Source: Pelagicoccus sp. SDUM812005 (lineage in GTDB: Bacteria > Verrucomicrobiota > Verrucomicrobiia > Opitutales > Opitutaceae). From it: DNA of 64,000 nucleotides. The DNA lies in assembly GCF_031127875.1 (NCBI RefSeq), contig NZ_JARXIA010000006.1, positions 186,001 through 250,000 on the forward strand, written 5' to 3'. The notes beneath the pieces were generated by a model. It saw only the letters and a program-made list of their open reading frames with translations. It did not search any database and was not told the DNA's origin. Numbering within the stretch: position 1 is the stretch's first letter; each line of letters opens with the position of its first letter. This document shows, in pieces, positions 1 to 64,000 of the stretch. A program made the translations under genes and the position numbers.

Positions 1-711
1 CCTGCTTACGGGCTGGCGGACTTCCAGCTCCGCGAGCTCGTGACCAAGCTCGGTCTCAGCAAGCTCGAGTCCAAGAACGCGGCCAAGCTCATCCGCAATC
101 TCTATACTATGTTCTGGGAAAAGGACGCGGACATGATCGAGATCAATCCGCTCATCACGACGGAGGCGGAAGACGTGCTCGCTCTGGACGCGAAGGTCAG
201 TTTCGACTCCAACGCCCTTTACCGCCACCCTGAGATCCAGGCCCTGCGCGACCTGAACGAGGAGGACCCGAAGGAAATCGAGGCCTCCAAGTACGACCTT
301 TCCTATATCGCTCTCGACGGTTCGATCGCCTGTTTGGTAAACGGAGCGGGCTTGGCGATGTCGACCATGGACATCATCCAGCACTTCGGCGGCAGCCCGG
401 CTAACTTCCTCGACGTAGGCGGCGGCGCTTCCAAAGAGCAGGTGATCGCGGCGTTCAAGATCATCTTGGGCGACCCCAACGTGAAGGGAATCTTCGTCAA
501 CATCTTCGGCGGCATCATGGACTGCGACGTTATCGCTAACGGTATCGTGGAAGCGGTGAAGGAAGTCGGTCTCGAGCTGCCGCTGGTAGTTCGCCTCGAA
601 GGCAACAACGTCGTAGCGGGTCGCAAGACGCTCGATAGCTCCGGCCTCACGATCGTAACTGGAGACAGCATGGCGGACGCCGCGCAAAAGATCGCTAACC
701 TCGTCGCCTAA
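1..711 (+). CDS. sucC: Succinyl-CoA synthetase beta subunit, 5'-truncated
   Basis: The frame is open from base 1, so the true start lies before the window; 236 residues remain of a family usually about 390 long. The product is the ADP/GDP-forming succinate-CoA ligase beta chain of the TCA cycle, which binds nucleotide and succinate in the cytoplasm. What is left is the end of the ATP-grasp domain (the EINPL motif, where the family binds Mg-nucleotide) and the whole C-terminal ligase domain, with GGGAS near residue 142 and NIFGGI near 165. It ends 29 bases before sucD, the usual sucCD order, so the two are very probably co-transcribed. Nothing odd apart from the window edge. Confidence 0.97.
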
Positions 712-740
712 CAACTGCCGACCTCAACACCATTTAAGAT

Positions 741-1664
741 ATGTCCATTCTCATCACACCCGAGACTAAGATCATCATCCAAGGCATTACCGGCGAGTTC
801 GGCGCGCGTCACGCGCGTCTTTCGCTCGACTACGGTACGCAGGTTGCAGCTGGCGTGACGCCAGGCAAGGGCGGCCAAGTCTTCGAGCACGACGGCAAGA
901 GCGTGCCCATCTACAACTCCGTGAAGGACGCTGTCGAAGCGACTGGCGCGACTGTATCCGTAATCTTCGTACCGCCTCCATTCGCGGCTGACGCGATCCT
1001 CGAGTGCGTCGACGCGGAGGTCGATCTCGCGGTCGCGATCACGGAAGGCATTCCGGTCCGCGACATGGTTCGCGTGAAGCGGGCGATGGCTGGCAGCAAG
1101 ACGCGTTTGGTCGGTCCGAATTGCCCAGGCCTCGTAAGCCCAGGCGAAGGGGAAGACTCGAAGGGCGGCTGCCGCATCGGCATCGCTCCTGGCTACATTC
1201 ACAAGAAGGGCCACGTGGGCGTGGTTTCGCGATCCGGCACTTTGACCTACGAAGCGGTTTACCAGCTCACGGTTAAGGACATCGGTCAGTCCACTTGCGT
1301 GGGTATCGGCGGCGACCCGGTCAACGGAACTTCGCACCTCGACGTGATCAAGCTCTTCAACGAAGACCCGGACACGCATGGCATCATCCTCATCGGCGAA
1401 ATCGGCGGAAACGCGGAAGTCGAAGCGGCTCGCTGGATCAAGGAGAACTGCAGCAAGCCGGTTGCCGGATTCATCGCTGGTGCGACTGCTCCTCCAGGCC
1501 GTCGCATGGGCCACGCCGGCGCGATCGTCGGCGGCGCGGAAGATACCGCGGAAGCGAAGATCAAGGTCTTCAAGGAGTGCGGTATCGAAGTTGCGGATAC
1601 GCCATCCGACATGGCCGACGCCTTGCTTCGCGCCGCGAAGGCCAAGGGCGTAACGCTCAGCTAA
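741..1664 (+). CDS. sucD: Succinyl-CoA synthetase alpha subunit
   Basis: This is the 307-residue alpha chain that binds CoA and carries the phosphohistidine intermediate of succinyl-CoA synthetase. The N-terminal CoA-binding Rossmann domain holds the [11 protein letters not shown] stretch, the middle contains GPNCPG, and the active-site histidine lies in GHAGAIVGG near residue 257. Length is slightly above the usual 290, from a few extra residues inside the ligase domain. The ATG start follows sucC by 29 bases and a strong terminator follows the stop, so this is the last gene of the sucCD transcript. Confidence 0.97.
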
Positions 1665-1689
1665 GCGAGCGCTCGCGTTTGAAATTTGA

Positions 1690-1719
1690 GGACGCCCCTG
1701 AGAGGGGGCGTCCTTTTTT
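1690..1719 (+). terminator. Rho-independent terminator of sucCD
   Basis: A 9-bp perfect GC-rich stem (GGACGCCCC with GGGGCGTCC) and a six-base loop are followed by six T. It lies 26 bases after the sucD stop. Confidence 0.92.
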
Positions 1720-1729
1720 GTTTAATCGT

Positions 1730-1757
1730 GTAGGGCTGTCGCTTGCGACAAGCCGCG
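1730..1757. repeat. REP-like element, left copy
   Basis: A 28-base element containing the small palindrome TGTCGC-TT-GCGACA. Its reverse complement recurs at 2416-2443 with one mismatch, so the two copies face each other across the RAYT transposase gene. This is the known layout of REP/BIME elements around RAYT genes. Confidence 0.8.
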
Positions 1758-1848
1758 ATGGAGGGTCAACTGGCGGTAGGGATCGGCAGGTGCGCGATCG
1801 TCAGCCGCGGTGGTTGATAAATTCGAGTTCGTGGATTGGATATTTCCT

Positions 1849-2397
1849 ATGGGATCCAAGTTGCGCATTCGTAATACGCAGGCGTTGCGACGCGGTCGGG
1901 TATCCGTGCCGAATGCCCGCTATTTTGTGACTGTTTGTACGAGGGATCGAGCTCCAGTGCTTTGTTCGGATGAGGTTTGGCTCAGCCTTGTCCAGCAGTG
2001 GGAGAATCAGGAGTTGGAAGGGGATATGTCACTTCATTGCATGGTCCTTATGCCGGACCATCTGCATGTCGTGTTTCGCTTAGGGGCGCGTCTCAAGCTG
2101 GGGCAGGTTGTTGGAAAGTTTAAAAGCAAAGCGACCTGCTTGGTAGAGTGGCAAGAGGACTTTTTTGATCACAGATTAGGTTCAGATGAACCGGAAGAGC
2201 CCTATGCGTTTTATTTGTTTATGAATCCGAATCCCTATCGCTCTGATCTGCTTGGGTTGGATAGCAGGTGGAAATTCTGGAAGAAAGGGGCACGCATCAA
2301 ATATGAGTTTGAGGAGGCCGTGGGGGAATGCGGGGCGCTGCCTACGCGGTGGGTCGCTGAGAGCGAGAAGGTGCGAGCTTGTTTTGAAGTGGAGTAG
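1849..2397 (+). CDS. REP-associated tyrosine transposase (RAYT, Y1_Tnp family)
   Basis: Single-strand HUH-type nuclease of the IS200/IS605-related RAYT group, about 182 residues from the ATG at 1849 (a GTG at 1810 is an alternative). The metal-binding HUH motif is visible as MPDHLHVVF, followed by a helix with KFKSKAT and the EDFFDHRL segment typical of RAYT proteins. The likely catalytic tyrosine lies in the following PYAFYLF helix. RAYTs are usually single-copy domesticated enzymes that act on REP hairpins, and this one is bracketed by inverted REP-like copies. It has no partner gene and no transposon ends of its own. Reading frame and motifs look intact. Confidence 0.88.
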   Translation: MGSKLRIRNTQALRRGRVSVPNARYFVTVCTRDRAPVLCSDEVWLSLVQQWENQELEGDMSLHCMVLMPDHLHVVFRLGARLKLGQVVGKFKSKATCLVEWQEDFFDHRLGSDEPEEPYAFYLFMNPNPYRSDLLGLDSRWKFWKKGARIKYEFEEAVGECGALPTRWVAESEKVRACFEVE

Positions 2398-2415
2398 TGG
2401 GCGGCTGTCGGGCAA

Positions 2416-2443
2416 CGCGGCGTGTCGCAAGCGACAGCCCTAC
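2416..2443. repeat. REP-like element, right copy (inverted)
   Basis: Reverse complement of 1730-1757 with 27 of 28 bases matching, including the TGTCGC/GCGACA hairpin. It starts 18 bases after the RAYT stop codon. Confidence 0.8.
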
Positions 2444-2482
2444 TGGTTGACTCGGTTGCGTTGCGTTGTAGGGTAGGTGCGT

Positions 2483-2884
2483 ATGGCCCACCCCAGCAAA
2501 AATATAGTTTTCTTCGATGGGGTTTGTGGGTTTTGCAATAAGTCGGTGGACTTTTTGCTGAGGGTGGATGGGCGGAGGACGCTTTTCTTCTCGCCGATCC
2601 AAGGGGAGACGGCGAAGCGGATCTTGCCGGCTGAGCGTCGGGAAAATGTGGATACGATCTCGTTCTTCGATGGAACGCAGCTTTTCTATCGTACCACGGC
2701 GCTGCTGAAGATCGCCAAGGCCCTGGGGGGCGTTTGGCTGGTCTTTTATCCGTTGATCGTGGTGCCGGCGACGTGGCGGGACCTGGCTTACGATTGGGTC
2801 GCCAGGCGTCGCTACCGCTGGTTCGGGAAACGGGATGCCTGCCGCATGCCTAGCCCGCAGGAACGGGCTAGGTTTTTGGATTGA
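2483..2884 (+). CDS. DCC family thiol-disulfide oxidoreductase-like protein (DUF393)
   Basis: A 133-residue protein of the DCC/YuxK family, named for the N-terminal DxxCxxC motif, seen here as DGVCGFCN after IVFF. The family is thioredoxin-like and presumed to act in thiol redox, but no reaction is established for this member. A hydrophobic stretch (VWLVFYPLIVVPATW) in the second half is a family feature. The ATG at 2483 is chosen; a GTG two codons earlier is in frame. A terminator hairpin lies inside the last codons. It stands alone between the RAYT unit and the convergent ppc gene. Confidence 0.85.
   Translation: MAHPSKNIVFFDGVCGFCNKSVDFLLRVDGRRTLFFSPIQGETAKRILPAERRENVDTISFFDGTQLFYRTTALLKIAKALGGVWLVFYPLIVVPATWRDLAYDWVARRRYRWFGKRDACRMPSPQERARFLD
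2849..2877 (+). terminator. Terminator hairpin inside the 3' end of the DCC gene
   Basis: A perfect 9-bp stem (CCTAGCCCG with CGGGCTAGG), six-base loop and five T. The stop codon of the DCC gene is at 2882-2884, so the whole hairpin is translated. Plus-strand polarity follows from the T-run. Confidence 0.75.
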
Positions 2885-2903
2885 GGGGTGGTAGCGCGGA
2901 GCC

Positions 2904-5636
2904 TTAGCCGGTGGTGCGGAGGCCGGCGGCGATGGCGTTGATGCTTTGCAAGACGTTGCGCAGGTTTTCTTCGGAGCCTGACTTGCGCCAGCCGGCGAGG
3001 AGCTCGATCTGCTGGGCGTGCAGGAGGTCGAGCCACTTGTCGCGGGCGTGCAGGGTCTTGTAGAAACGGGGGCGTCGCTTTTCGAGCGGGCCGTTGAGGA
3101 GCTCGGCGAGGGTTTCGCGGGTCGCTTTGCGCTCGTCGTTGATGAGCTTCATGAAGCGGTCGCGTATCGAGTCGTCGACTACAAGCTTGGCGTAGGATTC
3201 CATGACGGAACGGTTGGCGCTTTCGACGCTGGTCTCTACGTTGTAGAGTACGTAGCGAAGGAAGGGCCAGGTCTTGGCGCTGTTCTTGAGCGCTGCGAAG
3301 AGTTCTGGCTTCTGGTTCTTGAGGGCTGCGATGGAGCTGCCGACTCCGTACCAGCCGGGCATGTAGAAGCGGGATTGGTTCCAGCTGAAGACCCAAGGGA
3401 TGGCCCGCAGGTCCTTGAGGCTGGGCTTGCCGCTGCGGCGCGAGGGGCGGGAGCCGATGCGGCTTTGCTCGAGCGCGTCGATGGGGGTGGCGGTGCGGTA
3501 GAAGGTGAGGAAATCGTCTTCCAGCAGGAGGCCGCGGTAGGTTTTGGCGCTGTATTCGGAAAGGAAGGACATGGCTTCCGCGAGTTCCGGCGTAGGCGTG
3601 TTGGGGCTGTCGGCGAGCTGGGAGCCGACGGAGCCGGCCACGAGCAGCTCGAGGTTGCGGGCTGCGGTGAGGAAGTTGCCGTACTTTTGGGCGATGATTT
3701 CGCCTTGCTCGGTGACGCGCGACCCGGGGGCGAGGGAGCCGACGGGGAGGGCTTCGAGGAAGCGGTGGGTGGGGCCGGCTCCGCGGGAGACGGTGCCGCC
3801 GCGTCCGTGGAAGAAGCGGATCTTGACGCCGTGTTTTTCGCCGAGGGCGATGAGGCGGGTCTGGGCGTTGTAGAGGCCCCACTGGCTGGCGATGATGCCG
3901 GAGTCCTTGTTGGAGTCCGAGTAGCCGAGCATGGCTTCTTGTACCAGCGGCTCCTTGGGGCAAGGGGTGGGGACGCCGTAGTTGGCGAAGCCTTCGTCGA
4001 GGGCCCGTTGCTGCCAGGGGAGGCTGGCTTGGGTGACGGGGTGGGCGAGGAAGGCGTCCATGATGGCCTCGGAGTTTTCGAGGTCGTCGAGGGTTTCGAA
4101 GAGGGGGGAGATGGGGACGAGGCAGATGTTGCCTTTGTCCGTCATGCGGGTGAGTCCGGCTTCGCGGCAGAGGGTGTAGAGGACGAGCAGGTCGGAGAGG
4201 GAGCGGGTCATGCTGATGATGAGCTGCCCGACTCCAGCGCGTCCGTAGTCGCGGATTTGGTTGGCGACTTCCTTGAGGGCGCCGACGGCTTCGCGGACTT
4301 CGAGGTCCATGTGCTCGTGGTCTTGGGCGAAGGGGCGGGCTCGGGTGAGCTCTTCGGAGAGGAAGGCGACTCGCTTTTCTTCGGGCCAGTCGGGGAAGTT
4401 GGCTCCGTCCTCGACGCCGGCCGCTACGAGGAGCTGGGCCATGGCGCGGTCGTGGTAGCCGGAGTTTTGCCGGATATCGAGGGCTGCCATGTGGAAGCCG
4501 AAGGTATCGAGGAAGCGGATGATGGGGAGGACGTAGAGGTTGGCGAGGCGCTTGGCTCCTGCGTCGTTGAGCGACTGTTGCAGGAGCTTGAGGTCGGCGC
4601 TGACTTCGCTGGGCTGGGCGTAGCCTTTCTTGGCTTTCTTGCCGCGGGGGAGGCGGTCGCGGACGAGTTCGGCGAAGCGTTTCCAGGGCTCTTCGATTTT
4701 GCTGGGGTCCTCGCACTTGGGGTCGAGCTCGGCGATGCGTTCGAGCAGGTAGGCGGGCGGGGACTGGAAGAGTTGGGAGAGGGCCATGTCCTTGCTGAGC
4801 TGCTTGAGCTTGCGGGCAAGGGTGTCGAGGGCGGCGGTCCGCAGCTGGGCGAAGGTTTCCGCAGTGACGTCGGCGGTGACGAAGGGGTGTCCGTCGCGGT
4901 CGCCGCCGACCCAGCTGCCGAGGTGGAAGCGTGGGTAGGAGTTGGCGTCGGATTCGTCCCACTGGATGCCGGCTTGGGCCATGGCGGCGCGGAAGCGGGC
5001 GTCGGAGATCTCGATGGCGACGGGGAATTTCTGGGTGAGGTAGTTGAGGATATTGTCGCGTTCGGAGGCGACGTCGGGCTTTTCGACGAGGATTTCGCCG
5101 GAGCGCCAGATCAGCTCGATGATGGCCTTGATGCGGTCGCGGAACTCGCCGAGCTCGATGGGGGTGTACATGTTGTTCTCCAGCTCGACGAGCAGCTCGT
5201 AGAGCTTGCGGTGGGCGGCGAGCACGGAGGGGCGCTTGGCTTCGGTGGGGTGTCCGGTGAGGACGGGGTGCACGCTAGAGCGGCGGATGGTTTCGAAGAG
5301 CTCGCCCTTGGAGGGGGTGGTCTCGGCGATGCGCTTGAGCCAGTAGCCCCAGGAGCCGGTGTCGGAGTCGGTCTGGCCTTCGGCTTCGAGGCGGCGGCCG
5401 GCTTGGTTGGCGGCGTTTTCCTCGACCAGATTCATGATCTGGAAGGCGATGGAAAGGACCTGGGCGGTCTTTTCGGCTGGGACCTGTTTGGCCTGCGGAT
5501 CTTCGCGCACGAGCAGCGGGGAGAGTTCGGCTTCCCCGATTTCCTCCAGCACTTCGCGAGCGCAGGTGAGTAGCAGATCGATGTCCCGGTCCACTTTTTC
5601 GAGGCCGGTGTTTATTTGTTGTTCGAAGGATGGCAT
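2904..5636 (-). CDS. ppc: Phosphoenolpyruvate carboxylase
   Basis: 910 residues, the full family length. It carboxylates PEP with bicarbonate to oxaloacetate, refilling the TCA cycle. The catalytic histidine lies in HPVLTGHPTEAKRP (residues 123-136; TGHPTEA replaces the more common TAHPTE). Other signatures are the GYSDSNKDSG segment, the FHGRGGTVSRGAGP loop and the C-terminal LRTTG, which matches the conserved RNTG end used in allosteric aspartate/malate binding. It is monocistronic, convergent with the DCC gene and divergent from nothing close. The ATG start at 5636 is well placed. Very long open frames on the opposite strand are composition artefacts. Confidence 0.97.
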   Translation of the reverse strand: MPSFEQQINTGLEKVDRDIDLLLTCAREVLEEIGEAELSPLLVREDPQAKQVPAEKTAQVLSIAFQIMNLVEENAANQAGRRLEAEGQTDSDTGSWGYWLKRIAETTPSKGELFETIRRSSVHPVLTGHPTEAKRPSVLAAHRKLYELLVELENNMYTPIELGEFRDRIKAIIELIWRSGEILVEKPDVASERDNILNYLTQKFPVAIEISDARFRAAMAQAGIQWDESDANSYPRFHLGSWVGGDRDGHPFVTADVTAETFAQLRTAALDTLARKLKQLSKDMALSQLFQSPPAYLLERIAELDPKCEDPSKIEEPWKRFAELVRDRLPRGKKAKKGYAQPSEVSADLKLLQQSLNDAGAKRLANLYVLPIIRFLDTFGFHMAALDIRQNSGYHDRAMAQLLVAAGVEDGANFPDWPEEKRVAFLSEELTRARPFAQDHEHMDLEVREAVGALKEVANQIRDYGRAGVGQLIISMTRSLSDLLVLYTLCREAGLTRMTDKGNICLVPISPLFETLDDLENSEAIMDAFLAHPVTQASLPWQQRALDEGFANYGVPTPCPKEPLVQEAMLGYSDSNKDSGIIASQWGLYNAQTRLIALGEKHGVKIRFFHGRGGTVSRGAGPTHRFLEALPVGSLAPGSRVTEQGEIIAQKYGNFLTAARNLELLVAGSVGSQLADSPNTPTPELAEAMSFLSEYSAKTYRGLLLEDDFLTFYRTATPIDALEQSRIGSRPSRRSGKPSLKDLRAIPWVFSWNQSRFYMPGWYGVGSSIAALKNQKPELFAALKNSAKTWPFLRYVLYNVETSVESANRSVMESYAKLVVDDSIRDRFMKLINDERKATRETLAELLNGPLEKRRPRFYKTLHARDKWLDLLHAQQIELLAGWRKSGSEENLRNVLQSINAIAAGLRTTG

Positions 5637-5702
5637 GGCTTGGTGTGGCGCGATAGATTCTAGGGAGATCGGTTTGGGGCAAGCGAAAGCGTGCGTACAT
5701 GC

Positions 5703-5738
5703 AAAAGCCTCGCCAATTTAATGCATGGCGAGGCTTTT
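5703..5738 (-). terminator. Bidirectional-looking terminator downstream of the DoxX-like gene
   Basis: A 12-bp perfect stem (AAAAGCCTCGCC with GGCGAGGCTTTT) around a 12-base loop, with A and T tracts built into the arms. It lies 20 bases beyond the stop of the minus-strand DoxX-like gene and before ppc, so it most likely insulates ppc from that gene. Confidence 0.85.
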
Positions 5739-5758
5739 GTTTAAAAAAGATGGGCGTT

Positions 5759-6127
5759 TCAGCTCAGGAGGGCCTTGTATTTGGGGGCGTTGCCGATCAT
5801 GACGACGACCACGAGCGCGACGAAGAGGCCGGCGGGAAGGATGTTGGCGGGGTCGAGCGTGAGGTGGAACATGAAGGCGCTGTAGGCGAGCGGGGCGAGC
5901 AGCACGGTGGCGAGCCCGACTCCTTTGTTGGCGGCGAGCAGGGCGGCGCTGGCGATGTAGAGGATGCCGAGGGTGGGCCAGACGAAGGAGCTGGCGATGG
6001 CGCCCATGAAGGTGGCGGCTTGGCCGGAGAGTTCCGGGGCGGGCATGAAGCCGAGGAACTTGTTGAGGCCGAAGACGAGCATCATGAGGGCGAGAAGGTA
6101 GCGGGCGGCGAGCGTGAGTTTTGACAT
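5759..6127 (-). CDS. DoxX-like small membrane protein
   Basis: A 122-residue integral inner-membrane protein with about four hydrophobic helices, roughly residues 5-25, 40-60, 65-90 and 95-117. The opening YLLALMMLVFGLNKFLGF resembles the DoxX/SURF4-like family, whose members are small four-helix proteins linked loosely to redox or quinone metabolism. No catalytic motif is visible and no function can be assigned. It is transcribed alone from the minus strand, with a strong terminator after it and a 199-base spacer shared with the divergent metal transporter operon. Confidence 0.7.
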   Translation of the reverse strand: MSKLTLAARYLLALMMLVFGLNKFLGFMPAPELSGQAATFMGAIASSFVWPTLGILYIASAALLAANKGVGLATVLLAPLAYSAFMFHLTLDPANILPAGLFVALVVVVMIGNAPKYKALLS

Positions 6128-6326
6128 GGTGGGTGCGGGTGGGGAGTTGTTGTGGTGTCGGTTGGGCGGATTCCCTAGTGGAAGTACGTTGAATGGGGGC
6201 TTTCGATTGAGAGAATCGAGCTTTGCAAGATATGGCGATCCTGACTTTGATTGTTCAAAATGGTGCTTGCCGAGTGTTCAAACTAAGCTTGCTTGCGGGG
6301 GTGCATGGTCCTAATGGGAGTGGGGT
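6128..6326 (+). promoter_or_regulatory. Divergent spacer ahead of the metal ABC operon, with a direct repeat
   Basis: A 199-base spacer. TGTTCAAA occurs twice, at 6252-6259 and 6275-6282, 23 bases apart start to start (about two helical turns), close to where the transporter promoter should be. It may be a site for a metal-sensing regulator. No clear -35/-10 pair or Fur/MntR-type palindrome was recognised. Confidence 0.35.
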
Positions 6327-7088
6327 ATGCAAGAGATCCCATTGGAAACGCATGATTTGACGGTCGCCTACGACAAGCGTCCGGTGCTGTACGGGGTGGA
6401 TGTGCAGGTGCCGGAGGGCAAGCTGGTGGGGATCGTGGGGCCCAACGGGGCGGGAAAGTCGACCTTGATCAAGGCGATCATGGGCATCGTTCCCATCACC
6501 GGTGGCTGGGTGAAGGTTTTTGGCGAGTCCTTCGCGAGGGGGGCGAAGCGGGTCGGCTACGTGCCGCAGCGTGAGTCGGTGGACTGGGACTTTCCGGTGA
6601 ACGTGATGGATGTGGTCCTGATGGGGCGCTACGGGCGGCTCGGCTTGATGGGGCGGGTGAGCAAGGCGGACCGCGAGATCGCGGAAGCCTGCTTGGACAA
6701 GGTGGGCATGCTGCCGTATGCGAAGCGCCAGATTTCGAATCTTTCGGGCGGTCAGCAGCAGCGGGTGTTTTTGGCTCGGGCTTTGGCCCAGGAGAGCGAC
6801 CTGTACTTGATGGACGAGCCTTTCGTCGGGGTGGACGCGGCGACGGAGGCGGCGATCATCGAGCTGCTGCGAGAGCTGAAGGGGCGTGGGAAGACGATCT
6901 TGGTGGTGCACCACGACTTGCCGACGGCCCAGACGTATTTCGACATGTTGATGCTGTTGAACATGCGTTTGGTGGCCTTTGGTCCGACGGAGGAGGTTTT
7001 TACGCAGGAGCTGTTGCAGAAGACTTATGGCGGGCGTTTGACCATCCTCTCGGAGGTGGCGAACACGGTCATGAAGGAGTCGAAGTGA
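6327..7088 (+). CDS. Metal-ion (Mn/Zn/Fe) ABC transporter ATPase
   Basis: A 253-residue ABC ATPase of the TroB/MntB/SitB/ZnuC family, driving divalent metal uptake. Walker A is GPNGAGKST (about residue 38), the Q-loop VPQRESVDWDFP and the following MGRYGRLG are typical of the manganese/iron branch, the signature is LSGGQQQR, Walker B is LYLMDEP, and the switch histidine is in VVHHD. GGGAGTGGGG lies just before the ATG. Its end overlaps the GTG of the next gene by four bases, showing translational coupling. No periplasmic binding protein gene is next to it in this window. Confidence 0.92.
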   Translation: MQEIPLETHDLTVAYDKRPVLYGVDVQVPEGKLVGIVGPNGAGKSTLIKAIMGIVPITGGWVKVFGESFARGAKRVGYVPQRESVDWDFPVNVMDVVLMGRYGRLGLMGRVSKADREIAEACLDKVGMLPYAKRQISNLSGGQQQRVFLARALAQESDLYLMDEPFVGVDAATEAAIIELLRELKGRGKTILVVHHDLPTAQTYFDMLMLLNMRLVAFGPTEEVFTQELLQKTYGGRLTILSEVANTVMKESK

Positions 7089-8605
7089 AGCTGGCGGGAG
7101 AGAGTTGGAAACGGTTTTGCGGCCTGTCGTTTGCGCCGGCTCTGCGCTGGGCGTTGGCGGGCGTTTTGGTGTTGCTGTTCGCCGCGTCGGCGGAGGCGGC
7201 CCGGATCAGCGACATGCAGGACACGAACGTGTGGGAGCAGGCGATCCGCTTTTTCAGCTTGCGGGACGACGTGGTGCGGACGGCTTTGCTGGGCTCGATC
7301 TTCCTGGGGATTAGCTGTGGTTTGTTGGGGAGCTTTATCGTGGTGCGCAAGCTGTCGCTCTTTGGCGATACCCTGTCGCACGCGGTGCTTCCGGGGGTGG
7401 CGATCGGCTACCTGGTGGCGGGCGAGAAGGATCCGTTTGCAATTTTCGTGGGCGCCACGGTGGCGGGCGTGCTGGGGACGGTGGTGGTGAACCTGATCAA
7501 GAAGACGACCCATATCAAGGAGGACAGTTCGCTAGGCATGGTGCTGGCGGGCTTTTACGGGATCGGCATTGTGTTGATGAACCGGATACAGAAGCTGCCG
7601 ACGGGCACGCAGTCCGGGGTGAACAAGTTTTTGTTTGGCCAGGCGGCTGCGGTTTCGCCGACGGAGGTTTGGATGATCGCGGGCGTGGCGGTGGCGGCGG
7701 TGCTGATGGTGCTGTTGTTCTATCGGCAGTTTTTGCTTGGGAGTTTCGATATCGGCTTCGCGCGTTCGCTGGGTTTGCCGGCGGGACTGTTCCACTACCT
7801 GCTGATGATGCTGCTGGCGTTTACGGTGGTGGTGTCTCTGCAGGCGGTCGGGGCGGTTCTGGTTTCGGCGATGCTGGTGATCCCGGCGGCCTCGGCCTAC
7901 CTTTTGACGGACCGCATGCATCGGATGTTGGTGTTGGCGAGCGTGTTCGGGATCTTTTCGGGAGTTCTGGGAGCGTTCTTTTCGTTCCTCGGCAATAGCC
8001 TGCCGACGGGGCCGTTGATGGTGCTGGCGGCCAGCTCGATCTTTACCTTGAGTTTTCTGTTTTCGCCGAAGCATGGGCTGGTGTCGCGTTGGAGGAAGCG
8101 TCGCCGGGGCCAAAAGCGTATCGAGAACGAGAATACGTTGAAGGCTATCTATCAGGTGCGAGAAAGCTATGGATTTGCGGGCGAGGGCGTGAGAGTGAAG
8201 GACTTGGCCCTGCGCATGGGCGAAACAACGGACGAGACGCGGCGGCGGCTTGAGAAGCTGGCGGCCGTGGGGGTGTGCGATCTGAAGGAGATCGAGGGGA
8301 AGTCTTATGCCTTCTTGAATCCGGACGGCTGGTTGCGGGCCTGCGCGGTGGTGCGGAACCACCGATTGTGGGAGCTCTATTTGACGAACCAGGCGGAGTA
8401 CGAGCCGGACCATGTGCATGACGATGCGGAGGTCATCGAGCATATCTTGGGCGAGGAGACGGTGCGGCACTTGGAGCGTCTGCTCGATTATCCGGCGGAG
8501 GATCCGCATGGAAAGTTGATTCCGAGTTTGGCGGATCTGCAGCGGTCGCTGACGAAGGGAAGTTCGGAAGACAAGGCGACGGGGTACCGGATGCCGAACC
8601 AGTAA
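7085..8605 (+). CDS. Metal ABC permease fused to a DtxR/MntR-like domain
   Basis: 506 residues, far longer than the usual 280-300 of ABC-3 permeases. Residues 1-330 are the permease: a hydrophobic N-terminal segment, then eight or so helices including GSFIVVRKLSLFGDTLSHAVLPG and the conserved AVGAVLVSAMLVIPAA. Residues 345-500 match a DtxR-family regulator: a winged helix (VRVKDLALRMGETTDETRRRLEKL) followed by the metal-binding/dimerisation domain (VVRNHRLWELYL, HDDAEVIEHIL, DPHGKLIP). The fusion is known from TroC-like permeases of some phyla; there it may sense cytosolic metal and gate transport or bind DNA at the membrane, which is inference. It overlaps the ATPase gene by four bases. Confidence 0.9.
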   Translation: MKLAGESWKRFCGLSFAPALRWALAGVLVLLFAASAEAARISDMQDTNVWEQAIRFFSLRDDVVRTALLGSIFLGISCGLLGSFIVVRKLSLFGDTLSHAVLPGVAIGYLVAGEKDPFAIFVGATVAGVLGTVVVNLIKKTTHIKEDSSLGMVLAGFYGIGIVLMNRIQKLPTGTQSGVNKFLFGQAAAVSPTEVWMIAGVAVAAVLMVLLFYRQFLLGSFDIGFARSLGLPAGLFHYLLMMLLAFTVVVSLQAVGAVLVSAMLVIPAASAYLLTDRMHRMLVLASVFGIFSGVLGAFFSFLGNSLPTGPLMVLAASSIFTLSFLFSPKHGLVSRWRKRRRGQKRIENENTLKAIYQVRESYGFAGEGVRVKDLALRMGETTDETRRRLEKLAAVGVCDLKEIEGKSYAFLNPDGWLRACAVVRNHRLWELYLTNQAEYEPDHVHDDAEVIEHILGEETVRHLERLLDYPAEDPHGKLIPSLADLQRSLTKGSSEDKATGYRMPNQ

Positions 8606-8621
8606 GGGAGATTTGAATACG

Positions 8622-9557
8622 ATGTCTATTTGGTCAGAGTTGATTCCCGAGTTTTCGTTCGAACAGGTTTTTGTGGAGCCTTGGACGGAGTTCTTGGATC
8701 CGTTTATCTGGATTTTCCTGATGGGCTTTTTCGTGACGGCGGCCTGCGGTTTCTTGGGTACCTTTATTGTATGGCGGCGAATGGCTTTGGTGGGGGATGC
8801 GATTAGCCATAGCGTCTTGCCGGGCTTGGTTATCGCGTTTTTGGTATCGCAGAGCCGAGATACCTTGCCGATGTTTTTGGGCGCGGTCGGGGCGGGCGTC
8901 TTGACTACGGGCCTGATCGAGGTGATCCACCAGAAATCGCGTATCAAGACGGATGCCGCCTTGGGGATCGTGTTCACGACGCTCTTCGCTATCGGGGTGG
9001 TGTTGGTGTCGCTCTACGGAGAGAATGTAGATTTGGATACGGATTGCGTGTTGTACGGTGAACTCGAGCACGTGACGCTGGAACCGTTGAGTTCGGTCTT
9101 CGGGCTCTTCGAGGCTCCGGGCTCGGTGATTCGCATGGGGGTGGTTTCGCTGCTGGTAGTGGGATTGGTGATACTCTTTTATCGTCCTCTGGTGGTGAGT
9201 TCCTTCGATCCCGGATTGGCTCGCTCGATGGGGATGAACCCGGCTGCCATGCACCATGCGCTGATGTCGCTGCTGGCGATTGTGGTGGTGAGCTCTTTCG
9301 AGGCGGTGGGGGCGGTTCTGGTAATCGCGATGCTGATTTTCCCGGGGACGACGGCTTCGTTGCTGTCGGATCGTCTGCCGGTGATCCTGGGAATTACCTT
9401 GGTGATCGCTTTTTTGGGAGCGCTGTTGGGGATGCACTTCGCCCTGTGGCTGGACATTTCCACGGCTGGCGCGATCAGCACGGTAATCTTTGGCATGTTC
9501 CTGCTGGCCTGGGTCTTCGCTCCGCGAAGGGGGCTCTTGTGGCAGGTGTTTCGGTAG
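8622..9557 (+). CDS. Metal ABC transporter permease (ABC-3 family)
   Basis: The second permease of the metal uptake system, about 311 residues. It has the family pattern of eight to nine membrane helices, with GTFIVWRRMALVGDAISHSVLPG and EAVGAVLVIAMLIFPG aligning with equivalent stretches in the preceding permease. Unlike that protein it ends right after the last helix and has no regulator domain. The ATG at 8622 is chosen over the TTG at 8613, because AAGGGAG at 8604-8610 is well spaced for the ATG and too close to the TTG. Two different permeases suggest a heterodimeric channel, as in TroCD. Confidence 0.92.
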   Translation: MSIWSELIPEFSFEQVFVEPWTEFLDPFIWIFLMGFFVTAACGFLGTFIVWRRMALVGDAISHSVLPGLVIAFLVSQSRDTLPMFLGAVGAGVLTTGLIEVIHQKSRIKTDAALGIVFTTLFAIGVVLVSLYGENVDLDTDCVLYGELEHVTLEPLSSVFGLFEAPGSVIRMGVVSLLVVGLVILFYRPLVVSSFDPGLARSMGMNPAAMHHALMSLLAIVVVSSFEAVGAVLVIAMLIFPGTTASLLSDRLPVILGITLVIAFLGALLGMHFALWLDISTAGAISTVIFGMFLLAWVFAPRRGLLWQVFR

Positions 9558-9579
9558 GGGGCTCGGCAATGCAGCCGCG

Positions 9580-10308
9580 CTAGAGTTTCTGGAAGGCGTA
9601 GAGGTAGCTTTGCCAGTTGGGGCCGGCGGCGGGGTAGTCCCAGTCTGCGACGTGGACGAGGCCGGCTTGTCGCTCGAGAAAGGAGATGAGGGCGTCGCGG
9701 GGGATGGCGTTCATCTCGAAGTAGGCGGGCCCGAGTCCGAAGGTTTGGAGCAGGGCCTTGGCGGCGTAGTTGAGCCGCTTGCCCAGGGGGCTGCCATGGA
9801 TGAGGTGGCTGGGGAGCTGGAAGACGAAGGTGCCGCCGGGCTTGAGGGCGCGGGCGATTTCGCGGAAGTAGGGCTTGGAGTAGCGCGGGGCGATGTGTTG
9901 GAAGACGATGTCGGAGTAGGCGAAGTCGAGAGATTGCGAGTCGAGGCAGTCGAGGTGTTTCTCTGTATTGAGAATGAACTTACAATGGCGTCCGCGGTGG
10001 GCGTTTTGTCGGGCGGCCTCGAGCATGGAGGCTGAGATGTCGATGCCGATGGCTAGGTCGAAGCGGCGGGAGAGGGGAAAGGTGAGGCGGCCAACTCCGC
10101 AGCCGAAGTCGAGCGCGCTGTGGCCTGTCATGGGAATTCCGATACCTTGGAGGCGTTCCTGGAGTCCGCGGATGCAGTCTTCGCCCGATTGGTAGAACTC
10201 CTCCGGATCCCACTTTCCGCCTTTTTTGTCCTTGGCGGAGAGGACGGTCCAGAGCGGGTCGGCGGAAGCGAGGCTTTCGAAGTTTTTCTGGAGTCGGGAG
10301 AGGCGCAC
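9580..10308 (-). CDS. Class I SAM-dependent methyltransferase
   Basis: About 242 residues from a GTG at 10308. The open frame runs further upstream, but that part is a shadow of the neighbouring RNA methyltransferase gene. Motif I is ALDFGCGVGRLTFPL, followed by the acidic IGIDIS end of strand two, and LDFAYSDIVFQHI and ALKPGGTFVFQLPSH fit motifs of the Methyltransf_11/25 group. The substrate is unknown. It lies 65 bases downstream of the TrmH-family gene on the same strand and may share its transcript. The exact start is uncertain, because no ATG or clear ribosome binding site is present. Confidence 0.8.
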   Translation of the reverse strand: MRLSRLQKNFESLASADPLWTVLSAKDKKGGKWDPEEFYQSGEDCIRGLQERLQGIGIPMTGHSALDFGCGVGRLTFPLSRRFDLAIGIDISASMLEAARQNAHRGRHCKFILNTEKHLDCLDSQSLDFAYSDIVFQHIAPRYSKPYFREIARALKPGGTFVFQLPSHLIHGSPLGKRLNYAAKALLQTFGLGPAYFEMNAIPRDALISFLERQAGLVHVADWDYPAAGPNWQSYLYAFQKL

Positions 10309-10373
10309 GGCGGGAGAGTGGCGGGTGATGAGGGAAAGGCTGGGAGCGTGCTCGGGCGCGTTCCGAAGGAGGT

Positions 10374-11177
10374 CTAACCGCGTTGGCGAACGGCCTCGAA
10401 GAGGGTGATGAGGGTGGCCATGGCGACGTTTAGAGAGTCGGCCTGGCCGGCCATGGGGATAAGGACTTTGGTGTCGCAGTGGGTGAGCCATTTTTCCGAG
10501 AGCCCGAACTGTTCGGAGCCCATGACGATGGCGAGGGGGCCGCGCAGGTCGGTATCGGTGTAGACGATGTCGGTGTGCGGAGTGGTGGCGGCGGTGCGGA
10601 TGCCTTTGGCACGTATCCACTCGATCACTTCATCGGTGCTGGCGGACACGGTGGGCATGGAGAAGAGGACTCCGGTGGAGGAGCGCACGGCGTTGGGGTT
10701 GAAGAGGTCGGTGACGGAGTCGCAGCAGATGACGGCGTCGACGCCGGCGGCGTCGGCGGAGCGGAGAATGGTGCCGAGGTTGCCCGGCTTTTCGATGGAT
10801 TCGACGATGAGCAGGAAGGGGGGATCGGAGAGCGTGAGCTCGTCGAGGGTGTAGTTCCACTGTTCGATGACGGCGAGCAGGCCTTCGGGGCGGTCGCGGT
10901 AGGCGACTTTTTCGAAGGCGTGCTTGGAGAGCTCGAAGAGGGCGGCGCCGCGGGAGCGGGCCTGGGCGAGCAAGCCCTCTTCGTTTTCGCCGAGGAAGCA
11001 GTCCGGGCAGAAGTAGACTTCCTGGGGGATGACGTCCTTTTCCATGGCCCGCGAGATGGCGCGGTAGCCTTCGGCGATGAAGACGCCCTGTTGGTTGCGG
11101 GCACGGCGGTCCCGCAGCTTCACGAGGTTTTTGACCCGTGGGTTTTGTAGGCTAGTAATGAGTTCGGCCTCGATCAT
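10374..11177 (-). CDS. TrmH/SpoU family RNA 2'-O-methyltransferase
   Basis: 267 residues. The N-terminal part (VKNLVKLRDRRARNQQGVFIAEG) is the substrate-binding domain of the RlmB/TsnR type, and the C-terminal SPOUT knot carries the three motifs: EKPGNLGTILRSADAAG, AIVMGSEQFGLSE and IPMAGQADSLNVAMA. It methylates ribose in rRNA or tRNA; the exact site cannot be read from sequence. ATG start at 11177. It is first in a probable two-gene minus-strand unit with the class I methyltransferase. Confidence 0.9.
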   Translation of the reverse strand: MIEAELITSLQNPRVKNLVKLRDRRARNQQGVFIAEGYRAISRAMEKDVIPQEVYFCPDCFLGENEEGLLAQARSRGAALFELSKHAFEKVAYRDRPEGLLAVIEQWNYTLDELTLSDPPFLLIVESIEKPGNLGTILRSADAAGVDAVICCDSVTDLFNPNAVRSSTGVLFSMPTVSASTDEVIEWIRAKGIRTAATTPHTDIVYTDTDLRGPLAIVMGSEQFGLSEKWLTHCDTKVLIPMAGQADSLNVAMATLITLFEAVRQRG

Positions 11178-11364
11178 TTCCTTTTGCTGTAGGGGCGGGA
11201 GGGGCCGTATTCAAATAAAATGTCAAGAGTGCCCATCAGGGGCTCCAGGTGCGCTTTTGATTGTTAAGGGTTTTGGGCGTAGGCCGTCTAATAGAGGATT
11301 ATAGCCTTGCTGGAAAACGCCTGATGTTCACTATCTTAGCTCTAACTCCCCACCCCCATCTGCC

Positions 11365-11925
11365 ATGACTATTGTCCCCATTCTCGTCCTCGTTGCCATC
11401 GTGATCCTCGCGATGTACTTCTTTCTCAACAAAAAGTCGGACGAGAAGGATCGAGAAGGGGTAGTGAGGGACATCCTGAAGAAGGATGCCCTGGCGGTCG
11501 ACTTTGGAGATGGACGTCGCGTGGTGGTGAAGCTGTTCGGCATCTCTCCGGCGACGGAGGCGGAGATGCTCGACGAAAAGATCTTCGCCTTCCTGGAGGA
11601 ATCGCTGCGCGGGCAGCGGGTTTCGGTGAAGCCGGTCATGGTATCTTCCTCGGACGTGATGGCGGCTGAGGTCCGGACCTTGGGTGGCGAATACGTGAAT
11701 GCGATTTTGGTGCGCCATGGCTTTGCCCGTTGGCAGGTTTCGGAAGCCAGTTCGGACGGGGCTCTGGGGGAGGCGCAGCGCCTGGCTCAAGAGGAGCAGG
11801 TCGGGGTGTGGAATCCGGCTATCATCCAATTGCTCGAGGACAAGCGGAACTCGGGGGGAGAGATGAGCGACGACGACATTGCCAACATGGAAGTGGATCC
11901 GGAGGAGCAGGAGCGCAAGGAATAG
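11365..11925 (+). CDS. Membrane-anchored SNase-like domain protein, catalytic residues apparently lost
   Basis: 186 residues. One hydrophobic helix at residues 3-21 (IVPILVLVAIVILAMYFFL) anchors the protein. Residues 35-155 resemble the staphylococcal-nuclease OB-fold: VVVKLFGISPATEAE fits the strand usually reading VRLLGIDTPE, then GEYVNAILVRHGFARWQ fits NxxLVxxGxA, and AQEEQVGVW fits the end motif. The acidic metal ligand expected before TPE is replaced (GISPAT), so it is probably not an active nuclease and may be a binding module. The acidic tail is low complexity. The next gene starts 48 bases later on the same strand. Confidence 0.6.
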   Translation: MTIVPILVLVAIVILAMYFFLNKKSDEKDREGVVRDILKKDALAVDFGDGRRVVVKLFGISPATEAEMLDEKIFAFLEESLRGQRVSVKPVMVSSSDVMAAEVRTLGGEYVNAILVRHGFARWQVSEASSDGALGEAQRLAQEEQVGVWNPAIIQLLEDKRNSGGEMSDDDIANMEVDPEEQERKE

Positions 11926-11973
11926 GCTTTCTGCTCTGGACTCGGCGGTTGAGGCTCTGCTTGATGTCGTTCC

Positions 11974-12405
11974 ATGAAGCAGGCCATTCGGCAGTCCTTT
12001 TTTATTTTGGCGCTTTCTGCGGTGCTGGGAACGGCGAGCTACCTGGCGCGTCCGCAGGTGGTGCCGTCCGGCGCCTCGGAGCACGAGATCGAGCTGGCCG
12101 CGGCGCAGGAGCTCGAGGGCGTTCTCTGGGTCGACGCCCGTATGGACGCGGACTACGAGGCGGCCCATTTGGAGGGGGCTAGCTTGCTCAACGAGGAGAA
12201 CTGGGAGCTTGGCTTCGCCTCGCTGCTGGAGAGATGGGTTCCGGGGAATCCGATCGTGGTTTATTGCTCGAGCCAGTCGTGCCTGCGTTCCCACCATGTG
12301 GCGGCTCGCTTGCGGGAGGACTTGGGGATGGAGGAAATCTATTCGCTCCAAGGAGGCTGGGAAGCGCTCCGGGAGGCTGGTTTGGTGGAAGGGGGCGAGC
12401 GATGA
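11974..12405 (+). CDS. Membrane-anchored rhodanese-like protein
   Basis: 143 residues with an N-terminal signal or anchor (residues 6-24, SFFILALSAVLGTASYL) and one rhodanese domain. The domain shows WVDARMDADYEAAHLEGA, the active-site loop VYCSSQSCLRS with the sulfur-carrying cysteine, and the closing LQGGWEAL. Rhodaneses move sulfane sulfur or act as redox sensors; location here is probably periplasmic. Its TGA overlaps the next ATG, so it is coupled with the MauE-like and peroxiredoxin genes. Confidence 0.85.
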   Translation: MKQAIRQSFFILALSAVLGTASYLARPQVVPSGASEHEIELAAAQELEGVLWVDARMDADYEAAHLEGASLLNEENWELGFASLLERWVPGNPIVVYCSSQSCLRSHHVAARLREDLGMEEIYSLQGGWEALREAGLVEGGER

Positions 12406-12836
12406 GTCCGCGCGTTTTCAGTTGGATCCTGTACGCGGTCGTGGGGCTGTTTTTCGGGATCGCGGCGACGGTGAAGCTGTTGGATCCGGAGGCCTTCCTC
12501 TCGTCCTTGCTCACCTACGAGCTCTTTCCTTACGAGGTGGCTTTAGGCTTGGCGTTCTTTGCTCCGGCGGTGGAGCTGGTGGTGGCGCTGGCCCTGGTGA
12601 GCGGCGTCTGGCGGAAGGGGGCAGCGTTGTTAACCGTTTTGATGCTTGTCTTTTTTATTGGGCTGGTGGCTCAGGGAATGGCTCGGGGTCTGGAGATGGA
12701 TTGCGGTTGTTTTGGGGAGAATCAGCTGCAGACGACGGCGGACTACCTGATCAAGATGGGGCAGAACGTGCTGCTGTTGCTGGCGGTGGTCGGAGCCTGG
12801 CTGGTCGAGAAGAGGTTCGGGTCGGAGCAAGTTTAA
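12402..12836 (+). CDS. MauE/DoxX-family redox membrane protein
   Basis: 144 residues with four membrane helices (about 7-27, 43-65, 72-92 and 113-133). The family is MauE/DoxX-like, whose members support disulfide or redox transfer at the membrane. A MDCGCFGE motif lies between helices three and four, matching the paired cysteines common in this family. The ATG at 12402 overlaps the rhodanese stop, and the peroxiredoxin starts one base after the TAA, so the three form one operon. A longer upstream frame is a shadow. Substrate unknown. Confidence 0.82.
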   Translation: MSPRVFSWILYAVVGLFFGIAATVKLLDPEAFLSSLLTYELFPYEVALGLAFFAPAVELVVALALVSGVWRKGAALLTVLMLVFFIGLVAQGMARGLEMDCGCFGENQLQTTADYLIKMGQNVLLLLAVVGAWLVEKRFGSEQV

Positions 12837-12837
12837 G

Positions 12838-13308
12838 ATGATAGAAGCAAATCAGAGCATAAACCTCGATTTTTCCGTGCAGCTTGCGGACGGCGGCGAA
12901 AAGCGGACGTGCCGCATGGCGGACCTGATCCGTCGCCCGACGATCGTTTCCGTCTATATGCGGAACAATACCAGCAACTGCGACAAGCAGGTACAGCAGA
13001 TGCAAGTCGCTGCCAAGGAACTGGATAAGTTGGGCTATGACTTGATCGGCCTGAGCAAGGATACTCCCGGCTCCCACCTCAAGTACGCCTGCAAGCTGGA
13101 GCTGTCCTTCCCCTTGGTTTCCGATCCGGAGCATTTGTTTGCCAAGGCGACGGATTCTCTGGTCGAGAAGAAGATGTACGGGAAGACCTTCCTGGGGCCA
13201 ACGCGGTCCGCCTACCTGATAGACCCAGAGGGAAAGGTCCTGGCAGTGCTCGAGAAGGTCGATTCGGCTAGGCATGCCGAGCAGCTGCGGGAGCTGGTGG
13301 AGCGTTAA
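12838..13308 (+). CDS. Peroxiredoxin, BCP/PrxQ-like
   Basis: 156 residues with a thioredoxin-like AhpC/TSA fold. The usual PKDNTPGCTKE peroxidatic loop appears as RNNTSNCDKQV, so the peroxidatic cysteine (near residue 48) is kept but the conserved proline before it is serine. LIGLSKDTPGSHLKYACKL, FPLVSDPEH and TRSAYLIDPEGKV follow the BCP pattern. A second cysteine near residue 86 may be the resolving one. It reduces hydroperoxides using thiols, presumably with help from its operon neighbours, a rhodanese and a MauE-like protein (inference). It is the last gene of that operon. Confidence 0.85.
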   Translation: MIEANQSINLDFSVQLADGGEKRTCRMADLIRRPTIVSVYMRNNTSNCDKQVQQMQVAAKELDKLGYDLIGLSKDTPGSHLKYACKLELSFPLVSDPEHLFAKATDSLVEKKMYGKTFLGPTRSAYLIDPEGKVLAVLEKVDSARHAEQLRELVER

Positions 13309-13388
13309 GTCAGGCTTCGCGTTTGCTTGTTAAGGATAACGCTTTTTTAGTTTACTAATGGTTCGTTTTCCTGTGTTTAGAAGGTCTT

Positions 13389-15248
13389 ATGATCTCAGAA
13401 TCGCAGTTGAATGGTTTTTCGAAGGCAGCCGGGCTTGCCGCTTTGGCGAGTGTTGGGGGCCTGTTTGCCCAAGCCCAGGTCGAAGACCCGTCCTACACGG
13501 TGGAGCTCCCTGAGCTGTACGTGAGCAGTTCGCATACGGCGACGGTCGAGCCGGCTTCCACCTATGGGGCGCCGGTTTCTCGTTTGGAGTTGAATCCGCA
13601 GTTCGATCTGCAGGTTCGCAACATCGCGGAAGCGCAGGGCGACGTGAGCATTCGCGGCGGCATTTTCGAGAACACCGGCTTCCGAGTGGGGGCAGCGACT
13701 TTGCTGGATCCGCAGACGGGGCACTATTTCGCGGAGATTCCCGTCGCCCCGGAGATGCTGGAAGGACCAGGGCTCCTAGTGGCGAGCGACAATGCATTTG
13801 CTGGTTTCAACAGCACGGTCGGGACGGTTGACTATTCTTGGACTGAGATTTCCGAGGGCGGCAGCGCGGCGGTCGGCTTTGGCGACAACAGCTTGAACTA
13901 CCAGCGGCTGCATCAGGCGACCTTGTTGTCGGTGGAGGAAGCCGCGGTTTGGGGAGCGGAGGTCGAGGCGTCCCGTTCGGAGTCGGCTGGCTCTATCGAA
14001 AACGGGGACCACAATTTCGTTCGCTACAGCGGACGGTTGCAGCGGGTGGGAGAGAGCGCGCAGACGGATTTCTTCGCGGGCTACCAATCGAAGTACTTAG
14101 CTTGGCCGGAGCTCTATGCGGCTCCCTACGGATCGAACGAGTCGGACGAGGTACGTACCAGCTTGTTTCTGTTCAACCACTCCCAAAGTTGCGGGCCTGA
14201 CAGCTTTTGGGAAGCGACGGTGTATCATCGCCGTCACCATGACCACTACCTCTTCAATCGGGCCTCGGTGGACGATCGATCCTTCGTGCACCAGACGGAA
14301 GTCAGCGCTGCAGCGCTCAACGGTGTTCAGGCTGTGAGCGACGTAGCGAAGATCAACTACATGGTGCAGCTGGCGACGGACGAGATCGAATCGACGAAGC
14401 TGGAGAACAACTTTACCAGTCGCGACTATACGAAGGTTTCCGTCTTGCCCGAGTTTCTGCTCTCCGAGAAAGGGGAGCGTCGCCTCAGCCTTCGGGCAGG
14501 TCTCAGCTACGACGATACGAATCGCGACGCTTCCGAGGTTTCGCCCATCGCTGATATCACTTGGACGAATGGGGACGATTCCTATTATCTTTCGTTCTCC
14601 CAGGCGTCACAGGTTTCCGGATACACGGCGATTGGCGGAGCGACGGGAGGCTTGTTTGCGAGCAATCCGGATCTGGAGCGCGAGGTTTCCCGCAACGTGG
14701 AGCTTGGCGCGACGTTGAAGCGTTCCGACTGGAGCGTGAAGGCGGCGGCGTTCGTGCGGGAGGATGCGGACTTGGTGGACTGGACGTACTCGTTCGCAGC
14801 GACCAGCGCTCGCTCTGCCAAGAACGTGGATATCGATACCTACGGCTTTGAGGTGATCGGTTCCAAGCGCATGGGCCAGCTCGAGCTTTTGGCTAGCGCC
14901 ACGATTTTGGACAAGGATGAGGACTACGGGGATCCGTCCGTGGACGCCAGTTTCTATGCACTGAATTATGCGAAGTTCCGCGCGACGGCGGCTGCGGTTT
15001 GGCGGGCTACCGAGCAGATCCAGTTCCGTATCGACAACGAGTACCGCGATCAGGCTGACAACGTCTTGCGCGAAGGCGACGATGCCGCGTTTTTCACGCA
15101 CGTGGGCGTTTATTATTCCGTACCTGAGGTTGAGGGACTGGAGCTGAACGCTTCGGTCGAAAACCTTTGGGAAGACGACTTCCAGGAGATCCCCGGAACG
15201 CCAGGGCGCGGCCGCCAGTTCAGCGTCGGCGCGCTCTACGGTTGGTAG
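13389..15248 (+). CDS. TonB-dependent outer-membrane receptor
   Basis: 619 residues. An N-terminal export signal (about 1-30, ending AQAQ) is followed by ELPELYVSSS, a possible TonB box, a plug domain with VRNIAEAQGDVSIRGG, and a 22-strand barrel of alternating polar and aromatic stretches ending in FSVGALYGW. The last residue is aromatic, as usual for outer-membrane barrels. Its small size resembles BtuB-like vitamin or metal receptors. The 80-base spacer ahead is too short for a cobalamin riboswitch and shows none, so the ligand is unknown. No TonB, ExbB or ABC partner is next to it. Confidence 0.9.
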   Translation: MISESQLNGFSKAAGLAALASVGGLFAQAQVEDPSYTVELPELYVSSSHTATVEPASTYGAPVSRLELNPQFDLQVRNIAEAQGDVSIRGGIFENTGFRVGAATLLDPQTGHYFAEIPVAPEMLEGPGLLVASDNAFAGFNSTVGTVDYSWTEISEGGSAAVGFGDNSLNYQRLHQATLLSVEEAAVWGAEVEASRSESAGSIENGDHNFVRYSGRLQRVGESAQTDFFAGYQSKYLAWPELYAAPYGSNESDEVRTSLFLFNHSQSCGPDSFWEATVYHRRHHDHYLFNRASVDDRSFVHQTEVSAAALNGVQAVSDVAKINYMVQLATDEIESTKLENNFTSRDYTKVSVLPEFLLSEKGERRLSLRAGLSYDDTNRDASEVSPIADITWTNGDDSYYLSFSQASQVSGYTAIGGATGGLFASNPDLEREVSRNVELGATLKRSDWSVKAAAFVREDADLVDWTYSFAATSARSAKNVDIDTYGFEVIGSKRMGQLELLASATILDKDEDYGDPSVDASFYALNYAKFRATAAAVWRATEQIQFRIDNEYRDQADNVLREGDDAAFFTHVGVYYSVPEVEGLELNASVENLWEDDFQEIPGTPGRGRQFSVGALYGW

Positions 15249-15279
15249 GGGTAACGCTTTTACCTAGCAGGTATAGTTG

Positions 15280-15312
15280 GCGGCGTGGGCTTCGGCCTGC
15301 GTCGCTTTTTTT
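15280..15312 (+). terminator. Terminator of the TonB receptor gene
   Basis: An 11-bp stem with three G-T wobbles (GCGGCGTGGGC with GCCTGCGTCGC) closes a TTCG tetraloop and is followed by seven T. It separates the receptor from the convergent EamA transporter. Confidence 0.85.
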
Positions 15313-15342
15313 GTGCGGCAGCAGGGGAGCTCTGTGCTGTAT

Positions 15343-16203
15343 TCAGATTTTGGAACTCGTCTTTCCCCAAGCGATGGCGGCGAAGATCAGGCTGGCTCCG
15401 ATCGCGAGCTTGAGGACGGAGTCGGAGGAGATGTCTCGGGCTTCGCCGAAGACGAAGAGGGACGCGGCCATGGCGAGGGGGACAACGGCGTTGTTGCAGG
15501 CTGCGAGCACGCCGGGCGAACTGAGGGCGGCGCCCTTGTTCCACCAGAAGAAGCCGAGTCCGGAGGCGATGGCGCCGAGGTAGACGAGCACGTACCACTG
15601 CTCGCTGCTGGGGGAGGTTTTGCTGCTGTCGCCGAAGAGGGTGAAGCCGAGGACGGCGAGGAGGGCTCCGCCGAACAGGAGGGCGGCTATGGCTTCGCTG
15701 TCGTGGAGGTGGCTACGCTTTCGTTTCCAGGAGCGGTAGAGGAGTTGTCCGAGGCCGAAGGAGAGGTTGGCGATTTGCATAAGGCCGAAGCCGATCCAGA
15801 TGGAGCCTTCCGGGGCTGAGTTGTATTTGATGACGGCGGCTCCGGCTATGGAGAGCAGGGCGCAGCCGAGCAGGCTCCAGCGCCAGCGTCTATGGGTGAG
15901 CTCGTGGGCGAGAACGATGTAGAGCGGGGTCAGGACGGAGAAGAGGGCGACGAGGTGGGAAGGAAGGAAGGCGTACGCTTTTATGTAGCTAACGTACATG
16001 ACTCCGAACTGGAGGGCCCCGATGCCGAGGAGGCAGAGGGACTCGCTTGTATTGAGTTTCTTGGGACGAAAGAAGGGAAGGAAGCAGAGGAAGGCGATGG
16101 AGAGTCGGACGCTTGCCACGAAGGTGGAGTCGAGTCCGGTGAGGCGTCCCATGATTCCGAATGAGAAGGCCCAGAGGAGGGAGACGGCGATGAGGTAGAG
16201 CAT
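15343..16203 (-). CDS. EamA/DMT family transporter
   Basis: 286 residues with ten membrane helices in two EamA repeats. The first repeat starts MLYLIAVSLLWAFSFGIMGR and includes RLSIAFLCFLPFF; the second includes YVLVYLGAIASGLGFFWWNKGAA and ends with GASLIFAAIAWGK. DMT transporters export metabolites such as amino acids; the substrate here is not readable. Its ATG directly follows the TAA of aat with no gap, so the two are co-transcribed and probably coupled. Confidence 0.9.
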   Translation of the reverse strand: MLYLIAVSLLWAFSFGIMGRLTGLDSTFVASVRLSIAFLCFLPFFRPKKLNTSESLCLLGIGALQFGVMYVSYIKAYAFLPSHLVALFSVLTPLYIVLAHELTHRRWRWSLLGCALLSIAGAAVIKYNSAPEGSIWIGFGLMQIANLSFGLGQLLYRSWKRKRSHLHDSEAIAALLFGGALLAVLGFTLFGDSSKTSPSSEQWYVLVYLGAIASGLGFFWWNKGAALSSPGVLAACNNAVVPLAMAASLFVFGEARDISSDSVLKLAIGASLIFAAIAWGKTSSKI

Positions 16204-16896
16204 TTAAGGTGTGGGCTGCGGGGGCCACTTGGCCTGGAGGGTGGGGTGGCGCTGGGAGGCGGCGAGTTGGCGGAGGAAGGTGGCTCGGGGGACCTCTTGG
16301 GCGCCAAGGCTTGCTAGGTGCTTGGTGGGTTGTTGGGCGTCGATGAAGTGGAAGCCTTTTTCGAGGGCGAAGTCGACGAGGGCATGGAAGGCGAACTTGG
16401 AGGCGTCGCGGGCGTGGTGGAACATGGATTCGCCGAAGAAGGCGCGGCCGAGCGAAACGCCGTAGAGGCCGCCCACGAGGGTGTCGCCCTGGTAGGTTTC
16501 GAAGGAGTGGGCGAGTCCGAGCTCGTGGAGGCGGATGTAGGCTTCCTGCATGTCGCCGGTGATCCAGGTGCCGTCTTGGCCGGGGCGCGGAATCTTGGCG
16601 CAGTGGGCGATGACGCTGGGGAAGTCGTGGTCGACGCGCAGCTGGTATTTCCCGGAGTTGACGAGGCGGGTGAGGGTCTTGCTGCGCTTGAAGTTCTGCG
16701 GGTAGAGGACCATGCGGGGGTCGGGGGAGAACCAGAGGATGGGGTCGCCTTCCGAGTACCACGGGAAGATGCCGCAGGAGTAGGCGGCGACGAGCCGTTG
16801 GGGGCTGAGGTCGCCGCCGATGGCGATGATGCCCTCTTCCTCGGCAAGTTCCGGATCGGGGAAAATCGGATCTTTTCGTAGTTGAAAGATGGGCAC
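16204..16896 (-). CDS. aat: Leucyl/phenylalanyl-tRNA-protein transferase
   Basis: 230 residues, the usual length. The enzyme adds Leu or Phe from tRNA to N-terminal Lys/Arg of proteins, marking them for ClpAP degradation. The family blocks are clear: IIAIGGDLSPQRLVAAYSCGIFPWY, ILWFSPDPRMVL, GTWITGDMQEAYIRLHELGLAHS, ETYQGDTLVGGLYGVSLG, FFGESMFH and FIDAQQPTKHLASLGA. It begins with GTG. It is followed without a gap by the EamA transporter gene. Confidence 0.96.
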   Translation of the reverse strand: MPIFQLRKDPIFPDPELAEEEGIIAIGGDLSPQRLVAAYSCGIFPWYSEGDPILWFSPDPRMVLYPQNFKRSKTLTRLVNSGKYQLRVDHDFPSVIAHCAKIPRPGQDGTWITGDMQEAYIRLHELGLAHSFETYQGDTLVGGLYGVSLGRAFFGESMFHHARDASKFAFHALVDFALEKGFHFIDAQQPTKHLASLGAQEVPRATFLRQLAASQRHPTLQAKWPPQPTP

Positions 16897-16909
16897 GCGC
16901 GTTCGCGAA

Positions 16910-17449
16910 CTAGGGTTGGGGGATCTCGTCAGCGCTGCCGAATCGTTCGATCAGGCGATCGTAGGAGATGGTGCGGCTGTCGGGGGTGACTTTGGCGGCG
17001 AAGAGCTGGCTCCAGATTTCGCGGGGAATGATATCGGTGGCGAGGGAGGAGCGCTGGGAGGAGACGATGTCCTGGTTTTCGTCGAAGGCGAGTTTCCAGG
17101 GAAGCTGGAAGTAGGCGTGGGCTTTGTCGGCGGTGATGAGCATGGCGCTCATTTCGTTTTCGCCGGTTTCTTCGTTGGGCATCCGGATTGCGGATACGAA
17201 GGAGATGACGCGCAGGTTGTAGACCCAGATGAGGTCGCAGATGGTTTGCAGCAAGGCTTCGCTGCTTTCGGTGACTGCGGTGGGCAGGGTGAGGTTGACG
17301 AAGGGGCCGCCTTCCCGCTTGCCGAGGAAGAGGGGCAGAATGCCTTTGAATTCCTTGAATATGGCCTCGCTGTGGAGGGCCATGGCTTCGTGCAGGCCGG
17401 AGGTGTTGGGCGGTTGTTCGGTGAGTAGCTTCTGTAGGGACGCTGACAT
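16910..17449 (-). CDS. Conserved hypothetical protein
   Basis: 179 residues, soluble, acidic, no signal peptide or membrane helix. I do not recognise the family. It appears alpha/beta, with a run of strands around LRVISFVSAIRMPN and EMSAMLITADKAHAYFQLPWKLAF and a C-terminal helix ending SYDRLIERFG. Codon use matches its neighbours and the frame is clean, so it is a real gene. It lies 13 bases upstream of aat on the same strand and is probably the first gene of an operon with aat and the EamA transporter. Confidence 0.65.
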   Translation of the reverse strand: MSASLQKLLTEQPPNTSGLHEAMALHSEAIFKEFKGILPLFLGKREGGPFVNLTLPTAVTESSEALLQTICDLIWVYNLRVISFVSAIRMPNEETGENEMSAMLITADKAHAYFQLPWKLAFDENQDIVSSQRSSLATDIIPREIWSQLFAAKVTPDSRTISYDRLIERFGSADEIPQP

Positions 17450-17535
17450 GGGGCCTCAGCTTTTAGGAAGCGGAAGGGATGTCGAGTCGTTTGCGGCGAA
17501 GGGGCCGGGTCCGGGACCTCGCTTGCGGCAGGCAC

Positions 17536-18132
17536 CTATTTTGCGTGCTTGGCGTAGGCGGAGAGCTCGCGGGATTCGAGGTCGGTTTTGGCGACGAACT
17601 CGAGGGAGGCGGAGTTAATGCAGTAGCGCAGGCGGGTGGGCTTGGGGCCGTCGGGGAAGACGTGCCCGAGGTGGCCGCCGCAGCGGTTGCAGTGGACTTC
17701 GGTGCGGGTCATGCCGTGGCTGGTGTCCACGGTTTCGCCGACGTTTTCGCTTTCGATGGAATCCCAGAAGCTGGGCCATCCGGTGCCGGAGTCGAACTTT
17801 TGGGCGCTGGCGAACAGCGGAGCCTGGCAGCCGGCACAGAGGTAGACTCCCTTGTCCTTGTTGTTCCAGTATTGGTTGCGGAAGGGCGGTTCGGTGCCTT
17901 GCTGGCGCAGGACGCGGTACTGGTCGCCGTTGAGCAGCTCCTTCCACTCGGAGTCGCTTTTTTGGAAGGCCTCCAGGGCGGTGGTTTTAGCTTCGGAGGG
18001 AACGGCGCAGGCGGCGAGTTCTTCGGCGGTTTGCGGCTGCGGGGCGGGCGTATCGTTTTCGTTCTTGGTGGCCATGAGAAAGGTGGTTGCGGCTAGGCTT
18101 AAGGTGGCGAGTGCGGCGCGTCGTAGGTTCAT
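17536..18132 (-). CDS. msrB: Exported peptide-methionine (R)-S-oxide reductase
   Basis: 198 residues. MsrB reduces methionine-R-sulfoxide in proteins. The N-terminus (MNLRRAALATLSLAATTFL) is an export signal, so this copy probably acts in the periplasm. The zinc sites are LCAGCQAPLF and CNRCGGHLGHVFPDGP, the core is FDSGTGWPSFW, and the catalytic cysteine lies in RLRYCINSASL near residue 174. An extra N-terminal linker of about 60 residues precedes the domain. It is a single gene, with a small palindrome about 40 bases before its ATG that could be an operator. Confidence 0.93.
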   Translation of the reverse strand: MNLRRAALATLSLAATTFLMATKNENDTPAPQPQTAEELAACAVPSEAKTTALEAFQKSDSEWKELLNGDQYRVLRQQGTEPPFRNQYWNNKDKGVYLCAGCQAPLFASAQKFDSGTGWPSFWDSIESENVGETVDTSHGMTRTEVHCNRCGGHLGHVFPDGPKPTRLRYCINSASLEFVAKTDLESRELSAYAKHAK

Positions 18133-18172
18133 CCGGGGCTGGGGTGGAAGTGTGCGTGTCCTTGCTAGAGAG

Positions 18173-18185
18173 GCAAACGGTTTGC
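18173..18185. promoter_or_regulatory. Palindrome upstream of msrB, possible operator
   Basis: GCAAAC-G-GTTTGC is a perfect 6-1-6 palindrome, 41-53 bases before the msrB ATG on the minus strand, where a -10/-35 region would lie. The binding protein is unknown. Confidence 0.4.
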
Positions 18186-18214
18186 GTTTTATTCCGATTG
18201 CCTGAGTGGAAAGC

Positions 18215-18430
18215 GATGGAAGCCGCCAAGCGAGTTGCTTGGCGGCCTGGTCGTCAGCGAGAACGGGGCTTTTCCTCGCTGGCTGTGTTTCCGCCGTTCG
18301 CCTGAGCTTCGTGGAAGCCCAGCCTCTTGCGATTCGGCGGGGCGGGAGCCTCCTCTATGGACTGTGTCCGAGCTCCCGAAAGTCAGGCGCCGGAGTATCT
18401 CATTTCCTCCGCGCGCTCTGTTGCCCTCTG
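18215..18430. other. Hairpin-rich gene-free stretch, candidate structured RNA
   Basis: The stretch 18133-18561 has no credible gene except the promoter of the small ORF at its end. Within it lie several successive stems: GCCGCCAAGC with GCTTGGCGGC (18222-18231/18237-18246, 10 bp perfect), CAGCGAG with CTCGCTG (18255-18261/18275-18281), CGGGAGC with GCTCCCG (18343-18349/18372-18378) enclosing GGAC/GTCC (18359-18362/18366-18369), and CGGAG/CTCCG near 18390-18410. I saw no tmRNA, RNase P or SRP signature. Strand is not determined. Confidence 0.4.
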
Positions 18431-18506
18431 CTATGGTATACGAGTGGGGGAGGCGTTTGGATTCAAACGGGCTCTCGAAGCGTTGTTTCCTGCCGATAGA
18501 ATGGAA

Positions 18507-18535
18507 TTGACAGTAAAGACGCCGTTTTTTTTATC
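18507..18535 (+). promoter_or_regulatory. Candidate sigma-70 promoter of the 55-residue ORF
   Basis: A consensus TTGACA (-35) at 18507-18512 and, after 17 bases, TTTATC at 18530-18535 as a weak -10. The start codon at 18562 is 26 bases further on, giving a very short leader. Confidence 0.5.
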
Positions 18536-18561
18536 CGGCGCACGAACCATTTAGCATTCCT

Positions 18562-18729
18562 ATGGCAGACGAAAAGAAGAGCAGCTCAACAGCTACGAAC
18601 AAGGCAGCGCCAGCGAAGTCGTCCACCTCTACGGAAACGGGAGGGCAGAACGGCAAGGGCGACGCGCCTCGTAATTGTTTCAGCGACTCCTACCGCTCCA
18701 ACTTCGACGGGATCGACTGGAGCAAGTAG
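18562..18729 (+). CDS. Small protein of unknown function, 55 residues
   Basis: An ATG-to-TAG frame. The first 33 residues are low complexity, rich in K, S, T, A and G (DEKKSSSTATNKAAPAKSS); the last 20 are distinctive and aromatic (PRNCFSDSYRSNFDGIDWSK). There is one cysteine, no signal and no membrane segment. A consensus -35 promoter lies just upstream and a strong terminator 35 bases downstream, so it has all the parts of a separate gene. The disordered head and short conserved-looking tail suggest a peptide that binds a partner. I do not recognise a family. Confidence 0.6.
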   Translation: MADEKKSSSTATNKAAPAKSSTSTETGGQNGKGDAPRNCFSDSYRSNFDGIDWSK

Positions 18730-18764
18730 TTCGCGTTCCGCAGCTTAGAGCGGAGATTGTTTCG

Positions 18765-18793
18765 GCCACCGCGGTTTGTGCGGTGGCTTTTTT
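18765..18793 (+). terminator. Terminator after the 55-residue ORF
   Basis: A perfect 8-bp stem (GCCACCGC with GCGGTGGC), seven-base loop and six T. It also separates the small gene from the convergent SMUG1 gene. Confidence 0.88.
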
Positions 18794-18835
18794 GCGTCTG
18801 CGGGCGCGGGGCGGATGGGCTGGGTGGAGCGGGTC

Positions 18836-19561
18836 CTATTCGGTCCAGATACCCTGAGCGAGGAGCTGCTTGGTGGCGGCTTCGGCCCAGCCGCGGTTGG
18901 CGGCGGGGCTGGCGGGGGAGGGGTGCAGGACTTTGCCGTGCTTGATGTCTATGCCTTGCAGGGCGTCCTTGGCCTGGGTTTGGGCGAATCCGCCTACGCC
19001 GACGATCCACTCCGGTTGGAGGATCTCGATGCAGCGGCGGAGGTGAAGGTTGCAGGCTTGGAAGAGGGGAGCGCTTTCGGCGGCGGGGAGCTTGTCGGGG
19101 GTGCGGTTGCGCGAGCTTTCCTCCATGAAGACGAGGGGGCAGTAGTTGAGCACGAAGTGTTCGGCGAAGAAGTCGTCGGCCTGGGGATAGCGTTCGGCGA
19201 AGAGGCCCCAGAGGCGTCGCCCGGAGACTTCGGACTTGTCGCAGTCGAAGCCGACGACGGGGCGCTTGGGGTGTTCGGGGGTCGGTTTGCCGACGGGCTC
19301 GTTGATGCCCATCCAATTCTTGACGGAGTCGATCTCGCCGAAGGGGACGCCGGTTTGCGACATGCCCCAGGGGCCGGGGTTCATGCCCATGAAGACGACC
19401 CGCTTGCGGGCGGCTCCATACTTTTTGAGGTAGCTGTGTTGCGGCTTCCAAGCGTAGTCCAGCGGATTGTAGACGTAGGCGACCGGTTCGGAAAAGGTGA
19501 GCGAGTCGACGGTTTTGCAGAGCTCTTTGGCGGCCTTGGCGAGTTTGGGAGCGAGGGACAT
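18836..19561 (-). CDS. SMUG1-type uracil-DNA glycosylase
   Basis: 241 residues. The family removes uracil and oxidised pyrimidines from DNA in base-excision repair. The motifs match the SMUG1 branch: VAYVYNPLDYAW, then the catalytic-site block MGMNPGPWGMSQTGVPFGE, HPKRPVVGFDCDKSEVSGRR, FVLNYCPLVFM and the closing HPSPASPAANRGW with the DNA-intercalating loop. SMUG1 is best known from animals and occurs in only some bacteria. It is a monocistronic gene, start ATG at 19561. Confidence 0.9.
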   Translation of the reverse strand: MSLAPKLAKAAKELCKTVDSLTFSEPVAYVYNPLDYAWKPQHSYLKKYGAARKRVVFMGMNPGPWGMSQTGVPFGEIDSVKNWMGINEPVGKPTPEHPKRPVVGFDCDKSEVSGRRLWGLFAERYPQADDFFAEHFVLNYCPLVFMEESSRNRTPDKLPAAESAPLFQACNLHLRRCIEILQPEWIVGVGGFAQTQAKDALQGIDIKHGKVLHPSPASPAANRGWAEAATKQLLAQGIWTE

Positions 19562-19685
19562 GGGGCGATTGGTATCGCGGGGCGGGGCGGGGTCAAACCT
19601 GTTTGGGCGGTGGCTCGCTCGAGGGGTGGCGCTCGGCGAGGCGGCAGCAGAGGGTAGCTCCTTTCGTATCCGATATTAGGGTACG

Positions 19686-19750
19686 CCGCAGGCCGTGATG
19701 TCGCTCCGAGGCGACGGAAAGGTGGAGCGGAGGGACGTTTCTACCTGCGG
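19686..19750. repeat. REP-like foldback element
   Basis: The outer arms CCGCAGG (19686-19692) and CCTGCGG (19744-19750) are perfect complements, and an inner hairpin GTCGC-TCCGAG-GCGAC lies at 19700-19715. The inner hairpin resembles the TGTCGC/GCGACA core of the repeats flanking the RAYT gene. It fills the space between the SMUG1 and exonuclease genes. Confidence 0.55.
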
Positions 19751-19759
19751 AATGCTCTC

Positions 19760-20443
19760 CTAGAAGGAGTAGGCGAGGTAGTCGAAGCGCTTGGGTTCCT
19801 GCTTTTCGTAGACGGCCTTCTGGCGCTTGGATACGGGCAGGGCTGGAATTTCTTCTTCGTGCACGGGGACGCGGGTGCTGAGCTTTTCGAGCTCGGGATG
19901 GTCCTGGATGCGCTGGAAGATGTGGGCGAGTAGGATCGCGTCGCTCTGGGCGTCGTGGCGTCTCATGGAAGAGAGGCCTGCGGAGAGTCGTTCGGCGATG
20001 TCGTCGAGCGAGTTGCGCAAGCGGGAGAAGTCCGGCCACATGACTTCAAAGATATCCATGGTATCGATGAAGCGGACGGTGCGGGTTTCCACGCCTTCCT
20101 GTCGGGCGTACTTGCGGATGAAATTGAAGTCGAAGCGGTAGATGTCGTGTCCGAAGAGGGTGGCGTCGCCGACCCATTCTGAAAAGGCTTGCAGGGCTTC
20201 CAGCGGCTTGGGGGCGCCTTTGACGTCCTCGTCGCGTACGCGGGTGAGCTTCTGGATGTCTTCGGGGATGGGTTTTCCGGGATCGACGTAGGTGCAGAAG
20301 CTGTCTTCCACGTTCATGATCACGCCGCCGAGGCGGACGCCGGCGATTTGGGTGATCTCTTCCTGCTTGTAGCGAAGCCCTGTGGTCTCGAGGTCGAACG
20401 CAACCAGTTCCCGTACGCCGAGTAGGGGATGGAAGGAGGGCAT
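19760..20443 (-). CDS. DEDDh 3'-5' exonuclease (DnaQ-like)
   Basis: 227 residues from ATG 20443 (a GTG at 20467 would add eight). Exo I is VAFDLETTGL with the first two acidic ligands; Exo II is LFGHDIYRFDFNFI; Exo III is HDAQSDAILLAHIF with the DEDDh histidine and last aspartate. The fold is that of DNA polymerase III epsilon, RNase T and exonuclease X relatives. It is a stand-alone domain with a 60-residue C-terminal tail and no polymerase or helicase partner nearby, so it is a repair or RNA-processing exonuclease rather than an identified proofreading subunit. Confidence 0.85.
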   Translation of the reverse strand: MPSFHPLLGVRELVAFDLETTGLRYKQEEITQIAGVRLGGVIMNVEDSFCTYVDPGKPIPEDIQKLTRVRDEDVKGAPKPLEALQAFSEWVGDATLFGHDIYRFDFNFIRKYARQEGVETRTVRFIDTMDIFEVMWPDFSRLRNSLDDIAERLSAGLSSMRRHDAQSDAILLAHIFQRIQDHPELEKLSTRVPVHEEEIPALPVSKRQKAVYEKQEPKRFDYLAYSF

Positions 20444-20467
20444 TTTCGTTGCGTAGAGCGGTTTCAC

Positions 20468-20749
20468 TAGAGTTTGAGCAGGATTACTTTTTATCTATCG
20501 GATCTTAGACTAGGTTTGACGAGTATTCGTTCCGCTGGCGCGGAATTTTGACAAAAAGTTCTCAGCCGGCTTTCGATTTCGATTCGAGAGGGGCGGAGGA
20601 TCACTCTTGGGATACGAATTGCGAGACTAATAGGAGGCATGTTTTCAAAAAATATTAAGGTTGTTTTTACAGCTATGCAGGTTTGATGCCGTTTAGGGAG
20701 AGGACTCGTTCCCTTTCCTTATAATCCTTAGCCCGGTTTCCCACCGAAA
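20468..20749 (+). promoter_or_regulatory. Intergenic region before the hybrid kinase, with a -10 box
   Basis: A divergent spacer of about 300 bases. TATAAT at 20720-20725 is 25 bases before the kinase ATG and a good -10; no matching -35 is evident. TTGACA at 20548-20553 has no convincing -10 behind it. TCCG-CTGG-CGCGGA near 20530 can form a short hairpin. No small gene was seen. Confidence 0.4.
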
Positions 20750-23700
20750 ATGATCCATTTGAATCGAATCCAGCTGCGCTGGAGCATACTCGCTCTTGCG
20801 GCAACTTGCTTGCTTGGCTTGCTGAGTAGCGAGTTCGTTGCGAAGAAGCTCATCGTTTCTGCCGAAACGAGCCGTTTGCAGCGCTTACTCGAGCAGCCTT
20901 TGGAGGCGCCGGAAAACGGGGTTGAGCGCTTTTCGGTGCTCACGGACGGAAGTCTTTTGGGCGACGAGAACCGAACGCCGGCAGGACTGGGCAGGAAAGC
21001 CGTTTTGAGGCTGGTCTACGAGAGCCTGGAGGGTGAGTCCTACCGAGGCGGTTGGGTCTATGCGGCGGAGCCGGCCAAGTTCGGCGGCGAAGCGGCCAGT
21101 GGCTGGCTGGTTCTTCGATCGAACGTAGGGGAGCGTTTGGAGTCGGCTTATTTGGCGGTGGCTGGATTGTCCTTCGGGGTGTGGCTTAGCTTCTGCGGAT
21201 TGTTCTGCATTTTGCATAGCCGCTTGTTGCATTCGGTCAAAGCGGAGGTGGAGAGGATGCGCGGTTCTCTGGGCTTGGAGCGGTCGGGTTCTGGGGCGGA
21301 GATCGTGGAGGTCCTGTCTCGGTTTTCGGCGGAGCTACGGGACTTTCATAAGTCGAGGGAGCGCACGCTCGAGGAGATGGAGCCGCTTGCCGCGATCGCC
21401 GCGCATGCGGGCGAGGGGATCTTCGTGTGCGATGCTGCGGGTCGGATCGAGTGGGCGAACGATGCGTTTGTGGAGATGGTGGGCTCGAGCCTGGAGGAGC
21501 TTCAGCGCTCGGAGCCGTTTGCTTACATGCGGACGGAGCGAAACGATCCGCTCTACCTCGCCCGCTTGGGACGCGCGATGGAGCTGGGGGATTCGGTTTC
21601 CTTGGAGCTGGCGGGGGCGCGGCCGGATGGCTCGGAGTATTGGGCGTCGCTGGATCTCAAGCCTTTGGACGTGAAGGCGGACGGGACGAAGCGCTTTTTC
21701 GGTATCCAAATCGATATCACCGAGCAGCGCCGGGCAAGCGCGGAGCTGGAGGAGGTGTCTCGTCGTTTCGCCTTGGCGATGGAAAGCGCCAACGTGGGGA
21801 TTTGGGATTGGGACGTGAAGCGGGACGACTTGGTTTGGGATGACCATACTTTTGGCTTGTACGGAGTTTCTCGCACGACGTTTAAGCCCAGCTATCGCTC
21901 GTGGATGGGATGTATCGACCCGGATGATACGAACCGCGTGGTGCGTGCCATCGATAGCAGCTTGGCGAGCGGCGAGAATATCGACCTGGTTCTCTGCGCC
22001 CGGCGCCGTGGAGGCAGCGAGGTGTACATCAAGTGCGTCGGCCGCGCTTTCCACAACGAGGCGGGCGAGGTGACTCGCTACATCGGGATCGCTTCGGATG
22101 TGACGGCGGAGCATGGGGCGAAGAAGAATTTGATCGAGCAGAAGGAGGAAGCCGAGACCTTGGCGATCCGTTTGGCGGAGGCGGTGAAGCAGTCGAAGCA
22201 GGCGGCCCGGGAGGCGTATCAAGCGACGCGGGCGAAGAGCGCCTTTCTTGCGATGATGAGCCATGAGATCCGTACGCCGATGAACGGCGTGATCGGCATG
22301 GCGAGCTTGCTGCTCGAGACGGAGTTGGACGAATACCAACGGGACTATCTCAATACGATCCGCATCAGTGGCGATACCCTGCTTACGCTAATCAACGACA
22401 TTCTGGACTATTCGAAGATCGAAAGCGGAAAGCTGGAGATCGAAATGGCTCCGTTCTCCATCCGGGAATGCGTGGAGGAGGCGGCCGACTTGTTGGCCTC
22501 GAAGGCGGCGGAAAAGGGAGTGGACCTAGTTTGCCGCATCGATCGGGAAACGCCGGGCGAGGTGGTGGGAGACATCACACGACTGCGTCAGGTGTTGGTG
22601 AATTTGGTAGGGAACGCGATCAAGTTCACGGATGTAGGTGAAGTTGTGATACAGGTGCACGCTCCGGCGGAGGGCAAGGTACGCTTTTCGGTGCGCGATA
22701 CGGGCATCGGGATTCCTAAGGATCGCATCAATCGTTTGTTCGAGGTCTTTTCGCAAGTGGACTCCTCGACGACGCGCAAGTACGGCGGTTCGGGGCTGGG
22801 GCTTTCTATCAGCAAGCAGCTGACCGGCTTGATGGGTGGAGAGATGTGGGTCGAGAGTTCGGTGGGGCGCGGTTCGGTCTTTCACTTCGACATCGCTTTC
22901 GAGAACCTGGCCGATGCCGCCTGCGATGCAGTGTTCGGCGAGCAGGCCGAGCTCGTTGGGAAAAAGGTTTTGATCGCTCAGCCGAATTCGGTCTTGCGCG
23001 GCTACTTGGAGTCGCTGAGCCGTGGTTGGGGAATGGATACCGTTGCTGTCTCCTCGATAGAGAGCTGTTCTCAAGGGGCTGCTTATGACATCGTGCTTGC
23101 GGACGACCGGGATGCATCGCTGGAGTCGGAGGAGTGTCGAGAAATGGTGGCTGCGCTGAGGAAGCGTTCGAAGCTGTTCGTGCAGCTCTTGAACCATGGG
23201 GAAGCGTCCGGGCGTGGGCATCGCGAGCAGCGGGTTTACAAGCCGTGCAAGGTTTCGTCGCTGCTTGAAACATTGAAGTCGGTAGACCGGAAGTCCCGCG
23301 TGAGCGCTTTGAGCTCGGATGCGAAGGATTCGATCTCGGAAAGCGGTTTTGCTTTGCGCCTGCCTTTGCGGATCCTCGTTGCGGACGATAATTCGGTGAA
23401 CCAAAAGGTGGCTCGCATGATGTTGAAGAAGTTTGGCTACACGGCGGACTTGGTTGCCAATGGCGTGGAGGCGGTAGAGGCGGTGAAGCAATGCGACTAC
23501 GATCTGGTGTTTATGGATTGCCAAATGCCGGAGATGGATGGTTTCGAGGCGACTCGCTTGATCCGCCAGATCGAGAAGGACCGTTCGTCCTCCAAGCGGG
23601 CGTATATCTTCGCTCTCACTGCGAACGTGCGGGGGGAGTCGATGGAAATGTCAAAGGATGCGGGGATGGATGGTTTCCTGGCGAAGCCGATCAAGCTGGG

Positions 23701-23755
23701 GGACATCAAGAGCGCCTTGGTGGAGGTCGAGACGGATCTTATTTCCTCCAACTAG
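20750..23755 (+). CDS. Membrane hybrid sensor histidine kinase (PAS-PAS-HisKA-HATPase-REC)
   Basis: 1001 residues. The N-terminus has a helix at about 7-27, a short periplasmic part of roughly 100 residues and a second helix near 140-160. Two PAS domains follow (about 225-340 and 345-470; the second has NVGIWDWDVKRDDLVW), then HisKA with the phospho-accepting His505 in MMSHEIRTPMNGVIGMA, and an ATPase domain with DTGIGIPKDRINRLF and GGSGLGLSISKQL. Residues 745-860 look like a degenerate receiver (KKVLIAQPN, DIVLADDRD), and the last domain is an intact receiver with Asp923 in VFMDCQMPEMDGFEA. No Hpt domain or partner regulator is adjacent, so the output is unknown. Confidence 0.93.
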   Translation: MIHLNRIQLRWSILALAATCLLGLLSSEFVAKKLIVSAETSRLQRLLEQPLEAPENGVERFSVLTDGSLLGDENRTPAGLGRKAVLRLVYESLEGESYRGGWVYAAEPAKFGGEAASGWLVLRSNVGERLESAYLAVAGLSFGVWLSFCGLFCILHSRLLHSVKAEVERMRGSLGLERSGSGAEIVEVLSRFSAELRDFHKSRERTLEEMEPLAAIAAHAGEGIFVCDAAGRIEWANDAFVEMVGSSLEELQRSEPFAYMRTERNDPLYLARLGRAMELGDSVSLELAGARPDGSEYWASLDLKPLDVKADGTKRFFGIQIDITEQRRASAELEEVSRRFALAMESANVGIWDWDVKRDDLVWDDHTFGLYGVSRTTFKPSYRSWMGCIDPDDTNRVVRAIDSSLASGENIDLVLCARRRGGSEVYIKCVGRAFHNEAGEVTRYIGIASDVTAEHGAKKNLIEQKEEAETLAIRLAEAVKQSKQAAREAYQATRAKSAFLAMMSHEIRTPMNGVIGMASLLLETELDEYQRDYLNTIRISGDTLLTLINDILDYSKIESGKLEIEMAPFSIRECVEEAADLLASKAAEKGVDLVCRIDRETPGEVVGDITRLRQVLVNLVGNAIKFTDVGEVVIQVHAPAEGKVRFSVRDTGIGIPKDRINRLFEVFSQVDSSTTRKYGGSGLGLSISKQLTGLMGGEMWVESSVGRGSVFHFDIAFENLADAACDAVFGEQAELVGKKVLIAQPNSVLRGYLESLSRGWGMDTVAVSSIESCSQGAAYDIVLADDRDASLESEECREMVAALRKRSKLFVQLLNHGEASGRGHREQRVYKPCKVSSLLETLKSVDRKSRVSALSSDAKDSISESGFALRLPLRILVADDNSVNQKVARMMLKKFGYTADLVANGVEAVEAVKQCDYDLVFMDCQMPEMDGFEATRLIRQIEKDRSSSKRAYIFALTANVRGESMEMSKDAGMDGFLAKPIKLGDIKSALVEVETDLISSN

Positions 23756-23809
23756 ATTTCGATTGAGCTTCCGCGTTCGGAGCGGTTGGCTGCGGGGAAT
23801 TGGATTTCG

Positions 23810-24460
23810 ATGCCAGCAAGCCCTCAGATACTTTTCGATGATGTTGGATTTGTCGTCGTCAACAAGCCATCCGGCATGTTGAGCGAAGGCGGGGGCGAGC
23901 GTGAGCTCGACCTCGAGGGCGCCGTATCCGAAAGGGTGGGACGGCAGGTCTGGTGTTGCCATCGGTTGGACCGCTTGACGAGCGGCGTGGTGGTGCTGCG
24001 GAAGGGGAAGCGCTTTCTCAAGGAATTAGCGGCTCAGTTCGAGTCGCGGTCCGTCCGCAAGGAGTATTGGCTGCTCGTCGATGGCGTATGGGATCGCCGT
24101 ATCCAGAAAGTTGAGTCGAATATAGCCCCGCTGGGGCGAGGCGTGCATGCGAACGTGGAGCGAGGCGGGAAGCCGGCGGCGAGCACGTTTCAGGTATTGG
24201 GCATAGACGAGGCGGCGAAGGTGAGCTGGCTGCGTGGTTTGCTGAAGACGGGAAGGACGCATCAATTGCGGTTGCATTCCTTGAAGTCGGGCTGTCCGGT
24301 GCTGGGCGATCCGGTTTACGGAGTTGGTCGGGACGATGGCTTGTTCGGTCTGCATGCCCGCAGCTTGAGGATGAAGCATCCGGAATCGGGGGTTGCTTTG
24401 GACTTCGAGGCGGAGCCCCCGCTTGCCTGGAAGCCGCTGTTGGCGTCTTTCGAGGCTTAG
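23810..24460 (+). CDS. RluA-family pseudouridine synthase
   Basis: About 216 residues from ATG 23810; a TTG at 23786 is in frame, but GGGG at 23794-23797 suits the ATG better. It isomerises uridine in rRNA or tRNA. The active-site block is CCHRLDRLTSGVVVL with the catalytic aspartate, then KEYWLLVDG, GRTHQLRLHS and GDPVYG, all in RluA/RsuA-like order. No S4 domain is present, so it is a compact RluA-type enzyme (RluE/TruC-like size). Its stop codon overlaps the stop of the convergent phosphatase gene. Confidence 0.9.
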   Translation: MPASPQILFDDVGFVVVNKPSGMLSEGGGERELDLEGAVSERVGRQVWCCHRLDRLTSGVVVLRKGKRFLKELAAQFESRSVRKEYWLLVDGVWDRRIQKVESNIAPLGRGVHANVERGGKPAASTFQVLGIDEAAKVSWLRGLLKTGRTHQLRLHSLKSGCPVLGDPVYGVGRDDGLFGLHARSLRMKHPESGVALDFEAEPPLAWKPLLASFEA

Positions 24461-25473
24461 CTGAAGCGCTTTTGTATGAGGCGTTCGACTACGGGGTGGA
24501 TTTTCTTGGCCAGCTCTGGGTTGGCGTAGGCGATCCAGTTGACCGGGGTGGTGGTATCGAAGGGGATGTCGAGCGTGGGGGAATGGGGTTGGCGGACCAC
24601 GACGCCTGCGGCTCGGGCGACGAGGGCGGTGCAGAGGTCGTAGGGATGGCAGGTGAGCGACTGCGGGTATCCGTTTTTCGAGAACGCGAGGGGGCGGATG
24701 TCGATGACGAGGCGATCGTGCCCGGCGATGAGCTCGTAGAGCTGGCCGCCGGTGGAGATGTATTGGTCGTCGAAGATGAGGGCGTCTTCGCGCTCGGAGT
24801 CGGGGGTGAGCGAGGCGAAGAGCTCTTCTTCGAAGGCGGCGAGGGCGGTTTTGGCTTGGGGAAAGAATTTGGCGACGGAGGCGAAGCCGTGTTTGAGGTC
24901 GGTCGCTTGGGACGGGCGGTGGGGTACGGGGTCGGTTTGGCCGGTGAGGAGGTTGGTGGCTTGGCGATGGAAGGTGGTGGAGCGGTCGGGGAGGAGGGTG
25001 GCGGAGAGTTGTTCCGAGAGGAATTGCTTGGAGGTGGGGAGCTCGGTCATGACGGCGACCGAGATGTCTTCGAGGGTGGGGGCTTGGTGGCGGCGGATGG
25101 GGGCGAGGCCGATGAGGGCCCAAGCGGGGCGTTTGTCGTACATGATGCCGCGGGTGCCGTCGATGGGGTCGATGATGAGCTGGTAAGCGAGCTGGGAGTC
25201 GGGGGTGTTGGCGGGGAAGGTGACGCGTTCGTGGTCTTCGATACCTTCCATGACCAGGCGCACGGGGTGTTGGCTGGGCCAATGGGCGGCGAGCCAGTCG
25301 AGAATGAGCTGCTCGCTGACCTTGTCGATTTGGTAGATGGTGTCGGCGGCGGTGTGGGCGGCTACGGCGGAGAGCTGGTCGGTGGGCGTTCGCTGCTGGG
25401 CGTAGAGGGTGTCGCGGATGGCGGCGCCAAGCTGGCAGAGCAGGTTGCGGAAGGTTTCGAGTTGGGAGCTAAT
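24457..25473 (-). CDS. Inositol-monophosphatase family protein, non-canonical start
   Basis: Mg-dependent phosphatase fold of the IMPase/CysQ superfamily. Residues after VRLVMEGIEDHE include the metal-binding DPIDGTRG signature, and HPYDLCTALVARAAG near the end is the second conserved block. The first ATG/GTG/TTG in frame is a GTG at 25263, but the preceding 70 codons are clearly coding (AAIRDTLYAQQRT, AVAAHTAADTIYQIDKVSE) and supply the usual N-terminal helices. The frame stays open with no normal start; an ATT at 25473 is the best-placed candidate (about 338 residues). Substrate is uncertain: inositol phosphate, PAP or a sugar phosphate. Confidence 0.75.
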   Translation of the reverse strand: MSSQLETFRNLLCQLGAAIRDTLYAQQRTPTDQLSAVAAHTAADTIYQIDKVSEQLILDWLAAHWPSQHPVRLVMEGIEDHERVTFPANTPDSQLAYQLIIDPIDGTRGIMYDKRPAWALIGLAPIRRHQAPTLEDISVAVMTELPTSKQFLSEQLSATLLPDRSTTFHRQATNLLTGQTDPVPHRPSQATDLKHGFASVAKFFPQAKTALAAFEEELFASLTPDSEREDALIFDDQYISTGGQLYELIAGHDRLVIDIRPLAFSKNGYPQSLTCHPYDLCTALVARAAGVVVRQPHSPTLDIPFDTTTPVNWIAYANPELAKKIHPVVERLIQKRFS

Positions 25474-25523
25474 TTGGAAAAGGGGGTTGAGTGCGTTTGC
25501 GGATATAGTTTGGCTGCTGGCAG

Positions 25524-25877
25524 ATGATAAAGCTTTACATGTACAAGGGGTGCGATGGATGTCGCAAGGCGAAGAAGTGGCTGCAGGAAAAGGGGGTGAA
25601 CTTCGAGGAGATCGCGATTCGCGAGGTGACGCCGAGCAAGGCGGAGCTGAAGGAGGCCCTGGCGACTCACGACATGAACCTGCGGAAGCTCTTTAACGTT
25701 TCAGGCGGCGACTATCGGGAGCTGGGCTTGAAGGACAAGCTGCCGCAGATGGAGCTGGACGAGGCTTTGGACTTGTTGACGAGCAACGGGAATTTGGTGA
25801 AGCGTCCGTTTTTGGCGACTCCGAGCGGCTGTATCAGCGGGTTTGATACGAGCGTTTGGGAAGGGTTCGTGAGGTAG
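25524..25877 (+). CDS. ArsC/Spx-family thiol protein
   Basis: 117 residues with a thioredoxin-like ArsC fold. The start LYMYKGCDGCRKAKKWLQEKG carries a CxxC redox pair, followed by FEEIAIREVTPSKAEL, and a C-terminal NLVKRPFLATP that fits the conserved RP segment of the family. It could be an arsenate reductase, but the CxxC and the absence of ars genes nearby fit the Spx/MgsR/YffB branch just as well. It is transcribed alone, divergent from the phosphatase gene. Confidence 0.85.
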   Translation: MIKLYMYKGCDGCRKAKKWLQEKGVNFEEIAIREVTPSKAELKEALATHDMNLRKLFNVSGGDYRELGLKDKLPQMELDEALDLLTSNGNLVKRPFLATPSGCISGFDTSVWEGFVR

Positions 25878-25887
25878 TTTGTTGCCC

Positions 25888-25912
25888 ACGAAGGTCACGA
25901 AGTGACACGAAG
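25888..25912. repeat. ACGAAG triplet repeat
   Basis: ACGAAG occurs at 25888-25893, 25897-25902 and 25907-25912, spaced 9 and 10 bases, in the 55-base spacer between convergent genes. It looks like a short dispersed intergenic repeat. Confidence 0.45.
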
Positions 25913-25932
25913 TTTTTGGGTGAGGAGCTTGC

Positions 25933-26220
25933 TTACTTTCGGTCGCTGTGGCCGAGGGGGCGGTCGGGGTCGATGCGGTCGCGCACGAGCTGCTTGAGTT
26001 CTTTAGACTCGGGGAAGCGTCCGGCTTCCTTGCGGGAGAAGATGAGTTCTCCGTCGAGGCGGATTTCCATGATGCCGCCGGTGCCGGGCTGGAGGGCGAC
26101 TTCGCCGAGGTCCTGGCCGAAGGTGTTGAGCAGCTCTTGGGCGAGCCAAGCGGCGCGGAGCATCCAGTTGCACTGGCTGCAGTAGAGGATGGAGATGCGT
26201 GGTGTGCGTTGGTCGGACAT
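25933..26220 (-). CDS. Rdx/SelW-like thioredoxin-fold protein
   Basis: 95 residues of the SelT/SelW/SelH (Rdx) family. The opening ISILYCSQCNWMLRAAWLAQELL holds the CxxC motif; the usual Sec position is cysteine. GEVALQPGTGGIMEIRLDGELIF is the conserved strand pair. The role is redox-related but unproven. It ends convergently with the ArsC-like gene; upstream lies the 149-bp foldback element, so that element sits in its promoter region. Confidence 0.88.
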   Translation of the reverse strand: MSDQRTPRISILYCSQCNWMLRAAWLAQELLNTFGQDLGEVALQPGTGGIMEIRLDGELIFSRKEAGRFPESKELKQLVRDRIDPDRPLGHSDRK

Positions 26221-26254
26221 GGGTGATCGGGTTGCGTTGTTTGACCACAGATGG

Positions 26255-26403
26255 CTCAGATTTTTCTTTGATGGATCTTCTGAAGAGGTGATTTGCTTAG
26301 AATCGAATGTATTTAAAACGTGGATTCGATTCTTTTGTGAGTCGAATTGGGAAGGTGCTTGATCGCGATAGTAGCCTCTTCGGAAGATCCTATAAAATCT
26401 GAG
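26255..26403. repeat. 149-bp foldback (MITE-like) element
   Basis: Three nested inverted pairs share one axis: CTCAGATTTT (26255-26264) with AAAATCTGAG (26394-26403), perfect; a 16-base pair at 26273-26288 and 26375-26390 with one mismatch (GGATCTTC.GAAGAGG); and AGAATCGAAT (26299-26308) with ATTCGATTCT (26324-26333), perfect. It is much more AT-rich than the flanks and codes for nothing. It fills the spacer between recQ and the Rdx gene. No clear target-site duplication was found. Confidence 0.7.
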
Positions 26404-26435
26404 AAATTGGTGGGTTTAAAATGATCTGGGCGATC

Positions 26436-28286
26436 TTACCGGAATTCGTCGGGGGCGTCGGGGTTGGAGATGATGAATTCGGTGATGGCTTCGAGGAAGG
26501 CTTCCCCGTAGGCCTCGAGCTTCTTGTAGCCGACGCCGGAGATTTCGGAGAGCTTTTCTTCGTTGGCGGGGAAGTAGCGGGCCATCTCGCGTAGGGTGAC
26601 GTCGGAGAAGACGATGTAGGGCGGGACGCCTTGCTCGTCGGCGAGCTCTTTGCGGAGGGTGCGGAGGATGGAGAAGAGGTCTTCGTTGCACTCGATGCCG
26701 CCTTTGGAGCGGTTGCGGTCGCGTTGTAGGGCGTTGGCGGATACGGGGAGCTTGGTGAGGGTGATGGGGGTGCGGTCGCGCAGAGCGGACTTGCCTTTTT
26801 CGGTGAGGGAGAGGGCTCCGTAGGCTTCGGGGTCTTGGAAGACGTAGTCGGAGCGGATGAGTTCGCGGCCGAAGGCTTGCCATTCGGCGCGCTTGTGCTC
26901 GCCGCCGATGTTGTAGGTGGTGAGTCGGTGGTGGCCCCATTTGAGGACCTTCTCGTTTTTGGAGCCGAGGAGGATGTCGACGATGTGGTTGATGCCGACG
27001 CCGAAGCCGGAGGCTTGGGAAACGCGGAAGATGCAGGACATGAACTTCTGGGCGGGAATGGTGCCGTCGAAGGTTTCCTTGGGTTGGTTGCAGTTGTCGC
27101 AGTTGCCGCAGTTTCCTTCGGTCCACTTTTCGGAGAAGTAGTCGAGCAGGACCTCGCGGCGGCAACGGGAGGATTCGGCGTAGTGGACGATCTGGCGTAG
27201 TTGTTCTTTGGCGACTTCGCGTTCCTTGGGTTCTTTCTCGGCGATGAAGTTGAGCTGCTTGGCGACGTCGCCGGGGGAGAAGTAGAGGACGCATTCGGAG
27301 GGGAGCCCGTCGCGACCGGCACGTCCGGTTTCCTGGTAGTAGCCTTCGATGTTCTTGGGGATGTCTTGGTGGATGACGTAGCGGACGTTGGGCTTGTCGA
27401 TGCCCATGCCGAAGGCGACGGTGGCGCAGACGACTTTGACCTCGTCGCGGATGAAGGCTTCTTGGTTCTTGGCGCGTTGGAGGGGCGTCATGCCGGCGTG
27501 GTAGGGCAGGGCTTCGATGCCTTCTTGGCGGAGGCGGTCGGCGGTTTGCTCGGTGGCCTTGCGGGAGAAGCAGTAGACGATGCCGGAGTCGAAGGGGCGG
27601 GCTTGGATGAACTTGAGGATCTGGCGGAAGACGGCCTGCTTTTGCTCGATGCGGTAGGCGAGGTTGGGGCGGTTGAAGGAGGCGACGTAGTTGGTGGGGG
27701 AGCGGAGGTTGAGTTGCTTGACGATGTCGTCGCGCACGCGGTCGGTGGCGGTGGCGGTGAGGGCCATGAAGGGGGTGTCCGGGAAGCGTTTGCGGAGCTC
27801 GGCGAGCTGGCGGTACTCGGGGCGGAAGTCGTGTCCCCATTCGGAGATGCAGTGGGCTTCGTCGACGGCGAAGCGGCAGACGTTCCACTTCTTGAGGTCT
27901 TCGAGGAAGCCGCCGAGCATGAGGCGCTCGGGGGCGACGTAGAGGACTTGGTACTCGCCGGCGAAGAGTTTGGCGTAGCGTTGGCGGGCTTCTCCCTGGG
28001 CGAGGGAGGAGTTGAGGAAGGTGGCGGAGATTCCGTTTTCGGTGAGTCCGTCGACCTGGTCCTTCATGAGGGCGATGAGGGGGGAGATGACGACGGTGAG
28101 GCCTTCGGTGAGGACGGCGGGGAGCTGGTAGCAGAGGGATTTGCCGCCGCCGGTGGGGAGGAGGGCGAAGACGTCGCGGCCGGCGAGGGCGTCGCTGACG
28201 ATGTCGGCTTGGAGGGGGCGGAAGCTGTCGTGCCCGAAGTATTTTTTGAGGGCGGAATGGACGCGGTCGGTGGTGGGAGCTGGCAT
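26436..28286 (-). CDS. recQ: ATP-dependent DNA helicase RecQ
   Basis: 616 residues from ATG 28286; the frame extends further upstream, but that part (rich in S, H, L, P) lacks similarity. It unwinds 3'-5' DNA in recombination repair. Helicase core: FRPLQADIVSDAL, Walker A LLPTGGGKSLCYQLPA, DEAH box FAVDEAHCISEWGHDFRPEY, and YYQETGRAGRDG motif VI. The RQC zinc site is the C...CGNCDNC run, followed by the winged helix. The C-terminal 75 residues are an HRDC domain (SEISGVGYKKLEAYGEAFL). No other recombination gene is adjacent. Confidence 0.95.
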   Translation of the reverse strand: MPAPTTDRVHSALKKYFGHDSFRPLQADIVSDALAGRDVFALLPTGGGKSLCYQLPAVLTEGLTVVISPLIALMKDQVDGLTENGISATFLNSSLAQGEARQRYAKLFAGEYQVLYVAPERLMLGGFLEDLKKWNVCRFAVDEAHCISEWGHDFRPEYRQLAELRKRFPDTPFMALTATATDRVRDDIVKQLNLRSPTNYVASFNRPNLAYRIEQKQAVFRQILKFIQARPFDSGIVYCFSRKATEQTADRLRQEGIEALPYHAGMTPLQRAKNQEAFIRDEVKVVCATVAFGMGIDKPNVRYVIHQDIPKNIEGYYQETGRAGRDGLPSECVLYFSPGDVAKQLNFIAEKEPKEREVAKEQLRQIVHYAESSRCRREVLLDYFSEKWTEGNCGNCDNCNQPKETFDGTIPAQKFMSCIFRVSQASGFGVGINHIVDILLGSKNEKVLKWGHHRLTTYNIGGEHKRAEWQAFGRELIRSDYVFQDPEAYGALSLTEKGKSALRDRTPITLTKLPVSANALQRDRNRSKGGIECNEDLFSILRTLRKELADEQGVPPYIVFSDVTLREMARYFPANEEKLSEISGVGYKKLEAYGEAFLEAITEFIISNPDAPDEFR

Positions 28287-28398
28287 GGGGAAGAGTGAAA
28301 GGTGAAAAGGGCGGAGTGAAAGGGAAAAGTGTAGGGATGCGTAGGGGTGCGGGGAATTGGCTTGCATGCGAGGCAAATGCTGAGGCGTTCTTGGGAAT

Positions 28399-29331
28399 AT
28401 GAAGCTATTCAAGTATACCCGTAGTTTTTTGGCAGTGGCGATGGCGGCATCGTCGGCTCTGGTTGGCTTTGCGGCCAGCGAGGCGGAGCACGATGCGTTG
28501 ATCGCGCTGGCGAAGGACAAGGAGTCGGATTTCGCCGCTGAGCTGGCGGCAGGCGTGGAGGCTGGCATGCCGGCGGATTGGATTTTGGAGGCGGAGATCA
28601 TCCGGGCCCTTTCCACTGGGAACGCGGCCGCGATGTTCGATTTGATCCCGCGCATTGACGCGGCGGGAGAGGATTTCCGCTTTGGATTGGAGCGCGACTT
28701 CTATTCGGCCCAGCAGCTGTCGGGCTTCGCGGACGTGTTGCGTTGCGTGGTGGCGTATCGGGAAGGCGATACGGAAGGCTTCGAGAAGTACGCGGTGAGC
28801 TCCTACGAGAAGGCTCCGGATTTTAACGGGGCCTTCGGTATCGGGGAGTTGCTGGCCCAGCAGCGTCGCGAGGAAGCCCAGGAGGCGGCCATGGCGGATT
28901 TCCGCGTGCCGATGGATATGGTGTTGGCGAACGCGGAAGGCGAGAGCAAGTCGCTGTCCGAGTGGATGGGCGACGACGAGGTCATGCTGGTGGACTTTTG
29001 GGCGAGCTGGTGCGGGCCTTGCATCCGCTTGATGCCGTCTTTGAAGGAAAAGCAGGAGAAGCTCTCCAAGCAAGGCGTGTTCGTGGCGGGGATCAACACC
29101 GACCGGCGCGATCAGTTGAACAACGCGACGACTGTGCGGGAGCAGCACGGGATGGAATCGGTGCCTTGGCTGCTGGACCGCAACGGCGGCGACCTGAGCG
29201 GGATGCTGATGGTGGACTCGATTCCGCGCATGGTGCTGATCGATCGCGATGGTTCGGTGCTGTACAACGGGCATCCTTCGGATCCTTCCCTGGGCGTTGC
29301 CTTGGCGAAGGTCGGGGTGGAGCTGCACTAG
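28399..29331 (+). CDS. Exported TlpA-like thioredoxin
   Basis: 310 residues. A signal peptide (1-25, FLAVAMAASSALVGFAAS) is followed by a helical domain of about 150 residues without recognised family (AEHDALIALAKDKESDF onward) and a C-terminal thioredoxin domain from about 170. The active site is DFWASWCGPCIRLMPS; the cis-proline is in VDSIPRMVLIDRDG. It probably acts in the periplasm on disulfides or cytochrome assembly. The helical domain seems to be lineage-specific. Single gene; a REP-like hairpin follows. Confidence 0.88.
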   Translation: MKLFKYTRSFLAVAMAASSALVGFAASEAEHDALIALAKDKESDFAAELAAGVEAGMPADWILEAEIIRALSTGNAAAMFDLIPRIDAAGEDFRFGLERDFYSAQQLSGFADVLRCVVAYREGDTEGFEKYAVSSYEKAPDFNGAFGIGELLAQQRREEAQEAAMADFRVPMDMVLANAEGESKSLSEWMGDDEVMLVDFWASWCGPCIRLMPSLKEKQEKLSKQGVFVAGINTDRRDQLNNATTVREQHGMESVPWLLDRNGGDLSGMLMVDSIPRMVLIDRDGSVLYNGHPSDPSLGVALAKVGVELH

Positions 29332-29357
29332 GGATTTGAGCTAGGCTCGCTCCTGCA

Positions 29358-29373
29358 GCGGGAACGCTCCCGC
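29358..29373. repeat. Small REP-like hairpin
   Basis: GCGGGA-ACGC-TCCCGC, a perfect 6-bp stem between two convergent genes with no T-run on either side. A related GCTCCCGC string occurs at about 30490. Confidence 0.4.
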
Positions 29374-29374
29374 G

Positions 29375-30451
29375 CTACTGGAATTTCGAGGCCAAGCGTT
29401 TGCCGAGGCGAATGCTTGGCTTTTCTATGTACCGATAGCTGAGGGCGGCGATGGCAAAGGTGACGAGGGTGGTCAGGAGGATGAAGAGCTCGAGGCGCGT
29501 CTTGGGGAGCTCCTGGGTGCTCCAGAGCCGGCCGATGAGGGTGAAGACGATGGCGTGCAGGAGGTAGGCGGAGTAGGTGACTCGGCCCGCGGAGCTGAGC
29601 CAACGAGGCGTTTGGGGGAGGAAGAAGAACAGGGCGAAGAGGGCGAGGCCGAGGGTATGTCCCCAGCCGTAGCGGTTCCAGACGGGGTCGCTTTCGGTGA
29701 AGCTTTTTTCGATGCCTTCGATCACGGGCTGGGCCACGAGGTAGACCGTTATGGCGAAGAGGATGCGGGCCGCTTTTTTCCAGTTTTCCGATTTTGAGAA
29801 GAGGGGTTCTTGCTTCAGGTCGTAGATGCAGCGCATGGCGGACCCGGTGAACATGATGGCGAGCAGGTAGCCGAGGATGGGCAGGTTTCCGGGCGTGTCC
29901 TTGAGCAGGTCGAGCTTCCAGAGCCGGTAGGCGAGGGCGAAGCCGACGAGGGCGGAGAGGAGCTTGTAGCGGCCGAAGGCGAGGTAGAGCAGGGCGGTGG
30001 CGACGTAGAATACGAGCTCGATCTCCAGCGTCCAGAAAAGGCCCATGACGTGGGGCTCTCCGGCGAAGGTGGCTCCCATGGTGACGTTTGCGAGGATGGT
30101 GGAAAGCGGGAGCTGGCGGCCGCTGACGAGCCAGAGGGAGTAGATGCCGATGGCGAGGGCGACCCAGTAGATGGGGTAGAGGCGGAAGAAGCGGTTGAGG
30201 GCGAAGGCGCGGAGGGCGGGCAGGCGGTTGCCTTCCAGGGTGCGGGGGATGACGAAGCCGCTGATGCAGAAGAAGGCCACCACGCCGATGCGGCCGAAGT
30301 CAAAGTAGTTGGCGAGCTGGCTGGTCCATTGTCCGCCGCTGGAGTGCCGGAGCAGGCTTTCGGAGACGTGCTGCCAGATCACGAGGAAGCAGGCCACGGC
30401 GCGTAGGGCGTCGAGGGACTGGAATCTGCGCTTTTGGTCTTTTTCTGGGAT
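29375..30451 (-). CDS. Acyltransferase 3 family membrane protein, non-canonical start
   Basis: About 358 residues with roughly ten membrane helices; this family O-acylates surface sugars or membrane lipids. The family N-terminal motif RFQSLDALRAVACFLVIWQH is present, with the catalytic histidine in IWQH, and CISGFVIPRTLEGNRLPALRAFALNRFFRLYPIYW is the second diagnostic block. The first standard start in frame is GTG 30397, which would cut through the RFQSLDALRA motif. Upstream the frame is open with no ATG, GTG or TTG; an ATC at 30451 gives a start four residues before the basic KRRFQSL segment and is my best guess. Confidence 0.78.
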   Translation of the reverse strand: MPEKDQKRRFQSLDALRAVACFLVIWQHVSESLLRHSSGGQWTSQLANYFDFGRIGVVAFFCISGFVIPRTLEGNRLPALRAFALNRFFRLYPIYWVALAIGIYSLWLVSGRQLPLSTILANVTMGATFAGEPHVMGLFWTLEIELVFYVATALLYLAFGRYKLLSALVGFALAYRLWKLDLLKDTPGNLPILGYLLAIMFTGSAMRCIYDLKQEPLFSKSENWKKAARILFAITVYLVAQPVIEGIEKSFTESDPVWNRYGWGHTLGLALFALFFFLPQTPRWLSSAGRVTYSAYLLHAIVFTLIGRLWSTQELPKTRLELFILLTTLVTFAIAALSYRYIEKPSIRLGKRLASKFQ

Positions 30452-30559
30452 GGCGTGTTTGTGGGGAAAGGCTGATCTCGAGACAAGCCCGCTCCCGCTT
30501 GGTGGAAATTTGTGGTTGTGAGGGGGAGGCGTAATGCCTTTGGTGGCGAGGTTTTTGCA

Positions 30560-31660
30560 ATGAAAATTGGTAGTCTAGAGCTCGAATCGAACCTGTTCCT
30601 GTCGCCCTTGGCAGGCTATACGAACCTACCTTTTCGCCTGACGGCGAAGAGCTTAGGAGGCTTGGGCTTGGTGACCACCGACCTGGTGAACGCCCGTTCC
30701 CTGCTGGAGGGCAGGGCGGTGGCCTACAAGATGATCGCGACGGATGCGCGGGAGCAGCCGATGGCGGTGCAGCTTTTTGGCGGCGTGGCGGAGGAGATGC
30801 GCGACGCGGCGGTGATCGCAGCCGAGAAGGGGGCGCAGTCCATCGATATCAATATGGGTTGCCCGGTGAAGAAGGTGGTAAAGACCGGCAGCGGTTCCTC
30901 GATGATGAGGGACCACGACAAGACGCGGGAGCTGGTGAAGGGGATGATCGATGCGGTCAAGGTGCCGATCACTGCCAAGATGCGCTTGGGATGGGACTCG
31001 GAGAATATCACGGCGCCGGAGTTGGCCCGTACGCTGGAGGATATTGGCGTATCGGCGATTTTTATACACGGCCGAACGCGGGCCCAGGGCTTTTCCGGTG
31101 GCGTGGATTTGGAGGGGATTCGCAAGGTGAAGGAGGCGGTGAAGTCGATTCCGGTCATTGGAAACGGGGACGTGACGACTCCGGAAGCGGCTCGCATCAT
31201 GCTCGAGCGCACCGGTTGCGATGGGGTGAGCATTGGGCGCGGGGCGTTCTACAATCCGTGGATTTTCAAGCAGACGCTCCATTATTTGAATACGGGGGAC
31301 TTGTTGCCGGATCCGACTTTCGAGCAGCGGGTGGAGCTGATGCGAGTGCACCTGGAGCGGATGATCGAATTCTACGGCGAGTTGAAGGGCTGTATCCAGT
31401 TTCGCAAGGTAGCGGTGTGGTACGCAAAGCGCTTCGGGCCGTCTAAGTACTTCAAGGATCGCGTGATCAAGGTGGAGAGCATGGAGCACTTCGAGGAGAT
31501 CATGGCGGGCTACCGCGAATGGCGTCAGCGCTTTTGCGGCGAGGACGGGGAACTGCAGGAGAAGTATCGTCCGGTGGATCCGTATTCGTCGATTACCCAT
31601 GAGCCTCAGGAGGCGCCGGAAAAGATAAAGGTGCCGAAAGGACCGGTGGAGAAGTGGTAG
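30560..31660 (+). CDS. dusB: tRNA-dihydrouridine synthase
   Basis: 366 residues, FMN-dependent, reduces uridines in tRNA D-loops. The TIM barrel begins LFLSPLAGYTNLPFR (FMN phosphate site), has INMGCPVKKVVKTGSGS with the catalytic cysteine, then IFIHGRTRAQGFSG and PVIGNGDVTTPEAA and the GVSIGRGAFYNPWIF end. This pattern is closest to the DusB branch. An in-frame start at 30512 is disfavoured in favour of ATG 30560, where the barrel starts. It is followed after 19 bases by the membrane protein. Confidence 0.94.
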   Translation: MKIGSLELESNLFLSPLAGYTNLPFRLTAKSLGGLGLVTTDLVNARSLLEGRAVAYKMIATDAREQPMAVQLFGGVAEEMRDAAVIAAEKGAQSIDINMGCPVKKVVKTGSGSSMMRDHDKTRELVKGMIDAVKVPITAKMRLGWDSENITAPELARTLEDIGVSAIFIHGRTRAQGFSGGVDLEGIRKVKEAVKSIPVIGNGDVTTPEAARIMLERTGCDGVSIGRGAFYNPWIFKQTLHYLNTGDLLPDPTFEQRVELMRVHLERMIEFYGELKGCIQFRKVAVWYAKRFGPSKYFKDRVIKVESMEHFEEIMAGYREWRQRFCGEDGELQEKYRPVDPYSSITHEPQEAPEKIKVPKGPVEKW

Positions 31661-31679
31661 CTGCCAGCTTTTGCCTGCT

Positions 31680-33023
31680 ATGAATCGATTGAGGGGAAGG
31701 GGCTTGCTGGTGGTGTTTATGGCGCTCGCTGTGGCGGGGTCCTGGGTGGGGATCCGAGGCGTGGTCCACTCGCTCGAGCACGAGAGCCATGCGAGCTCCC
31801 TATGGGGCTGGGATACCTCGTTCTACTATTACTGGCTGCGTTCGGCCGCTCTCGACCAGGACGTGGATTTCGAGAACGATATCCAACTTTCCGATACGAT
31901 TCCGGATGGGCAGAAGCGTTTCGCTCGGGTGAATTTGCCGCGTACGGAGCAGGGCTTGATTCCGAACAAGTATCCGGTCGGATGGGCCCTTTTCCATGCG
32001 CCTTGGTTCGCGATGGGGCATGGGACGTCCTTGTTGTTGGAGAAAGCGGGAGCGGAGGTGAGAACCGATGGATTCGGCAAGGTTTACGAGCGCTTTCTCT
32101 ATGCGGGGAGCCTGTTTTATGCGGCCCTTGGCCTGTGGCTGACCCACCTGGTGTTGCGGCGCTTTTTCGAGTGGGAGGTGAGTATCTTGGGCTTGTTGAG
32201 CGCTTGGCTGGCGGGCTGCTTGATCTACTACCAGCTCAACCAGTATGCCATGGCCCATAGCCTGACCTACCTGTGCCTGGTCTCCTGCTTCTATTGGGCG
32301 CTCGCGATCCGGGAGATGCCGCCGCTGAAGCGGAATTGGCTGATGCTGGGAGTATCGGTCGGGATGTTGCTGATCACTCGCTATCAGGCGGGCGTGTATT
32401 TGCTTTTTCCGTTCTTGATCGCCGTAGTTGAAATCTTGACACGCCGTACGACGGTGCGGGCGGTGTGCGTTTGCGTTGCGGCGATGGCTGCGGTCGTTTC
32501 GCTGCAGCTGCTGGCGTGGAAGCTTCTCTATGGCTCCTGGCTGGTCTATTCCTACTCGGGGGAAGGCTTTTTGTGGGGAGCTCCGAAGGTTTGGAAGTCC
32601 CTGTTCGATCCGTTCCACGGGCTTATTTATTGGCATCCCGTTTTCGCGGTGGGCTTGGTGGGCTTGCTCGGGTTCGTGGCGAGCCGGCGGGATTGGGTCG
32701 CTTGGGCGATGCCCTTGTCGGTGGCCGGAATGGTTTACGTGAACGCGGCTTGGGAAACGTGGTGGTTTGGGGCGGCCTTTGGCGGTCGGGCCTACGAGGG
32801 GGTGACCTTGTTTGTGTGCCTTGGCGTTTGCTGGCTCCTGAAGGTGATGGAAAAGGCGAACGTGGCGCTGCGCTGGGGGCTGAATGCGGTTTTGCTTTTG
32901 CTAGCGGTTTGGAACGTGGGCGTGCTGGACGTGTGCGTGCGCGGGTGGAAGACGGGCATCAGCTTGGAGGCGCCGGTACGCTATGGCGAGTTTTGGCAGG
33001 CGATCGTGGAGCTTTGGTTCTGA
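31680..33023 (+). CDS. Polytopic membrane protein, possible GT-C glycosyltransferase
   Basis: 447 residues with about ten hydrophobic helices from residue 8 on. After the first helix comes a polar loop with WGWDTSFYYYWLRSAALDQD, where the acidic residue in a DxxxYYxW setting recalls the catalytic loop of GT-C enzymes using polyprenyl-sugar donors. RVNLPRTEQGLIPNKYPVGWALFHAPWF is a second conserved-looking block. I do not recognise a named family and the enzyme activity is only suggested. ATG 31680 is preferred over TTG 31671. Close spacing to dus implies a shared transcript. Confidence 0.65.
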   Translation: MNRLRGRGLLVVFMALAVAGSWVGIRGVVHSLEHESHASSLWGWDTSFYYYWLRSAALDQDVDFENDIQLSDTIPDGQKRFARVNLPRTEQGLIPNKYPVGWALFHAPWFAMGHGTSLLLEKAGAEVRTDGFGKVYERFLYAGSLFYAALGLWLTHLVLRRFFEWEVSILGLLSAWLAGCLIYYQLNQYAMAHSLTYLCLVSCFYWALAIREMPPLKRNWLMLGVSVGMLLITRYQAGVYLLFPFLIAVVEILTRRTTVRAVCVCVAAMAAVVSLQLLAWKLLYGSWLVYSYSGEGFLWGAPKVWKSLFDPFHGLIYWHPVFAVGLVGLLGFVASRRDWVAWAMPLSVAGMVYVNAAWETWWFGAAFGGRAYEGVTLFVCLGVCWLLKVMEKANVALRWGLNAVLLLLAVWNVGVLDVCVRGWKTGISLEAPVRYGEFWQAIVELWF

Positions 33024-33063
33024 CTCGCTGCGCTGCCGCCCTGACGATGACTCGCTTCGCTGC
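33022..33063. repeat. Direct repeat of a 15-base unit
   Basis: GACTCGCTGCGCTGC at 33022-33036 recurs as GACTCGCTTCGCTGC at 33049-33063, one mismatch. It overlaps the stop codon of the membrane-protein gene and fills the spacer to the convergent gene. Confidence 0.5.
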
Positions 33064-33093
33064 TGAGACTGCGAAAGTCTGGGATCGGTCGCC

Positions 33094-33615
33094 TTAGGGC
33101 TCGCGAGTGGTTTCGGCTTTTGGGTCGCAATCGACGATCGTGAAGGTGGTCCGGTAGACTTCCTTGCCTTGGTGGCTGAGGCTGAAGACCCAGTCTCCGA
33201 GGCCGCGTTCGTATTCGTGGTCGAAGTAGTAGCCGAAGTAGAAGATGGCGGTGCCGTCGTAGACTTCGACGGGCTCGCGGGTGCGAAAGCGTTCCTTGCT
33301 GCCTCCGTTGGGAAGCTGCATGCGCGGGTAGCGCACGTCCAGGTCGAGGTAGCTTAGGTCTTGGGGCACATTGTCGAATTGGACTTCGAGCTGGAAGCCG
33401 GTGTCGAGGCAGTTGGGGATGGTCCAGGTACCGTGCTGGAGGACGAGGTAGTCGTCGTTTATCCACTTGCCTCCGGTGGGAGTGTCGTCGTCCGCGACGG
33501 ACTCGCCGCCGATGCGTTGGATGTGGTTGTGCTTGAGCACGGTGGCGTCGAAAGGGACCTTGAGGAAGGGGAATACGGCGGGTGCGAAGGCGATGAGGAG
33601 GAGGGCGATTTTCAT
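33094..33615 (-). CDS. Exported hypothetical protein
   Basis: 173 residues. A signal-like N-terminus (MKIALLLIAFAPAVFPFL) precedes a beta-rich domain. Conserved-looking parts are WTIPNCLDTGFQLEVQFDNVPQ, LDLDVRYPRMQLPNGG and FYFGYYFDHEYERGLGDWVFSLSHQGKEVYRTTFTI; the last resembles immunoglobulin-like export domains in which a stimulus-response sentence ends in a W-x-F strand. It may belong to the DUF3859 group, but I am not sure. Monocistronic, divergent from nothing close; the CheA terminator lies upstream of it. Confidence 0.6.
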   Translation of the reverse strand: MKIALLLIAFAPAVFPFLKVPFDATVLKHNHIQRIGGESVADDDTPTGGKWINDDYLVLQHGTWTIPNCLDTGFQLEVQFDNVPQDLSYLDLDVRYPRMQLPNGGSKERFRTREPVEVYDGTAIFYFGYYFDHEYERGLGDWVFSLSHQGKEVYRTTFTIVDCDPKAETTREP

Positions 33616-33660
33616 GGGTAACCTCGCTAGGGTGGGCGAGCGGCAGGCGATGTTAAGCCT

Positions 33661-33694
33661 AAAAAGCCCGACTCCTTTTTAGGGAAGTCGGGCT
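33661..33694 (-). terminator. Terminator of the cheA gene
   Basis: A 9-bp stem (AGCCCGACT with AGTCGGGCT) and a 12-base loop, followed on the minus strand by TTTT. It starts 40 bases beyond the cheA stop. Confidence 0.85.
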
Positions 33695-33733
33695 CTGTGG
33701 AGGGGAGGTAAGGTGTTCGTATCGAAAAGTCGG

Positions 33734-36577
33734 TTACGCGGCCGAGATGAGGCTGGCCGGGTCGAGGATGAGGGCGATGGTGCCGTCTCCGAGTATGGCT
33801 CCGCCGGATACGCCGGGGATGCCTTGCATCATGCCGCCGAGGGATTTGATGACGACTTCCTGTTTGCTGACCATGTCGTCCACGAGGAGTCCGCAGGGTT
33901 TGCCGCCGGTTTCGACGACGACCACGGTGGCGTCCTTGGGGTTGGAGATGGCGCCGGGGATGGCGAAGTGCTGGTGGAGGCGGAAGAGGGGGATGACCTG
34001 GCCGCGGATATTGAGGATTTCCTGGTTGCCTTGCACCTTGGCGAGTACGGCTTCGTCGGGACGTAGGGCGACCTTGACGGAGGTGGTGGGCAGGATGAAG
34101 CGGTCTTCGCCGACCTTGACCACGAGGCCGTCGACGATGGCCATGGTAAGGGGAAGCAGGATGCGGAAGGTGGAGCCTTTGCCGAGTTCGGACTGGATCT
34201 CGACCTTGCCGCGGAGCTTTTCGATGTTTTTCTTAACGACGTCCATGCCGACGCCGCGGCCGGAGATGTCGGTGATTTGGGCGGCGGTGGAGAAGCCGGG
34301 GGCGAAGATGAGCTTATAGATCTCTTCCTTGGAAAGTTGGTCGCTTTCGGAGACGATGCCGTTGGCGATGGCCTTGGCGAGGACGCGGTCCGGGTCGATG
34401 CCGCGGCCGTCGTCGGCGAGTTCGATGACGATGTTGGAGCCTTGGTGGTAGGCCTTGAGGGAGATGTTTCCGACTTCGTCCTTTCCGGCGGCGCGGCGTT
34501 CTTCGGCGTCGGCTTCGAGGCCGTGGTCGAGGGCGTTGCGTACCATGTGGACGAGGGGATCGCCGATTTCCTCGACGACGTTGCGGTCGAGTTCGGTGTC
34601 TTCTCCGAAGGTTTCGAAGCGCACTTTCTTGCCGCACTTGGCGCCGATGTCGCGGACGATGCGGCCCATTTTTTGGAAGGTGGGTTTCACGGGAATCATG
34701 CGCAGGGCCATGGAGGTGTGCTGCAGTTCCTTGGTGATGCGGGTGAGCTGCGACATGTTGCGCTGGAGGGCGGAGTCGCCGGCGGTGCTGCCGCTGCCGT
34801 TGTCTTGGCGGGAGCTTTCGAGAAGCTGGCTTTGCACGATCACGAGCTCGCCGACCATGTCCATGAGGTTGTCGAGCTTGGTGGTGTTGACGCGAATGGT
34901 GGCGTTTTCGGCGGCCTTGCGCTTGGCGGCTGCGGCGGCCTTGGCGTCGGGCTCTTGTTGAGCGACGGGCGTGGCCGCGGGGGCGGAAGCCTTGGCGGCT
35001 GCTGCGGGAGCGGCGGGCGATTGGTCTTCGTCGCTGAAATCTTCGGTTGCCGCGGGGAGCTCGGGCTCGTCTGCGGCGACCGCCATGGTGTTGGAATCTT
35101 CGCCGGTCTTTTGGGCCCAGACGTCGGGGCCTTCCATTGCCCAGCGGGCCCGGGCCATGAGCTCGCTGACGGGGATGACTTCGTTGGGGGTCGTTCCGTT
35201 GGCGAGGGCTTCGGTGATTTGCTCGATGAGCTTGGTGATGGTGTCCTTGGCGGCGAGGACGAGGTCGATGATGCCGGTGAAGACCTCGAGCTTGTCGTTA
35301 CGGACGAGGTCCATGAGGGACTCGACTTCGTGGGCGAGCCGGTTGACGGGGACGAGATTGAGGAAGCCGGCTACGCCCTTGATGGTGTGGAAGGAACGGA
35401 ACATCGAGTTGATGGCGTTACGGCTAGTAACGTCTTGCTCGAGCTCGAGGACGGCGGATTCGATTTGGCTGAGGTGGTCGACGGCCTCGGTGTGGAATTC
35501 TTGGAGGAGCTCTTCGTTTTCCTCCATGTTGAGGTCCATGACGACGTCGTACTGGGCGAACTCGGCGAGGAGTCCGTCGTCTTCTTCTTCTCCGGTGGTG
35601 AGCTGGGAGGAGTCGGCTTCGACGGGGGCGGCTTCTTCGGGAGGCGAGAAGGGGCCAGGCTCGCGGCCGGACTTGATCTCGCTGAGGGCGGTTTCCAGCC
35701 AAACGTTGAAGTCGGTGAGGATCTGGATGGCGAAGGGGTCGTAGGCGGCGGCGTTGTCGAGCAGGGCGTCCATCTTGGCGAGGACGGGGGTGACGGCGGC
35801 ATGTACGGTTTCGTCCGTCTCGAAGTCGTTTTCGAAGTCCTTGAGCAGGGAGTAGACGGGCAGCATGCCTTCGTCGCTGTCGACGGAGGAGAGCAGCAGC
35901 TCTGCGGAAAATTGCTGGGCGAGCTTGGCGAATATCTCGATGCGCTCTTCGGGCCAGTTTTCGTTGCCAGCGGTGGGCGCGTCGAAGGTGGGCTCTTCGG
36001 CCGCCTCGAAGGATGGGGCGTCGAAGGAGAAGGGTTCTTCCTCGAGCTCCGGCGCGGGAGCGGCGGGCTTGGGGGCGGGCGGTTCCGCGGTGGAGAAGTC
36101 TATGTCGCCGAAGCTAGGGAGGGGCGTGGGCTCGGGGAGCTCGGCGCTGTCGTCGGCGGGGATTTCGAGCATGGGCTCGGGTTCGCTGGTTTCGGCTTCC
36201 GGCTCGTCGTCGATGGGGATGGCGGCGGGCGCCACTGGCGTTTCCTTCGAGTTCTCGATGGAGAAGGGGCGGATGGGGGTGTCGTTGCGGAGGCTTTCCA
36301 CGGCGTCGCTGCACCAGCGGGCGAAGGCTCGCATGGCATGGACGGAGGTTTCGTCGAAGAGCTTGGCTTCGTCGAGCATGGCTTGGATGACCTCCTGGAC
36401 GCCTACGACTCCTTGCACGATCTCGGGGTCTTGGGGGAGGGACCAGGTGATCTCGTTGACGAGGCTGAAGATGGGGATGAGGCCGTCGTCGGTACCCGGT
36501 TGAGCGAGGTGAGACTCGGACGCGAGTTTCGCTGCAATTTCTTCGAATGAGTTTATTTCGTCAGGTGACCACGCCAT
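33734..36577 (-). CDS. cheA: CheA-type histidine kinase with duplicated N-terminal module
   Basis: 947 residues. The Hpt domain carries His397 in SMFRSFHTIKGVAGFLNL, then a dimerisation helix pair (LDNLMDMVGELVIVQSQLL), a CheA-type ATPase with LVHMVRNALDHGLE and GRGVGMDVVKKNIEKL, and a CheW-like C-terminal domain (VVKVGEDRFILPTTSVKVAL, GQVIPLFRLHQHF). Before the Hpt domain stand two copies of a helical module at about 3-97 and 207-302, joined by acidic, Pro/Ala-rich linkers. No P2 domain (CheY docking) is evident. No other chemotaxis gene is in the window, so it may control something other than flagella. Confidence 0.9.
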   Translation of the reverse strand: MAWSPDEINSFEEIAAKLASESHLAQPGTDDGLIPIFSLVNEITWSLPQDPEIVQGVVGVQEVIQAMLDEAKLFDETSVHAMRAFARWCSDAVESLRNDTPIRPFSIENSKETPVAPAAIPIDDEPEAETSEPEPMLEIPADDSAELPEPTPLPSFGDIDFSTAEPPAPKPAAPAPELEEEPFSFDAPSFEAAEEPTFDAPTAGNENWPEERIEIFAKLAQQFSAELLLSSVDSDEGMLPVYSLLKDFENDFETDETVHAAVTPVLAKMDALLDNAAAYDPFAIQILTDFNVWLETALSEIKSGREPGPFSPPEEAAPVEADSSQLTTGEEEDDGLLAEFAQYDVVMDLNMEENEELLQEFHTEAVDHLSQIESAVLELEQDVTSRNAINSMFRSFHTIKGVAGFLNLVPVNRLAHEVESLMDLVRNDKLEVFTGIIDLVLAAKDTITKLIEQITEALANGTTPNEVIPVSELMARARWAMEGPDVWAQKTGEDSNTMAVAADEPELPAATEDFSDEDQSPAAPAAAAKASAPAATPVAQQEPDAKAAAAAKRKAAENATIRVNTTKLDNLMDMVGELVIVQSQLLESSRQDNGSGSTAGDSALQRNMSQLTRITKELQHTSMALRMIPVKPTFQKMGRIVRDIGAKCGKKVRFETFGEDTELDRNVVEEIGDPLVHMVRNALDHGLEADAEERRAAGKDEVGNISLKAYHQGSNIVIELADDGRGIDPDRVLAKAIANGIVSESDQLSKEEIYKLIFAPGFSTAAQITDISGRGVGMDVVKKNIEKLRGKVEIQSELGKGSTFRILLPLTMAIVDGLVVKVGEDRFILPTTSVKVALRPDEAVLAKVQGNQEILNIRGQVIPLFRLHQHFAIPGAISNPKDATVVVVETGGKPCGLLVDDMVSKQEVVIKSLGGMMQGIPGVSGGAILGDGTIALILDPASLISAA

Positions 36578-36660
36578 GGTGTGAAAATCGGTTGCGAGAT
36601 GGGAGTAAGGGCGAATGCCGTACTCGGATCATCGTCGCGGGTGGGTGGTTGCTTGAGTAG

Positions 36661-36686
36661 AAAAACCGATAATTGCCCTCGGTTTT
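36661..36686 (-). terminator. Probable terminator of the second hybrid kinase gene
   Basis: AAAACCGA (36662-36669) pairs with TCGGTTTT (36679-36686) around a nine-base loop; read on the minus strand the T-run continues one base. It lies between the kinase stop and the cheA start. Confidence 0.6.
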
Positions 36687-36790
36687 AGACGGAAGTACTC
36701 AAGGCGGTGGGCTCGCGGCACTATTTTCGCGAGCGTTTTACAATGGGGGCGGGGGTGGAGGCTCGGCGCTGCATCGGCGCTGGGTGTCTG

Positions 36791-38758
36791 CTACTCGGGC
36801 TTGGCGGGGGCGAGGAGCTTTTGCACGGCGGAGAGGGCGGCCTTGAGGGCGAAAGGTTTCTTGAGCAGGATGGCGTCCTCGGGGATGTCGAACTGGGAGA
36901 GCAGCTCCTCTGAGTAGCCGGTCATGACGATGACCTTCATGTCCTTGTTTTTCTTGGTGAGCCGCTCTGCGAGCTCGGAGCCGCGCATCTTGGGGAGGAT
37001 GAGGTCGGTGATGAGGAGCTTGATGTCCTCGTGCGACTCTTCGAAGAAGTCGAGGGCGTCTTCGGCGGAGTTGGTGGAGTAGACCTGGTAGTTGTAGAGT
37101 CCGAGGAGGCCGGAGATGCAGTCGCACATGGTCTCGTCGTCCTCCACGACGAGGATGGACTCGCGCTCGGTGGAGGTGAAGTTCTCGGGCAGGCCTTCGT
37201 CGACTTCTTCGTCTTCGGAAACCTTGCTGGTGACGATGGGGAGGAAGATGCGGAAGCGGGTGCCTTTGCCCTTTTCGGAGGCGACTTCGATGTGTCCGTT
37301 GACCTGCTTGACGATACCGTAGACGGTGGCGAGCCCGAGGCCGGTGCCCTTGCCTTGCTCCTTGGTGGTGAAGAAGGGTTCGAAGATGCGTTTTTGGGTT
37401 TCGGGGTCGATGCCGGTGCCGGTGTCCTGGAAGCTGAGCACGAGGTAGGGCTTGGCGTCCATGTAGTCGGGGAGGAGGACTTCGGCCTGGTCGGCTTCGC
37501 AGCTGACCATGGAAAGCTCCATTTGCCCGCCGTCGGGCATGGCGTCGCGGGCGTTGGTGGTGAAGTTGATGAGGATCTGCTCGAGGGCGGTCCGGTTGAT
37601 ATTGACGTGGATGGGGGTGTCGGAGAAGCGAAGGTTGTACTGGATGTTTTCCGGTACGAGGCGACGCAGGATCTTCTGCATGTCGCGGGTGACCTTGATG
37701 GCGTCGAGGACCTCGGGCTTGAGGTTCTTGTTGCGGCGGGAGAAGGAGAGGAGCTGCTGGGTGAGGTCGGCGGCGCGTTCGGCGGCTTTGCGGATCTCGG
37801 ATACGAACTTCTTGTTGGGGTCGGCGTCCTCGATCTTGTCGATGACGAGATCGGAGAAGGAGAGGATGACGGCGAGGATGTTGTTGAAGTCGTGGGCGAT
37901 GCCTCCGGCGAGGCGGCCGACGGCTTCCATCTTCTGGGATTGGAAGAGGTCCTGCTCGAGGCGGCGGATGTGGGAGACGTCGCGTTGGATGACGACGTAG
38001 TTGGAGACGTGGCCTTGGGGGCCGTGCACGGGGAAGGCCTTCCAGGAGATGATGAACTCGGCGCCGTCTTTCTTGTAGCCGACGGTCTCGCCGGCGGCGG
38101 GCTGGCCGGACTGGATGTCCTTCACCATTTCCTCGATGACGGAGGCGTCGGTGGCGGGGCCGTTGAGGATGGAGATGGGCTTGCCGATGACTTCGATGTC
38201 GGTGTAGCCGGTGATCTGGGTGAAGCCGTCGTTGGTGTAGAGGATGCGGGCCTCGCCGTTTTCCCAGTTGGTGTCGGTGATGAGCACGCCTTCGCCGATG
38301 CTTTTGAGGGCGGTGGCGATGAGCCGGATCTGGTTTTCGGTGGTGACGGTGCGGCTGAGGTCCTTGAAGAAGAGCAGGGCTCCGGAGAGCTCGGGGCGCT
38401 GGAGATTGGTGTTGGGCTTGAGGTGGAAGCTGACGGGCAGGACGTTGCCGTTGGGGGTGTGCAGGTTGGCTTGGGCGTGGGCAAGCTGTGGGTTGCGGTA
38501 GCGCTCGTCGGCGAGGTTGAGGGCTTGCCCGGTCTTGGGGTCGGTGGCGACGAAGACGTCGTTGATGGAGGCGCCGGCGATGAGGTCCGCGGCGATGGAG
38601 AGGGATTGCAGGGCTTGTTTGTTGGCCCTTTGGATGCGTCCGGTCCGATCGATGACGATGATGCCTTCGCTCGAGTATTCCAGGAGGGAGTCGGCGAGGT
38701 TTTGCGATCCCAGGGAATCCTCCGCAGGATTGTTTGCGGAAGGATCGGGCTGCGTCAT
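36791..38758 (-). CDS. Soluble hybrid histidine kinase (PAS-HisKA-HATPase-REC)
   Basis: 655 residues from ATG 38758 (a TTG at 38794 is also in frame). No membrane helix. Two or three PAS domains come first (SEGIIVIDRTGRIQRAN; IGEGVLITDTNWENGEARILYTNDGFTQITGY with a following PAC), then HisKA with the phospho-histidine in LAGGIAHDFNNILAVIL, an ATPase domain with FQDTGTGIDPE and GTGLGLATVYGIV, and a C-terminal receiver with VVEDDETMCD and the phospho-aspartate in LLITDLILPKM. HDFNN is characteristic of the NtrB-like hybrid group. It is 213 bases upstream of cheA on the same strand, with a hairpin between, so co-regulation is possible but not shown. Confidence 0.92.
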   Translation of the reverse strand: MTQPDPSANNPAEDSLGSQNLADSLLEYSSEGIIVIDRTGRIQRANKQALQSLSIAADLIAGASINDVFVATDPKTGQALNLADERYRNPQLAHAQANLHTPNGNVLPVSFHLKPNTNLQRPELSGALLFFKDLSRTVTTENQIRLIATALKSIGEGVLITDTNWENGEARILYTNDGFTQITGYTDIEVIGKPISILNGPATDASVIEEMVKDIQSGQPAAGETVGYKKDGAEFIISWKAFPVHGPQGHVSNYVVIQRDVSHIRRLEQDLFQSQKMEAVGRLAGGIAHDFNNILAVILSFSDLVIDKIEDADPNKKFVSEIRKAAERAADLTQQLLSFSRRNKNLKPEVLDAIKVTRDMQKILRRLVPENIQYNLRFSDTPIHVNINRTALEQILINFTTNARDAMPDGGQMELSMVSCEADQAEVLLPDYMDAKPYLVLSFQDTGTGIDPETQKRIFEPFFTTKEQGKGTGLGLATVYGIVKQVNGHIEVASEKGKGTRFRIFLPIVTSKVSEDEEVDEGLPENFTSTERESILVVEDDETMCDCISGLLGLYNYQVYSTNSAEDALDFFEESHEDIKLLITDLILPKMRGSELAERLTKKNKDMKVIVMTGYSEELLSQFDIPEDAILLKKPFALKAALSAVQKLLAPAKPE

Positions 38759-38822
38759 GGGGGTGGAGTCGTTGGTTCGGGAGGTCGTGCTCAAGGAGCG
38801 GGTACTGTTGGAAACGCCTCCG

Positions 38823-38870
38823 AAAAAAGCAACAACCCACGTTTTGGCGATTCTACCTAAACGCGGGTTG
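38823..38870 (-). terminator. Probable terminator of galE
   Basis: A 12-bp stem with one mismatch (38833-38844 with 38859-38870; CAACCC/GGGTTG outer arms) and a 14-base loop; on the minus strand it is followed after four bases by six T. It lies about 100 bases after the galE stop. Confidence 0.6.
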
Positions 38871-38971
38871 GCGGGACTTGGCTGCGTAGGCAGCGGACTG
38901 GGTGTAGTTGTAGGCTGACTACGCCAGTAGGAATTGCGAGTGGCCGCTCGGAGGGGGCGCCTAGTCGTCGC

Positions 38972-39964
38972 TTAGGCGTCTTCGTAGCCGCGCGGGTGGG
39001 ATTGGTGCCAGGCCCAAGCGGTTTCGATGATGCTGCGTATGGTGCCGTACTGGGGAGTCCAGCCGAGTTCCGATTTCGCCTTGGCGCTGTCGGCGTAGGC
39101 GGAGGGCACGTCGCCGGCTCGCTTGGGGGCCAGGTCGTAGGGGACGGGGCGCCCGGAGACCTCCTCGACGGTCTTGATGATTTCGAGCACGCTGGCGGGG
39201 GTGCCGGTGCCGAGGTTGTAGGTGAGGAGCCTGCCCTTCTCCTCGAGAAGCGGGAAGGCGGCGATGTGGGCGCGGGAGAGGTCGTCCACGTGCACGTAGT
39301 CGCGCAGGCAGGTCCCGTCGGGGGTGGGGTAGTCGTTTCCGAAGACCATCATCTTTTCGCGCTGGCCGAGGGCCACTTGGATGGCGATGGGGATGAGGTG
39401 GGTTTCGGGGGAGTGGTCTTCGCCGATGATGCCGCCTTCCGCGGCGCCGGAGGCGTTGAAGTAGCGGAAGATGGCGGCGGACATGCCGTAGGCTTTGGTG
39501 CAGTAGTCGAGGATGACTTCCACGTCGGCCTTGGTCTGGCCGTAGGCGCTGATGGGGCGCAGGGGCATGGTTTCGTTGAAGGGCGGTTCCGCTTCTTCGC
39601 CGAGCACGGTGCAGGAGGAGGAGAAGACGAACTTGTTGACGCCCGCCTCGCGCATGGACTTGAGGAGGGATATGGTCTTGGCGACGTTGTTCTCGTAGTG
39701 CTTGAGGGGGTCCTGCATGGACTCGCCGACCTCGATGAAGGCGGCGAAGTGCATGACGATGTCGATGTCCTCGGACTTGAGGATTTCGATGACCTTGGGG
39801 GAGTCGGCGAGGTCGACCTCGTGGAAGCTCACGCCCGCGGGGATGGATTCCTTGTGCCCCTTGACGAGGTTATCGAGGACGATGGGGGTATGCCCAGCGA
39901 CCTGCAGTTGACGCACGCAATGGCTTCCAATGTAGCCTGCACCTCCTACGACGAGTACGTTCAT
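38972..39964 (-). CDS. galE: UDP-glucose 4-epimerase
   Basis: 330 residues. It interconverts UDP-glucose and UDP-galactose with bound NAD. The Rossmann motif is VVGGAGYIGSHCVRQL, the catalytic SxnYxxxK set is FSSSCTVLG and SAYGQTKADVEVIL, and YFNASGA and RDYVHVDDLS are family marks. It borders the glycan locus, and UDP-galactose made here is the substrate of the UDP-galactopyranose mutase at the other end of the window. Codon use is GC-rich like the housekeeping part. ATG start at 39964. Confidence 0.96.
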   Translation of the reverse strand: MNVLVVGGAGYIGSHCVRQLQVAGHTPIVLDNLVKGHKESIPAGVSFHEVDLADSPKVIEILKSEDIDIVMHFAAFIEVGESMQDPLKHYENNVAKTISLLKSMREAGVNKFVFSSSCTVLGEEAEPPFNETMPLRPISAYGQTKADVEVILDYCTKAYGMSAAIFRYFNASGAAEGGIIGEDHSPETHLIPIAIQVALGQREKMMVFGNDYPTPDGTCLRDYVHVDDLSRAHIAAFPLLEEKGRLLTYNLGTGTPASVLEIIKTVEEVSGRPVPYDLAPKRAGDVPSAYADSAKAKSELGWTPQYGTIRSIIETAWAWHQSHPRGYEDA

Positions 39965-40108
39965 GAGGCGAGACGATGGGGAGTCGTGGCTCTAGATCGA
40001 GCGTAAACCTTTGGCTGACCTACTTTTGCAGGGGTGTGTAGGTTTTGGGGCGTGGGGGGAGCAGGAGGGCTCGGTGCCAAGGGATTCACTATCGTTGGTT
40101 ACGTGGAA

Positions 40109-40137
40109 TTGACTCTTCATCGAGCATCTCCATTTAG
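40109..40137 (+). promoter_or_regulatory. Candidate promoter of the plus-strand glycan operon
   Basis: TTGACT at 40109-40114 and ATTTAG at 40132-40137, 17 bases apart, just before the ATG at 40147. The -10 match is weak. The spacer back to galE (39965-40146) has no gene. Confidence 0.4.
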
Positions 40138-40146
40138 GTCACGTAC

Positions 40147-40887
40147 ATGCGAAAACGCTTTGATAATCAGACGATTGTAGTCACGGGCGCTACCCGAGGA
40201 ATAGGGAAAGCGATCGCGGCGCAGCTTTTGAGGGAGGGTGCGACCGTGATAGGGACGGGTACTCGTCAAAGCAACGAGCGGGCAGAAGGGATTGGGGAGC
40301 TGGAGGGAGTGCACTGGCACGATGTCGATTTGTCCTCCGTTCAGGAGGCTGAGTCGTTTTGCTCCTTTTTGGCGAAGCTTGAGCGTATCGACGCTTGCAT
40401 AAACAACGCTGGGATAAACCGCATTAAAGTCCTAGATGACATTACTGCGGCCGACTATGACGTGGTTCATTCGGTTAACCAAAGGGCGCCGTTTCTGATT
40501 TGTCAGGCCGTTGCTGGGAGGATGCGAGCGTGTGGTGGGGGACGAATTCTCAACGTTGCATCCATTTGGAGTGAGGTGAGTAAGGCGCAACGCAGTCTTT
40601 ACTCGGCGAGTAAGACCGCTTTGGTGGGCATGACCCGAGCTTTGTCCGCGGAATTGGGGAGTGATGGGATTCTCATCAATTCGCTTTCCCCGGGCTTCGT
40701 TCTGACGGACCTAACTCGGGAGTCTCTTTCTGAAGAGCAGATGTGTGAGTTGGCTGATCAGGTGCCCTTGAAGCGTTTGGCGACACCAGAGGAAATTGCG
40801 GAGGTGGCCTGTTTTTTGGTGAGTGATTCGAATCGGTATTTAACCGGTCAAAATATTATCGCGGATGGAGGGTTCACGATCGTATGA
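40147..40887 (+). CDS. SDR-family oxidoreductase (FabG-like)
   Basis: 246 residues, classical short-chain dehydrogenase. NAD(P) site VVTGATRGIGKAIA, NNAGI, catalytic YSASKTA with the serine in NVASIWS, and SPGFVLTDLT. Such enzymes in glycan loci oxidise or reduce hydroxy or keto groups of a sugar; here the substrate is presumably made by the neighbouring AroB-like cyclase. Its stop overlaps the next ATG (ATGA), so it is coupled with that gene. From here on, GC is visibly lower than in the flank. Confidence 0.92.
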   Translation: MRKRFDNQTIVVTGATRGIGKAIAAQLLREGATVIGTGTRQSNERAEGIGELEGVHWHDVDLSSVQEAESFCSFLAKLERIDACINNAGINRIKVLDDITAADYDVVHSVNQRAPFLICQAVAGRMRACGGGRILNVASIWSEVSKAQRSLYSASKTALVGMTRALSAELGSDGILINSLSPGFVLTDLTRESLSEEQMCELADQVPLKRLATPEEIAEVACFLVSDSNRYLTGQNIIADGGFTIV

Positions 40888-41969
40888 ATGCAGCTGCGGG
40901 TGAATCCAACTTTTCGGTACGATCTTACTTGGGGGTGTACGAAGTACAGTTTGTGGATGACTTCGTTGCTAGCTTGCTTTCGCATTTGAAGGAAGGCGAT
41001 GTCTTGTTAGTCGACCAGAACGTGGAGCGAATCTACAAGAATAGGATAGGAAGTTCATTCGACTCTCACAGGGTAATCCGTTTGGATCCAAAGGAAGAAT
41101 TAAAAAGCTATGAGGGCGTAATGCCGATCATTTCACAGCTGATCGAAACTGGATTTAAGAAAAATAATCGATTGGTGGCGGTCGGAGGTGGAATAACTCA
41201 AGATGTTACGGCTTTCATCTCCTCCATCATGTACAGAGGAGTAGACTGGGTCTTTGTTCCAACCAACCTCTTGTCTCAATGCGATAGCTGTATCGGGAGC
41301 AAAACATCTATCAATTTTGGAGACTATAAAAACCAGCTCGGAGGATTTTATCCTCCGAGACTGATCCTGCAAGATCCATCATTTCGGAAATCTTTGGATG
41401 CGAGAGAGATCGCTTCGGGGGTAGGTGAGATGGCGCACTATTTTCTAATAGATGGGGAGGATTCTTTTGCAGCGTTAGAGGCTGGAGTTGTCGAAGCTTT
41501 AAAGGGAGGGCAAGTCGTTACGGAATTTGTGCGGCGTAGTCTCGAAATAAAACGGGATATGATCGAGGTCGATGAGTTCGACAAGGGGCCTCGCAACGTC
41601 TTCAATTACGGCCACTCTTTCGGGCACGCAATTGAGGGGTACACACGGTATGCGATTCCTCATGGGATCGCGGTATCGTTTGGGATGGATATTGCGAATT
41701 CGGTCTCCGTGGCACTTGGGCTGATGGATGCTAAAGTGCAGGAAAGGGTTTTTTCGGTCTTAAGCCAAATATGGCGTGGCGTGGACTTTCCTACGATCGA
41801 TCTGAATCGGTATGTAGAAAGTTTAAGAAAAGATAAAAAGAACATTGGTAGTAACGTGCGAGTTGTTTTGTCTCGAGGGATTGGAGACATGTTTCTCGAG
41901 CGAATTGAAATCGATAGTTTGTTCATGGATACGCTGGAAAAACGATTTTCTGTGTACCGGGAAAGTTGA
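40884..41969 (+). CDS. AroB-like sugar-phosphate cyclase family protein
   Basis: 361 residues of the dehydroquinate-synthase superfamily, which also holds sedoheptulose-7-phosphate cyclases of cyclitol pathways. NAD site VAVGGGITQDVTAF, RGVDWVFVPTNLLSQCDSCIG, then FNYGHSFGHAIEG and PHGIAV with the metal-binding histidines. Compared from memory with E. coli AroB, the Arg and Asn before the NYGHSFGH motif are kept, but the active-site lysine of AEVIKYG is histidine (GEMAHYF). So it is probably not the shikimate enzyme; the product may be a cyclitol or a related carbocycle. Overlaps the SDR gene by four bases. Confidence 0.85.
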   Translation: MNAAAGESNFSVRSYLGVYEVQFVDDFVASLLSHLKEGDVLLVDQNVERIYKNRIGSSFDSHRVIRLDPKEELKSYEGVMPIISQLIETGFKKNNRLVAVGGGITQDVTAFISSIMYRGVDWVFVPTNLLSQCDSCIGSKTSINFGDYKNQLGGFYPPRLILQDPSFRKSLDAREIASGVGEMAHYFLIDGEDSFAALEAGVVEALKGGQVVTEFVRRSLEIKRDMIEVDEFDKGPRNVFNYGHSFGHAIEGYTRYAIPHGIAVSFGMDIANSVSVALGLMDAKVQERVFSVLSQIWRGVDFPTIDLNRYVESLRKDKKNIGSNVRVVLSRGIGDMFLERIEIDSLFMDTLEKRFSVYRES

Positions 41970-41975
41970 AAAAGT

Positions 41976-42704
41976 ATGGATATCCAGAAGTTAGTTGTGC
42001 ACATTCCTGCTCGGGCCGGCAGCAAGCGATTACGTTCGAAGAATCTCCGTCTGCTCCGAGGGAAGCCGATGATCTCCTATGCCATCGATTGCGCTTTGGC
42101 GAGTGGTCTTGCGGACGAGATCTATGTTAATACGGACTCTTCAGAACTTTCAGAGCTGGCTATCGAAAGCGGAGTAAAAGTTTATAAACGCGACCCGAGC
42201 CTTGCTGCTGATGATTCAACTGGAGACGATTTTACTGCAGATATCATTGAATCTCTACAATTGGATACTCTGATGATGATCAGCCCTGTTTGCCCTCTGG
42301 TAACGGTCGAGGATGTGACGAGGGCGATTGAATGTTATCGCAATGATTCTGCTGCGGATACGCTTATAACATGCACGGAGACTCAGATGCAGGCTGCGAT
42401 GGAGGGAACGTTTGTGAACATCAAGCCCGGAGCTCCTCTCGCTCCAACGCAGGATAATCCGAAAATTCAGATTTGTAATTGGGCGGTTACTATTTGGAAT
42501 GGGCCCACCTTTTTGAGGAATTACCGCAAGTTTAAAGGCGGGTATTGTGGAACGCGAAGGATTCTTCTTCCGATCGATCCGCTTCACTCTGTTAAGGTCA
42601 GCAATGAGGCGGACTTCAGGCTTGTTGAATCGTTGTTGAGGGTTTCCGAAGACTCGGGAGGGGAAGGCGAAGTGCGTTATTGGGGAGATTCTTCTAATGC
42701 CTAA
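41976..42704 (+). CDS. CMP-ulosonate-type cytidylyltransferase
   Basis: 242 residues, NeuA/PseF/KdsB family, which activates 8- or 9-carbon keto-acids with CTP. The CTP-binding start IPARAGSKRLRSKNLRLLRGKP is intact, with the YVNTDSSEL strand, SPVCPLVT and the closing DPLHSVKVSNEADFRLVESLL typical of acylneuraminate cytidylyltransferases. It lies six bases after the AroB-like gene. No NeuB- or KdsA-like PEP condensing gene is in the operon, so the natural substrate is open. Confidence 0.9.
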   Translation: MDIQKLVVHIPARAGSKRLRSKNLRLLRGKPMISYAIDCALASGLADEIYVNTDSSELSELAIESGVKVYKRDPSLAADDSTGDDFTADIIESLQLDTLMMISPVCPLVTVEDVTRAIECYRNDSAADTLITCTETQMQAAMEGTFVNIKPGAPLAPTQDNPKIQICNWAVTIWNGPTFLRNYRKFKGGYCGTRRILLPIDPLHSVKVSNEADFRLVESLLRVSEDSGGEGEVRYWGDSSNA

Positions 42705-42766
42705 ACGTACTTGCGGAATGCCAGAAGAACGCGTTTCTTTGGATTAGCCGCCGAAGCAAGCCCTGT

Positions 42767-43354
42767 ATGTCGAATACCCAATACTACCAATCCTTTTGTA
42801 ACACGCTGCGTCGTTCACTTGATGCTGTCGTGGTAAATGCTCGAGATGGACAAATGGTCGAAACTGAAGAAGCCTTCGAAATCGTTTGTCGTAAGGCTTT
42901 AGCGATTCGGGATGCCGGTCGAAATATGTATCTTTGTGGAAATGGGGCAAGTGCGGCATTTTCGAATCATATGGCTTTGGATTGGACGAAGGCGGGCGGG
43001 GTGCCGACGTTTTCCTTCAGCGACTCGGCCTTGTTGACTGCGATGGGTAACGATCTTGGCTACGAAAACGCGTTTAGCGCTCCCTTGAGTTGGTATGCAA
43101 AAAGTGGAGACCTGCTCGTGACTATTAGCTCTTCAGGGAATTCTCCTAATATCATCAAGACAATTGAGGTCGCTAGAAGTAAGGGAATGGAAGTCGTTAC
43201 GTTTTCGGGGATGGGAGAAGGGAACAAGTCGCGTTCGATGGGGGATCTGAACTTCTACGTTCCATCTGAAACCTATGGAATCGCCGAATCAGCCCACCAG
43301 GTTCTGCTGCACATCTGGTTGGATAAGTTTATTGGGATCGAGTACGGTTCGTAG
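42767..43354 (+). CDS. GmhA-like SIS sugar-phosphate isomerase
   Basis: 195 residues with one SIS domain. MYLCGNGASAAFSNHMALDWTK and LVTISSSGNSPNII hold the phosphosugar site; LGYENAFSAPLSWYAKSGD fits GmhA, the sedoheptulose-7-phosphate isomerase of heptose pathways, rather than the KdsD type, which carries CBS domains. An isomerase acting on a seven-carbon sugar beside a sedoheptulose-cyclase-like protein is a suggestive pair (inference). It stands 62 bases after the cytidylyltransferase, in the same operon. Confidence 0.88.
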   Translation: MSNTQYYQSFCNTLRRSLDAVVVNARDGQMVETEEAFEIVCRKALAIRDAGRNMYLCGNGASAAFSNHMALDWTKAGGVPTFSFSDSALLTAMGNDLGYENAFSAPLSWYAKSGDLLVTISSSGNSPNIIKTIEVARSKGMEVVTFSGMGEGNKSRSMGDLNFYVPSETYGIAESAHQVLLHIWLDKFIGIEYGS

Positions 43355-43368
43355 CTAGAAAAGGAATT

Positions 43369-44175
43369 ATGAAGATCTGGAAAAACACGGGAACGCTTGA
43401 CGCGTTTGTGCCTGAACTATCGCAGCAGTTCGTTGATCCGGCGGATGCCGAGGTTGCTGTTCTAGGGAGCAGGCCGGTCGATCTGGATTCCATGCCGCGT
43501 TTGAGGGGGATTTTCAAGTGCGGGGTAGGCACTGACAACGTACCTTTTGAAGAGTGTGCGCGGCGAGGCATCAAGGTTGGCCTTCCTTCCGAAGGAACTG
43601 CGAGCGTTATCTTTGAGGAGACTGCATCGTTTGCTGTCTCTCTCATTTTCCGTATGCTGTATTCCAATGTCGGAGACTTGGATGCTTGGCGGAAAGAGAC
43701 TCGTGTAGCAGCCCAGAAAAAGAATGTTTTGGTAGTCGGCTTGGGAAACATAGGAAGCCGAGTTGTCAAAAAGCTGGAACCGACTGTAAACGTGATTGGT
43801 TACGATTTGGCGATGTCGCCGCTTGATGTACTCGAAGAGTTAATCCCTAAGGCCGATGTCGTTACTTTGCATATACCCCTGGAGGAAGGAACTCGTGGTT
43901 TTTGGGGAACGAAGCATCTGGGTTTGATGAAAAGGGGGGCTGCCTTGGTCAATACGGCTCGTGGGCCTGTGGTAGATGAGGACGCCTTGTATGAGGCATT
44001 GGGGCAGCATCGAATTCGAGCGGCGTTCGATGTGTTCTGGAAAGAGCCATATGAAGGGAAATTGAGAGAAATGTATCCAGACCCCTTTTACATGACTCCG
44101 CACGTCGCAAGTACATGCGTGGACTTTCTCGAAGGCTTAGCTGAGGATTACCGAGCTTTTGTGAAGCAATTCTAA
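43369..44175 (+). CDS. D-2-hydroxyacid dehydrogenase-like protein
   Basis: 268 residues, shorter than the 310-330 usual for the family, mainly at the N-terminal substrate-binding domain. The catalytic domain shows LRGIFKCGVGTDNV, NAD site VVGLGNIGSRVVKKL, NTARGPVVDEDAL with the substrate-binding arginine, and TPHVAS with the catalytic histidine; the acidic partner lies around FDVFWKEPY. It could interconvert a 2-hydroxy and 2-keto acid in the sugar pathway of this operon. Position 15 bases after the SIS gene. Confidence 0.85.
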   Translation: MKIWKNTGTLDAFVPELSQQFVDPADAEVAVLGSRPVDLDSMPRLRGIFKCGVGTDNVPFEECARRGIKVGLPSEGTASVIFEETASFAVSLIFRMLYSNVGDLDAWRKETRVAAQKKNVLVVGLGNIGSRVVKKLEPTVNVIGYDLAMSPLDVLEELIPKADVVTLHIPLEEGTRGFWGTKHLGLMKRGAALVNTARGPVVDEDALYEALGQHRIRAAFDVFWKEPYEGKLREMYPDPFYMTPHVASTCVDFLEGLAEDYRAFVKQF

Positions 44176-44181
44176 CAAATT

Positions 44182-45168
44182 ATGCTCAAGGTAGGAATTA
44201 TAGGATACGGTAAGATGGGGCGAATTCGCCACAAGGCTCTTGTAGGTGACGGTAGGGCTGAGGTGGTCGCGATCTTTGACCCCGAGCCGATTGATGACGC
44301 GCTGTGTGCTGTGGTCGATAGCGAGAATGAGATCTTGGAGAATCCGGAGATTGATGCAATTTTCGTCTGTGCTCCCAATTTTCGAATACCGGAATTAGCT
44401 AAGCGCGGCCTAAGGTCGGGAAAGCATGTCTTCGCGGAAAAACCACCGGGGTTCACTGCTGCCGATGTTGAAGGAGTTCGACTGGTAGAGGCGGAATCGG
44501 AGGGGTTGAAGCTCATGTATGGTTTTAACCATCGCCACCACGCGAGTATCAAGAAAATGAAGTCACTCATCGAATCAGGGGAACTAGGTAAGATTCTTTG
44601 GATGCGTGGCCGTTATGGAAAGGAAGTAGATGACTCTTATTTCGAGACGTGGAGGGCGGACCCCAAGTTAGCAGGAGGTGGAATCATGTTGGACCAAGGC
44701 ATTCACATGCTAGATCTTTTCATGTATTTTTGTGGGGGATTTGATGTCGTGCATGCTTTGGTTTCAAATCTATATTGGAAGATTGATGGAGGAGAGGATA
44801 ATGTTTTTGCAATCTTCAAGAATTCGGAGACAGGAGTGTGCGCATCACTCCATTCGACGATGACTCAATGGCGCTATTTGTTTTCATTGGAGATCTTTTT
44901 GGAGGGTGGGGCTTTGATACTGAACGGGCTAAAAACTTCATCAGGCGTTTATGGCGATGAGGATCTGGCGATTAAGCGTAATGATTCTGATGCCCATGGA
45001 GGGTTCGCCCACGAGGAGCATATCGTATATCACACTGATGTTTCCTGGGCATCGGAGATAGGGCATTTTATTGATAGCATAGAAAAGCGTCAGCCTGTGC
45101 TTCAGGGGACGTCACTGGACGCTCTGAACCTCATGAAGATTATGGATCGGATTTACCAAGGAAGCTGA
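44182..45168 (+). CDS. Gfo/Idh/MocA-family oxidoreductase
   Basis: 328 residues. NAD site VGIIGYGKMGRIRHKAL, the strand-turn EKPPGFTAADVE (the common EKP catalytic segment), and a C-terminal alpha/beta domain with GGGIMLDQGIHMLDLF. This family oxidises or reduces ring carbons of nucleotide sugars and inositols, which fits a cyclitol-type product. It follows the hydroxyacid dehydrogenase by six bases and shares its operon. The substrate is not predictable. Confidence 0.9.
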   Translation: MLKVGIIGYGKMGRIRHKALVGDGRAEVVAIFDPEPIDDALCAVVDSENEILENPEIDAIFVCAPNFRIPELAKRGLRSGKHVFAEKPPGFTAADVEGVRLVEAESEGLKLMYGFNHRHHASIKKMKSLIESGELGKILWMRGRYGKEVDDSYFETWRADPKLAGGGIMLDQGIHMLDLFMYFCGGFDVVHALVSNLYWKIDGGEDNVFAIFKNSETGVCASLHSTMTQWRYLFSLEIFLEGGALILNGLKTSSGVYGDEDLAIKRNDSDAHGGFAHEEHIVYHTDVSWASEIGHFIDSIEKRQPVLQGTSLDALNLMKIMDRIYQGS

Positions 45169-45192
45169 GTATTTAACACACGATTATCGAAA

Positions 45193-46146
45193 ATGAAGCA
45201 GTCGTACTTTGAGTTGCTGAAAGAGAACGAGATAGCCTTGAACTTGTCTTTGGTCGAGGAGTCGATGCTCGGGAAGAACCTCTTTATCTGGGGGCTTGAG
45301 CCTATTGCGTTTGTTCTAGCCGACTACGTGCGGGAAAAATACGGAATGAAGGTGGAGGCGTTTGTCGATTGGTCTGGTGAAAGAGTTGGGGGCCAGGAAG
45401 GAAAGACGCCCATTGTAAGTCCAGCAGAACTCAGAAAATCGAAGGTTGAGAGTGATTGCTACGTTCTAATTGGAGTCTATGCTTGGCGGAATGTGGGTTG
45501 TGTGTTGCTTAATATGGGCTTCTCGCATTTAGCGGAGTTTGCGGTGCCGTTCTGCAATTTCAGAAGCGATGTTCCGTTTTATGAAGGAGAAAAATTCGGG
45601 AATCTCCTGTTTGTAGGCCAGCGAACTAGCAATTTTGCAACTTTGAAGTCTGGTCTCGTTCCGTATCGGCTAGATGGATCGCCAATTCGGAAAATCGGCG
45701 CGTTTTGCTCTGTTGCTATGGGTGCTACGATCGTGCAGAACCATCCGACATACGCTTCTACAAGTAGTTACTTTTTCAATACTGATGATCGAGTTTTCGA
45801 GGAGCATTTTGGTGCATGCAATCCTGTGACGGAGGTTGGGAATGATGTATGGCTCGGACGGAATGCGGTCATTATGCCGGGAGTTCGGATCGGGAACGGA
45901 GCAATTATTGGTTCTTCATCAGTCGTGACGAAAGATGTTCCGGATTACGCGATCGTCATGGGGAATCCAGGGCAAATCGTTAGTTTTCGATTTAGTCCTG
46001 AAGAGATTTTATTGCTTAACGAGACACAATGGTGGAATTGGCATTTGAGAAAAATAGACAAAAATAGGGAACTATTCCAATCGGATGATGTGACCCCCTT
46101 TTTCGATATGCTGAGAGAGGCACTGAATCGTGAAGAGTGCTACTAG
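45193..46146 (+). CDS. Hexapeptide-repeat acetyltransferase with N-terminal Rossmann-like domain
   Basis: 317 residues. Residues 25-115 form a nucleotide-binding-like domain as in PglD (NLFIWGLEPIAFVLADYV, SDCYVLIGVY). The C-terminal part is a left-handed beta-helix O- or N-acetyltransferase of the VatD/CatB type: IVQNHPTYAST carries the catalytic histidine, followed by VGNDVWLGRNAVIMPGVRIGNGAIIGSSSVV and the late WWNW. It probably acylates the sugar made in this operon. Stop overlaps closely with the next gene (three bases between). Confidence 0.88.
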   Translation: MKQSYFELLKENEIALNLSLVEESMLGKNLFIWGLEPIAFVLADYVREKYGMKVEAFVDWSGERVGGQEGKTPIVSPAELRKSKVESDCYVLIGVYAWRNVGCVLLNMGFSHLAEFAVPFCNFRSDVPFYEGEKFGNLLFVGQRTSNFATLKSGLVPYRLDGSPIRKIGAFCSVAMGATIVQNHPTYASTSSYFFNTDDRVFEEHFGACNPVTEVGNDVWLGRNAVIMPGVRIGNGAIIGSSSVVTKDVPDYAIVMGNPGQIVSFRFSPEEILLLNETQWWNWHLRKIDKNRELFQSDDVTPFFDMLREALNREECY

Positions 46147-46149
46147 GCG

Positions 46150-47745
46150 ATGCTAACAGGTTCTAAATCGAGAAGTTGTCTTGTCCTATGCCATATCGCT
46201 AGTTGGTCGAGCATGCATGCTCTCGCTCTTGCCGATCGATTTCGTAGTGAAGGTGTAGAAGTCGAATTCATGGTGGCGTCAGCCGATCGAACCGATGCTG
46301 GAAGGGATTTGGCAGAGTTTGGCGCCTTAGTGGAGGGCTCAGGATTTGGTCGAGTTGTATCTACTCAAATTTACAATTCCAGCAGTGAACTGTACGGGTG
46401 GTTGATGGACTACGTGAACTCTCAGTTGGGTAGTGATAGAGATGTTGAGCGCTTCTACCTCCCTTGTAATGAGTTTAATAATTTTCATTCACCCAGCGTT
46501 GATGGAATAGTAGCTCTCGCACGTATTTTAGAGTTAAAAGGTGTTGAGCTGCACGCTTTTGATCATGGGCCAGGTGATTGGTTGTCTTCTTATGACGAGA
46601 CACACTCGGACAGTCTCTCTTACGCTAAGATGATCACATTTTCCACAGTTCAAGTGTTTGACCCGAAGGGGTGGCTTGGGGATGGCCGTTGTACCGTTCT
46701 TGATTCGATCCATTGCTTGCATGCGATTCGAACTGTCGGAGAATTCGTTAAGGAAAGGGACTCACGTTTTTTTGATTCGCTCAGTGTGGAATCGGATTCG
46801 ATTTTTATCATCGGAGGTACTTATGACTATTCGATCGGGAGAAGTTGCTTTGAAGAATATATACGAATAATCAGGCAAGCAAAGAAGAACGGGATAACCG
46901 TCTATTTTAAGCCTCACAAACACTATTATTTAGAAGGTGATCAAGGTGTTATAGCGGAACTCAAGAGGGAAGGAGCTATTCTCGTCGATGCTGTTTCCTG
47001 TGGAGCTGAAGTATTGATCGAATTGCTGAAGCCTATTGGGGTCGTTGGCGTTTGCTCAAGTGCCTTGCGACATAGCTGGCATCATCTTGGGGTTCCCGCC
47101 TTTACCGTTGTGACCGCAAGCCTCATGCAATCGTTGTTGGAGGGGGAGAGGGCGAATGCTGGATTAGCGATGAGTCTGAAGAGTGGGCGCTACCGATTCT
47201 TAGAGATTATGATGAATGTCTGTAGTTTGCCTCATTGGGATGAACTGGATCTATCTTTGTGGACGAGAAGTCGAAAAACTGAATACGAAGAGGTACTTTC
47301 AATAGTGAAAGAGCGGTCTGCTTTGTATCGGACTCTTCTGCCGATGAGGGAAATGGTTTTTTCTAATTATTTGTCGAGATTGAGCCGGATTAAAGGAAAC
47401 TGTGACGATTACTATCTTTACGCATTGGACTTGTGCTCAGAGAATAATTGCAGATTCGCTGTTTACGGAACAGGCGAGGGTGGGAGGGATGTGTTGAGAC
47501 TCGCGAAAAATCTCGGAATGTCACCTGTCTATATGATCGATAGTAAGGCCAATGAGCCCTTTTCCGAAGTGTTTGGAGTTAAAGTGAGACCATTGGATGC
47601 GGTGTCCGATGAGGAGTTGGGCAAGTTGGATGCTATTGTCGTCTCAAGCGTGACCTATTACAAGGAAATCGTCAGTAAGCTAAGACCTGTATGTGAATCC
47701 GCAGCCATACGAATCATTCATTTCGGTGATCTGGTTCGCAGCTAA
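46150..47745 (+). CDS. GT-B protein with sialyltransferase-like motifs and a C-terminal Rossmann domain
   Basis: 531 residues, not matching a family I can name. Three features recall bacterial CMP-sialic acid transferases (GT52/GT80/polysialyl type): an acidic-Gly block DHGPGDW, a basic-His block YFKPHKHYY, and a Ser-Ser block VGVCSSALRHSW. The last 100 residues (CRFAVYGTGEGGRDVLRLAKNLG, then IDSKANEPF) are a separate Rossmann-like domain resembling PglD/CoA-binding modules. As the last gene of an operon with a CMP-sugar synthetase, transfer of that CMP-sugar is the simplest role (inference). Cytoplasmic, no membrane helix. Confidence 0.6.
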   Translation: MLTGSKSRSCLVLCHIASWSSMHALALADRFRSEGVEVEFMVASADRTDAGRDLAEFGALVEGSGFGRVVSTQIYNSSSELYGWLMDYVNSQLGSDRDVERFYLPCNEFNNFHSPSVDGIVALARILELKGVELHAFDHGPGDWLSSYDETHSDSLSYAKMITFSTVQVFDPKGWLGDGRCTVLDSIHCLHAIRTVGEFVKERDSRFFDSLSVESDSIFIIGGTYDYSIGRSCFEEYIRIIRQAKKNGITVYFKPHKHYYLEGDQGVIAELKREGAILVDAVSCGAEVLIELLKPIGVVGVCSSALRHSWHHLGVPAFTVVTASLMQSLLEGERANAGLAMSLKSGRYRFLEIMMNVCSLPHWDELDLSLWTRSRKTEYEEVLSIVKERSALYRTLLPMREMVFSNYLSRLSRIKGNCDDYYLYALDLCSENNCRFAVYGTGEGGRDVLRLAKNLGMSPVYMIDSKANEPFSEVFGVKVRPLDAVSDEELGKLDAIVVSSVTYYKEIVSKLRPVCESAAIRIIHFGDLVRS

Positions 47746-47751
47746 ACTTAG

Positions 47752-48366
47752 CTAGGTTTGGATCGCGATGGCAATGGCATCAGATTCTGTATGACTGATT
47801 GATATATGAAAGCCGGGGAAAGATGGCTTGCCGTTGGAGTCAGCGGAAATTGAAATCTGATTGAATGGAATGTCTCGAAAGGAATTATTCGCTTTTGCGA
47901 TTGCTTCTTTTGCGGCGAATCGTCCAGCGAATGACTCTATTGGGTTAGGTTGGAGGATGCAGTGAGCTATTTCTTCTGGAGAGAAATTTTCTTTGTAGAA
48001 GGTTGCGCTACGGTAATCTTCCTGTCTCTCGAATTGGGATACTTTTTCAATGTCGATACCGACGGAACGAATTGTAGATGGGAAGCTGGATGAGGCCTTT
48101 GTCGTCTCGACTGCTCTTGTTTTTAGGCGTGGTTTAAGAGGGCCTGACTCGCTTCCGAGGCATTCTAAAAGTTGGCCGTAGGTTTCGATGTTTCGTTTTG
48201 ATCCGTTGAGGGGGAATCCTGCATCGGATAGTTTTGAATACATCCGATGGAGGATGATTGATCCAGCAACGGCTTTTTTGCCGACTGGGGTATTTGAGTT
48301 TATCGAGGAAGGTGGGGTCTTTAGAAAACTCGCCACGATCTCTCTGATTTTTTCGTCGTCTTCCAT
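47752..48366 (-). CDS. AcpS-type phosphopantetheinyl transferase with ACP-like N-terminus
   Basis: 204 residues from ATG 48366, 19 bases after the E2 stop (an in-frame start at 48438 would overlap E2). The C-terminal half is an AcpS fold: VGIDIEKVSQF with the Mg ligand, FAGRFAAKEAIAKA, and HISISHTESDAIAIA. The first 75 residues (DEKIREIVASFLKTPPSSI, SIILHRMYSKL, ETYGQLLECL) look like an acyl-carrier helix bundle, but the phosphopantetheine DSL serine is missing. It closes a 13-gene operon, and its stop is 6 bp from the convergent GT-B gene. A dedicated PPTase implies a carrier protein, not visible here. Confidence 0.8.
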   Translation of the reverse strand: MEDDEKIREIVASFLKTPPSSINSNTPVGKKAVAGSIILHRMYSKLSDAGFPLNGSKRNIETYGQLLECLGSESGPLKPRLKTRAVETTKASSSFPSTIRSVGIDIEKVSQFERQEDYRSATFYKENFSPEEIAHCILQPNPIESFAGRFAAKEAIAKANNSFRDIPFNQISISADSNGKPSFPGFHISISHTESDAIAIAIQT

Positions 48367-48385
48367 GTTAATTGAAGTTATATAT

Positions 48386-49663
48386 TCACCACCCTCCGTT
48401 GGCACAAACAAAGCACATGTAACGCTCTCGACCATCATGCTGAGTTACCTTTATTAGGCCGCGTCCACCAAGCTGATTGTCTTCGTTGAGCGTTTTCATG
48501 CAAATGCTGCAAGTTGGCGTGGTTTCTTGCTTATGGGCGAGAGAAGGGTTTGCGTAGCTTTCTAGCCTGTTTTTTAGCTCAACTAGAAAGGTACTCGCTT
48601 CTTTGCCATTTGAGACTCGGTGATCGAAGGCGAGGGATAGTATGATCGATGAGCCATTCGTTTCTGATCGCGCAATGCCGAGGATTGCAGATTGGTTTTT
48701 GTTTACAAGCGGGGTGAAGTGGCTGATGCCGGTGGCGGTCAGGTCGCTTATGGTGAAAGTGCTTCCTGTGAGGTCGTTGCCGTCGAGCTTTCGATCGAGG
48801 TACTTGTTTGCGAGTTGAAGGATCGACTCTTCTAACTGTCGTAGTGATTTTTTTGGCGTGTTTTGAATTTTGGCAACTTTAAGTCCGTCGTCTATGTCTA
48901 TTGCAATTCCGATATCGATAGAGTTGTAGTACACAATGTGATCGTTTATAAAGTAGGCATTCAGGTTTGGAAATTGCTTCAATAGTCGGGACGATTCGTA
49001 TACGGCGATTGGTAGAATGGAATCGGGAAGGTGGGCTAGGGAGAGGCTCAGGGCTTCGTAGAGGCCGTGCGTTTGTAGGTCTGTAAAGACTATGCTGGTC
49101 AGGCCTGCGGATTGTACGGAGCTCAAGTAACGAATCTCATTGGCTTTGCTAGGGCTGAGCTTTTCTAGGCGCGTTCCTGGCAATGGAGTTTGGATTGCCT
49201 CCGCGGACGTTTGGAGAGGGGGTGAGGAATTTGGGTGGGTATGTCCTAGCTTTGCGTGCACATCATGAATCGAGACGAGATCTCGGTCCTGGAAGTCGGT
49301 TTTGGATAGGCCATACTTTTTAATGAGTTTCAAGGCACTGCTGGAGAAAATTGTTTCTGAAGCTTCGTCAGTACTACGGTCTTGCTCCTCAAGTTGAAGC
49401 CGGTTTGTTTCGAAGTCTTCTTTTGTTTCGTGAACTCGAGCGATGCGGTGTCCAATTGGGACTTCTTGGTCGAGTTTAACCGTGTATTCGATTACACCTG
49501 CCGTCGGCGATTCGATTGGTGTGACAGCCTTCGATCCTTCGAAGTCTAGAATAATATCTCCGGTTTCGATTTCGGCGCCTTGATCGAAGTATAGGTGTAC
49601 GATCGCAACGCTCTGGTCGTTGACGTTTTCGGCTGGGATGAGGATTTCGATTGGAGGTTTCAT
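48386..49663 (-). CDS. 2-oxoacid dehydrogenase E2 subunit with added C-terminal four-cysteine module
   Basis: 425 residues. A lipoyl domain (1-80) with the lipoyl lysine K45 in DFEGSKAVTPI, a peripheral E3-binding domain (about 105-140, LKLIKKYGLSKTDF), and the CoA-acyltransferase domain (165-380). The catalytic DHRxxDG motif reads AFDHRVSNG, so the aspartate is asparagine. After it, residues 383-425 carry CSIC and CFVC (C385, C388, C417, C420), a zinc-ribbon-like addition unknown to me in E2. No E3 (lipoamide dehydrogenase) gene is present. Overlaps E1 by four bases; presumably a special acyl-transfer complex. Confidence 0.82.
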   Translation of the reverse strand: MKPPIEILIPAENVNDQSVAIVHLYFDQGAEIETGDIILDFEGSKAVTPIESPTAGVIEYTVKLDQEVPIGHRIARVHETKEDFETNRLQLEEQDRSTDEASETIFSSSALKLIKKYGLSKTDFQDRDLVSIHDVHAKLGHTHPNSSPPLQTSAEAIQTPLPGTRLEKLSPSKANEIRYLSSVQSAGLTSIVFTDLQTHGLYEALSLSLAHLPDSILPIAVYESSRLLKQFPNLNAYFINDHIVYYNSIDIGIAIDIDDGLKVAKIQNTPKKSLRQLEESILQLANKYLDRKLDGNDLTGSTFTISDLTATGISHFTPLVNKNQSAILGIARSETNGSSIILSLAFDHRVSNGKEASTFLVELKNRLESYANPSLAHKQETTPTCSICMKTLNEDNQLGGRGLIKVTQHDGRERYMCFVCANGGW

Positions 49664-51585
49664 CCTATGAGTTCCGCTGCGGCTTCAATGATTGATTTGA
49701 CGTTTGGTAGCGTTTGTTCTTCGAGTCTTTTAGGTGATGGAATTGGGACGGGTAATGAAGCGACACGTTGGCAATGGAGGGGGATTGATGCACGTTCGCA
49801 AGCTGAGCTCAGGATTTCGCTGCCGATTCCTGAAAAGGCGCTTCCTTCTTCGATGACGAGAAGTCTTCCTGTTTGTTCGGCTGACTCTAGAATTTCCTCA
49901 AGATCAAGTGGGTGTAGCCTAGTGACAATCAGCAATTCAGCCTTCATGTCTAGTTTATCGAAAATCGGGCGTATGCCGTCGATCGCGAACTCGCTAGAGC
50001 CACCATACGTAACGATGGTTAGAGTTGGTTTTGATCTGACTGGTGCGATTCGTATTGTTGGGTATTTCTTTTGGTTTCTATGTATGCGATAGTTCGTTAT
50101 CTTCTTCGGTGTTAGTCTCTTTCCGTAATCCGTTTTATTCTCAATAACGACTACTGGATGTTTTTCTTCGTGTACAGAATTGTAGAGAAGGGAAGGGTCG
50201 AGAAGCGAGTTGAGGGCGACCACTGTCACGTTATCGATTCCTACGAGGAACTTCTCGAGGCTTTGGGAGTGAGTAGGGCCGTAGCCGCGCCGACCCCCCA
50301 TTGGTGTCCGTATCACGATGGGACAGGTGGTTTGTTTATTGTATATGTGGTAATATTTGGAGGCGTGATTCACTATTTGGTCGAGGGCCAATAGCATGAA
50401 GTCTCCGAACATGATTTCCACGTAGGGCTTAAATCCTGATAGGGCTAGACCATTTCCGATGCCGGTGATTGCAGCTTCGCTGATTGGTGTCGAAAAGGTG
50501 CGGTCAGGGAAATCGATTGACAGGTCCTTGGCTACTTTGAAGGCCCCTCCATATGGGGAGAGTACATCTTCGCCGATGAAGACTGTCTTTGGGTCTTTTC
50601 GCATTGTCTCTTTGAAGAAAGCGTTAAGTCTCGAAACTTGACGTTCATCGACGGTTTCGAGGGGTCTCCATTCTTGTTTTACTTCCGATTCTTCGGGAGG
50701 CTCATAATATTCGTCGATGCTAAGTTCGTTTGCGCGTTCCGCTTCCTCAACCGCTCGATTGATACGAATTTTTATAGATTGGTCGAGAGCGATGAAATCT
50801 TCGCTGCTTTCTTTTTCTAAAATGTGAATCGGATCTCTGGCACGGTAAGCTTCGATTTCTATGGGATCACGGTCATCGTCACCCTTGGAATGAGCCATTA
50901 ATCGATACGTATCCACGAGATGGAATACGGGCTTGCTGTTTGTTCGAACGAAATCTATCGATTTCTTCGCATTCCTGATTATTGCATCAGGTGTCCAAGT
51001 CTCGCTGTGGAAAGTTTCTATTTCGAAGGCCTCTGGGCGCTTCAGTATGTTGCCGGCCAAATTGACGGATTGGTGAGTCGATTGAGCGTATAAGTTATTC
51101 TCGCAAACGATGAGAAGGGGAAGCTCCCATTTTGAGGCGATGTTCATTGTCTCGTACAGCACACCTTCGCCGAGCGTACCGTCACCAATGAAGAGTGTCG
51201 TGATTGCGTTGTTCCGCTTGAGTTTATGAGCTAAGGCCAGTCCAGCTGCATTCGGCGCTATTCCGCCTTGGATACCGTTTGAGTAGAAGTTACCCTTCTG
51301 CAGGTGCTGGCTGCTGCCGATGCCGCCACAGGTTCCGGTGCTTTTTCCCATCAGCTCAGCAATTAGTCCCGCATAGTCTTTCGTGAAGGCGATGTAGTGG
51401 CCGTGGCAACGATGATTTGAAAATATGGAGTCGCTACTCTCTAGTTGGCCAGCGAAGGCGATTGCGGATAGTTCTTGGCCAACGCTGGTATGTACGGTGC
51501 CATTGAGGCGTCCCTTAGAGAAGAGTTCGAGGAATTGCTCTTCGACTCTGCGGATTAGGAGGGCTTGTTCTAACCAAGGAGGCAT
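49660..51585 (-). CDS. Fused E1 alpha-beta 2-oxoacid dehydrogenase (TPP enzyme)
   Basis: 641 residues. Residues 1-310 are the E1-alpha-like part with the TPP motif FIGDGTLGEGVLYETMNIAS and a conserved HRCHGHYIA block; 320-640 are the E1-beta part with GEDVLSPYGGAFKVAKDL, ISEAAITGIGNGLALSG and a C-terminal transketolase-type domain. Fused E1 chains are common in secondary metabolism and branched-chain type complexes. It decarboxylates a 2-keto acid onto the lipoyl group of the coupled E2. It lies in a glycan operon, not with lpd or sucB, so the acyl unit probably goes onto a sugar or carrier (inference). Confidence 0.85.
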   Translation of the reverse strand: MPPWLEQALLIRRVEEQFLELFSKGRLNGTVHTSVGQELSAIAFAGQLESSDSIFSNHRCHGHYIAFTKDYAGLIAELMGKSTGTCGGIGSSQHLQKGNFYSNGIQGGIAPNAAGLALAHKLKRNNAITTLFIGDGTLGEGVLYETMNIASKWELPLLIVCENNLYAQSTHQSVNLAGNILKRPEAFEIETFHSETWTPDAIIRNAKKSIDFVRTNSKPVFHLVDTYRLMAHSKGDDDRDPIEIEAYRARDPIHILEKESSEDFIALDQSIKIRINRAVEEAERANELSIDEYYEPPEESEVKQEWRPLETVDERQVSRLNAFFKETMRKDPKTVFIGEDVLSPYGGAFKVAKDLSIDFPDRTFSTPISEAAITGIGNGLALSGFKPYVEIMFGDFMLLALDQIVNHASKYYHIYNKQTTCPIVIRTPMGGRRGYGPTHSQSLEKFLVGIDNVTVVALNSLLDPSLLYNSVHEEKHPVVVIENKTDYGKRLTPKKITNYRIHRNQKKYPTIRIAPVRSKPTLTIVTYGGSSEFAIDGIRPIFDKLDMKAELLIVTRLHPLDLEEILESAEQTGRLLVIEEGSAFSGIGSEILSSACERASIPLHCQRVASLPVPIPSPKRLEEQTLPNVKSIIEAAAELIG

Positions 51586-51648
51586 GTGTTTTTGCTCGGG
51601 GAAAGTATTGTTTGTATGGAGTCAATGGGTCTTGCCAGGAATTCCCTT

Positions 51649-52674
51649 CTAGGAGTCAGCGGCTTCCTTTTCTTCGCGTTGCTTTCTAAGCATTTCCGCC
51701 CTTGCGAGGGCGGTGGCTTGAATTTCTAGGGCGGAGATTCTGGCCTGTTCCTTTGATTCGCCATTGAAGTGCTCCTGAGCGTAGATGAGCTCGTCGAGAG
51801 GTGGCCCCTTACGGATCATCATATCCTTGGTGAATTGCCTCTCGTATTGCTGCGTAATCATCTTTTCAAACTGGCAGAACAATTCCTTTGATGGAGCTAT
51901 TTTTCGGAAAAGCTGATGGAGATGCATGGCTCTCCCGAGCAGTCCTCTCGCAGCGAGACTGTTACCTGCTCTCCATTTAACTAACGGTTGGTTGAGGTAG
52001 TGCAATCGGATGGGGTTTTTATTTAGTGTGTAGTTCCATAGTAAATATACGTGTGGGAATAGGTTTTCTCGCGAAAACTCATCGTCTTCTAAAAGAATTT
52101 TTTCGCCTATGCTTCTTTTGACAACCCAAGACGAAATGTAGCAGCCGAGGCCATTAATGTTAAGGCACTTATTCAGGTAATTCGAGAGTTCTTCGCTTTC
52201 TTTGAGTAGGACACTTATGCTTTGATTGTTCTCGATGTAAGCATCGTTCTTGTTAAACTCCATATCAACGGTGCAAAGCGAACGATTTAGGAGGAAAAGG
52301 TCCGATGTTGGGTTGCTCTCCAATTCATGGATTAAGGTGGGAATCGAATGGTCCCAGATTTCATCGTCATCGCTGAGTATCCAGACGTATTCGCTAGAAG
52401 TGAGTGAAAACGAATTGGTGATGTTCTGCTGTGGTCCTAAATTGCTTCTGTTGTTCTTGTATTTTATCTGTGGGTAGTGGCGTTGCCATTTTCGTACGAT
52501 TTCCTCAGTGGCATCCGAGGATCCATTGTCGCAGATGCAAACTTCGAATCTTGTTTCGCTTAGCTCTTCGAAACTTCTAGTGATTTGGCCTATTAAATTG
52601 TCGAGCAGTTTGCATCGGTTGAATGTCGGGATCGCGAATCCGAGGTAGGGCCTGTTCGTGTTGTTTGATGGCAT
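51649..52674 (-). CDS. GT2-family glycosyltransferase
   Basis: 341 residues. GT-A fold with LGFAIPTFNRCKLLDNLI, CICDNGSSDATEEIV and the metal-binding WILSDDDEIWDH. Its pattern resembles the RfbV/abequosyltransferase group, which would suit a CDP-dideoxyhexose pathway next door (inference). The C-terminal 50 residues are a charged helix, RISALEIQATALARAEMLRKQ. Located 20 bases after the transketolase C-terminal gene and 63 before E1. Confidence 0.85.
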   Translation of the reverse strand: MPSNNTNRPYLGFAIPTFNRCKLLDNLIGQITRSFEELSETRFEVCICDNGSSDATEEIVRKWQRHYPQIKYKNNRSNLGPQQNITNSFSLTSSEYVWILSDDDEIWDHSIPTLIHELESNPTSDLFLLNRSLCTVDMEFNKNDAYIENNQSISVLLKESEELSNYLNKCLNINGLGCYISSWVVKRSIGEKILLEDDEFSRENLFPHVYLLWNYTLNKNPIRLHYLNQPLVKWRAGNSLAARGLLGRAMHLHQLFRKIAPSKELFCQFEKMITQQYERQFTKDMMIRKGPPLDELIYAQEHFNGESKEQARISALEIQATALARAEMLRKQREEKEAADS

Positions 52675-52694
52675 CTAAAGTGATTTGGGATTAT

Positions 52695-53630
52695 TTAGGT
52701 TGCGTCGGCTAGATCGGCTAGGCAGGTCATTGCAAAACTTGAAATGTGTTCCTCGTCGAGACCATGTTTCGCTCTCAGGTGTTTTTGCGAACCAACGAAT
52801 TTGTAGTTTTCAGTCTGTGTTTTTAGGCAGCGGAACAGTGTGTTCATGTTGTTTCGGTGCAAGGTCTCTGATATTAGGCTACTAAGCCCTCCGACTCCGT
52901 GTTCTTCCACAGATATTATGATTTTTGTTTTTAGCGCGATACTTAGGAGGCCAGCTTCGTCAAAAGGTTTCAAGTAGGGAGAACTCGAGTAGCCTGCGCA
53001 GATGCCCGACTGAGTCAGTCGCTCGGCCGCGGCCTTTACTTGCTCGAGGATTCCTCCTGTCGATACCAACATAACGTCTGAACCTTCCTGCAGTATTTGT
53101 AGGGTTCTTAGGTCCTTGATTCCGTCTATGGCGGCGTGAATGGTTGGTTCTCTTGCTTTGCCTAGCCTAAGGTAGGAAGGGCCAGGCTTTTTGCAAAGTT
53201 CCCGAGTCGCAAGTCGGGTTTCAAAAGGGTCGCCCGGCGCAATCACCCTTATATTGGGAAGCGGTAGCGTTACTGCGAGATCTTCTGTCGCATGGTGCGA
53301 GTATCCAAGGTTACCATACGCCATTCCTCCTCCGACAGACACTACCGTAACGGGAAGATTATGGTAGCAAACGTCGTTTCTAATTTGCTCGAGACAGCGT
53401 AGTGTTGGGAAGTTTGCGATGGAGTAGGTGAACACGTGAAATCCGCAGGAAGCTAGGCCTGCGGCGAGTCCAGTCATGTTTTGCTCCGCCACTCCTGCGT
53501 TCAGGAAGCGATCTGGGAACCTTTCGGCGAAGGGTTCTACGACGGAGTAGCCTAAGTCGCCCACAATAAGGAATAGGTTGAGATTGGTTTCCGCCAATAG
53601 GGTGAGTTCTTCTATGAAAGCTTGTCGCAT
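52695..53630 (-). CDS. Transketolase-like, C-terminal subunit
   Basis: 311 residues, pyrimidine-binding and C-terminal halves of a split transketolase. AGVAEQNMTGLAAGLASCGF carries the catalytic glutamate; VSVGGGMAYGNLGYSHHATEDLAV follows; VMLVSTGGILEQVKAAAERLT starts the last domain. It needs the N-terminal subunit encoded three bases upstream. In glycan loci such pairs move two-carbon units between sugars. Confidence 0.9.
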   Translation of the reverse strand: MRQAFIEELTLLAETNLNLFLIVGDLGYSVVEPFAERFPDRFLNAGVAEQNMTGLAAGLASCGFHVFTYSIANFPTLRCLEQIRNDVCYHNLPVTVVSVGGGMAYGNLGYSHHATEDLAVTLPLPNIRVIAPGDPFETRLATRELCKKPGPSYLRLGKAREPTIHAAIDGIKDLRTLQILQEGSDVMLVSTGGILEQVKAAAERLTQSGICAGYSSSPYLKPFDEAGLLSIALKTKIIISVEEHGVGGLSSLISETLHRNNMNTLFRCLKTQTENYKFVGSQKHLRAKHGLDEEHISSFAMTCLADLADAT

Positions 53631-53633
53631 AAG

Positions 53634-54449
53634 TTAGCGTGATAGTTGCTCCAATGCTTGGTCGCGTTCTTTTTCGTTAGGGCTGCGATAGTGCCATTCA
53701 AGCTTTCCTTCCATGAAGTTCACCCCTTTTCCTTTCGTTGTGTGAGCGATGATGCACAGAGGGCTGTCATGCTCGCTACGGTCGATTGAAGTAGCGTGAA
53801 GAATCTGCTCATGATCGTGTCCTTCAATTTCAATGACATCCCAATTGAACGCCGCGAATTTTCCCGCAAGTGGCGTGAGTTTTAGAACGCTATCGGTGTT
53901 GCCTAGCCCTTGGGATCGGTTCGCGTCGATGACCGCCACAAGATTGTTGAGTCGTAGGTGTGCGGCGGATTGGATCGCTTCCCAAGTCGAGCCTTCGTTT
54001 AATTCTCCATCGCTGAGTATCGCATAGGTTTTCCATGTTCTGGAAAGCCGTTTGGCGGCGAGAGCGCAACCTGTGGCGAAGGATAATCCATGGCCTAAAG
54101 ATCCCGTAGAGAATTCGACGCCGGGCAGGTGATGGCTGGTATGGCAGAGGAGTAGACTCTCATCCTCCCCAAAGCGTTCGAGCAGATCTTTTGAGAAGAA
54201 GCCTTTCATGGCGAGCACTGCGTAGAGCGCTGAGGTGCAATGGCCTTTGCTGAAGATGAGTCGATCCCTGTCAGGTGCGTCGGGGGAATCTGGTGACACT
54301 TTGAGAATGTTGCCGAGGTATAAGCTTGTTAGGATGTCGATGACCGAAAAGGCCCCTCCGATATGGGACGCTTTCGCTTTGTAGATCATTTTGACTACAA
54401 GACTACGTGCCTCTTGAGATAGATGATACAGATGTTTAGGATCTGTCAT
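53634..54449 (-). CDS. Transketolase-like, N-terminal subunit
   Basis: 271 residues from ATG 54449, which overlaps the stop of the aminotransferase gene (the longer open frame up to 54599 is a shadow). TPP-binding half: HIGGAFSVIDILTSLYLG, FSKGHCTSALYAVL, STGSLGHGLSFATGCALA and the TPP motif LSDGELNEGSTWEAIQSAAHLRLNNL. The C-terminal subunit is encoded directly downstream. The donor and acceptor are unknown; candidates are discussed under findings. Confidence 0.92.
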   Translation of the reverse strand: MTDPKHLYHLSQEARSLVVKMIYKAKASHIGGAFSVIDILTSLYLGNILKVSPDSPDAPDRDRLIFSKGHCTSALYAVLAMKGFFSKDLLERFGEDESLLLCHTSHHLPGVEFSTGSLGHGLSFATGCALAAKRLSRTWKTYAILSDGELNEGSTWEAIQSAAHLRLNNLVAVIDANRSQGLGNTDSVLKLTPLAGKFAAFNWDVIEIEGHDHEQILHATSIDRSEHDSPLCIIAHTTKGKGVNFMEGKLEWHYRSPNEKERDQALEQLSR

Positions 54450-56263
54450 GCGTTCGGCTGCGAGCTCAGGATGGATTTGATGGAACGGCAAATGTAGCGG
54501 ACTTGCTCTCGTTTCAAGGACGTTCCGGACGGGAGATTTATAGATTGGTCGCCGATGCGTTTCGCATTTTTTTGGGGGGGCGATTGTGGCCTTTTCCAAA
54601 TGGAATATTGTGAGATGGCGGGGAATGTAGGCCGAGTATCGACATTGCGCTTGGCTAGCTCTGCGATAAGAGCGTCTCGGGTTATACCCGCTTCCTCGTC
54701 TAGGAATATTGAAGTCATCCAGTAGATGCTACGTGCCCATTCGCATTCTCGATTGAGTTTAAGTAAGGGAAGGTTTGAGAGTTCGTCTTCATACCAGGAG
54801 AAGATCCGTCTCTTCGCTTCAACCATCGCTTCGTTTCTTTGAAGCTGAGCGAGTCCGATGGCGGCTTGTACATTCGACATCTTGTACTTGAGCCCATTGT
54901 TTTCGATCCAGAATGTTCCGGCCTTGCGTCCTTGGTTCGCGATCGAAGCGGCTGTATCGTAAAGAGCGTCGTCGTTTGTGAGTAGCATACCACCTTCTCC
55001 TGTGACGGCGAGTTTGGCTCCTTGAAAGCTAAATGCTGAAAAATGGCCAAAGGATCCGGTGCGTTGGCCAGCGCATTCGGCACCTATAGAAGGGGCAGCA
55101 TCTTCCACCACGAACAACCCGTGCTCTTTGGCTATTGTATTGATCACGTCCATACGAGCGGGGTGACCATATAGGTGAACCGGTATAATTGCTTTGGTTT
55201 TAGAAGTAATGAGGGAACGAAACGAATCGGAGTCGACGCACCAACTGTTGGTTTCGATGTCGCAAAAGACGGGTGTAGCGCCGACGTAGGTTACAGCGTT
55301 TGCGGTGGCTACCCAAGTTAGGTCGGGCACGATGACTTCGTCGCCGGGCCCGATTCCGAGAGCTTTCAGGGCAATGTGGAGGGCGCCAGTGCAGCTAGAA
55401 GTGGCGATTGCATGTTTGACTCCGATGTAATTTGCGAAGGCGGCTTCGAACTCGTTCAGGTATTTCGCCCAGTTGTTGTTCCAGCCTCGTTTGAGCGCGT
55501 CGAAACCGAAGCTCACTTCTCTCTGGGAAATCGAGGGGCCAGCGGTGAGAATTTTTTCATCGGGCTTACCTTGCTCCTTTTGGACGAGAAGCATGTTGAT
55601 GAAGAATGCGTCTGGCGATCTGGACGATTTCTCTTCGAAAGGAAGCAGTTGGTGTCCGTTTTCATCTGCTATCCGTTGAAGAGGCGTCTGGGAGTCGATC
55701 GCAAATCCAAGGTTCTGGTAGAAGCGTAAGGCGTGCTGATTGTCGCTGAGGACACGAAGGTGGATGGATTCGGGCCAGAGTGTTTCTTGAGCCCATTGGA
55801 TGAGGGCGTTCATTGCCTCGGACATGATCCCTTGGTCTCCGGGCTCTCCTCGAAGCACGTTGTCGATTTCCATGGAGCAATCGTCATTTAGGCAATTCGC
55901 GAATCCAAGGTGGCCGATTGGCGTGTTGTGCTTGTTGTAGACGATGAAAAGAATACGGTCCTCTGTACCGAGTAGATTGGACCTGAGCCAACGTTGGGTG
56001 CCTTCGGCCGTAACTTTGAACTGGGTCGGGTAGGCGAATTGGTTGGCTGCGCGCCAGTCGGAGATCTTGTTGATCAAGTTTGTATCATTGGAGTGGATAC
56101 GAGATATGGGAATGAGGAGTCCGCCCGATTTGTTTAGGGTAATCGCTCTAGTGAAGGTTTGCTCGAGCGTATCGGCGTTTTTTAAGAAGGCGAACTGTTC
56201 CTTGATGGCCGATTTGAATGTTTCGACCTTTCTTTTTTTGGATCCTTGTAGGGGAGGAGTCAT
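54446..56263 (-). CDS. GNAT N-acyltransferase fused to a DegT/StrS aminotransferase
   Basis: 605 residues, two enzymes in one chain. Residues 40-225 are a GNAT domain (ILFIVYNKHNTPIGHLGFANC, EPGDQGIMSEAMNALIQWA, LRVLSDNQHALRFYQNLGF). Residues 235-600 are a sugar aminotransferase: HAIATSSCTGALHIALKALGIGPGDEVIVPDLTW, VEDAAPSIGA and FSFQGAKLAVTGEGG with the PLP lysine. This subgroup aminates 4-keto sugars, as in perosamine synthesis. The fusion predicts coupled amination and N-acylation of one sugar. Overlaps the transketolase gene by four bases. Confidence 0.88.
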   Translation of the reverse strand: MTPPLQGSKKRKVETFKSAIKEQFAFLKNADTLEQTFTRAITLNKSGGLLIPISRIHSNDTNLINKISDWRAANQFAYPTQFKVTAEGTQRWLRSNLLGTEDRILFIVYNKHNTPIGHLGFANCLNDDCSMEIDNVLRGEPGDQGIMSEAMNALIQWAQETLWPESIHLRVLSDNQHALRFYQNLGFAIDSQTPLQRIADENGHQLLPFEEKSSRSPDAFFINMLLVQKEQGKPDEKILTAGPSISQREVSFGFDALKRGWNNNWAKYLNEFEAAFANYIGVKHAIATSSCTGALHIALKALGIGPGDEVIVPDLTWVATANAVTYVGATPVFCDIETNSWCVDSDSFRSLITSKTKAIIPVHLYGHPARMDVINTIAKEHGLFVVEDAAPSIGAECAGQRTGSFGHFSAFSFQGAKLAVTGEGGMLLTNDDALYDTAASIANQGRKAGTFWIENNGLKYKMSNVQAAIGLAQLQRNEAMVEAKRRIFSWYEDELSNLPLLKLNRECEWARSIYWMTSIFLDEEAGITRDALIAELAKRNVDTRPTFPAISQYSIWKRPQSPPQKNAKRIGDQSINLPSGTSLKREQVRYICRSIKSILSSQPNA

Positions 56264-56269
56264 AGCGAG

Positions 56270-57706
56270 TTAAAAGGACGCGCAGTATGTGTGTATGGTC
56301 TCAGCCATGATTGTAAGTTGCTTCTCGCTGAGGCCCGGGTAGACGCCGATGAACACGGCTTCGTTCATAAGACGGTCTGCGCCTCGTGTGCCGCCGACTA
56401 CGCGGAATGCATCTGGATTGTGCTTCAGTAGGTCCATAAATGCAGGTTGCTTAGTCAGGTTTCCGCCGAAGAGCATCCGGTTTTGTATGCCTTTGCTTTC
56501 GAGGTGGTTGGCGAACTCCACTTTTGTGAAGGGAGCTTCTTTTTTGACCATCAGCATGAAGCCGAACCAGGAGCAGTCGCTTCGGTTACCGCTGTTATCC
56601 CATTCGAAGCCGTCATTCTTCCAATGGGTGGCGTGGGTGGGCAAAGCGAATTCGAAGAAATTCTGCAGTTTATCGAGGGCAGAACGAAGGAAGTTCCAAT
56701 TCCGTTTTCTCTCCTCTATGAAACGGGGCAGCTTTTTTAATTGGGCTAGGCCGATGGCGGCTTGTGGATCGAGAGGCTTGAGGTTGTAGCCGAAGTGGCT
56801 ATAGATGTATTTATGATCGTAGCCAGGGGGGAGGTCGCCGCGCTGCCAGTCGAAGCGTTTGCCGCAGGTATCGTCGCAGCCGGATGGGCACCAGCAATCG
56901 CGTCCCCAGTCTCGAAAGCTTTCTACGAGTTTTCTAAGTCTGGGAGAGCGAGCGATATTGACTGCACCGCCCTCTCCCAAGGTCATGTGATGAGGCGGAT
57001 AGAAGGATTGGGTGGAGATGTCGCCCCATGACCCCGTATACTGAGTTTTTGGATCCGTTGTAGAGTTGTTGGAGGAGGTGTAGGCGGAGCCTAGTGCATC
57101 GCAGTTGTCTTCGATCAGCCAAAGGTCGTGCTTTTGGCAGAAAGAGAGGGCGGACGAAATGTCGAAAGGGTTCCCTAGGGTATGGGCGAGTATGAGGGCT
57201 TTGGTCTTTCCAGGTTGGTAGGCTTCCTCGAGGAGGGAAAGATCCGCGTTTCCGGTGATGGGATCGTTGTCCAAGAGAACAGGAATGCATTGGTTTTGCA
57301 CGATAGGAGCGACCGTGGTGGGGAACCCAGCAGCGCAGCTGATCACCTCGTCCCCGGGGAGCAGCCGTTTGTCGCTGGGAAGCTGAGGCGATGTCAGCGC
57401 TGAGATGGCTAGCAAATTTGCGGAGGAGCCGGAATTTGTGAGCACCGAGAAACTGATGTTCAGAAATTTGGAAAGTTCCGATTCAAAGGCTTTTCCTTCT
57501 TTGCCGAGAGTGAGCCAGAAGTCCAATGTCGAGGAAACGGCAGCCTCGACTTCGTCGCAATCGAAAACGCGGCCTCCGTAGGGAATAGAATTCGTATCGA
57601 CTTTTTGGGGATCCCAACCAGGTCGATTTTCAAGATGAGCAAGCTCCGAATACTCGCGAACGAGTTTCAGGATCTCTGCTTTCTTAGTCTCGAGGTTTTG
57701 CTGCAT
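56270..57706 (-). CDS. rfbH: CDP-4-keto-6-deoxy-D-glucose 3-dehydrase
   Basis: 478 residues. Member of the DegT fold that has lost the PLP-lysine: the position reads FYPPHHMTLGEGGA, with histidine as in DdhC/E1. The [2Fe-2S] ligands are in DWGRDCWCPSGCDDTCGKRF. It removes the C-3 hydroxyl of CDP-4-keto-6-deoxyglucose with pyridoxamine phosphate and needs electrons from a reductase (RfbI/DdhD type). No such reductase is in the window, so an outside one must serve. Product: CDP-4-keto-3,6-dideoxyglucose. Sits after rfbG and before the aminotransferase. Confidence 0.95.
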   Translation of the reverse strand: MQQNLETKKAEILKLVREYSELAHLENRPGWDPQKVDTNSIPYGGRVFDCDEVEAAVSSTLDFWLTLGKEGKAFESELSKFLNISFSVLTNSGSSANLLAISALTSPQLPSDKRLLPGDEVISCAAGFPTTVAPIVQNQCIPVLLDNDPITGNADLSLLEEAYQPGKTKALILAHTLGNPFDISSALSFCQKHDLWLIEDNCDALGSAYTSSNNSTTDPKTQYTGSWGDISTQSFYPPHHMTLGEGGAVNIARSPRLRKLVESFRDWGRDCWCPSGCDDTCGKRFDWQRGDLPPGYDHKYIYSHFGYNLKPLDPQAAIGLAQLKKLPRFIEERKRNWNFLRSALDKLQNFFEFALPTHATHWKNDGFEWDNSGNRSDCSWFGFMLMVKKEAPFTKVEFANHLESKGIQNRMLFGGNLTKQPAFMDLLKHNPDAFRVVGGTRGADRLMNEAVFIGVYPGLSEKQLTIMAETIHTYCASF

Positions 57707-57715
57707 TGGGAAGTT

Positions 57716-58846
57716 TTAGATTTGGGCCGCGCGGATTGCTTCTTGGTAGTCTCGGATTTGCTTGCGGGTAAATTCGGCAGGATCGTTCTTCGTTTCGTAG
57801 AAGTTGCGGTACCATTCTACGGTGTAGCGAACCGTTTCCTGAAAGCTGAGTGAAGGTTGCCATCTAAGCGTTGTCGTCGCTTTGTCTGAATTGAGCGTGA
57901 GCGTGTCTGCTTCTGGCTTTGCGGATCTTGACGAGTGGTCCCTCCAGTTCCCGGGCCAGTGTTTCAGGACTTCTTCGACGAGTGATTGGATGTCTCTTTG
58001 TTGGTCGGTCGGCGGCCCGAAGTTGAAGGCTGTAGTGTATTTGGATAAGCTAGCGTCTTTTGCACTACAAAGCGAATTGTAGATTTGATAGCCGAGAAGG
58101 AGATATCCATATAGGGGCTCGAGAACATGTTGCCACGGGCGTACGGAGCTAGGGTTGCGTACTGGGATCGGGATTCCATTGGATAGGCAGCGAGCGCAGT
58201 CGGGTAGGATGCGATGGTCGCTCCAATCTCCACCTCCTATGACGTTTCCGGCCCTTGCGCTTGCTATGCCAACCTTTGTTTGTGGATTGTCAGGAGGAAA
58301 GAAGGAGGCCCGATAGGCGGAAATCGCAATTTCCGCGCATGCCTTGCTGGCACTGTAGGGATCGTTTCCACCTAGCTTATGGTTTTCGGTGAAGGGTAAG
58401 CCATCATTGCTGTTCTCGTAGCACTTGTCAGAGGTTATGAATACGCCAGCAGATCGCTTTCCTGCTTGCCGTAGCGCTTCGAGAATATTGGTCGTTCCTG
58501 CAATATTGGTTTTGAACGTTTCAACGGGCGAGTTGTACGAATGGAGTACGATAGGTTGAGCGGCAAGGTGGAAAACGAGGTCCGGTTTGGTTTTCTCTAC
58601 AATTGAAAGGACTTTAGGGAGGTCGTTGATGTCGATCCAGGTTTCGCGAATCGATTCAGATAACCTAAGGATTTGCGATAGGGATGGGGTGGTGGGAGTG
58701 TTATTGCTTAGCCCAATGACATTTGCGCCCATCCCTACGAGCCATTGGCTTAACCAGGCTCCTTTAAATCCGCTATGACCTGTTACTAGGACTGTCTTGG
58801 TCCGATAGAACTCTGATAGCTCGTCAATTTGTAGTGATAGACTCAT
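57716..58846 (-). CDS. rfbG: CDP-glucose 4,6-dehydratase
   Basis: 376 residues from ATG 58846, which overlaps the TAA of rfbF by one base; the frame upstream is a shadow. SDR fold with bound NAD: VLVTGHSGFKGAWLSQWL, HLAAQPIV, TSDKCYEN and the catalytic YSASKACAEIA. It turns CDP-glucose into CDP-4-keto-6-deoxyglucose, the substrate of RfbH. Slightly longer than the usual 360. Confidence 0.96.
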   Translation of the reverse strand: MSLSLQIDELSEFYRTKTVLVTGHSGFKGAWLSQWLVGMGANVIGLSNNTPTTPSLSQILRLSESIRETWIDINDLPKVLSIVEKTKPDLVFHLAAQPIVLHSYNSPVETFKTNIAGTTNILEALRQAGKRSAGVFITSDKCYENSNDGLPFTENHKLGGNDPYSASKACAEIAISAYRASFFPPDNPQTKVGIASARAGNVIGGGDWSDHRILPDCARCLSNGIPIPVRNPSSVRPWQHVLEPLYGYLLLGYQIYNSLCSAKDASLSKYTTAFNFGPPTDQQRDIQSLVEEVLKHWPGNWRDHSSRSAKPEADTLTLNSDKATTTLRWQPSLSFQETVRYTVEWYRNFYETKNDPAEFTRKQIRDYQEAIRAAQI

Positions 58847-59613
58847 TACCAAAGTTTCCAAGGTGCTTGGCCTTTGTTCCAAATGGACTCTAGTTGGAGC
58901 TTGTCGCGTAGTGTATCCATGGGGCGCCAAAATCCTTGGTGTTTGTAGGCACAGAGTTGGCCTTCTTGGGCAAGGGCTTCGAGCGGCTCGGTTTCCCAGT
59001 GCATGTGGTCCCCCGGGATGAGGTCGATGACTGAAGGCTCGAGTACGAAGAAGCCTCCGTTGATCCACGAATCGTCCGATTGGGGCTTCTCCTTGAAGTG
59101 AGTGACTGCTGGGCCTTCGAGTTCCAGGGCTCCGTATCGAGCGGGAGGAATCACGGCAGTGAGCGTGGCCTTTTTCTTATGCGATTTGTGGAAATCTACG
59201 AGTTTCTTGATGTTTATATCGCTGACTCCATCGCCGTAGGTCATGCAGAATGATTCGGAGTTTAGGAGATGTTGTACTCGTTTTAGCCTACCGCCGGTCA
59301 TCGTATTCTCGCCGGTATCGATGACTGTTACTTTCCAAGGTTCGGGGCTGTTGTCGTGCAGGTGTATTTCCTTGCTTTGCATATCGAAGGTTACATCTGA
59401 ATTGTGAAGGAAGTAGTTGTTGAAGTATTCCTTGATGAGGTAGCCTTTGTATCCGGCGCAAATAATGAAGTCGTTGAAGCCGAAGGACGAATAGATCTTC
59501 ATTATGTGCCAGAGAATGGGGCGTCCTCCGATCTCGAGCATAGGCTTCGGTTTCGAGTGGGTTTCTTCGCTCAAGCGTGTTCCAAGTCCACCGGCCAGTA
59601 TTACGACTTTCAT
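58846..59613 (-). CDS. rfbF: Glucose-1-phosphate cytidylyltransferase
   Basis: 255 residues. It makes CDP-glucose from CTP and glucose-1-phosphate, the first step of the CDP-dideoxyhexose route. Nucleotidyl-transfer motif VVILAGGLGTRLSEETHSKPKPMLEIGGRPILWH, and CMTYGDGVSDI carries the metal aspartate. Ends one base into the rfbG start. Located 29 bases after the TPR-protein gene in the same operon. Confidence 0.97.
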   Translation of the reverse strand: MKVVILAGGLGTRLSEETHSKPKPMLEIGGRPILWHIMKIYSSFGFNDFIICAGYKGYLIKEYFNNYFLHNSDVTFDMQSKEIHLHDNSPEPWKVTVIDTGENTMTGGRLKRVQHLLNSESFCMTYGDGVSDINIKKLVDFHKSHKKKATLTAVIPPARYGALELEGPAVTHFKEKPQSDDSWINGGFFVLEPSVIDLIPGDHMHWETEPLEALAQEGQLCAYKHQGFWRPMDTLRDKLQLESIWNKGQAPWKLW

Positions 59614-59642
59614 AGCTTTTCGATTTGTTTGTGGGTGTTCGC

Positions 59643-61739
59643 TCAGCTGATGTATAGCTCGAATGGAAGTTCCTTTAGGGAGGTTGATTCTTCTTGGTCT
59701 GGAGGAGGAAATCTTTCGCGGTAGAATTCGTAAATGACGGAGTGTTCTTTGCAGAAGGCGTTTAGCTCTTGGGCTATACCGAAGTGTCCGAGTTGCTCGC
59801 AGGTAATGAGGTAGAGCGTAAGGGCGCAGTAGCTTGCCATATTTCTGGGCTTGAAAAAGTCAGGACTGGATCGATGTGCTCGTTGCAATAGCTCGTATGA
59901 ATTCTCATGGACTCCGGAAAGGGCGCTCAGCATAGCTAGCGTGAATTGGTCGGGGACGGAGGTGCTCCATGTTGAAAGCTTCATTAAGAGGTCCAGGTGA
60001 CTTTGGATGTGGTTGCTGTGCCCGCACAGTGCGAGCGTTACCAAAAACAACACCGATAGCTGTTCTTTTCGGTTTGGTAGTTTGGCGCAGGCTTTGTCAA
60101 GGAGGCTTGCTGCTTGCTCGATTGAACCGAGATAGATTGTTGCCGTGATGAGGACTCGATAGTATTCGAATTCTGCTCCGCTTGGATCCGTAGATAGAAC
60201 CCGAGAATACATGTCCTCATGATTCGGCTCCGCAGCTTTGCTTGGGTGCTTCCAATGCGATGAGTAGGCATTCCAAATAGCATCGTAAACGAGTTTGGGT
60301 TTCAGCGTTGAGAACAGTTCATCGTCAATTGGTTTTTGAGAAACGAATAGTGAGGTAGAAAGCTCTCTGATGTAGCGCGGGTTCTTCGGTTCTTTTGATT
60401 GGGCTAAGCGAAAGAGTTTCAACGCCGCTTCGTGTTGACCGGTTTTTCGGCTGGAGAGAGCTATCTCTGCGAGTACGTTAGAGGTTACTCCCTCACCTAG
60501 AATTTCAAGGGCTTTGTCTTCGTTTCCGCATGCTGCGAGCGCATTGCAGTAGTACTGGGTTGATTGGGAACACAGCTCCTCGTCTTTCTCCCTCCATTCG
60601 AGGATCGGAGCGAACTTCCATTGGGGCTCGAAGAATTGCCAGGCGAAAGACGTGTAGATCCCCTTGGCTAAACTATCATTTCTCTTGTAGGCGCTTATGT
60701 ATTGCAGCGCATTCCCTGCGGATCCTCGATCCAACTCAAAAACCGCTTTTTGGAAAAAGTAGTTTGCGCGATCCTCTTGGGAGGTAGTTGGAAGGTCTGA
60801 CTTCAAATCGTACTTTGAATCAAGAGAACTGACTAGGCTTGGGCAATTCGGAGTATTCAGATTTCGAACTAACCAGCTCCAGACCCGTTTTGAGATCGCA
60901 TCTTGTCGCGGTGAGTATTGTGGCGAGAGACTCTTTAGAGAGTCGCATATTTTATGAGGGTTCACGGCTCCCAGTTCGAATAGTGAACGGCAGGTAAAAT
61001 CAACCAATGACTCGTTCCGGCTGCTTATTGCCAATAGGAGGAAGTCGGAAAGGAAGCGTTTAGGGTACCTGCTTAACCAGTTGAAAAGTTGTGAGTAGTC
61101 CACACTACTATTTTTTATCCAATCCAGAGGGGGGGTGTTTGATATGTGCGCTAGGTACTGAGACTTTTTGTAGGTATTTTGCGGATCATGAGCTTCGAGG
61201 ATTTCGAAGAGGTTTAGGGTGCTTTCCAGATTGTGAGCAGTGCTTGTTTGTGCCTCGTGCTCTCGTTTACCAATAGAGAAAGATGGAAAGGATATAGGCT
61301 CTTTTGATATGATTGTTGAGAGTGCCGATTTTATTGAAATATTATCGATAGGCTCGATATTGGCGGTAAAACGTAGGCCTTGGAGAGAGTAGTGTAGGGT
61401 GAGGCTGAGGCTGACTGGCTCTCTGGAAAGGACTATGAGTGATCCTTTGTAAGCGGGAAGTAACCTGAGGAAATTTAGAACTATTTGGTCGCTAGCTCCG
61501 GCTACAATTAACTCATTCCCTGCTAGGGAAAGAAATTCGCTGAGTTCTGTAATTTTTTGGTGTGCGGTAGGCGAAGAAAGTTCAAGTTGTACGCTCGGAC
61601 CGAAGTTCTGCTCGATCAAGCCGAGGAGCGTCTGGTATCTGCTCAAGTCTTTTGACGCGGTTTTGTCTACCAGCCACAGCATGCGCTTGGAGTGGTGCAA
61701 AGGGGATGGCGTCTTGTTCGCGTTGTCCGTTTGTTGCAT
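59643..61739 (-). CDS. TPR-repeat protein in glycan operon
   Basis: 698 residues, no signal peptide. N-terminal 150 residues are alpha/beta (MLWLVDKTASKDL, LIVLSREPVSLSLTL) without a recognised family. The rest is helical, with degenerate tetratricopeptide repeats, clearest at ALKLFRLAQSKEPKNPRYIRELS and in EQAASLLDKACAKLPNRKEQLS. GT2 and rfb genes flank it, and a smaller TPR tail occurs in the adjacent GT2. It may be a scaffold for glycan-assembly enzymes, or a GT with a divergent fold. Confidence 0.65.
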   Translation of the reverse strand: MQQTDNANKTPSPLHHSKRMLWLVDKTASKDLSRYQTLLGLIEQNFGPSVQLELSSPTAHQKITELSEFLSLAGNELIVAGASDQIVLNFLRLLPAYKGSLIVLSREPVSLSLTLHYSLQGLRFTANIEPIDNISIKSALSTIISKEPISFPSFSIGKREHEAQTSTAHNLESTLNLFEILEAHDPQNTYKKSQYLAHISNTPPLDWIKNSSVDYSQLFNWLSRYPKRFLSDFLLLAISSRNESLVDFTCRSLFELGAVNPHKICDSLKSLSPQYSPRQDAISKRVWSWLVRNLNTPNCPSLVSSLDSKYDLKSDLPTTSQEDRANYFFQKAVFELDRGSAGNALQYISAYKRNDSLAKGIYTSFAWQFFEPQWKFAPILEWREKDEELCSQSTQYYCNALAACGNEDKALEILGEGVTSNVLAEIALSSRKTGQHEAALKLFRLAQSKEPKNPRYIRELSTSLFVSQKPIDDELFSTLKPKLVYDAIWNAYSSHWKHPSKAAEPNHEDMYSRVLSTDPSGAEFEYYRVLITATIYLGSIEQAASLLDKACAKLPNRKEQLSVLFLVTLALCGHSNHIQSHLDLLMKLSTWSTSVPDQFTLAMLSALSGVHENSYELLQRAHRSSPDFFKPRNMASYCALTLYLITCEQLGHFGIAQELNAFCKEHSVIYEFYRERFPPPDQEESTSLKELPFELYIS

Positions 61740-61752
61740 TGCTGATTGGGAT

Positions 61753-62919
61753 TTAGTAGTCGCTGCGGCTGGGCTGGAGACGGAGGGGGTGGGTGGTGAC
61801 GGCGGGACGGCTGTTTGGGGCCAGGTTGGTGAGGGCGTCTATGTAGCCGGGGAAAAGAGTAAGGGCCTTTTCGAAGTGTTGTTTGGCTCGGGCGGTTTCG
61901 CCTTGTTGGGCGTAGGCTAGGCCGAGATTGTTGTGCGTATCAGCGGATTGGTGACAGGATAGGCACTTTTCTAGATGGGTGATCGCGAGGGTTGGCTCTG
62001 CTAGGAGTAGATAAAGCGTTCCGCGTGTGAAGGAGCGGCGCCAGCCTTCGGGGAGAGGGTAAGGGCCGTCTGGTTCGAGGATTTGGTTTTCGTCGCAGTC
62101 GCTCGGGCTGGCGGATTCTAGGAAGTCGAGGGCTGCCTGATGGTCTTCGCGGAAGATGGCCATGGAGGTGAGGCCCCAATGCGTGACGCGGTCTGAGAAG
62201 CCAGCGGCTTGGTAGAGAGATTGGACGAAGGTGTAGTCGTGCTTTTGGAGGGCTCGAGCGACCATCTTCTTTTGGCGGGCGATGTTGCGGGAGTCGCTGC
62301 CAGGATAGGCGTACATGCGGTATCCTATTTCGTGGCACACGCCCATTCGGGCCCCGGCAGCGATGAGGCGGAAGACGAAGTCGCTGTCGTCGCCTCCGAA
62401 CTGTTCGGCGTCGTATCCGACTTTTCGGGCTAGTTCTACATCGAAAGCGATATGGCCGATGCCGGGCAAGTAGTTGCGTTCGAAGAGGCGGGCTTTGTCG
62501 CGGTTGCTTTGGATAAAGGCCGGAATGGGGAGGTTGCGAAGTTTTTCGCCGGTTTTGCCGTCGTAGAGTTCCTGTGCATCGGAAATGAAGTCAATGTCCT
62601 CGTTTTGGAGGCGATGGTAGAGGCGTTGTACGCGGCCGGGGAGGTAGCAGTCGTCGGCGTCGCACCAGATGCCGTAGCGGGTTTTGACGGCCTCGAGGCC
62701 AGCGTTGCGGGCGTGGGGGACGTTGATGTGTTCGGCGGGGGAGACTACTTTTAGGAGGCTGCCGGCAATGGATTGGGCGCGAGCTACGGTGTCATCGGAG
62801 GAGAAGTCGTCGATGAGGATGATTTGGGCGGTGTCTTGGTCGAGAAGGGAGCGAACGCAGCGTTCGATGGTGGCGGCGGCGTCGCGTGCAGGTATGAGAA
62901 TGGTGATGTCTAGCGCCAT
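61753..62919 (-). CDS. GT2 glycosyltransferase with C-terminal TPR
   Basis: 388 residues. The GT-A domain opens ITILIPARDAAATIERCV, has IILIDDFSSDDTV and the metal-binding GIWCDADDCYLPGRV, and continues to about 230. From about 275 on come two or three TPR units (AITHLEKCLSCHQSADTHNNLGLAYAQQGETARAKQHFEKALTLFPG). Its start overlaps the glf stop by ten bases. The acceptor is unknown. Confidence 0.9.
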   Translation of the reverse strand: MALDITILIPARDAAATIERCVRSLLDQDTAQIILIDDFSSDDTVARAQSIAGSLLKVVSPAEHINVPHARNAGLEAVKTRYGIWCDADDCYLPGRVQRLYHRLQNEDIDFISDAQELYDGKTGEKLRNLPIPAFIQSNRDKARLFERNYLPGIGHIAFDVELARKVGYDAEQFGGDDSDFVFRLIAAGARMGVCHEIGYRMYAYPGSDSRNIARQKKMVARALQKHDYTFVQSLYQAAGFSDRVTHWGLTSMAIFREDHQAALDFLESASPSDCDENQILEPDGPYPLPEGWRRSFTRGTLYLLLAEPTLAITHLEKCLSCHQSADTHNNLGLAYAQQGETARAKQHFEKALTLFPGYIDALTNLAPNSRPAVTTHPLRLQPSRSDY

Positions 62920-64000
62920 GTCTCGATGAGGTCGGCTGAGGTTTTCAGGGCAGCTCCGATGACTTGGTGCATGTCGTAATAACGATAACTGCCGAGGCGT
63001 CCGCCGAAAGTAACTTTCCCTGCCAGTTCTTGAGCGGCGGCAGAGTATTGGGCGTAGAGCGCTTGGTTTTTGTCGGTGTTGACTGGGTACACCTCAAGCT
63101 TCCCGGGCTCCCAATTGAGCGGATATTCCTTGGTGAGTAGAGTTTTGTCTTTTGTATAAGCGAGGTCGAAGTGTTTGTGCTCGTAGGTGCGGGTGTAGGG
63201 GATGTTGGCGTCGGTGTGGTTGACGACAGCGCAGCCTTGGGCGTCGGCCTTGTCGAGCAGTTCGGTTTCCCAGCGTAGGGAGCGGTATTCGAGGGCTCCG
63301 AACTGGCGGTGGAAGTAGGCGTCGATGGGGCCGGTGAAGATGACGTGATCGTATTTTTGTATCCAGTTTTCTTGGTCGGAGAAAAAATCGGTTCCGAGGT
63401 CGACTTGAATGCCGTCGAGCAGTTTTTCGAAGATGGCGGTGTAGCCACCGATTGGGATGCCTTGGAAGCGGTCGGCGAAGTAGTTGTCGTCGAAGTTGTA
63501 GCGAATGAGTACCCGTCGGGCGATCGCGGCAGGCAGGTCTTTGGGCTCCCGGTTCCACTGTTTCAATGAGTAGCCGTAGAAGAATGTTTCGTAGATCGTT
63601 CGTCCGAAGGTGGCGAGGCAGTACTCCTCCATGTTCTTCGGATTATTGTTGGAAACGCAGTCTGCTGCGACTTTCGATCTGGCTTCGGCGGGGGTGTTGA
63701 CTCCGAAGAGCTGATGGAGAGTGAGTAGGTTTATGGGAAAGGAGTAGATCTTGTTTCCGTGGGCTGCTTTGACGCGGTTGACGTAGGTATTGAACGAGGC
63801 GAATCGGTTAACGTAATCCCAGATTTTTTGCGAATTTGTATGGAATATATGGGCACCGTAAACGTGTTCATGGCAGTCGGCCTCCTCGCTGTAGCGGGTA
63901 TAGCAGTTTCCTCCGATGTGATCACGCTTTTCGATGACTTGGCAGTGGTGACCGGCGTCTGCGAGCTCGCGAGCGCAGACTGAGCCGAAGAAGCCGGAAC
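62910..64000 (-). CDS. glf: UDP-galactopyranose mutase, 5'-truncated by window end
   Basis: The frame runs off the right edge; 363 codons including the stop remain of about 370-390, so only the first few residues are missing. FAD site SGFFGSVCARELADAGH with the second half HIGGNC, then HVYGAHIFHTNSQKIWDYVNRF, the KQWNREP segment and a C-terminal GRLGSYRYYDMHQVIG. It converts UDP-galactopyranose to UDP-galactofuranose; the galE product feeds it. The first standard start inside the window is 63632 but the coding continues above it. Confidence 0.93.
   Translation of the reverse strand, partial: SGFFGSVCARELADAGHHCQVIEKRDHIGGNCYTRYSEEADCHEHVYGAHIFHTNSQKIWDYVNRFASFNTYVNRVKAAHGNKIYSFPINLLTLHQLFGVNTPAEARSKVAADCVSNNNPKNMEEYCLATFGRTIYETFFYGYSLKQWNREPKDLPAAIARRVLIRYNFDDNYFADRFQGIPIGGYTAIFEKLLDGIQVDLGTDFFSDQENWIQKYDHVIFTGPIDAYFHRQFGALEYRSLRWETELLDKADAQGCAVVNHTDANIPYTRTYEHKHFDLAYTKDKTLLTKEYPLNWEPGKLEVYPVNTDKNQALYAQYSAAAQELAGKVTFGGRLGSYRYYDMHQVIGAALKTSADLIETWR

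Follow-up and report, generated by a model that had tools for sequence, protein, structure and literature searches.

A candidate surface-glycan cassette pairing an AroB-like enzyme with a CMP-ulosonate-type synthetase in Pelagicoccus

In Pelagicoccus sp. SDUM812005, an eight-gene operon located in a window of 64,000 nucleotides (positions 186,001 to 250,000 of contig NZ_JARXIA010000006.1) is probably a conserved cassette for an acidic, CMP-activated, ulosonate-type surface sugar. The preferred reading, to which a probability of roughly 45% is assigned, is that the operon belongs to a widespread type of surface-glycan cassette, by which a CMP-activated 2-ulosonic-acid-type sugar would be made and attached through seven steps without a NeuB/KdsA-type synthase. 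Much of the gene set recurs in several bacterial phyla, in distant bacteria and in contigs classed as viral.

CMP-activated sugars, including sialic, legionaminic and pseudaminic acids and Kdo, shape cell surfaces, phage receptors and host recognition. To our knowledge, the described pathways to such sugars join PEP to a sugar. The existence of a conserved set without this joining step, in several phyla and in viral-classed contigs, suggests that a class of surface sugars has been overlooked; no published description of such an operon was found in a limited literature search.

Organization of the operon

The initial annotation had reported eight tightly packed genes, and the ORF list and profile searches bear this out, with all eight ORFs packed end to end on the + strand at 40147-47745 of the window:

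40147..40887, + strand: SDR-family oxidoreductase, P0001 (PF13561, 176.4 bits)
40884..41969, + strand: AroB-like enzyme of family TIGR04425, P0002 (TIGR04425, 406.8 bits; cut-off 400)
41976..42704, + strand: CMP-ulosonate-type cytidylyltransferase, P0003 (PF02348, 72.1 bits)
42767..43354, + strand: SIS-domain phosphosugar isomerase-like protein, P0004 (PF13580, 49.6 bits)
43369..44175, + strand: 2-hydroxyacid dehydrogenase (2HADH), P0005 (PF02826, 117.4 bits)
44182..45168, + strand: Gfo/Idh/MocA sugar dehydrogenase, P0006 (PF22725, 80.1 bits; PF01408, 59.6 bits)
45193..46146, + strand: hexapeptide-repeat acetyltransferase, a tailoring gene, P0007 (PF00132, 42.3 bits)
46150..47745, + strand: putative glycosyltransferase, P0008 (PF07388, 22.9 bits, sub-threshold)

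The intergenic gaps, from 5' to 3', are -4, 6, 62, 14, 6, 24 and 3 bases, and since they span only -4 to 62 bases, the arrangement is operon-like. GC content drops from 0.63 to 0.49 where the operon begins. Promoter and terminator scans returned 8 hits against 9.5 expected and 7 against 8.1 expected, neither giving a signal above chance.

Seven of the eight family labels proposed earlier are backed at family level by Pfam and NCBIfam, whereas the label "GT-B" for P0008 meets only a borderline match to the polysialyltransferase family PF07388, below its gathering score of 23.3; P0008 is possibly a user of the CMP-sugar. The label "GmhA-like" for P0004 stands at superfamily level but not beyond it, the gmhA score being 83.5 bits against a cut-off of 209.45; P0004 is the single match to the gmhA model in the genome at E <= 0.001. 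Judged by its best NCBIfam match (PGDH, 119.3 bits, under the cut-off of 454) and its best PDB match (1wwk, 90.5 bits), P0005 appears nearest to phosphoglycerate dehydrogenases. P0006 is IolG-like, and P0007 is CatB-like (121.3 bits, under the cut-off of 350).

The AroB-like enzyme

P0002 passes the curated cut-off of TIGR04425 and falls under that of aroB (260.3 versus 305 bits), and the genome's own AroB, on contig C53, has an aroB score of 363.9, so that P0002 is, as judged from profile scores, distinct from the housekeeping AroB and a member of TIGR04425. Among six genomes with close matches, four score over the TIGR04425 cut-off and two (L012 and L013) under it. In a cyclase tree rooted on ValA and including 24 AroBs, 101 of 101 P0002 relatives fall into a single clade (support 0.96) with no AroB within. 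The cyclase therefore does not cluster inside true 3-dehydroquinate synthases (DHQS), an outcome that the initial annotation had named as speaking against its proposal; the separate clade of TIGR04425-like relatives is marked by fixed changes relative to AroB, for example G to Q106 and A to G181. The NCBIfam model itself (P_lya_rel_AroB, "AroB-related putative sugar phosphate phospholyase (cyclizing)") is a hypothetical equivalog without a named substrate; here it is linked to a CMP-sugar gene set, and the term "cyclizing" is doubted.

The fold, the metal ligands and most substrate residues are common to P0002 and AroB, the differences being the sub-cut-off aroB score, the separate clade and H in place of K197. 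In A. nidulans numbering, P0002 retains 12 of 13 DHQS residues, including K250, R264, N268, H275 and K356, with position 197 as the exception; K-type sister enzymes keep 13 of 13. The AF2 model of P0002 (pLDDT 91.3) finds DHQS with carbaphosphonate as its best structural match (Z 41.0), with ValA at Z 38.3 and DDGS at Z 37.4.

These residues bear on the route via sedoheptulose-7-phosphate (S7P) to a C7 carbocycle that had been suggested initially, according to which the SIS protein and the AroB-like enzyme would act on S7P, and the resulting C7 cyclitol of the valiolone type would be oxidised to an acid and CMP-activated. GmhA belongs to the SIS family, the Gfo/Idh protein is IolG-like, and PMC5133447 and PMC4426668 describe the DHQS-fold enzymes EEVS, EVS and DDGS as users of S7P, all of which favors this route. 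However, with ValA as the one proven S7P cyclase for reference, positions 250, 268 and 275 are M, D and P in ValA, in contrast to K, N and H in P0002. Seven further cyclases, six from the phylum and one encoded in this genome, depart from P0002 as well: their residues are H at 250, A/S/V at 264, D at 268 and E at 356. The gmhA score of P0004 lies well under its cut-off, and, on chemical grounds, a saturated carbocycle offers a CMP-ulosonate synthetase no anomeric centre. The S7P route is thus weakened and unlikely.

A Streptomyces cyclase of putative function (L123) keeps 250, 268 and 275, with 264 and 356 changed, and a published 14-residue fingerprint for S7P cyclases is mentioned in PMC4426668. 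The superfamily and fold are also shared with EboD of the ebo operon, whose UbiA-like and TatD-like partners (PMC5133447) differ from those seen here.

CMP activation and the condensing enzyme

The PF02348 score of P0003 far exceeds the gathering score of 22.6, and its model (pLDDT 90.8) is structurally closest to CMP-NeuAc synthetase (Z 26.6) and CMP-Kdn synthetase (Z 26.3), with KdsB at Z 21.7. The C-terminal, metal-binding D-I-D motif of NeuA-type enzymes reads K-V-S in P0003; the K-[VI]-S version occurs in seven of its relatives (L019, L025, L027, L044, L058, L060 and L063), the others shown having D-[IV]-D or close to it.

Across 55 H-type cellular loci, the window included, a CMP-synthetase is present in 48 (35 of the 37 loci whose flanks each cover 7 kb or more), being only NeuA-type in 36, only KdsB-type in 12 and both in none; the one KdsB tested exceeds the curated kdsB cut-off (180.4 versus 155.2). 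Because NeuA-type and KdsB-type synthetases substitute for one another within a conserved gene set, CMP activation is well supported. The CMP-activated, ulosonate-like product proposed earlier gains support from this exchange, from the proximity of the P0003 model to CMP-sialate synthetases and from recurring sialyltransferase-type partners. The CMP-sialate, CMP-pseudaminate and CMP-Kdo pathways have a NeuA- or KdsB-type synthetase, a frequent YhcH-family gene and sialyltransferase-type partners in common with the cassette, which differs in that a NeuB/PseI/KdsA-type synthase is missing, with AroB-like, Gfo/Idh, 2HADH and SIS proteins in its place.

In agreement with the initial annotation, Pfam and NCBIfam profiles detect no NeuB/KdsA/PseI gene among the eight ORFs. 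An ordinary nonulosonate pathway, with a condensing enzyme encoded elsewhere supplying P0003 and the AroB-like and other enzymes modifying the product, could draw on the one NeuB-family gene of the genome, located on another contig (C63:223077-223796); the best NCBIfam match of P0003 is also PseF (TIGR03584, 84.6 bits), and no clear PseF exists outside the operon among the four PF02348 matches of the genome. However, this NeuB-family gene adjoins genes read as flagellar, PseC-like and PseG-like, P0003 scores far under the PseF cut-off of 205.7, and a NeuB-like gene lies near just 4 of the 55 H-type cellular loci, making this explanation improbable.

Conservation of the gene set

SDR, SIS, Gfo/Idh and 2HADH genes occur all together in 45 of the 55 H-type cellular loci (33/37 with flanks of 7 kb or more), whereas the TPP-type cellular loci, 18 distinct ones with a cyclase of the same family, never carry SIS, 2HADH or CMP-synthetase genes (0/18 each) and carry Gfo/Idh just once (1/18), indicating an association beyond chance. 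P0006 is about 37-67% identical to its best counterparts adjoining the cyclase in H-type loci. The eight-gene order is not conserved as a unit; what recurs is an SDR gene adjoining the AroB-like gene (53/55 H-type cellular, 16/18 TPP-type and 15/16 viral loci), accompanied by SIS, Gfo/Idh, 2HADH and CMP-synthetase genes in varying order, the acetyltransferase and glycosyltransferase lying outside the recurring set. Gfo/Idh and 2HADH are each present in 9 of 12 K-type loci, so residue 197 does not sort gene content cleanly. What computation shows is the gene set and how far it is conserved, together with family memberships, residues and the NeuA/KdsB exchange.

Additional partners include sialyltransferase-type PF01973/DUF115 proteins (22/55 H-type cellular, 10/15 viral loci) and GT29-like proteins (11/15 viral loci), one of each tested and found over its gathering score. 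YhcH-family genes accompany 28/55 H-type cellular loci, and the one tested exceeds the YhcH family cut-off (74.3 versus 45.5) but not that of N-acetylneuraminate anomerase (67.2 versus 160). A PF04199 "cyclase" protein occurs in 22/55 H-type loci.

An HpcH-B aldolase is found in 28/55 H-type loci (21/37 with flanks of 7 kb or more), and the single member tested has its closest matches among HpaI, GarL and RhmA aldolases. This would suit a scheme in which an HpcH/HpaI-type aldolase condenses pyruvate with an aldehyde furnished by the SIS, AroB-like and SDR enzymes, loci without an aldolase, the present operon among them, borrowing it or having lost it. Such a scheme has a low probability, given that HpcH-B was not found in 27/55 H-type loci (16/37 complete ones) and in 15/15 viral loci, and that a genome-wide profile search here gave no HpcH/HpaI match over the cut-off (best 22.5 versus 25).

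Proposed pathway

All substrates, all products and the order of the steps in the preferred pathway are inferred. The SIS protein would convert a ketose phosphate into an aldose phosphate (step 1), which the Gfo/Idh enzyme would oxidise at C1 to an aldonate (step 2), and the PGDH-like 2-hydroxyacid dehydrogenase at C2 to a 2-keto-aldonate phosphate resembling DAHP (step 3). P0002 would then serve as an NAD-dependent phospholyase on this DAHP-like ulosonate 7-phosphate, through oxidation, phosphate elimination and re-reduction (step 4), the open 7-deoxy-6-ketone escaping without a carbocycle being kept. Reduction of the 6-ketone by the SDR would give a 7-deoxy-hept-2-ulosonate (step 5), P0003 would form the CMP-sugar (step 6), and the glycosyltransferase, sialyltransferase-like only below threshold, would transfer it, with decoration by the acetyltransferase (step 7).

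The identity of the product as a 7-deoxy-heptulosonate is suggested somewhat more tentatively than the pathway. More speculative still is the wider proposal of a CMP-ulosonate route that dispenses with NeuB/KdsA-type condensation through double oxidation of an aldose phosphate, a non-cyclising, DHQS-derived phospholyase and an SDR, a sister class passing a like 2-keto acid to YerE-like enzymes, which would explain how sugars such as caryophyllose come by their long branch. Since Gfo/Idh and 2HADH are missing from 14/15 viral loci, steps 2 and 3 are not universal. HpcH-B is unplaced in the pathway, and the PF04199 protein of other loci could, as a guess, be a lactonase at step 2. Observations that count against the pathway are K-V-S in place of D-I-D in P0003, the absence of YhcH-family genes from K-type (0/12) and viral (0/15) loci, the occurrence of Gfo/Idh and 2HADH in K-type loci as well, and the adjacency of 2HADH and Gfo/Idh in just 28 of the 46 H-type loci having both.

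The sister class and the free ketone

The 18 TPP-type loci combine SDR and AroB-like genes with HpcH-A (14) or NeuB-like (3) genes, RfbF being present in 8/18. One of the ThDP enzymes was tested, and its best PDB match is 8rph (403.5 bits), followed by 5ahk (268.3). YerE-like enzymes such as ErwE accept hydroxylated 2-keto acids (PMC12247030). Because a YerE-like ThDP enzyme needs a 2-keto acid, as does the CMP-ulosonate route, both classes would require a product whose C2 ketone is free; this disfavors a carbocycle, as aldol cyclisation would destroy that ketone.

The default expectation is nevertheless a carbocycle, which counts against an open-chain product, given the near-complete DHQS site of P0002, the complete one of K-type enzymes and, in DHQS, a closing aldol thought to require little enzyme help (PMC7144000). 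A carba-ulosonate could accordingly be envisaged, with a DAHP-like acid cyclised, reduced by the SDR to a quinate-like acid and CMP-activated on the tertiary alcohol beside the carboxylate for pseudo-glycosyl transfer. The almost complete active site, the top structural match to DHQS with carbaphosphonate and the resemblance of quinate to an ulosonic acid in its geometry at C2 agree with this scheme, but a CMP ester on a saturated tertiary alcohol is chemically a poor glycosyl donor, the ThDP enzymes of the sister class require a 2-keto acid, and the YhcH-family genes suggest an anomeric centre, rendering it, too, unlikely.

If the preferred pathway is true, TIGR04425 would gain a testable reaction, DHQS chemistry would be employed without ring retention, and the YerE-like branched-sugar enzymes would gain a source of 2-keto acid donors. 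Compared with the YerE-like pathways (yersiniose, erwiniose, caryophyllose), for which the sister class sets the SDR and AroB-like genes beside a YerE-like ThDP enzyme, the window operon has a CMP-synthetase and no such ThDP enzyme. The structure of caryophyllose can be broken down into a 3,6-dideoxy-4-ketohexose and a 3,7-dideoxy-hept-2-ulosonate minus CO2, the latter matching what the SDR and AroB-like pair would yield from DAHP.

The operon and its conservation

The two clusters considered here are as follows.

40147-47745, + strand: operon of eight ORFs (P0001-P0008)
47752-59613, - strand: cluster convergent with the operon

The eight ORFs of the operon are separated by gaps of -4 to 62 bases. 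The first seven match, in family searches, SDR (P0001), DHQ_synthase (P0002, the AroB-like cyclase), CTP_transf_3 (P0003, the CMP-synthetase), SIS_2 (P0004), 2-Hacid_dh_C (P0005, a 2-hydroxyacid dehydrogenase, 2HADH), GFO_IDH_MocA (P0006) and Hexapep (P0007, an acetyltransferase), and the eighth, the candidate glycosyltransferase P0008, matches polysialyltransferase PF07388 weakly, under the gathering score. The operon start coincides with a GC drop from 0.631 (38001-40000) to 0.489 (40001-42000), and a divergent gene, galE-like by reading, lies just upstream; promoter and terminator scans gave matches at chance level.

Gene content was compared around 80 of 82 relatives of P0002 retrieved from genome_contigs with two exact peptide patterns, 19 loci from two viral-contig scans (two on contigs already found), five loci from other genome stretches (one a repeat) and the window. 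L009, with the match figures of L008, and L104 and L105, on the contigs of L008 and L009, were left out, and L100 and L102, with identical cyclases, were each counted. L014, the same contig as L094 by equal length and gene order, was dropped from the distinct tally of TPP-type loci, which carry a ThDP enzyme; both are still counted in the tree, gene-content and fixed-difference tallies. H-type and K-type denote His (as in P0002) and Lys at position 197 of 3-dehydroquinate synthase (DHQS, AroB), and, since it defines these labels, that residue carries no evidential weight of its own. The 85 distinct cellular loci comprise 55 H-type and 12 K-type without a ThDP enzyme, and 18 TPP-type.

Table. 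Gene content by locus class, counted per locus irrespective of kinship, with gene labels from HMMs built on gene clusters of the same loci and searched against every six-frame ORF lying no more than 9.5 kb from the cyclase.
H-type, cellular, n = 55: SDR 54, SIS 49, Gfo/Idh 49, 2HADH 47 (all four, 45); CMP-synthetase NeuA-type 36, KdsB-type 12, both 0, neither 7; YhcH 28, HpcH-B 28, PF04199 22, DUF115 22
K-type without ThDP enzyme, n = 12: Gfo/Idh 9, 2HADH 9, KdsB 6, NeuA 2, SIS 3
Viral without ThDP enzyme, n = 15 (partner family labels scored on one representative each): NeuA 13, related SIS 14, class III aminotransferase 11, GT29-like 11, DUF115 10, Gfo/Idh and 2HADH 1
TPP-type, n = 18: ThDP enzyme with SDR and cyclase 18; HpcH-A 14, NeuB-like 3, neither 1 (L096); RfbF 8, Gfo/Idh 1; SIS, 2HADH and CMP-synthetase each 0

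Among the 37 H-type loci flanked on each side by 7 kb or more, SDR, SIS, Gfo/Idh and 2HADH occur together in 33 and a CMP-synthetase in 35, and the H-type record titles include Bacteroidota, Verrucomicrobia, Pseudomonadota, spirochaetes, a selenomonad and a cloacimonad. Cultured carriers include Mucilaginibacter phenanthrenivorans (L032), Dyadobacter luticola (L026) and Alteromonas lipotrueae (L027), and the L019 counterparts of P0001, P0002 and P0003 are 51-64% identical to them. The eight-gene operon reported in the initial annotation is thus borne out by its ORFs, tight gaps, family matches and conserved gene set, and it is a real, conserved pathway. Within the searches made, this pathway is undescribed: the literature searched, which most subscription papers lie outside, yielded no description of the gene set, no paper using "AroB-related" or "sugar phosphate phospholyase" and none joining three of five family terms, and no mention of TIGR04425, the NCBIfam family of P0002, among the matches listed.

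The short cassette of NeuA, SDR, AroB-like and SIS genes found on IMG/VR contigs classed as viral (L008, L099-L103, L106-L114), often carries a class III aminotransferase together with GT29-like and DUF115 proteins. Relatives among phages in INPHARED (15 records) reach at most 34.3% identity and the best 30 of 115 plasmid records at most 36.0%; the two places examined among these records were both plasmid.

The AroB-like cyclase

P0002 scores over the cut-off of TIGR04425, a hypothetical family named "AroB-related putative sugar phosphate phospholyase (cyclizing)", and under that of aroB; of six TIGR04425-like relatives scored against the TIGR04425 model, two fall under its cut-off. In a FastTree phylogeny of 134 sequences, all 101 P0002 relatives form one clade (support 0.96) containing none of the 24 AroBs; AroB as a group is weakly supported (0.039) and the H-type is not a clade. 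The true AroB of this genome lies on contig C53 (363.9 bits against a cut-off of 305). Considered as a redundant AroB, P0002 was rejected on its separate clade, the missed aroB cut-off and the genome's own AroB elsewhere. Close TIGR04425 matches are rare in the two sampled searches: at E <= 1e-95, 2 of 57 near genomes have one, and at E <= 1e-85, 5 of 387 genomes of the phylum do, each count including this genome.

Thirteen DHQS residues, in A. nidulans numbering, were read from the alignment. Position 197 is Lys in 24/24 AroBs, and in the relatives His in 69 and Lys in 30, with two set apart; in P0002 it is His185. The other twelve are retained in 69/69 H-type and 30/30 K-type sequences, save one Q for N268, and fixed differences of the relatives from AroB include Q106 in place of G (101/101) and G181 in place of A (100/101). 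Since K250 and R264, presumably the binders of the DAHP carboxylate, are kept, the substrate is more likely, as judged from sequence, a carboxylated, DAHP-like ulosonate phosphate than sedoheptulose-7-phosphate (S7P), provided that the carboxylate role holds. The route from S7P to a carbocycle put forward in the initial annotation is unlikely: the S7P cyclase ValA departs from DHQS at 250, 268 and 275, whereas P0002 retains these residues. The AF2 model of P0002 (pLDDT 91.3) best matches DHQS (Z 41.0), followed by DOIS (38.8), ValA (38.3) and DDGS (37.4).

A third cyclase of this genome, on contig C42 (L003/L006), and six others of the phylum (L149-L154) depart from DHQS at 250, 264, 268 and 356, with H, A/S/V, D and E there; this further type is possibly EboD-like. 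The ebo operon was rejected as a parallel system because its partner genes differ from those of P0002. L123, a Streptomyces cyclase whose function is unproven, departs at 264 and 356 only.

Probable CMP activation

The product of the pathway is probably a CMP-activated ulosonate-type sugar (roughly 0.8). This is credible because two distinct CMP-synthetase types occupy the same slot, never together in H-type cellular loci, and because the P0003 model lies nearest to CMP-sialate (Z 26.6) and CMP-Kdn (Z 26.3) synthetases and YhcH-family, GT29-like and DUF115 proteins occur as partners. Lower matches of the model are CMP-pseudaminate synthetase (Z 23.7), KdsB (21.7) and IspD/GlmU/TarI (about 19-21). 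The one KdsB-type protein scored exceeds the kdsB equivalog cut-off, and the one YhcH-family protein scored falls under that of N-acetylneuraminate anomerase (67.2 against 160). DUF115 proteins are presumed to include the Maf pseudaminate/legionaminate transferases. As a caveat on CMP activation, P0003 has K-V-S at residues 207-209 (42594-42602), where most NeuA-type proteins have D-I-D.

In a NeuA subgroup comprising P0003 and proteins of L019, L025, L027, L044, L058, L060 and L063, K-[VI]-S replaces D-I-D. Some NeuA homologues end in a cupin domain, by Pfam in L017:7519-8673 and L107:8184-9320 and judged by length in twelve other loci.

A sister class with a ThDP enzyme

In the TPP-type loci (L015, L016, L018, L079-L086, L088-L092, L094, L096; all cellular), the SDR and cyclase stand alongside an acetolactate-synthase-like ThDP enzyme, often near genes read as GtrB/GtrA-like. 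The one ThDP enzyme scored matches 8rph (403.5 bits), then 5ahk (268.3), which we take to be JanthE and PpYerE, both YerE-like. According to PMC12247030, YerE-like enzymes couple 2-keto acids with CDP-4-keto-3,6-dideoxyglucose, and ErwE prefers longer hydroxylated 2-keto acids. The class is likely a donor pathway for branched sugars.

Proposed product and mechanism

The common product of the SDR and cyclase would more simply be an open ulosonate than a ring, because the C2 ketone, which an aldol closure of the DHQS type uses up, is required both by a CMP-ulosonate synthetase and for ThDP-dependent decarboxylative transfer. Caryophyllose, presumably a C12 sugar, can be dissected retrosynthetically into a 3,6-dideoxy-4-ketohexose and the C7 acid 3,7-dideoxy-hept-2-ulosonate, minus CO2; that acid would correspond to DAHP minus phosphate with its C6 ketone reduced. 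A 7-deoxy-heptulosonate is a tentative candidate product, somewhat short of an even chance. Bradyrhizose was rejected as product, its name not being found among the matches listed in the literature search.

In the proposed open-chain route, the SIS, Gfo/Idh and PGDH-like enzymes would yield a 2-keto-aldonate phosphate. The PGDH-like enzyme belongs to a family whose 3-phosphoglycerate and 4-phosphoerythronate dehydrogenases oxidise C2 of phosphoaldonates. The AroB-like enzyme would then remove phosphate and the SDR reduce the product, after which the CMP-synthetase would activate the reduced ulosonate for final transfer by a glycosyltransferase. Against this stand the DHQS site, nearly intact in the H-type and fully so in the K-type; the absence of the oxidative Gfo/Idh and 2HADH pair from 14/15 viral loci; HpcH-B, which has no place in these steps; and the little evidence, according to PMC7144000, for the part of DHQS itself in the last two steps of its reaction.

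Neighbouring and additional loci

P0003 was rejected as the PseF of a flagellar Pse locus, being under the PseF cut-off, although the four PF02348 matches of this genome include no clear PseF. Next to flagellar genes resembling FliD/FliS, contig C63 carries a NeuB-family gene (L122) whose neighbours are PseC/PseG-like, most of these labels being by reading; the contig gave no CTP_transf_3 match.

A second short CTP_transf_3 protein (L004:2558-3133, C85:252558-253133; 191 aa, 71.3 bits) is encoded just beyond the window, adjoining a DUF115-like gene. The - strand cluster holds the CDP-glucose genes RfbF (448 bits), RfbG (434) and RfbH (617), a GNAT-DegT fusion, a split transketolase, a fused E1 alpha-beta dehydrogenase, an E2-like acyltransferase, a phosphopantetheinyl transferase and, by reading, a glycosyltransferase; its gene content suggests a pathway to a branched or acylated CDP-sugar that employs two ThDP systems.
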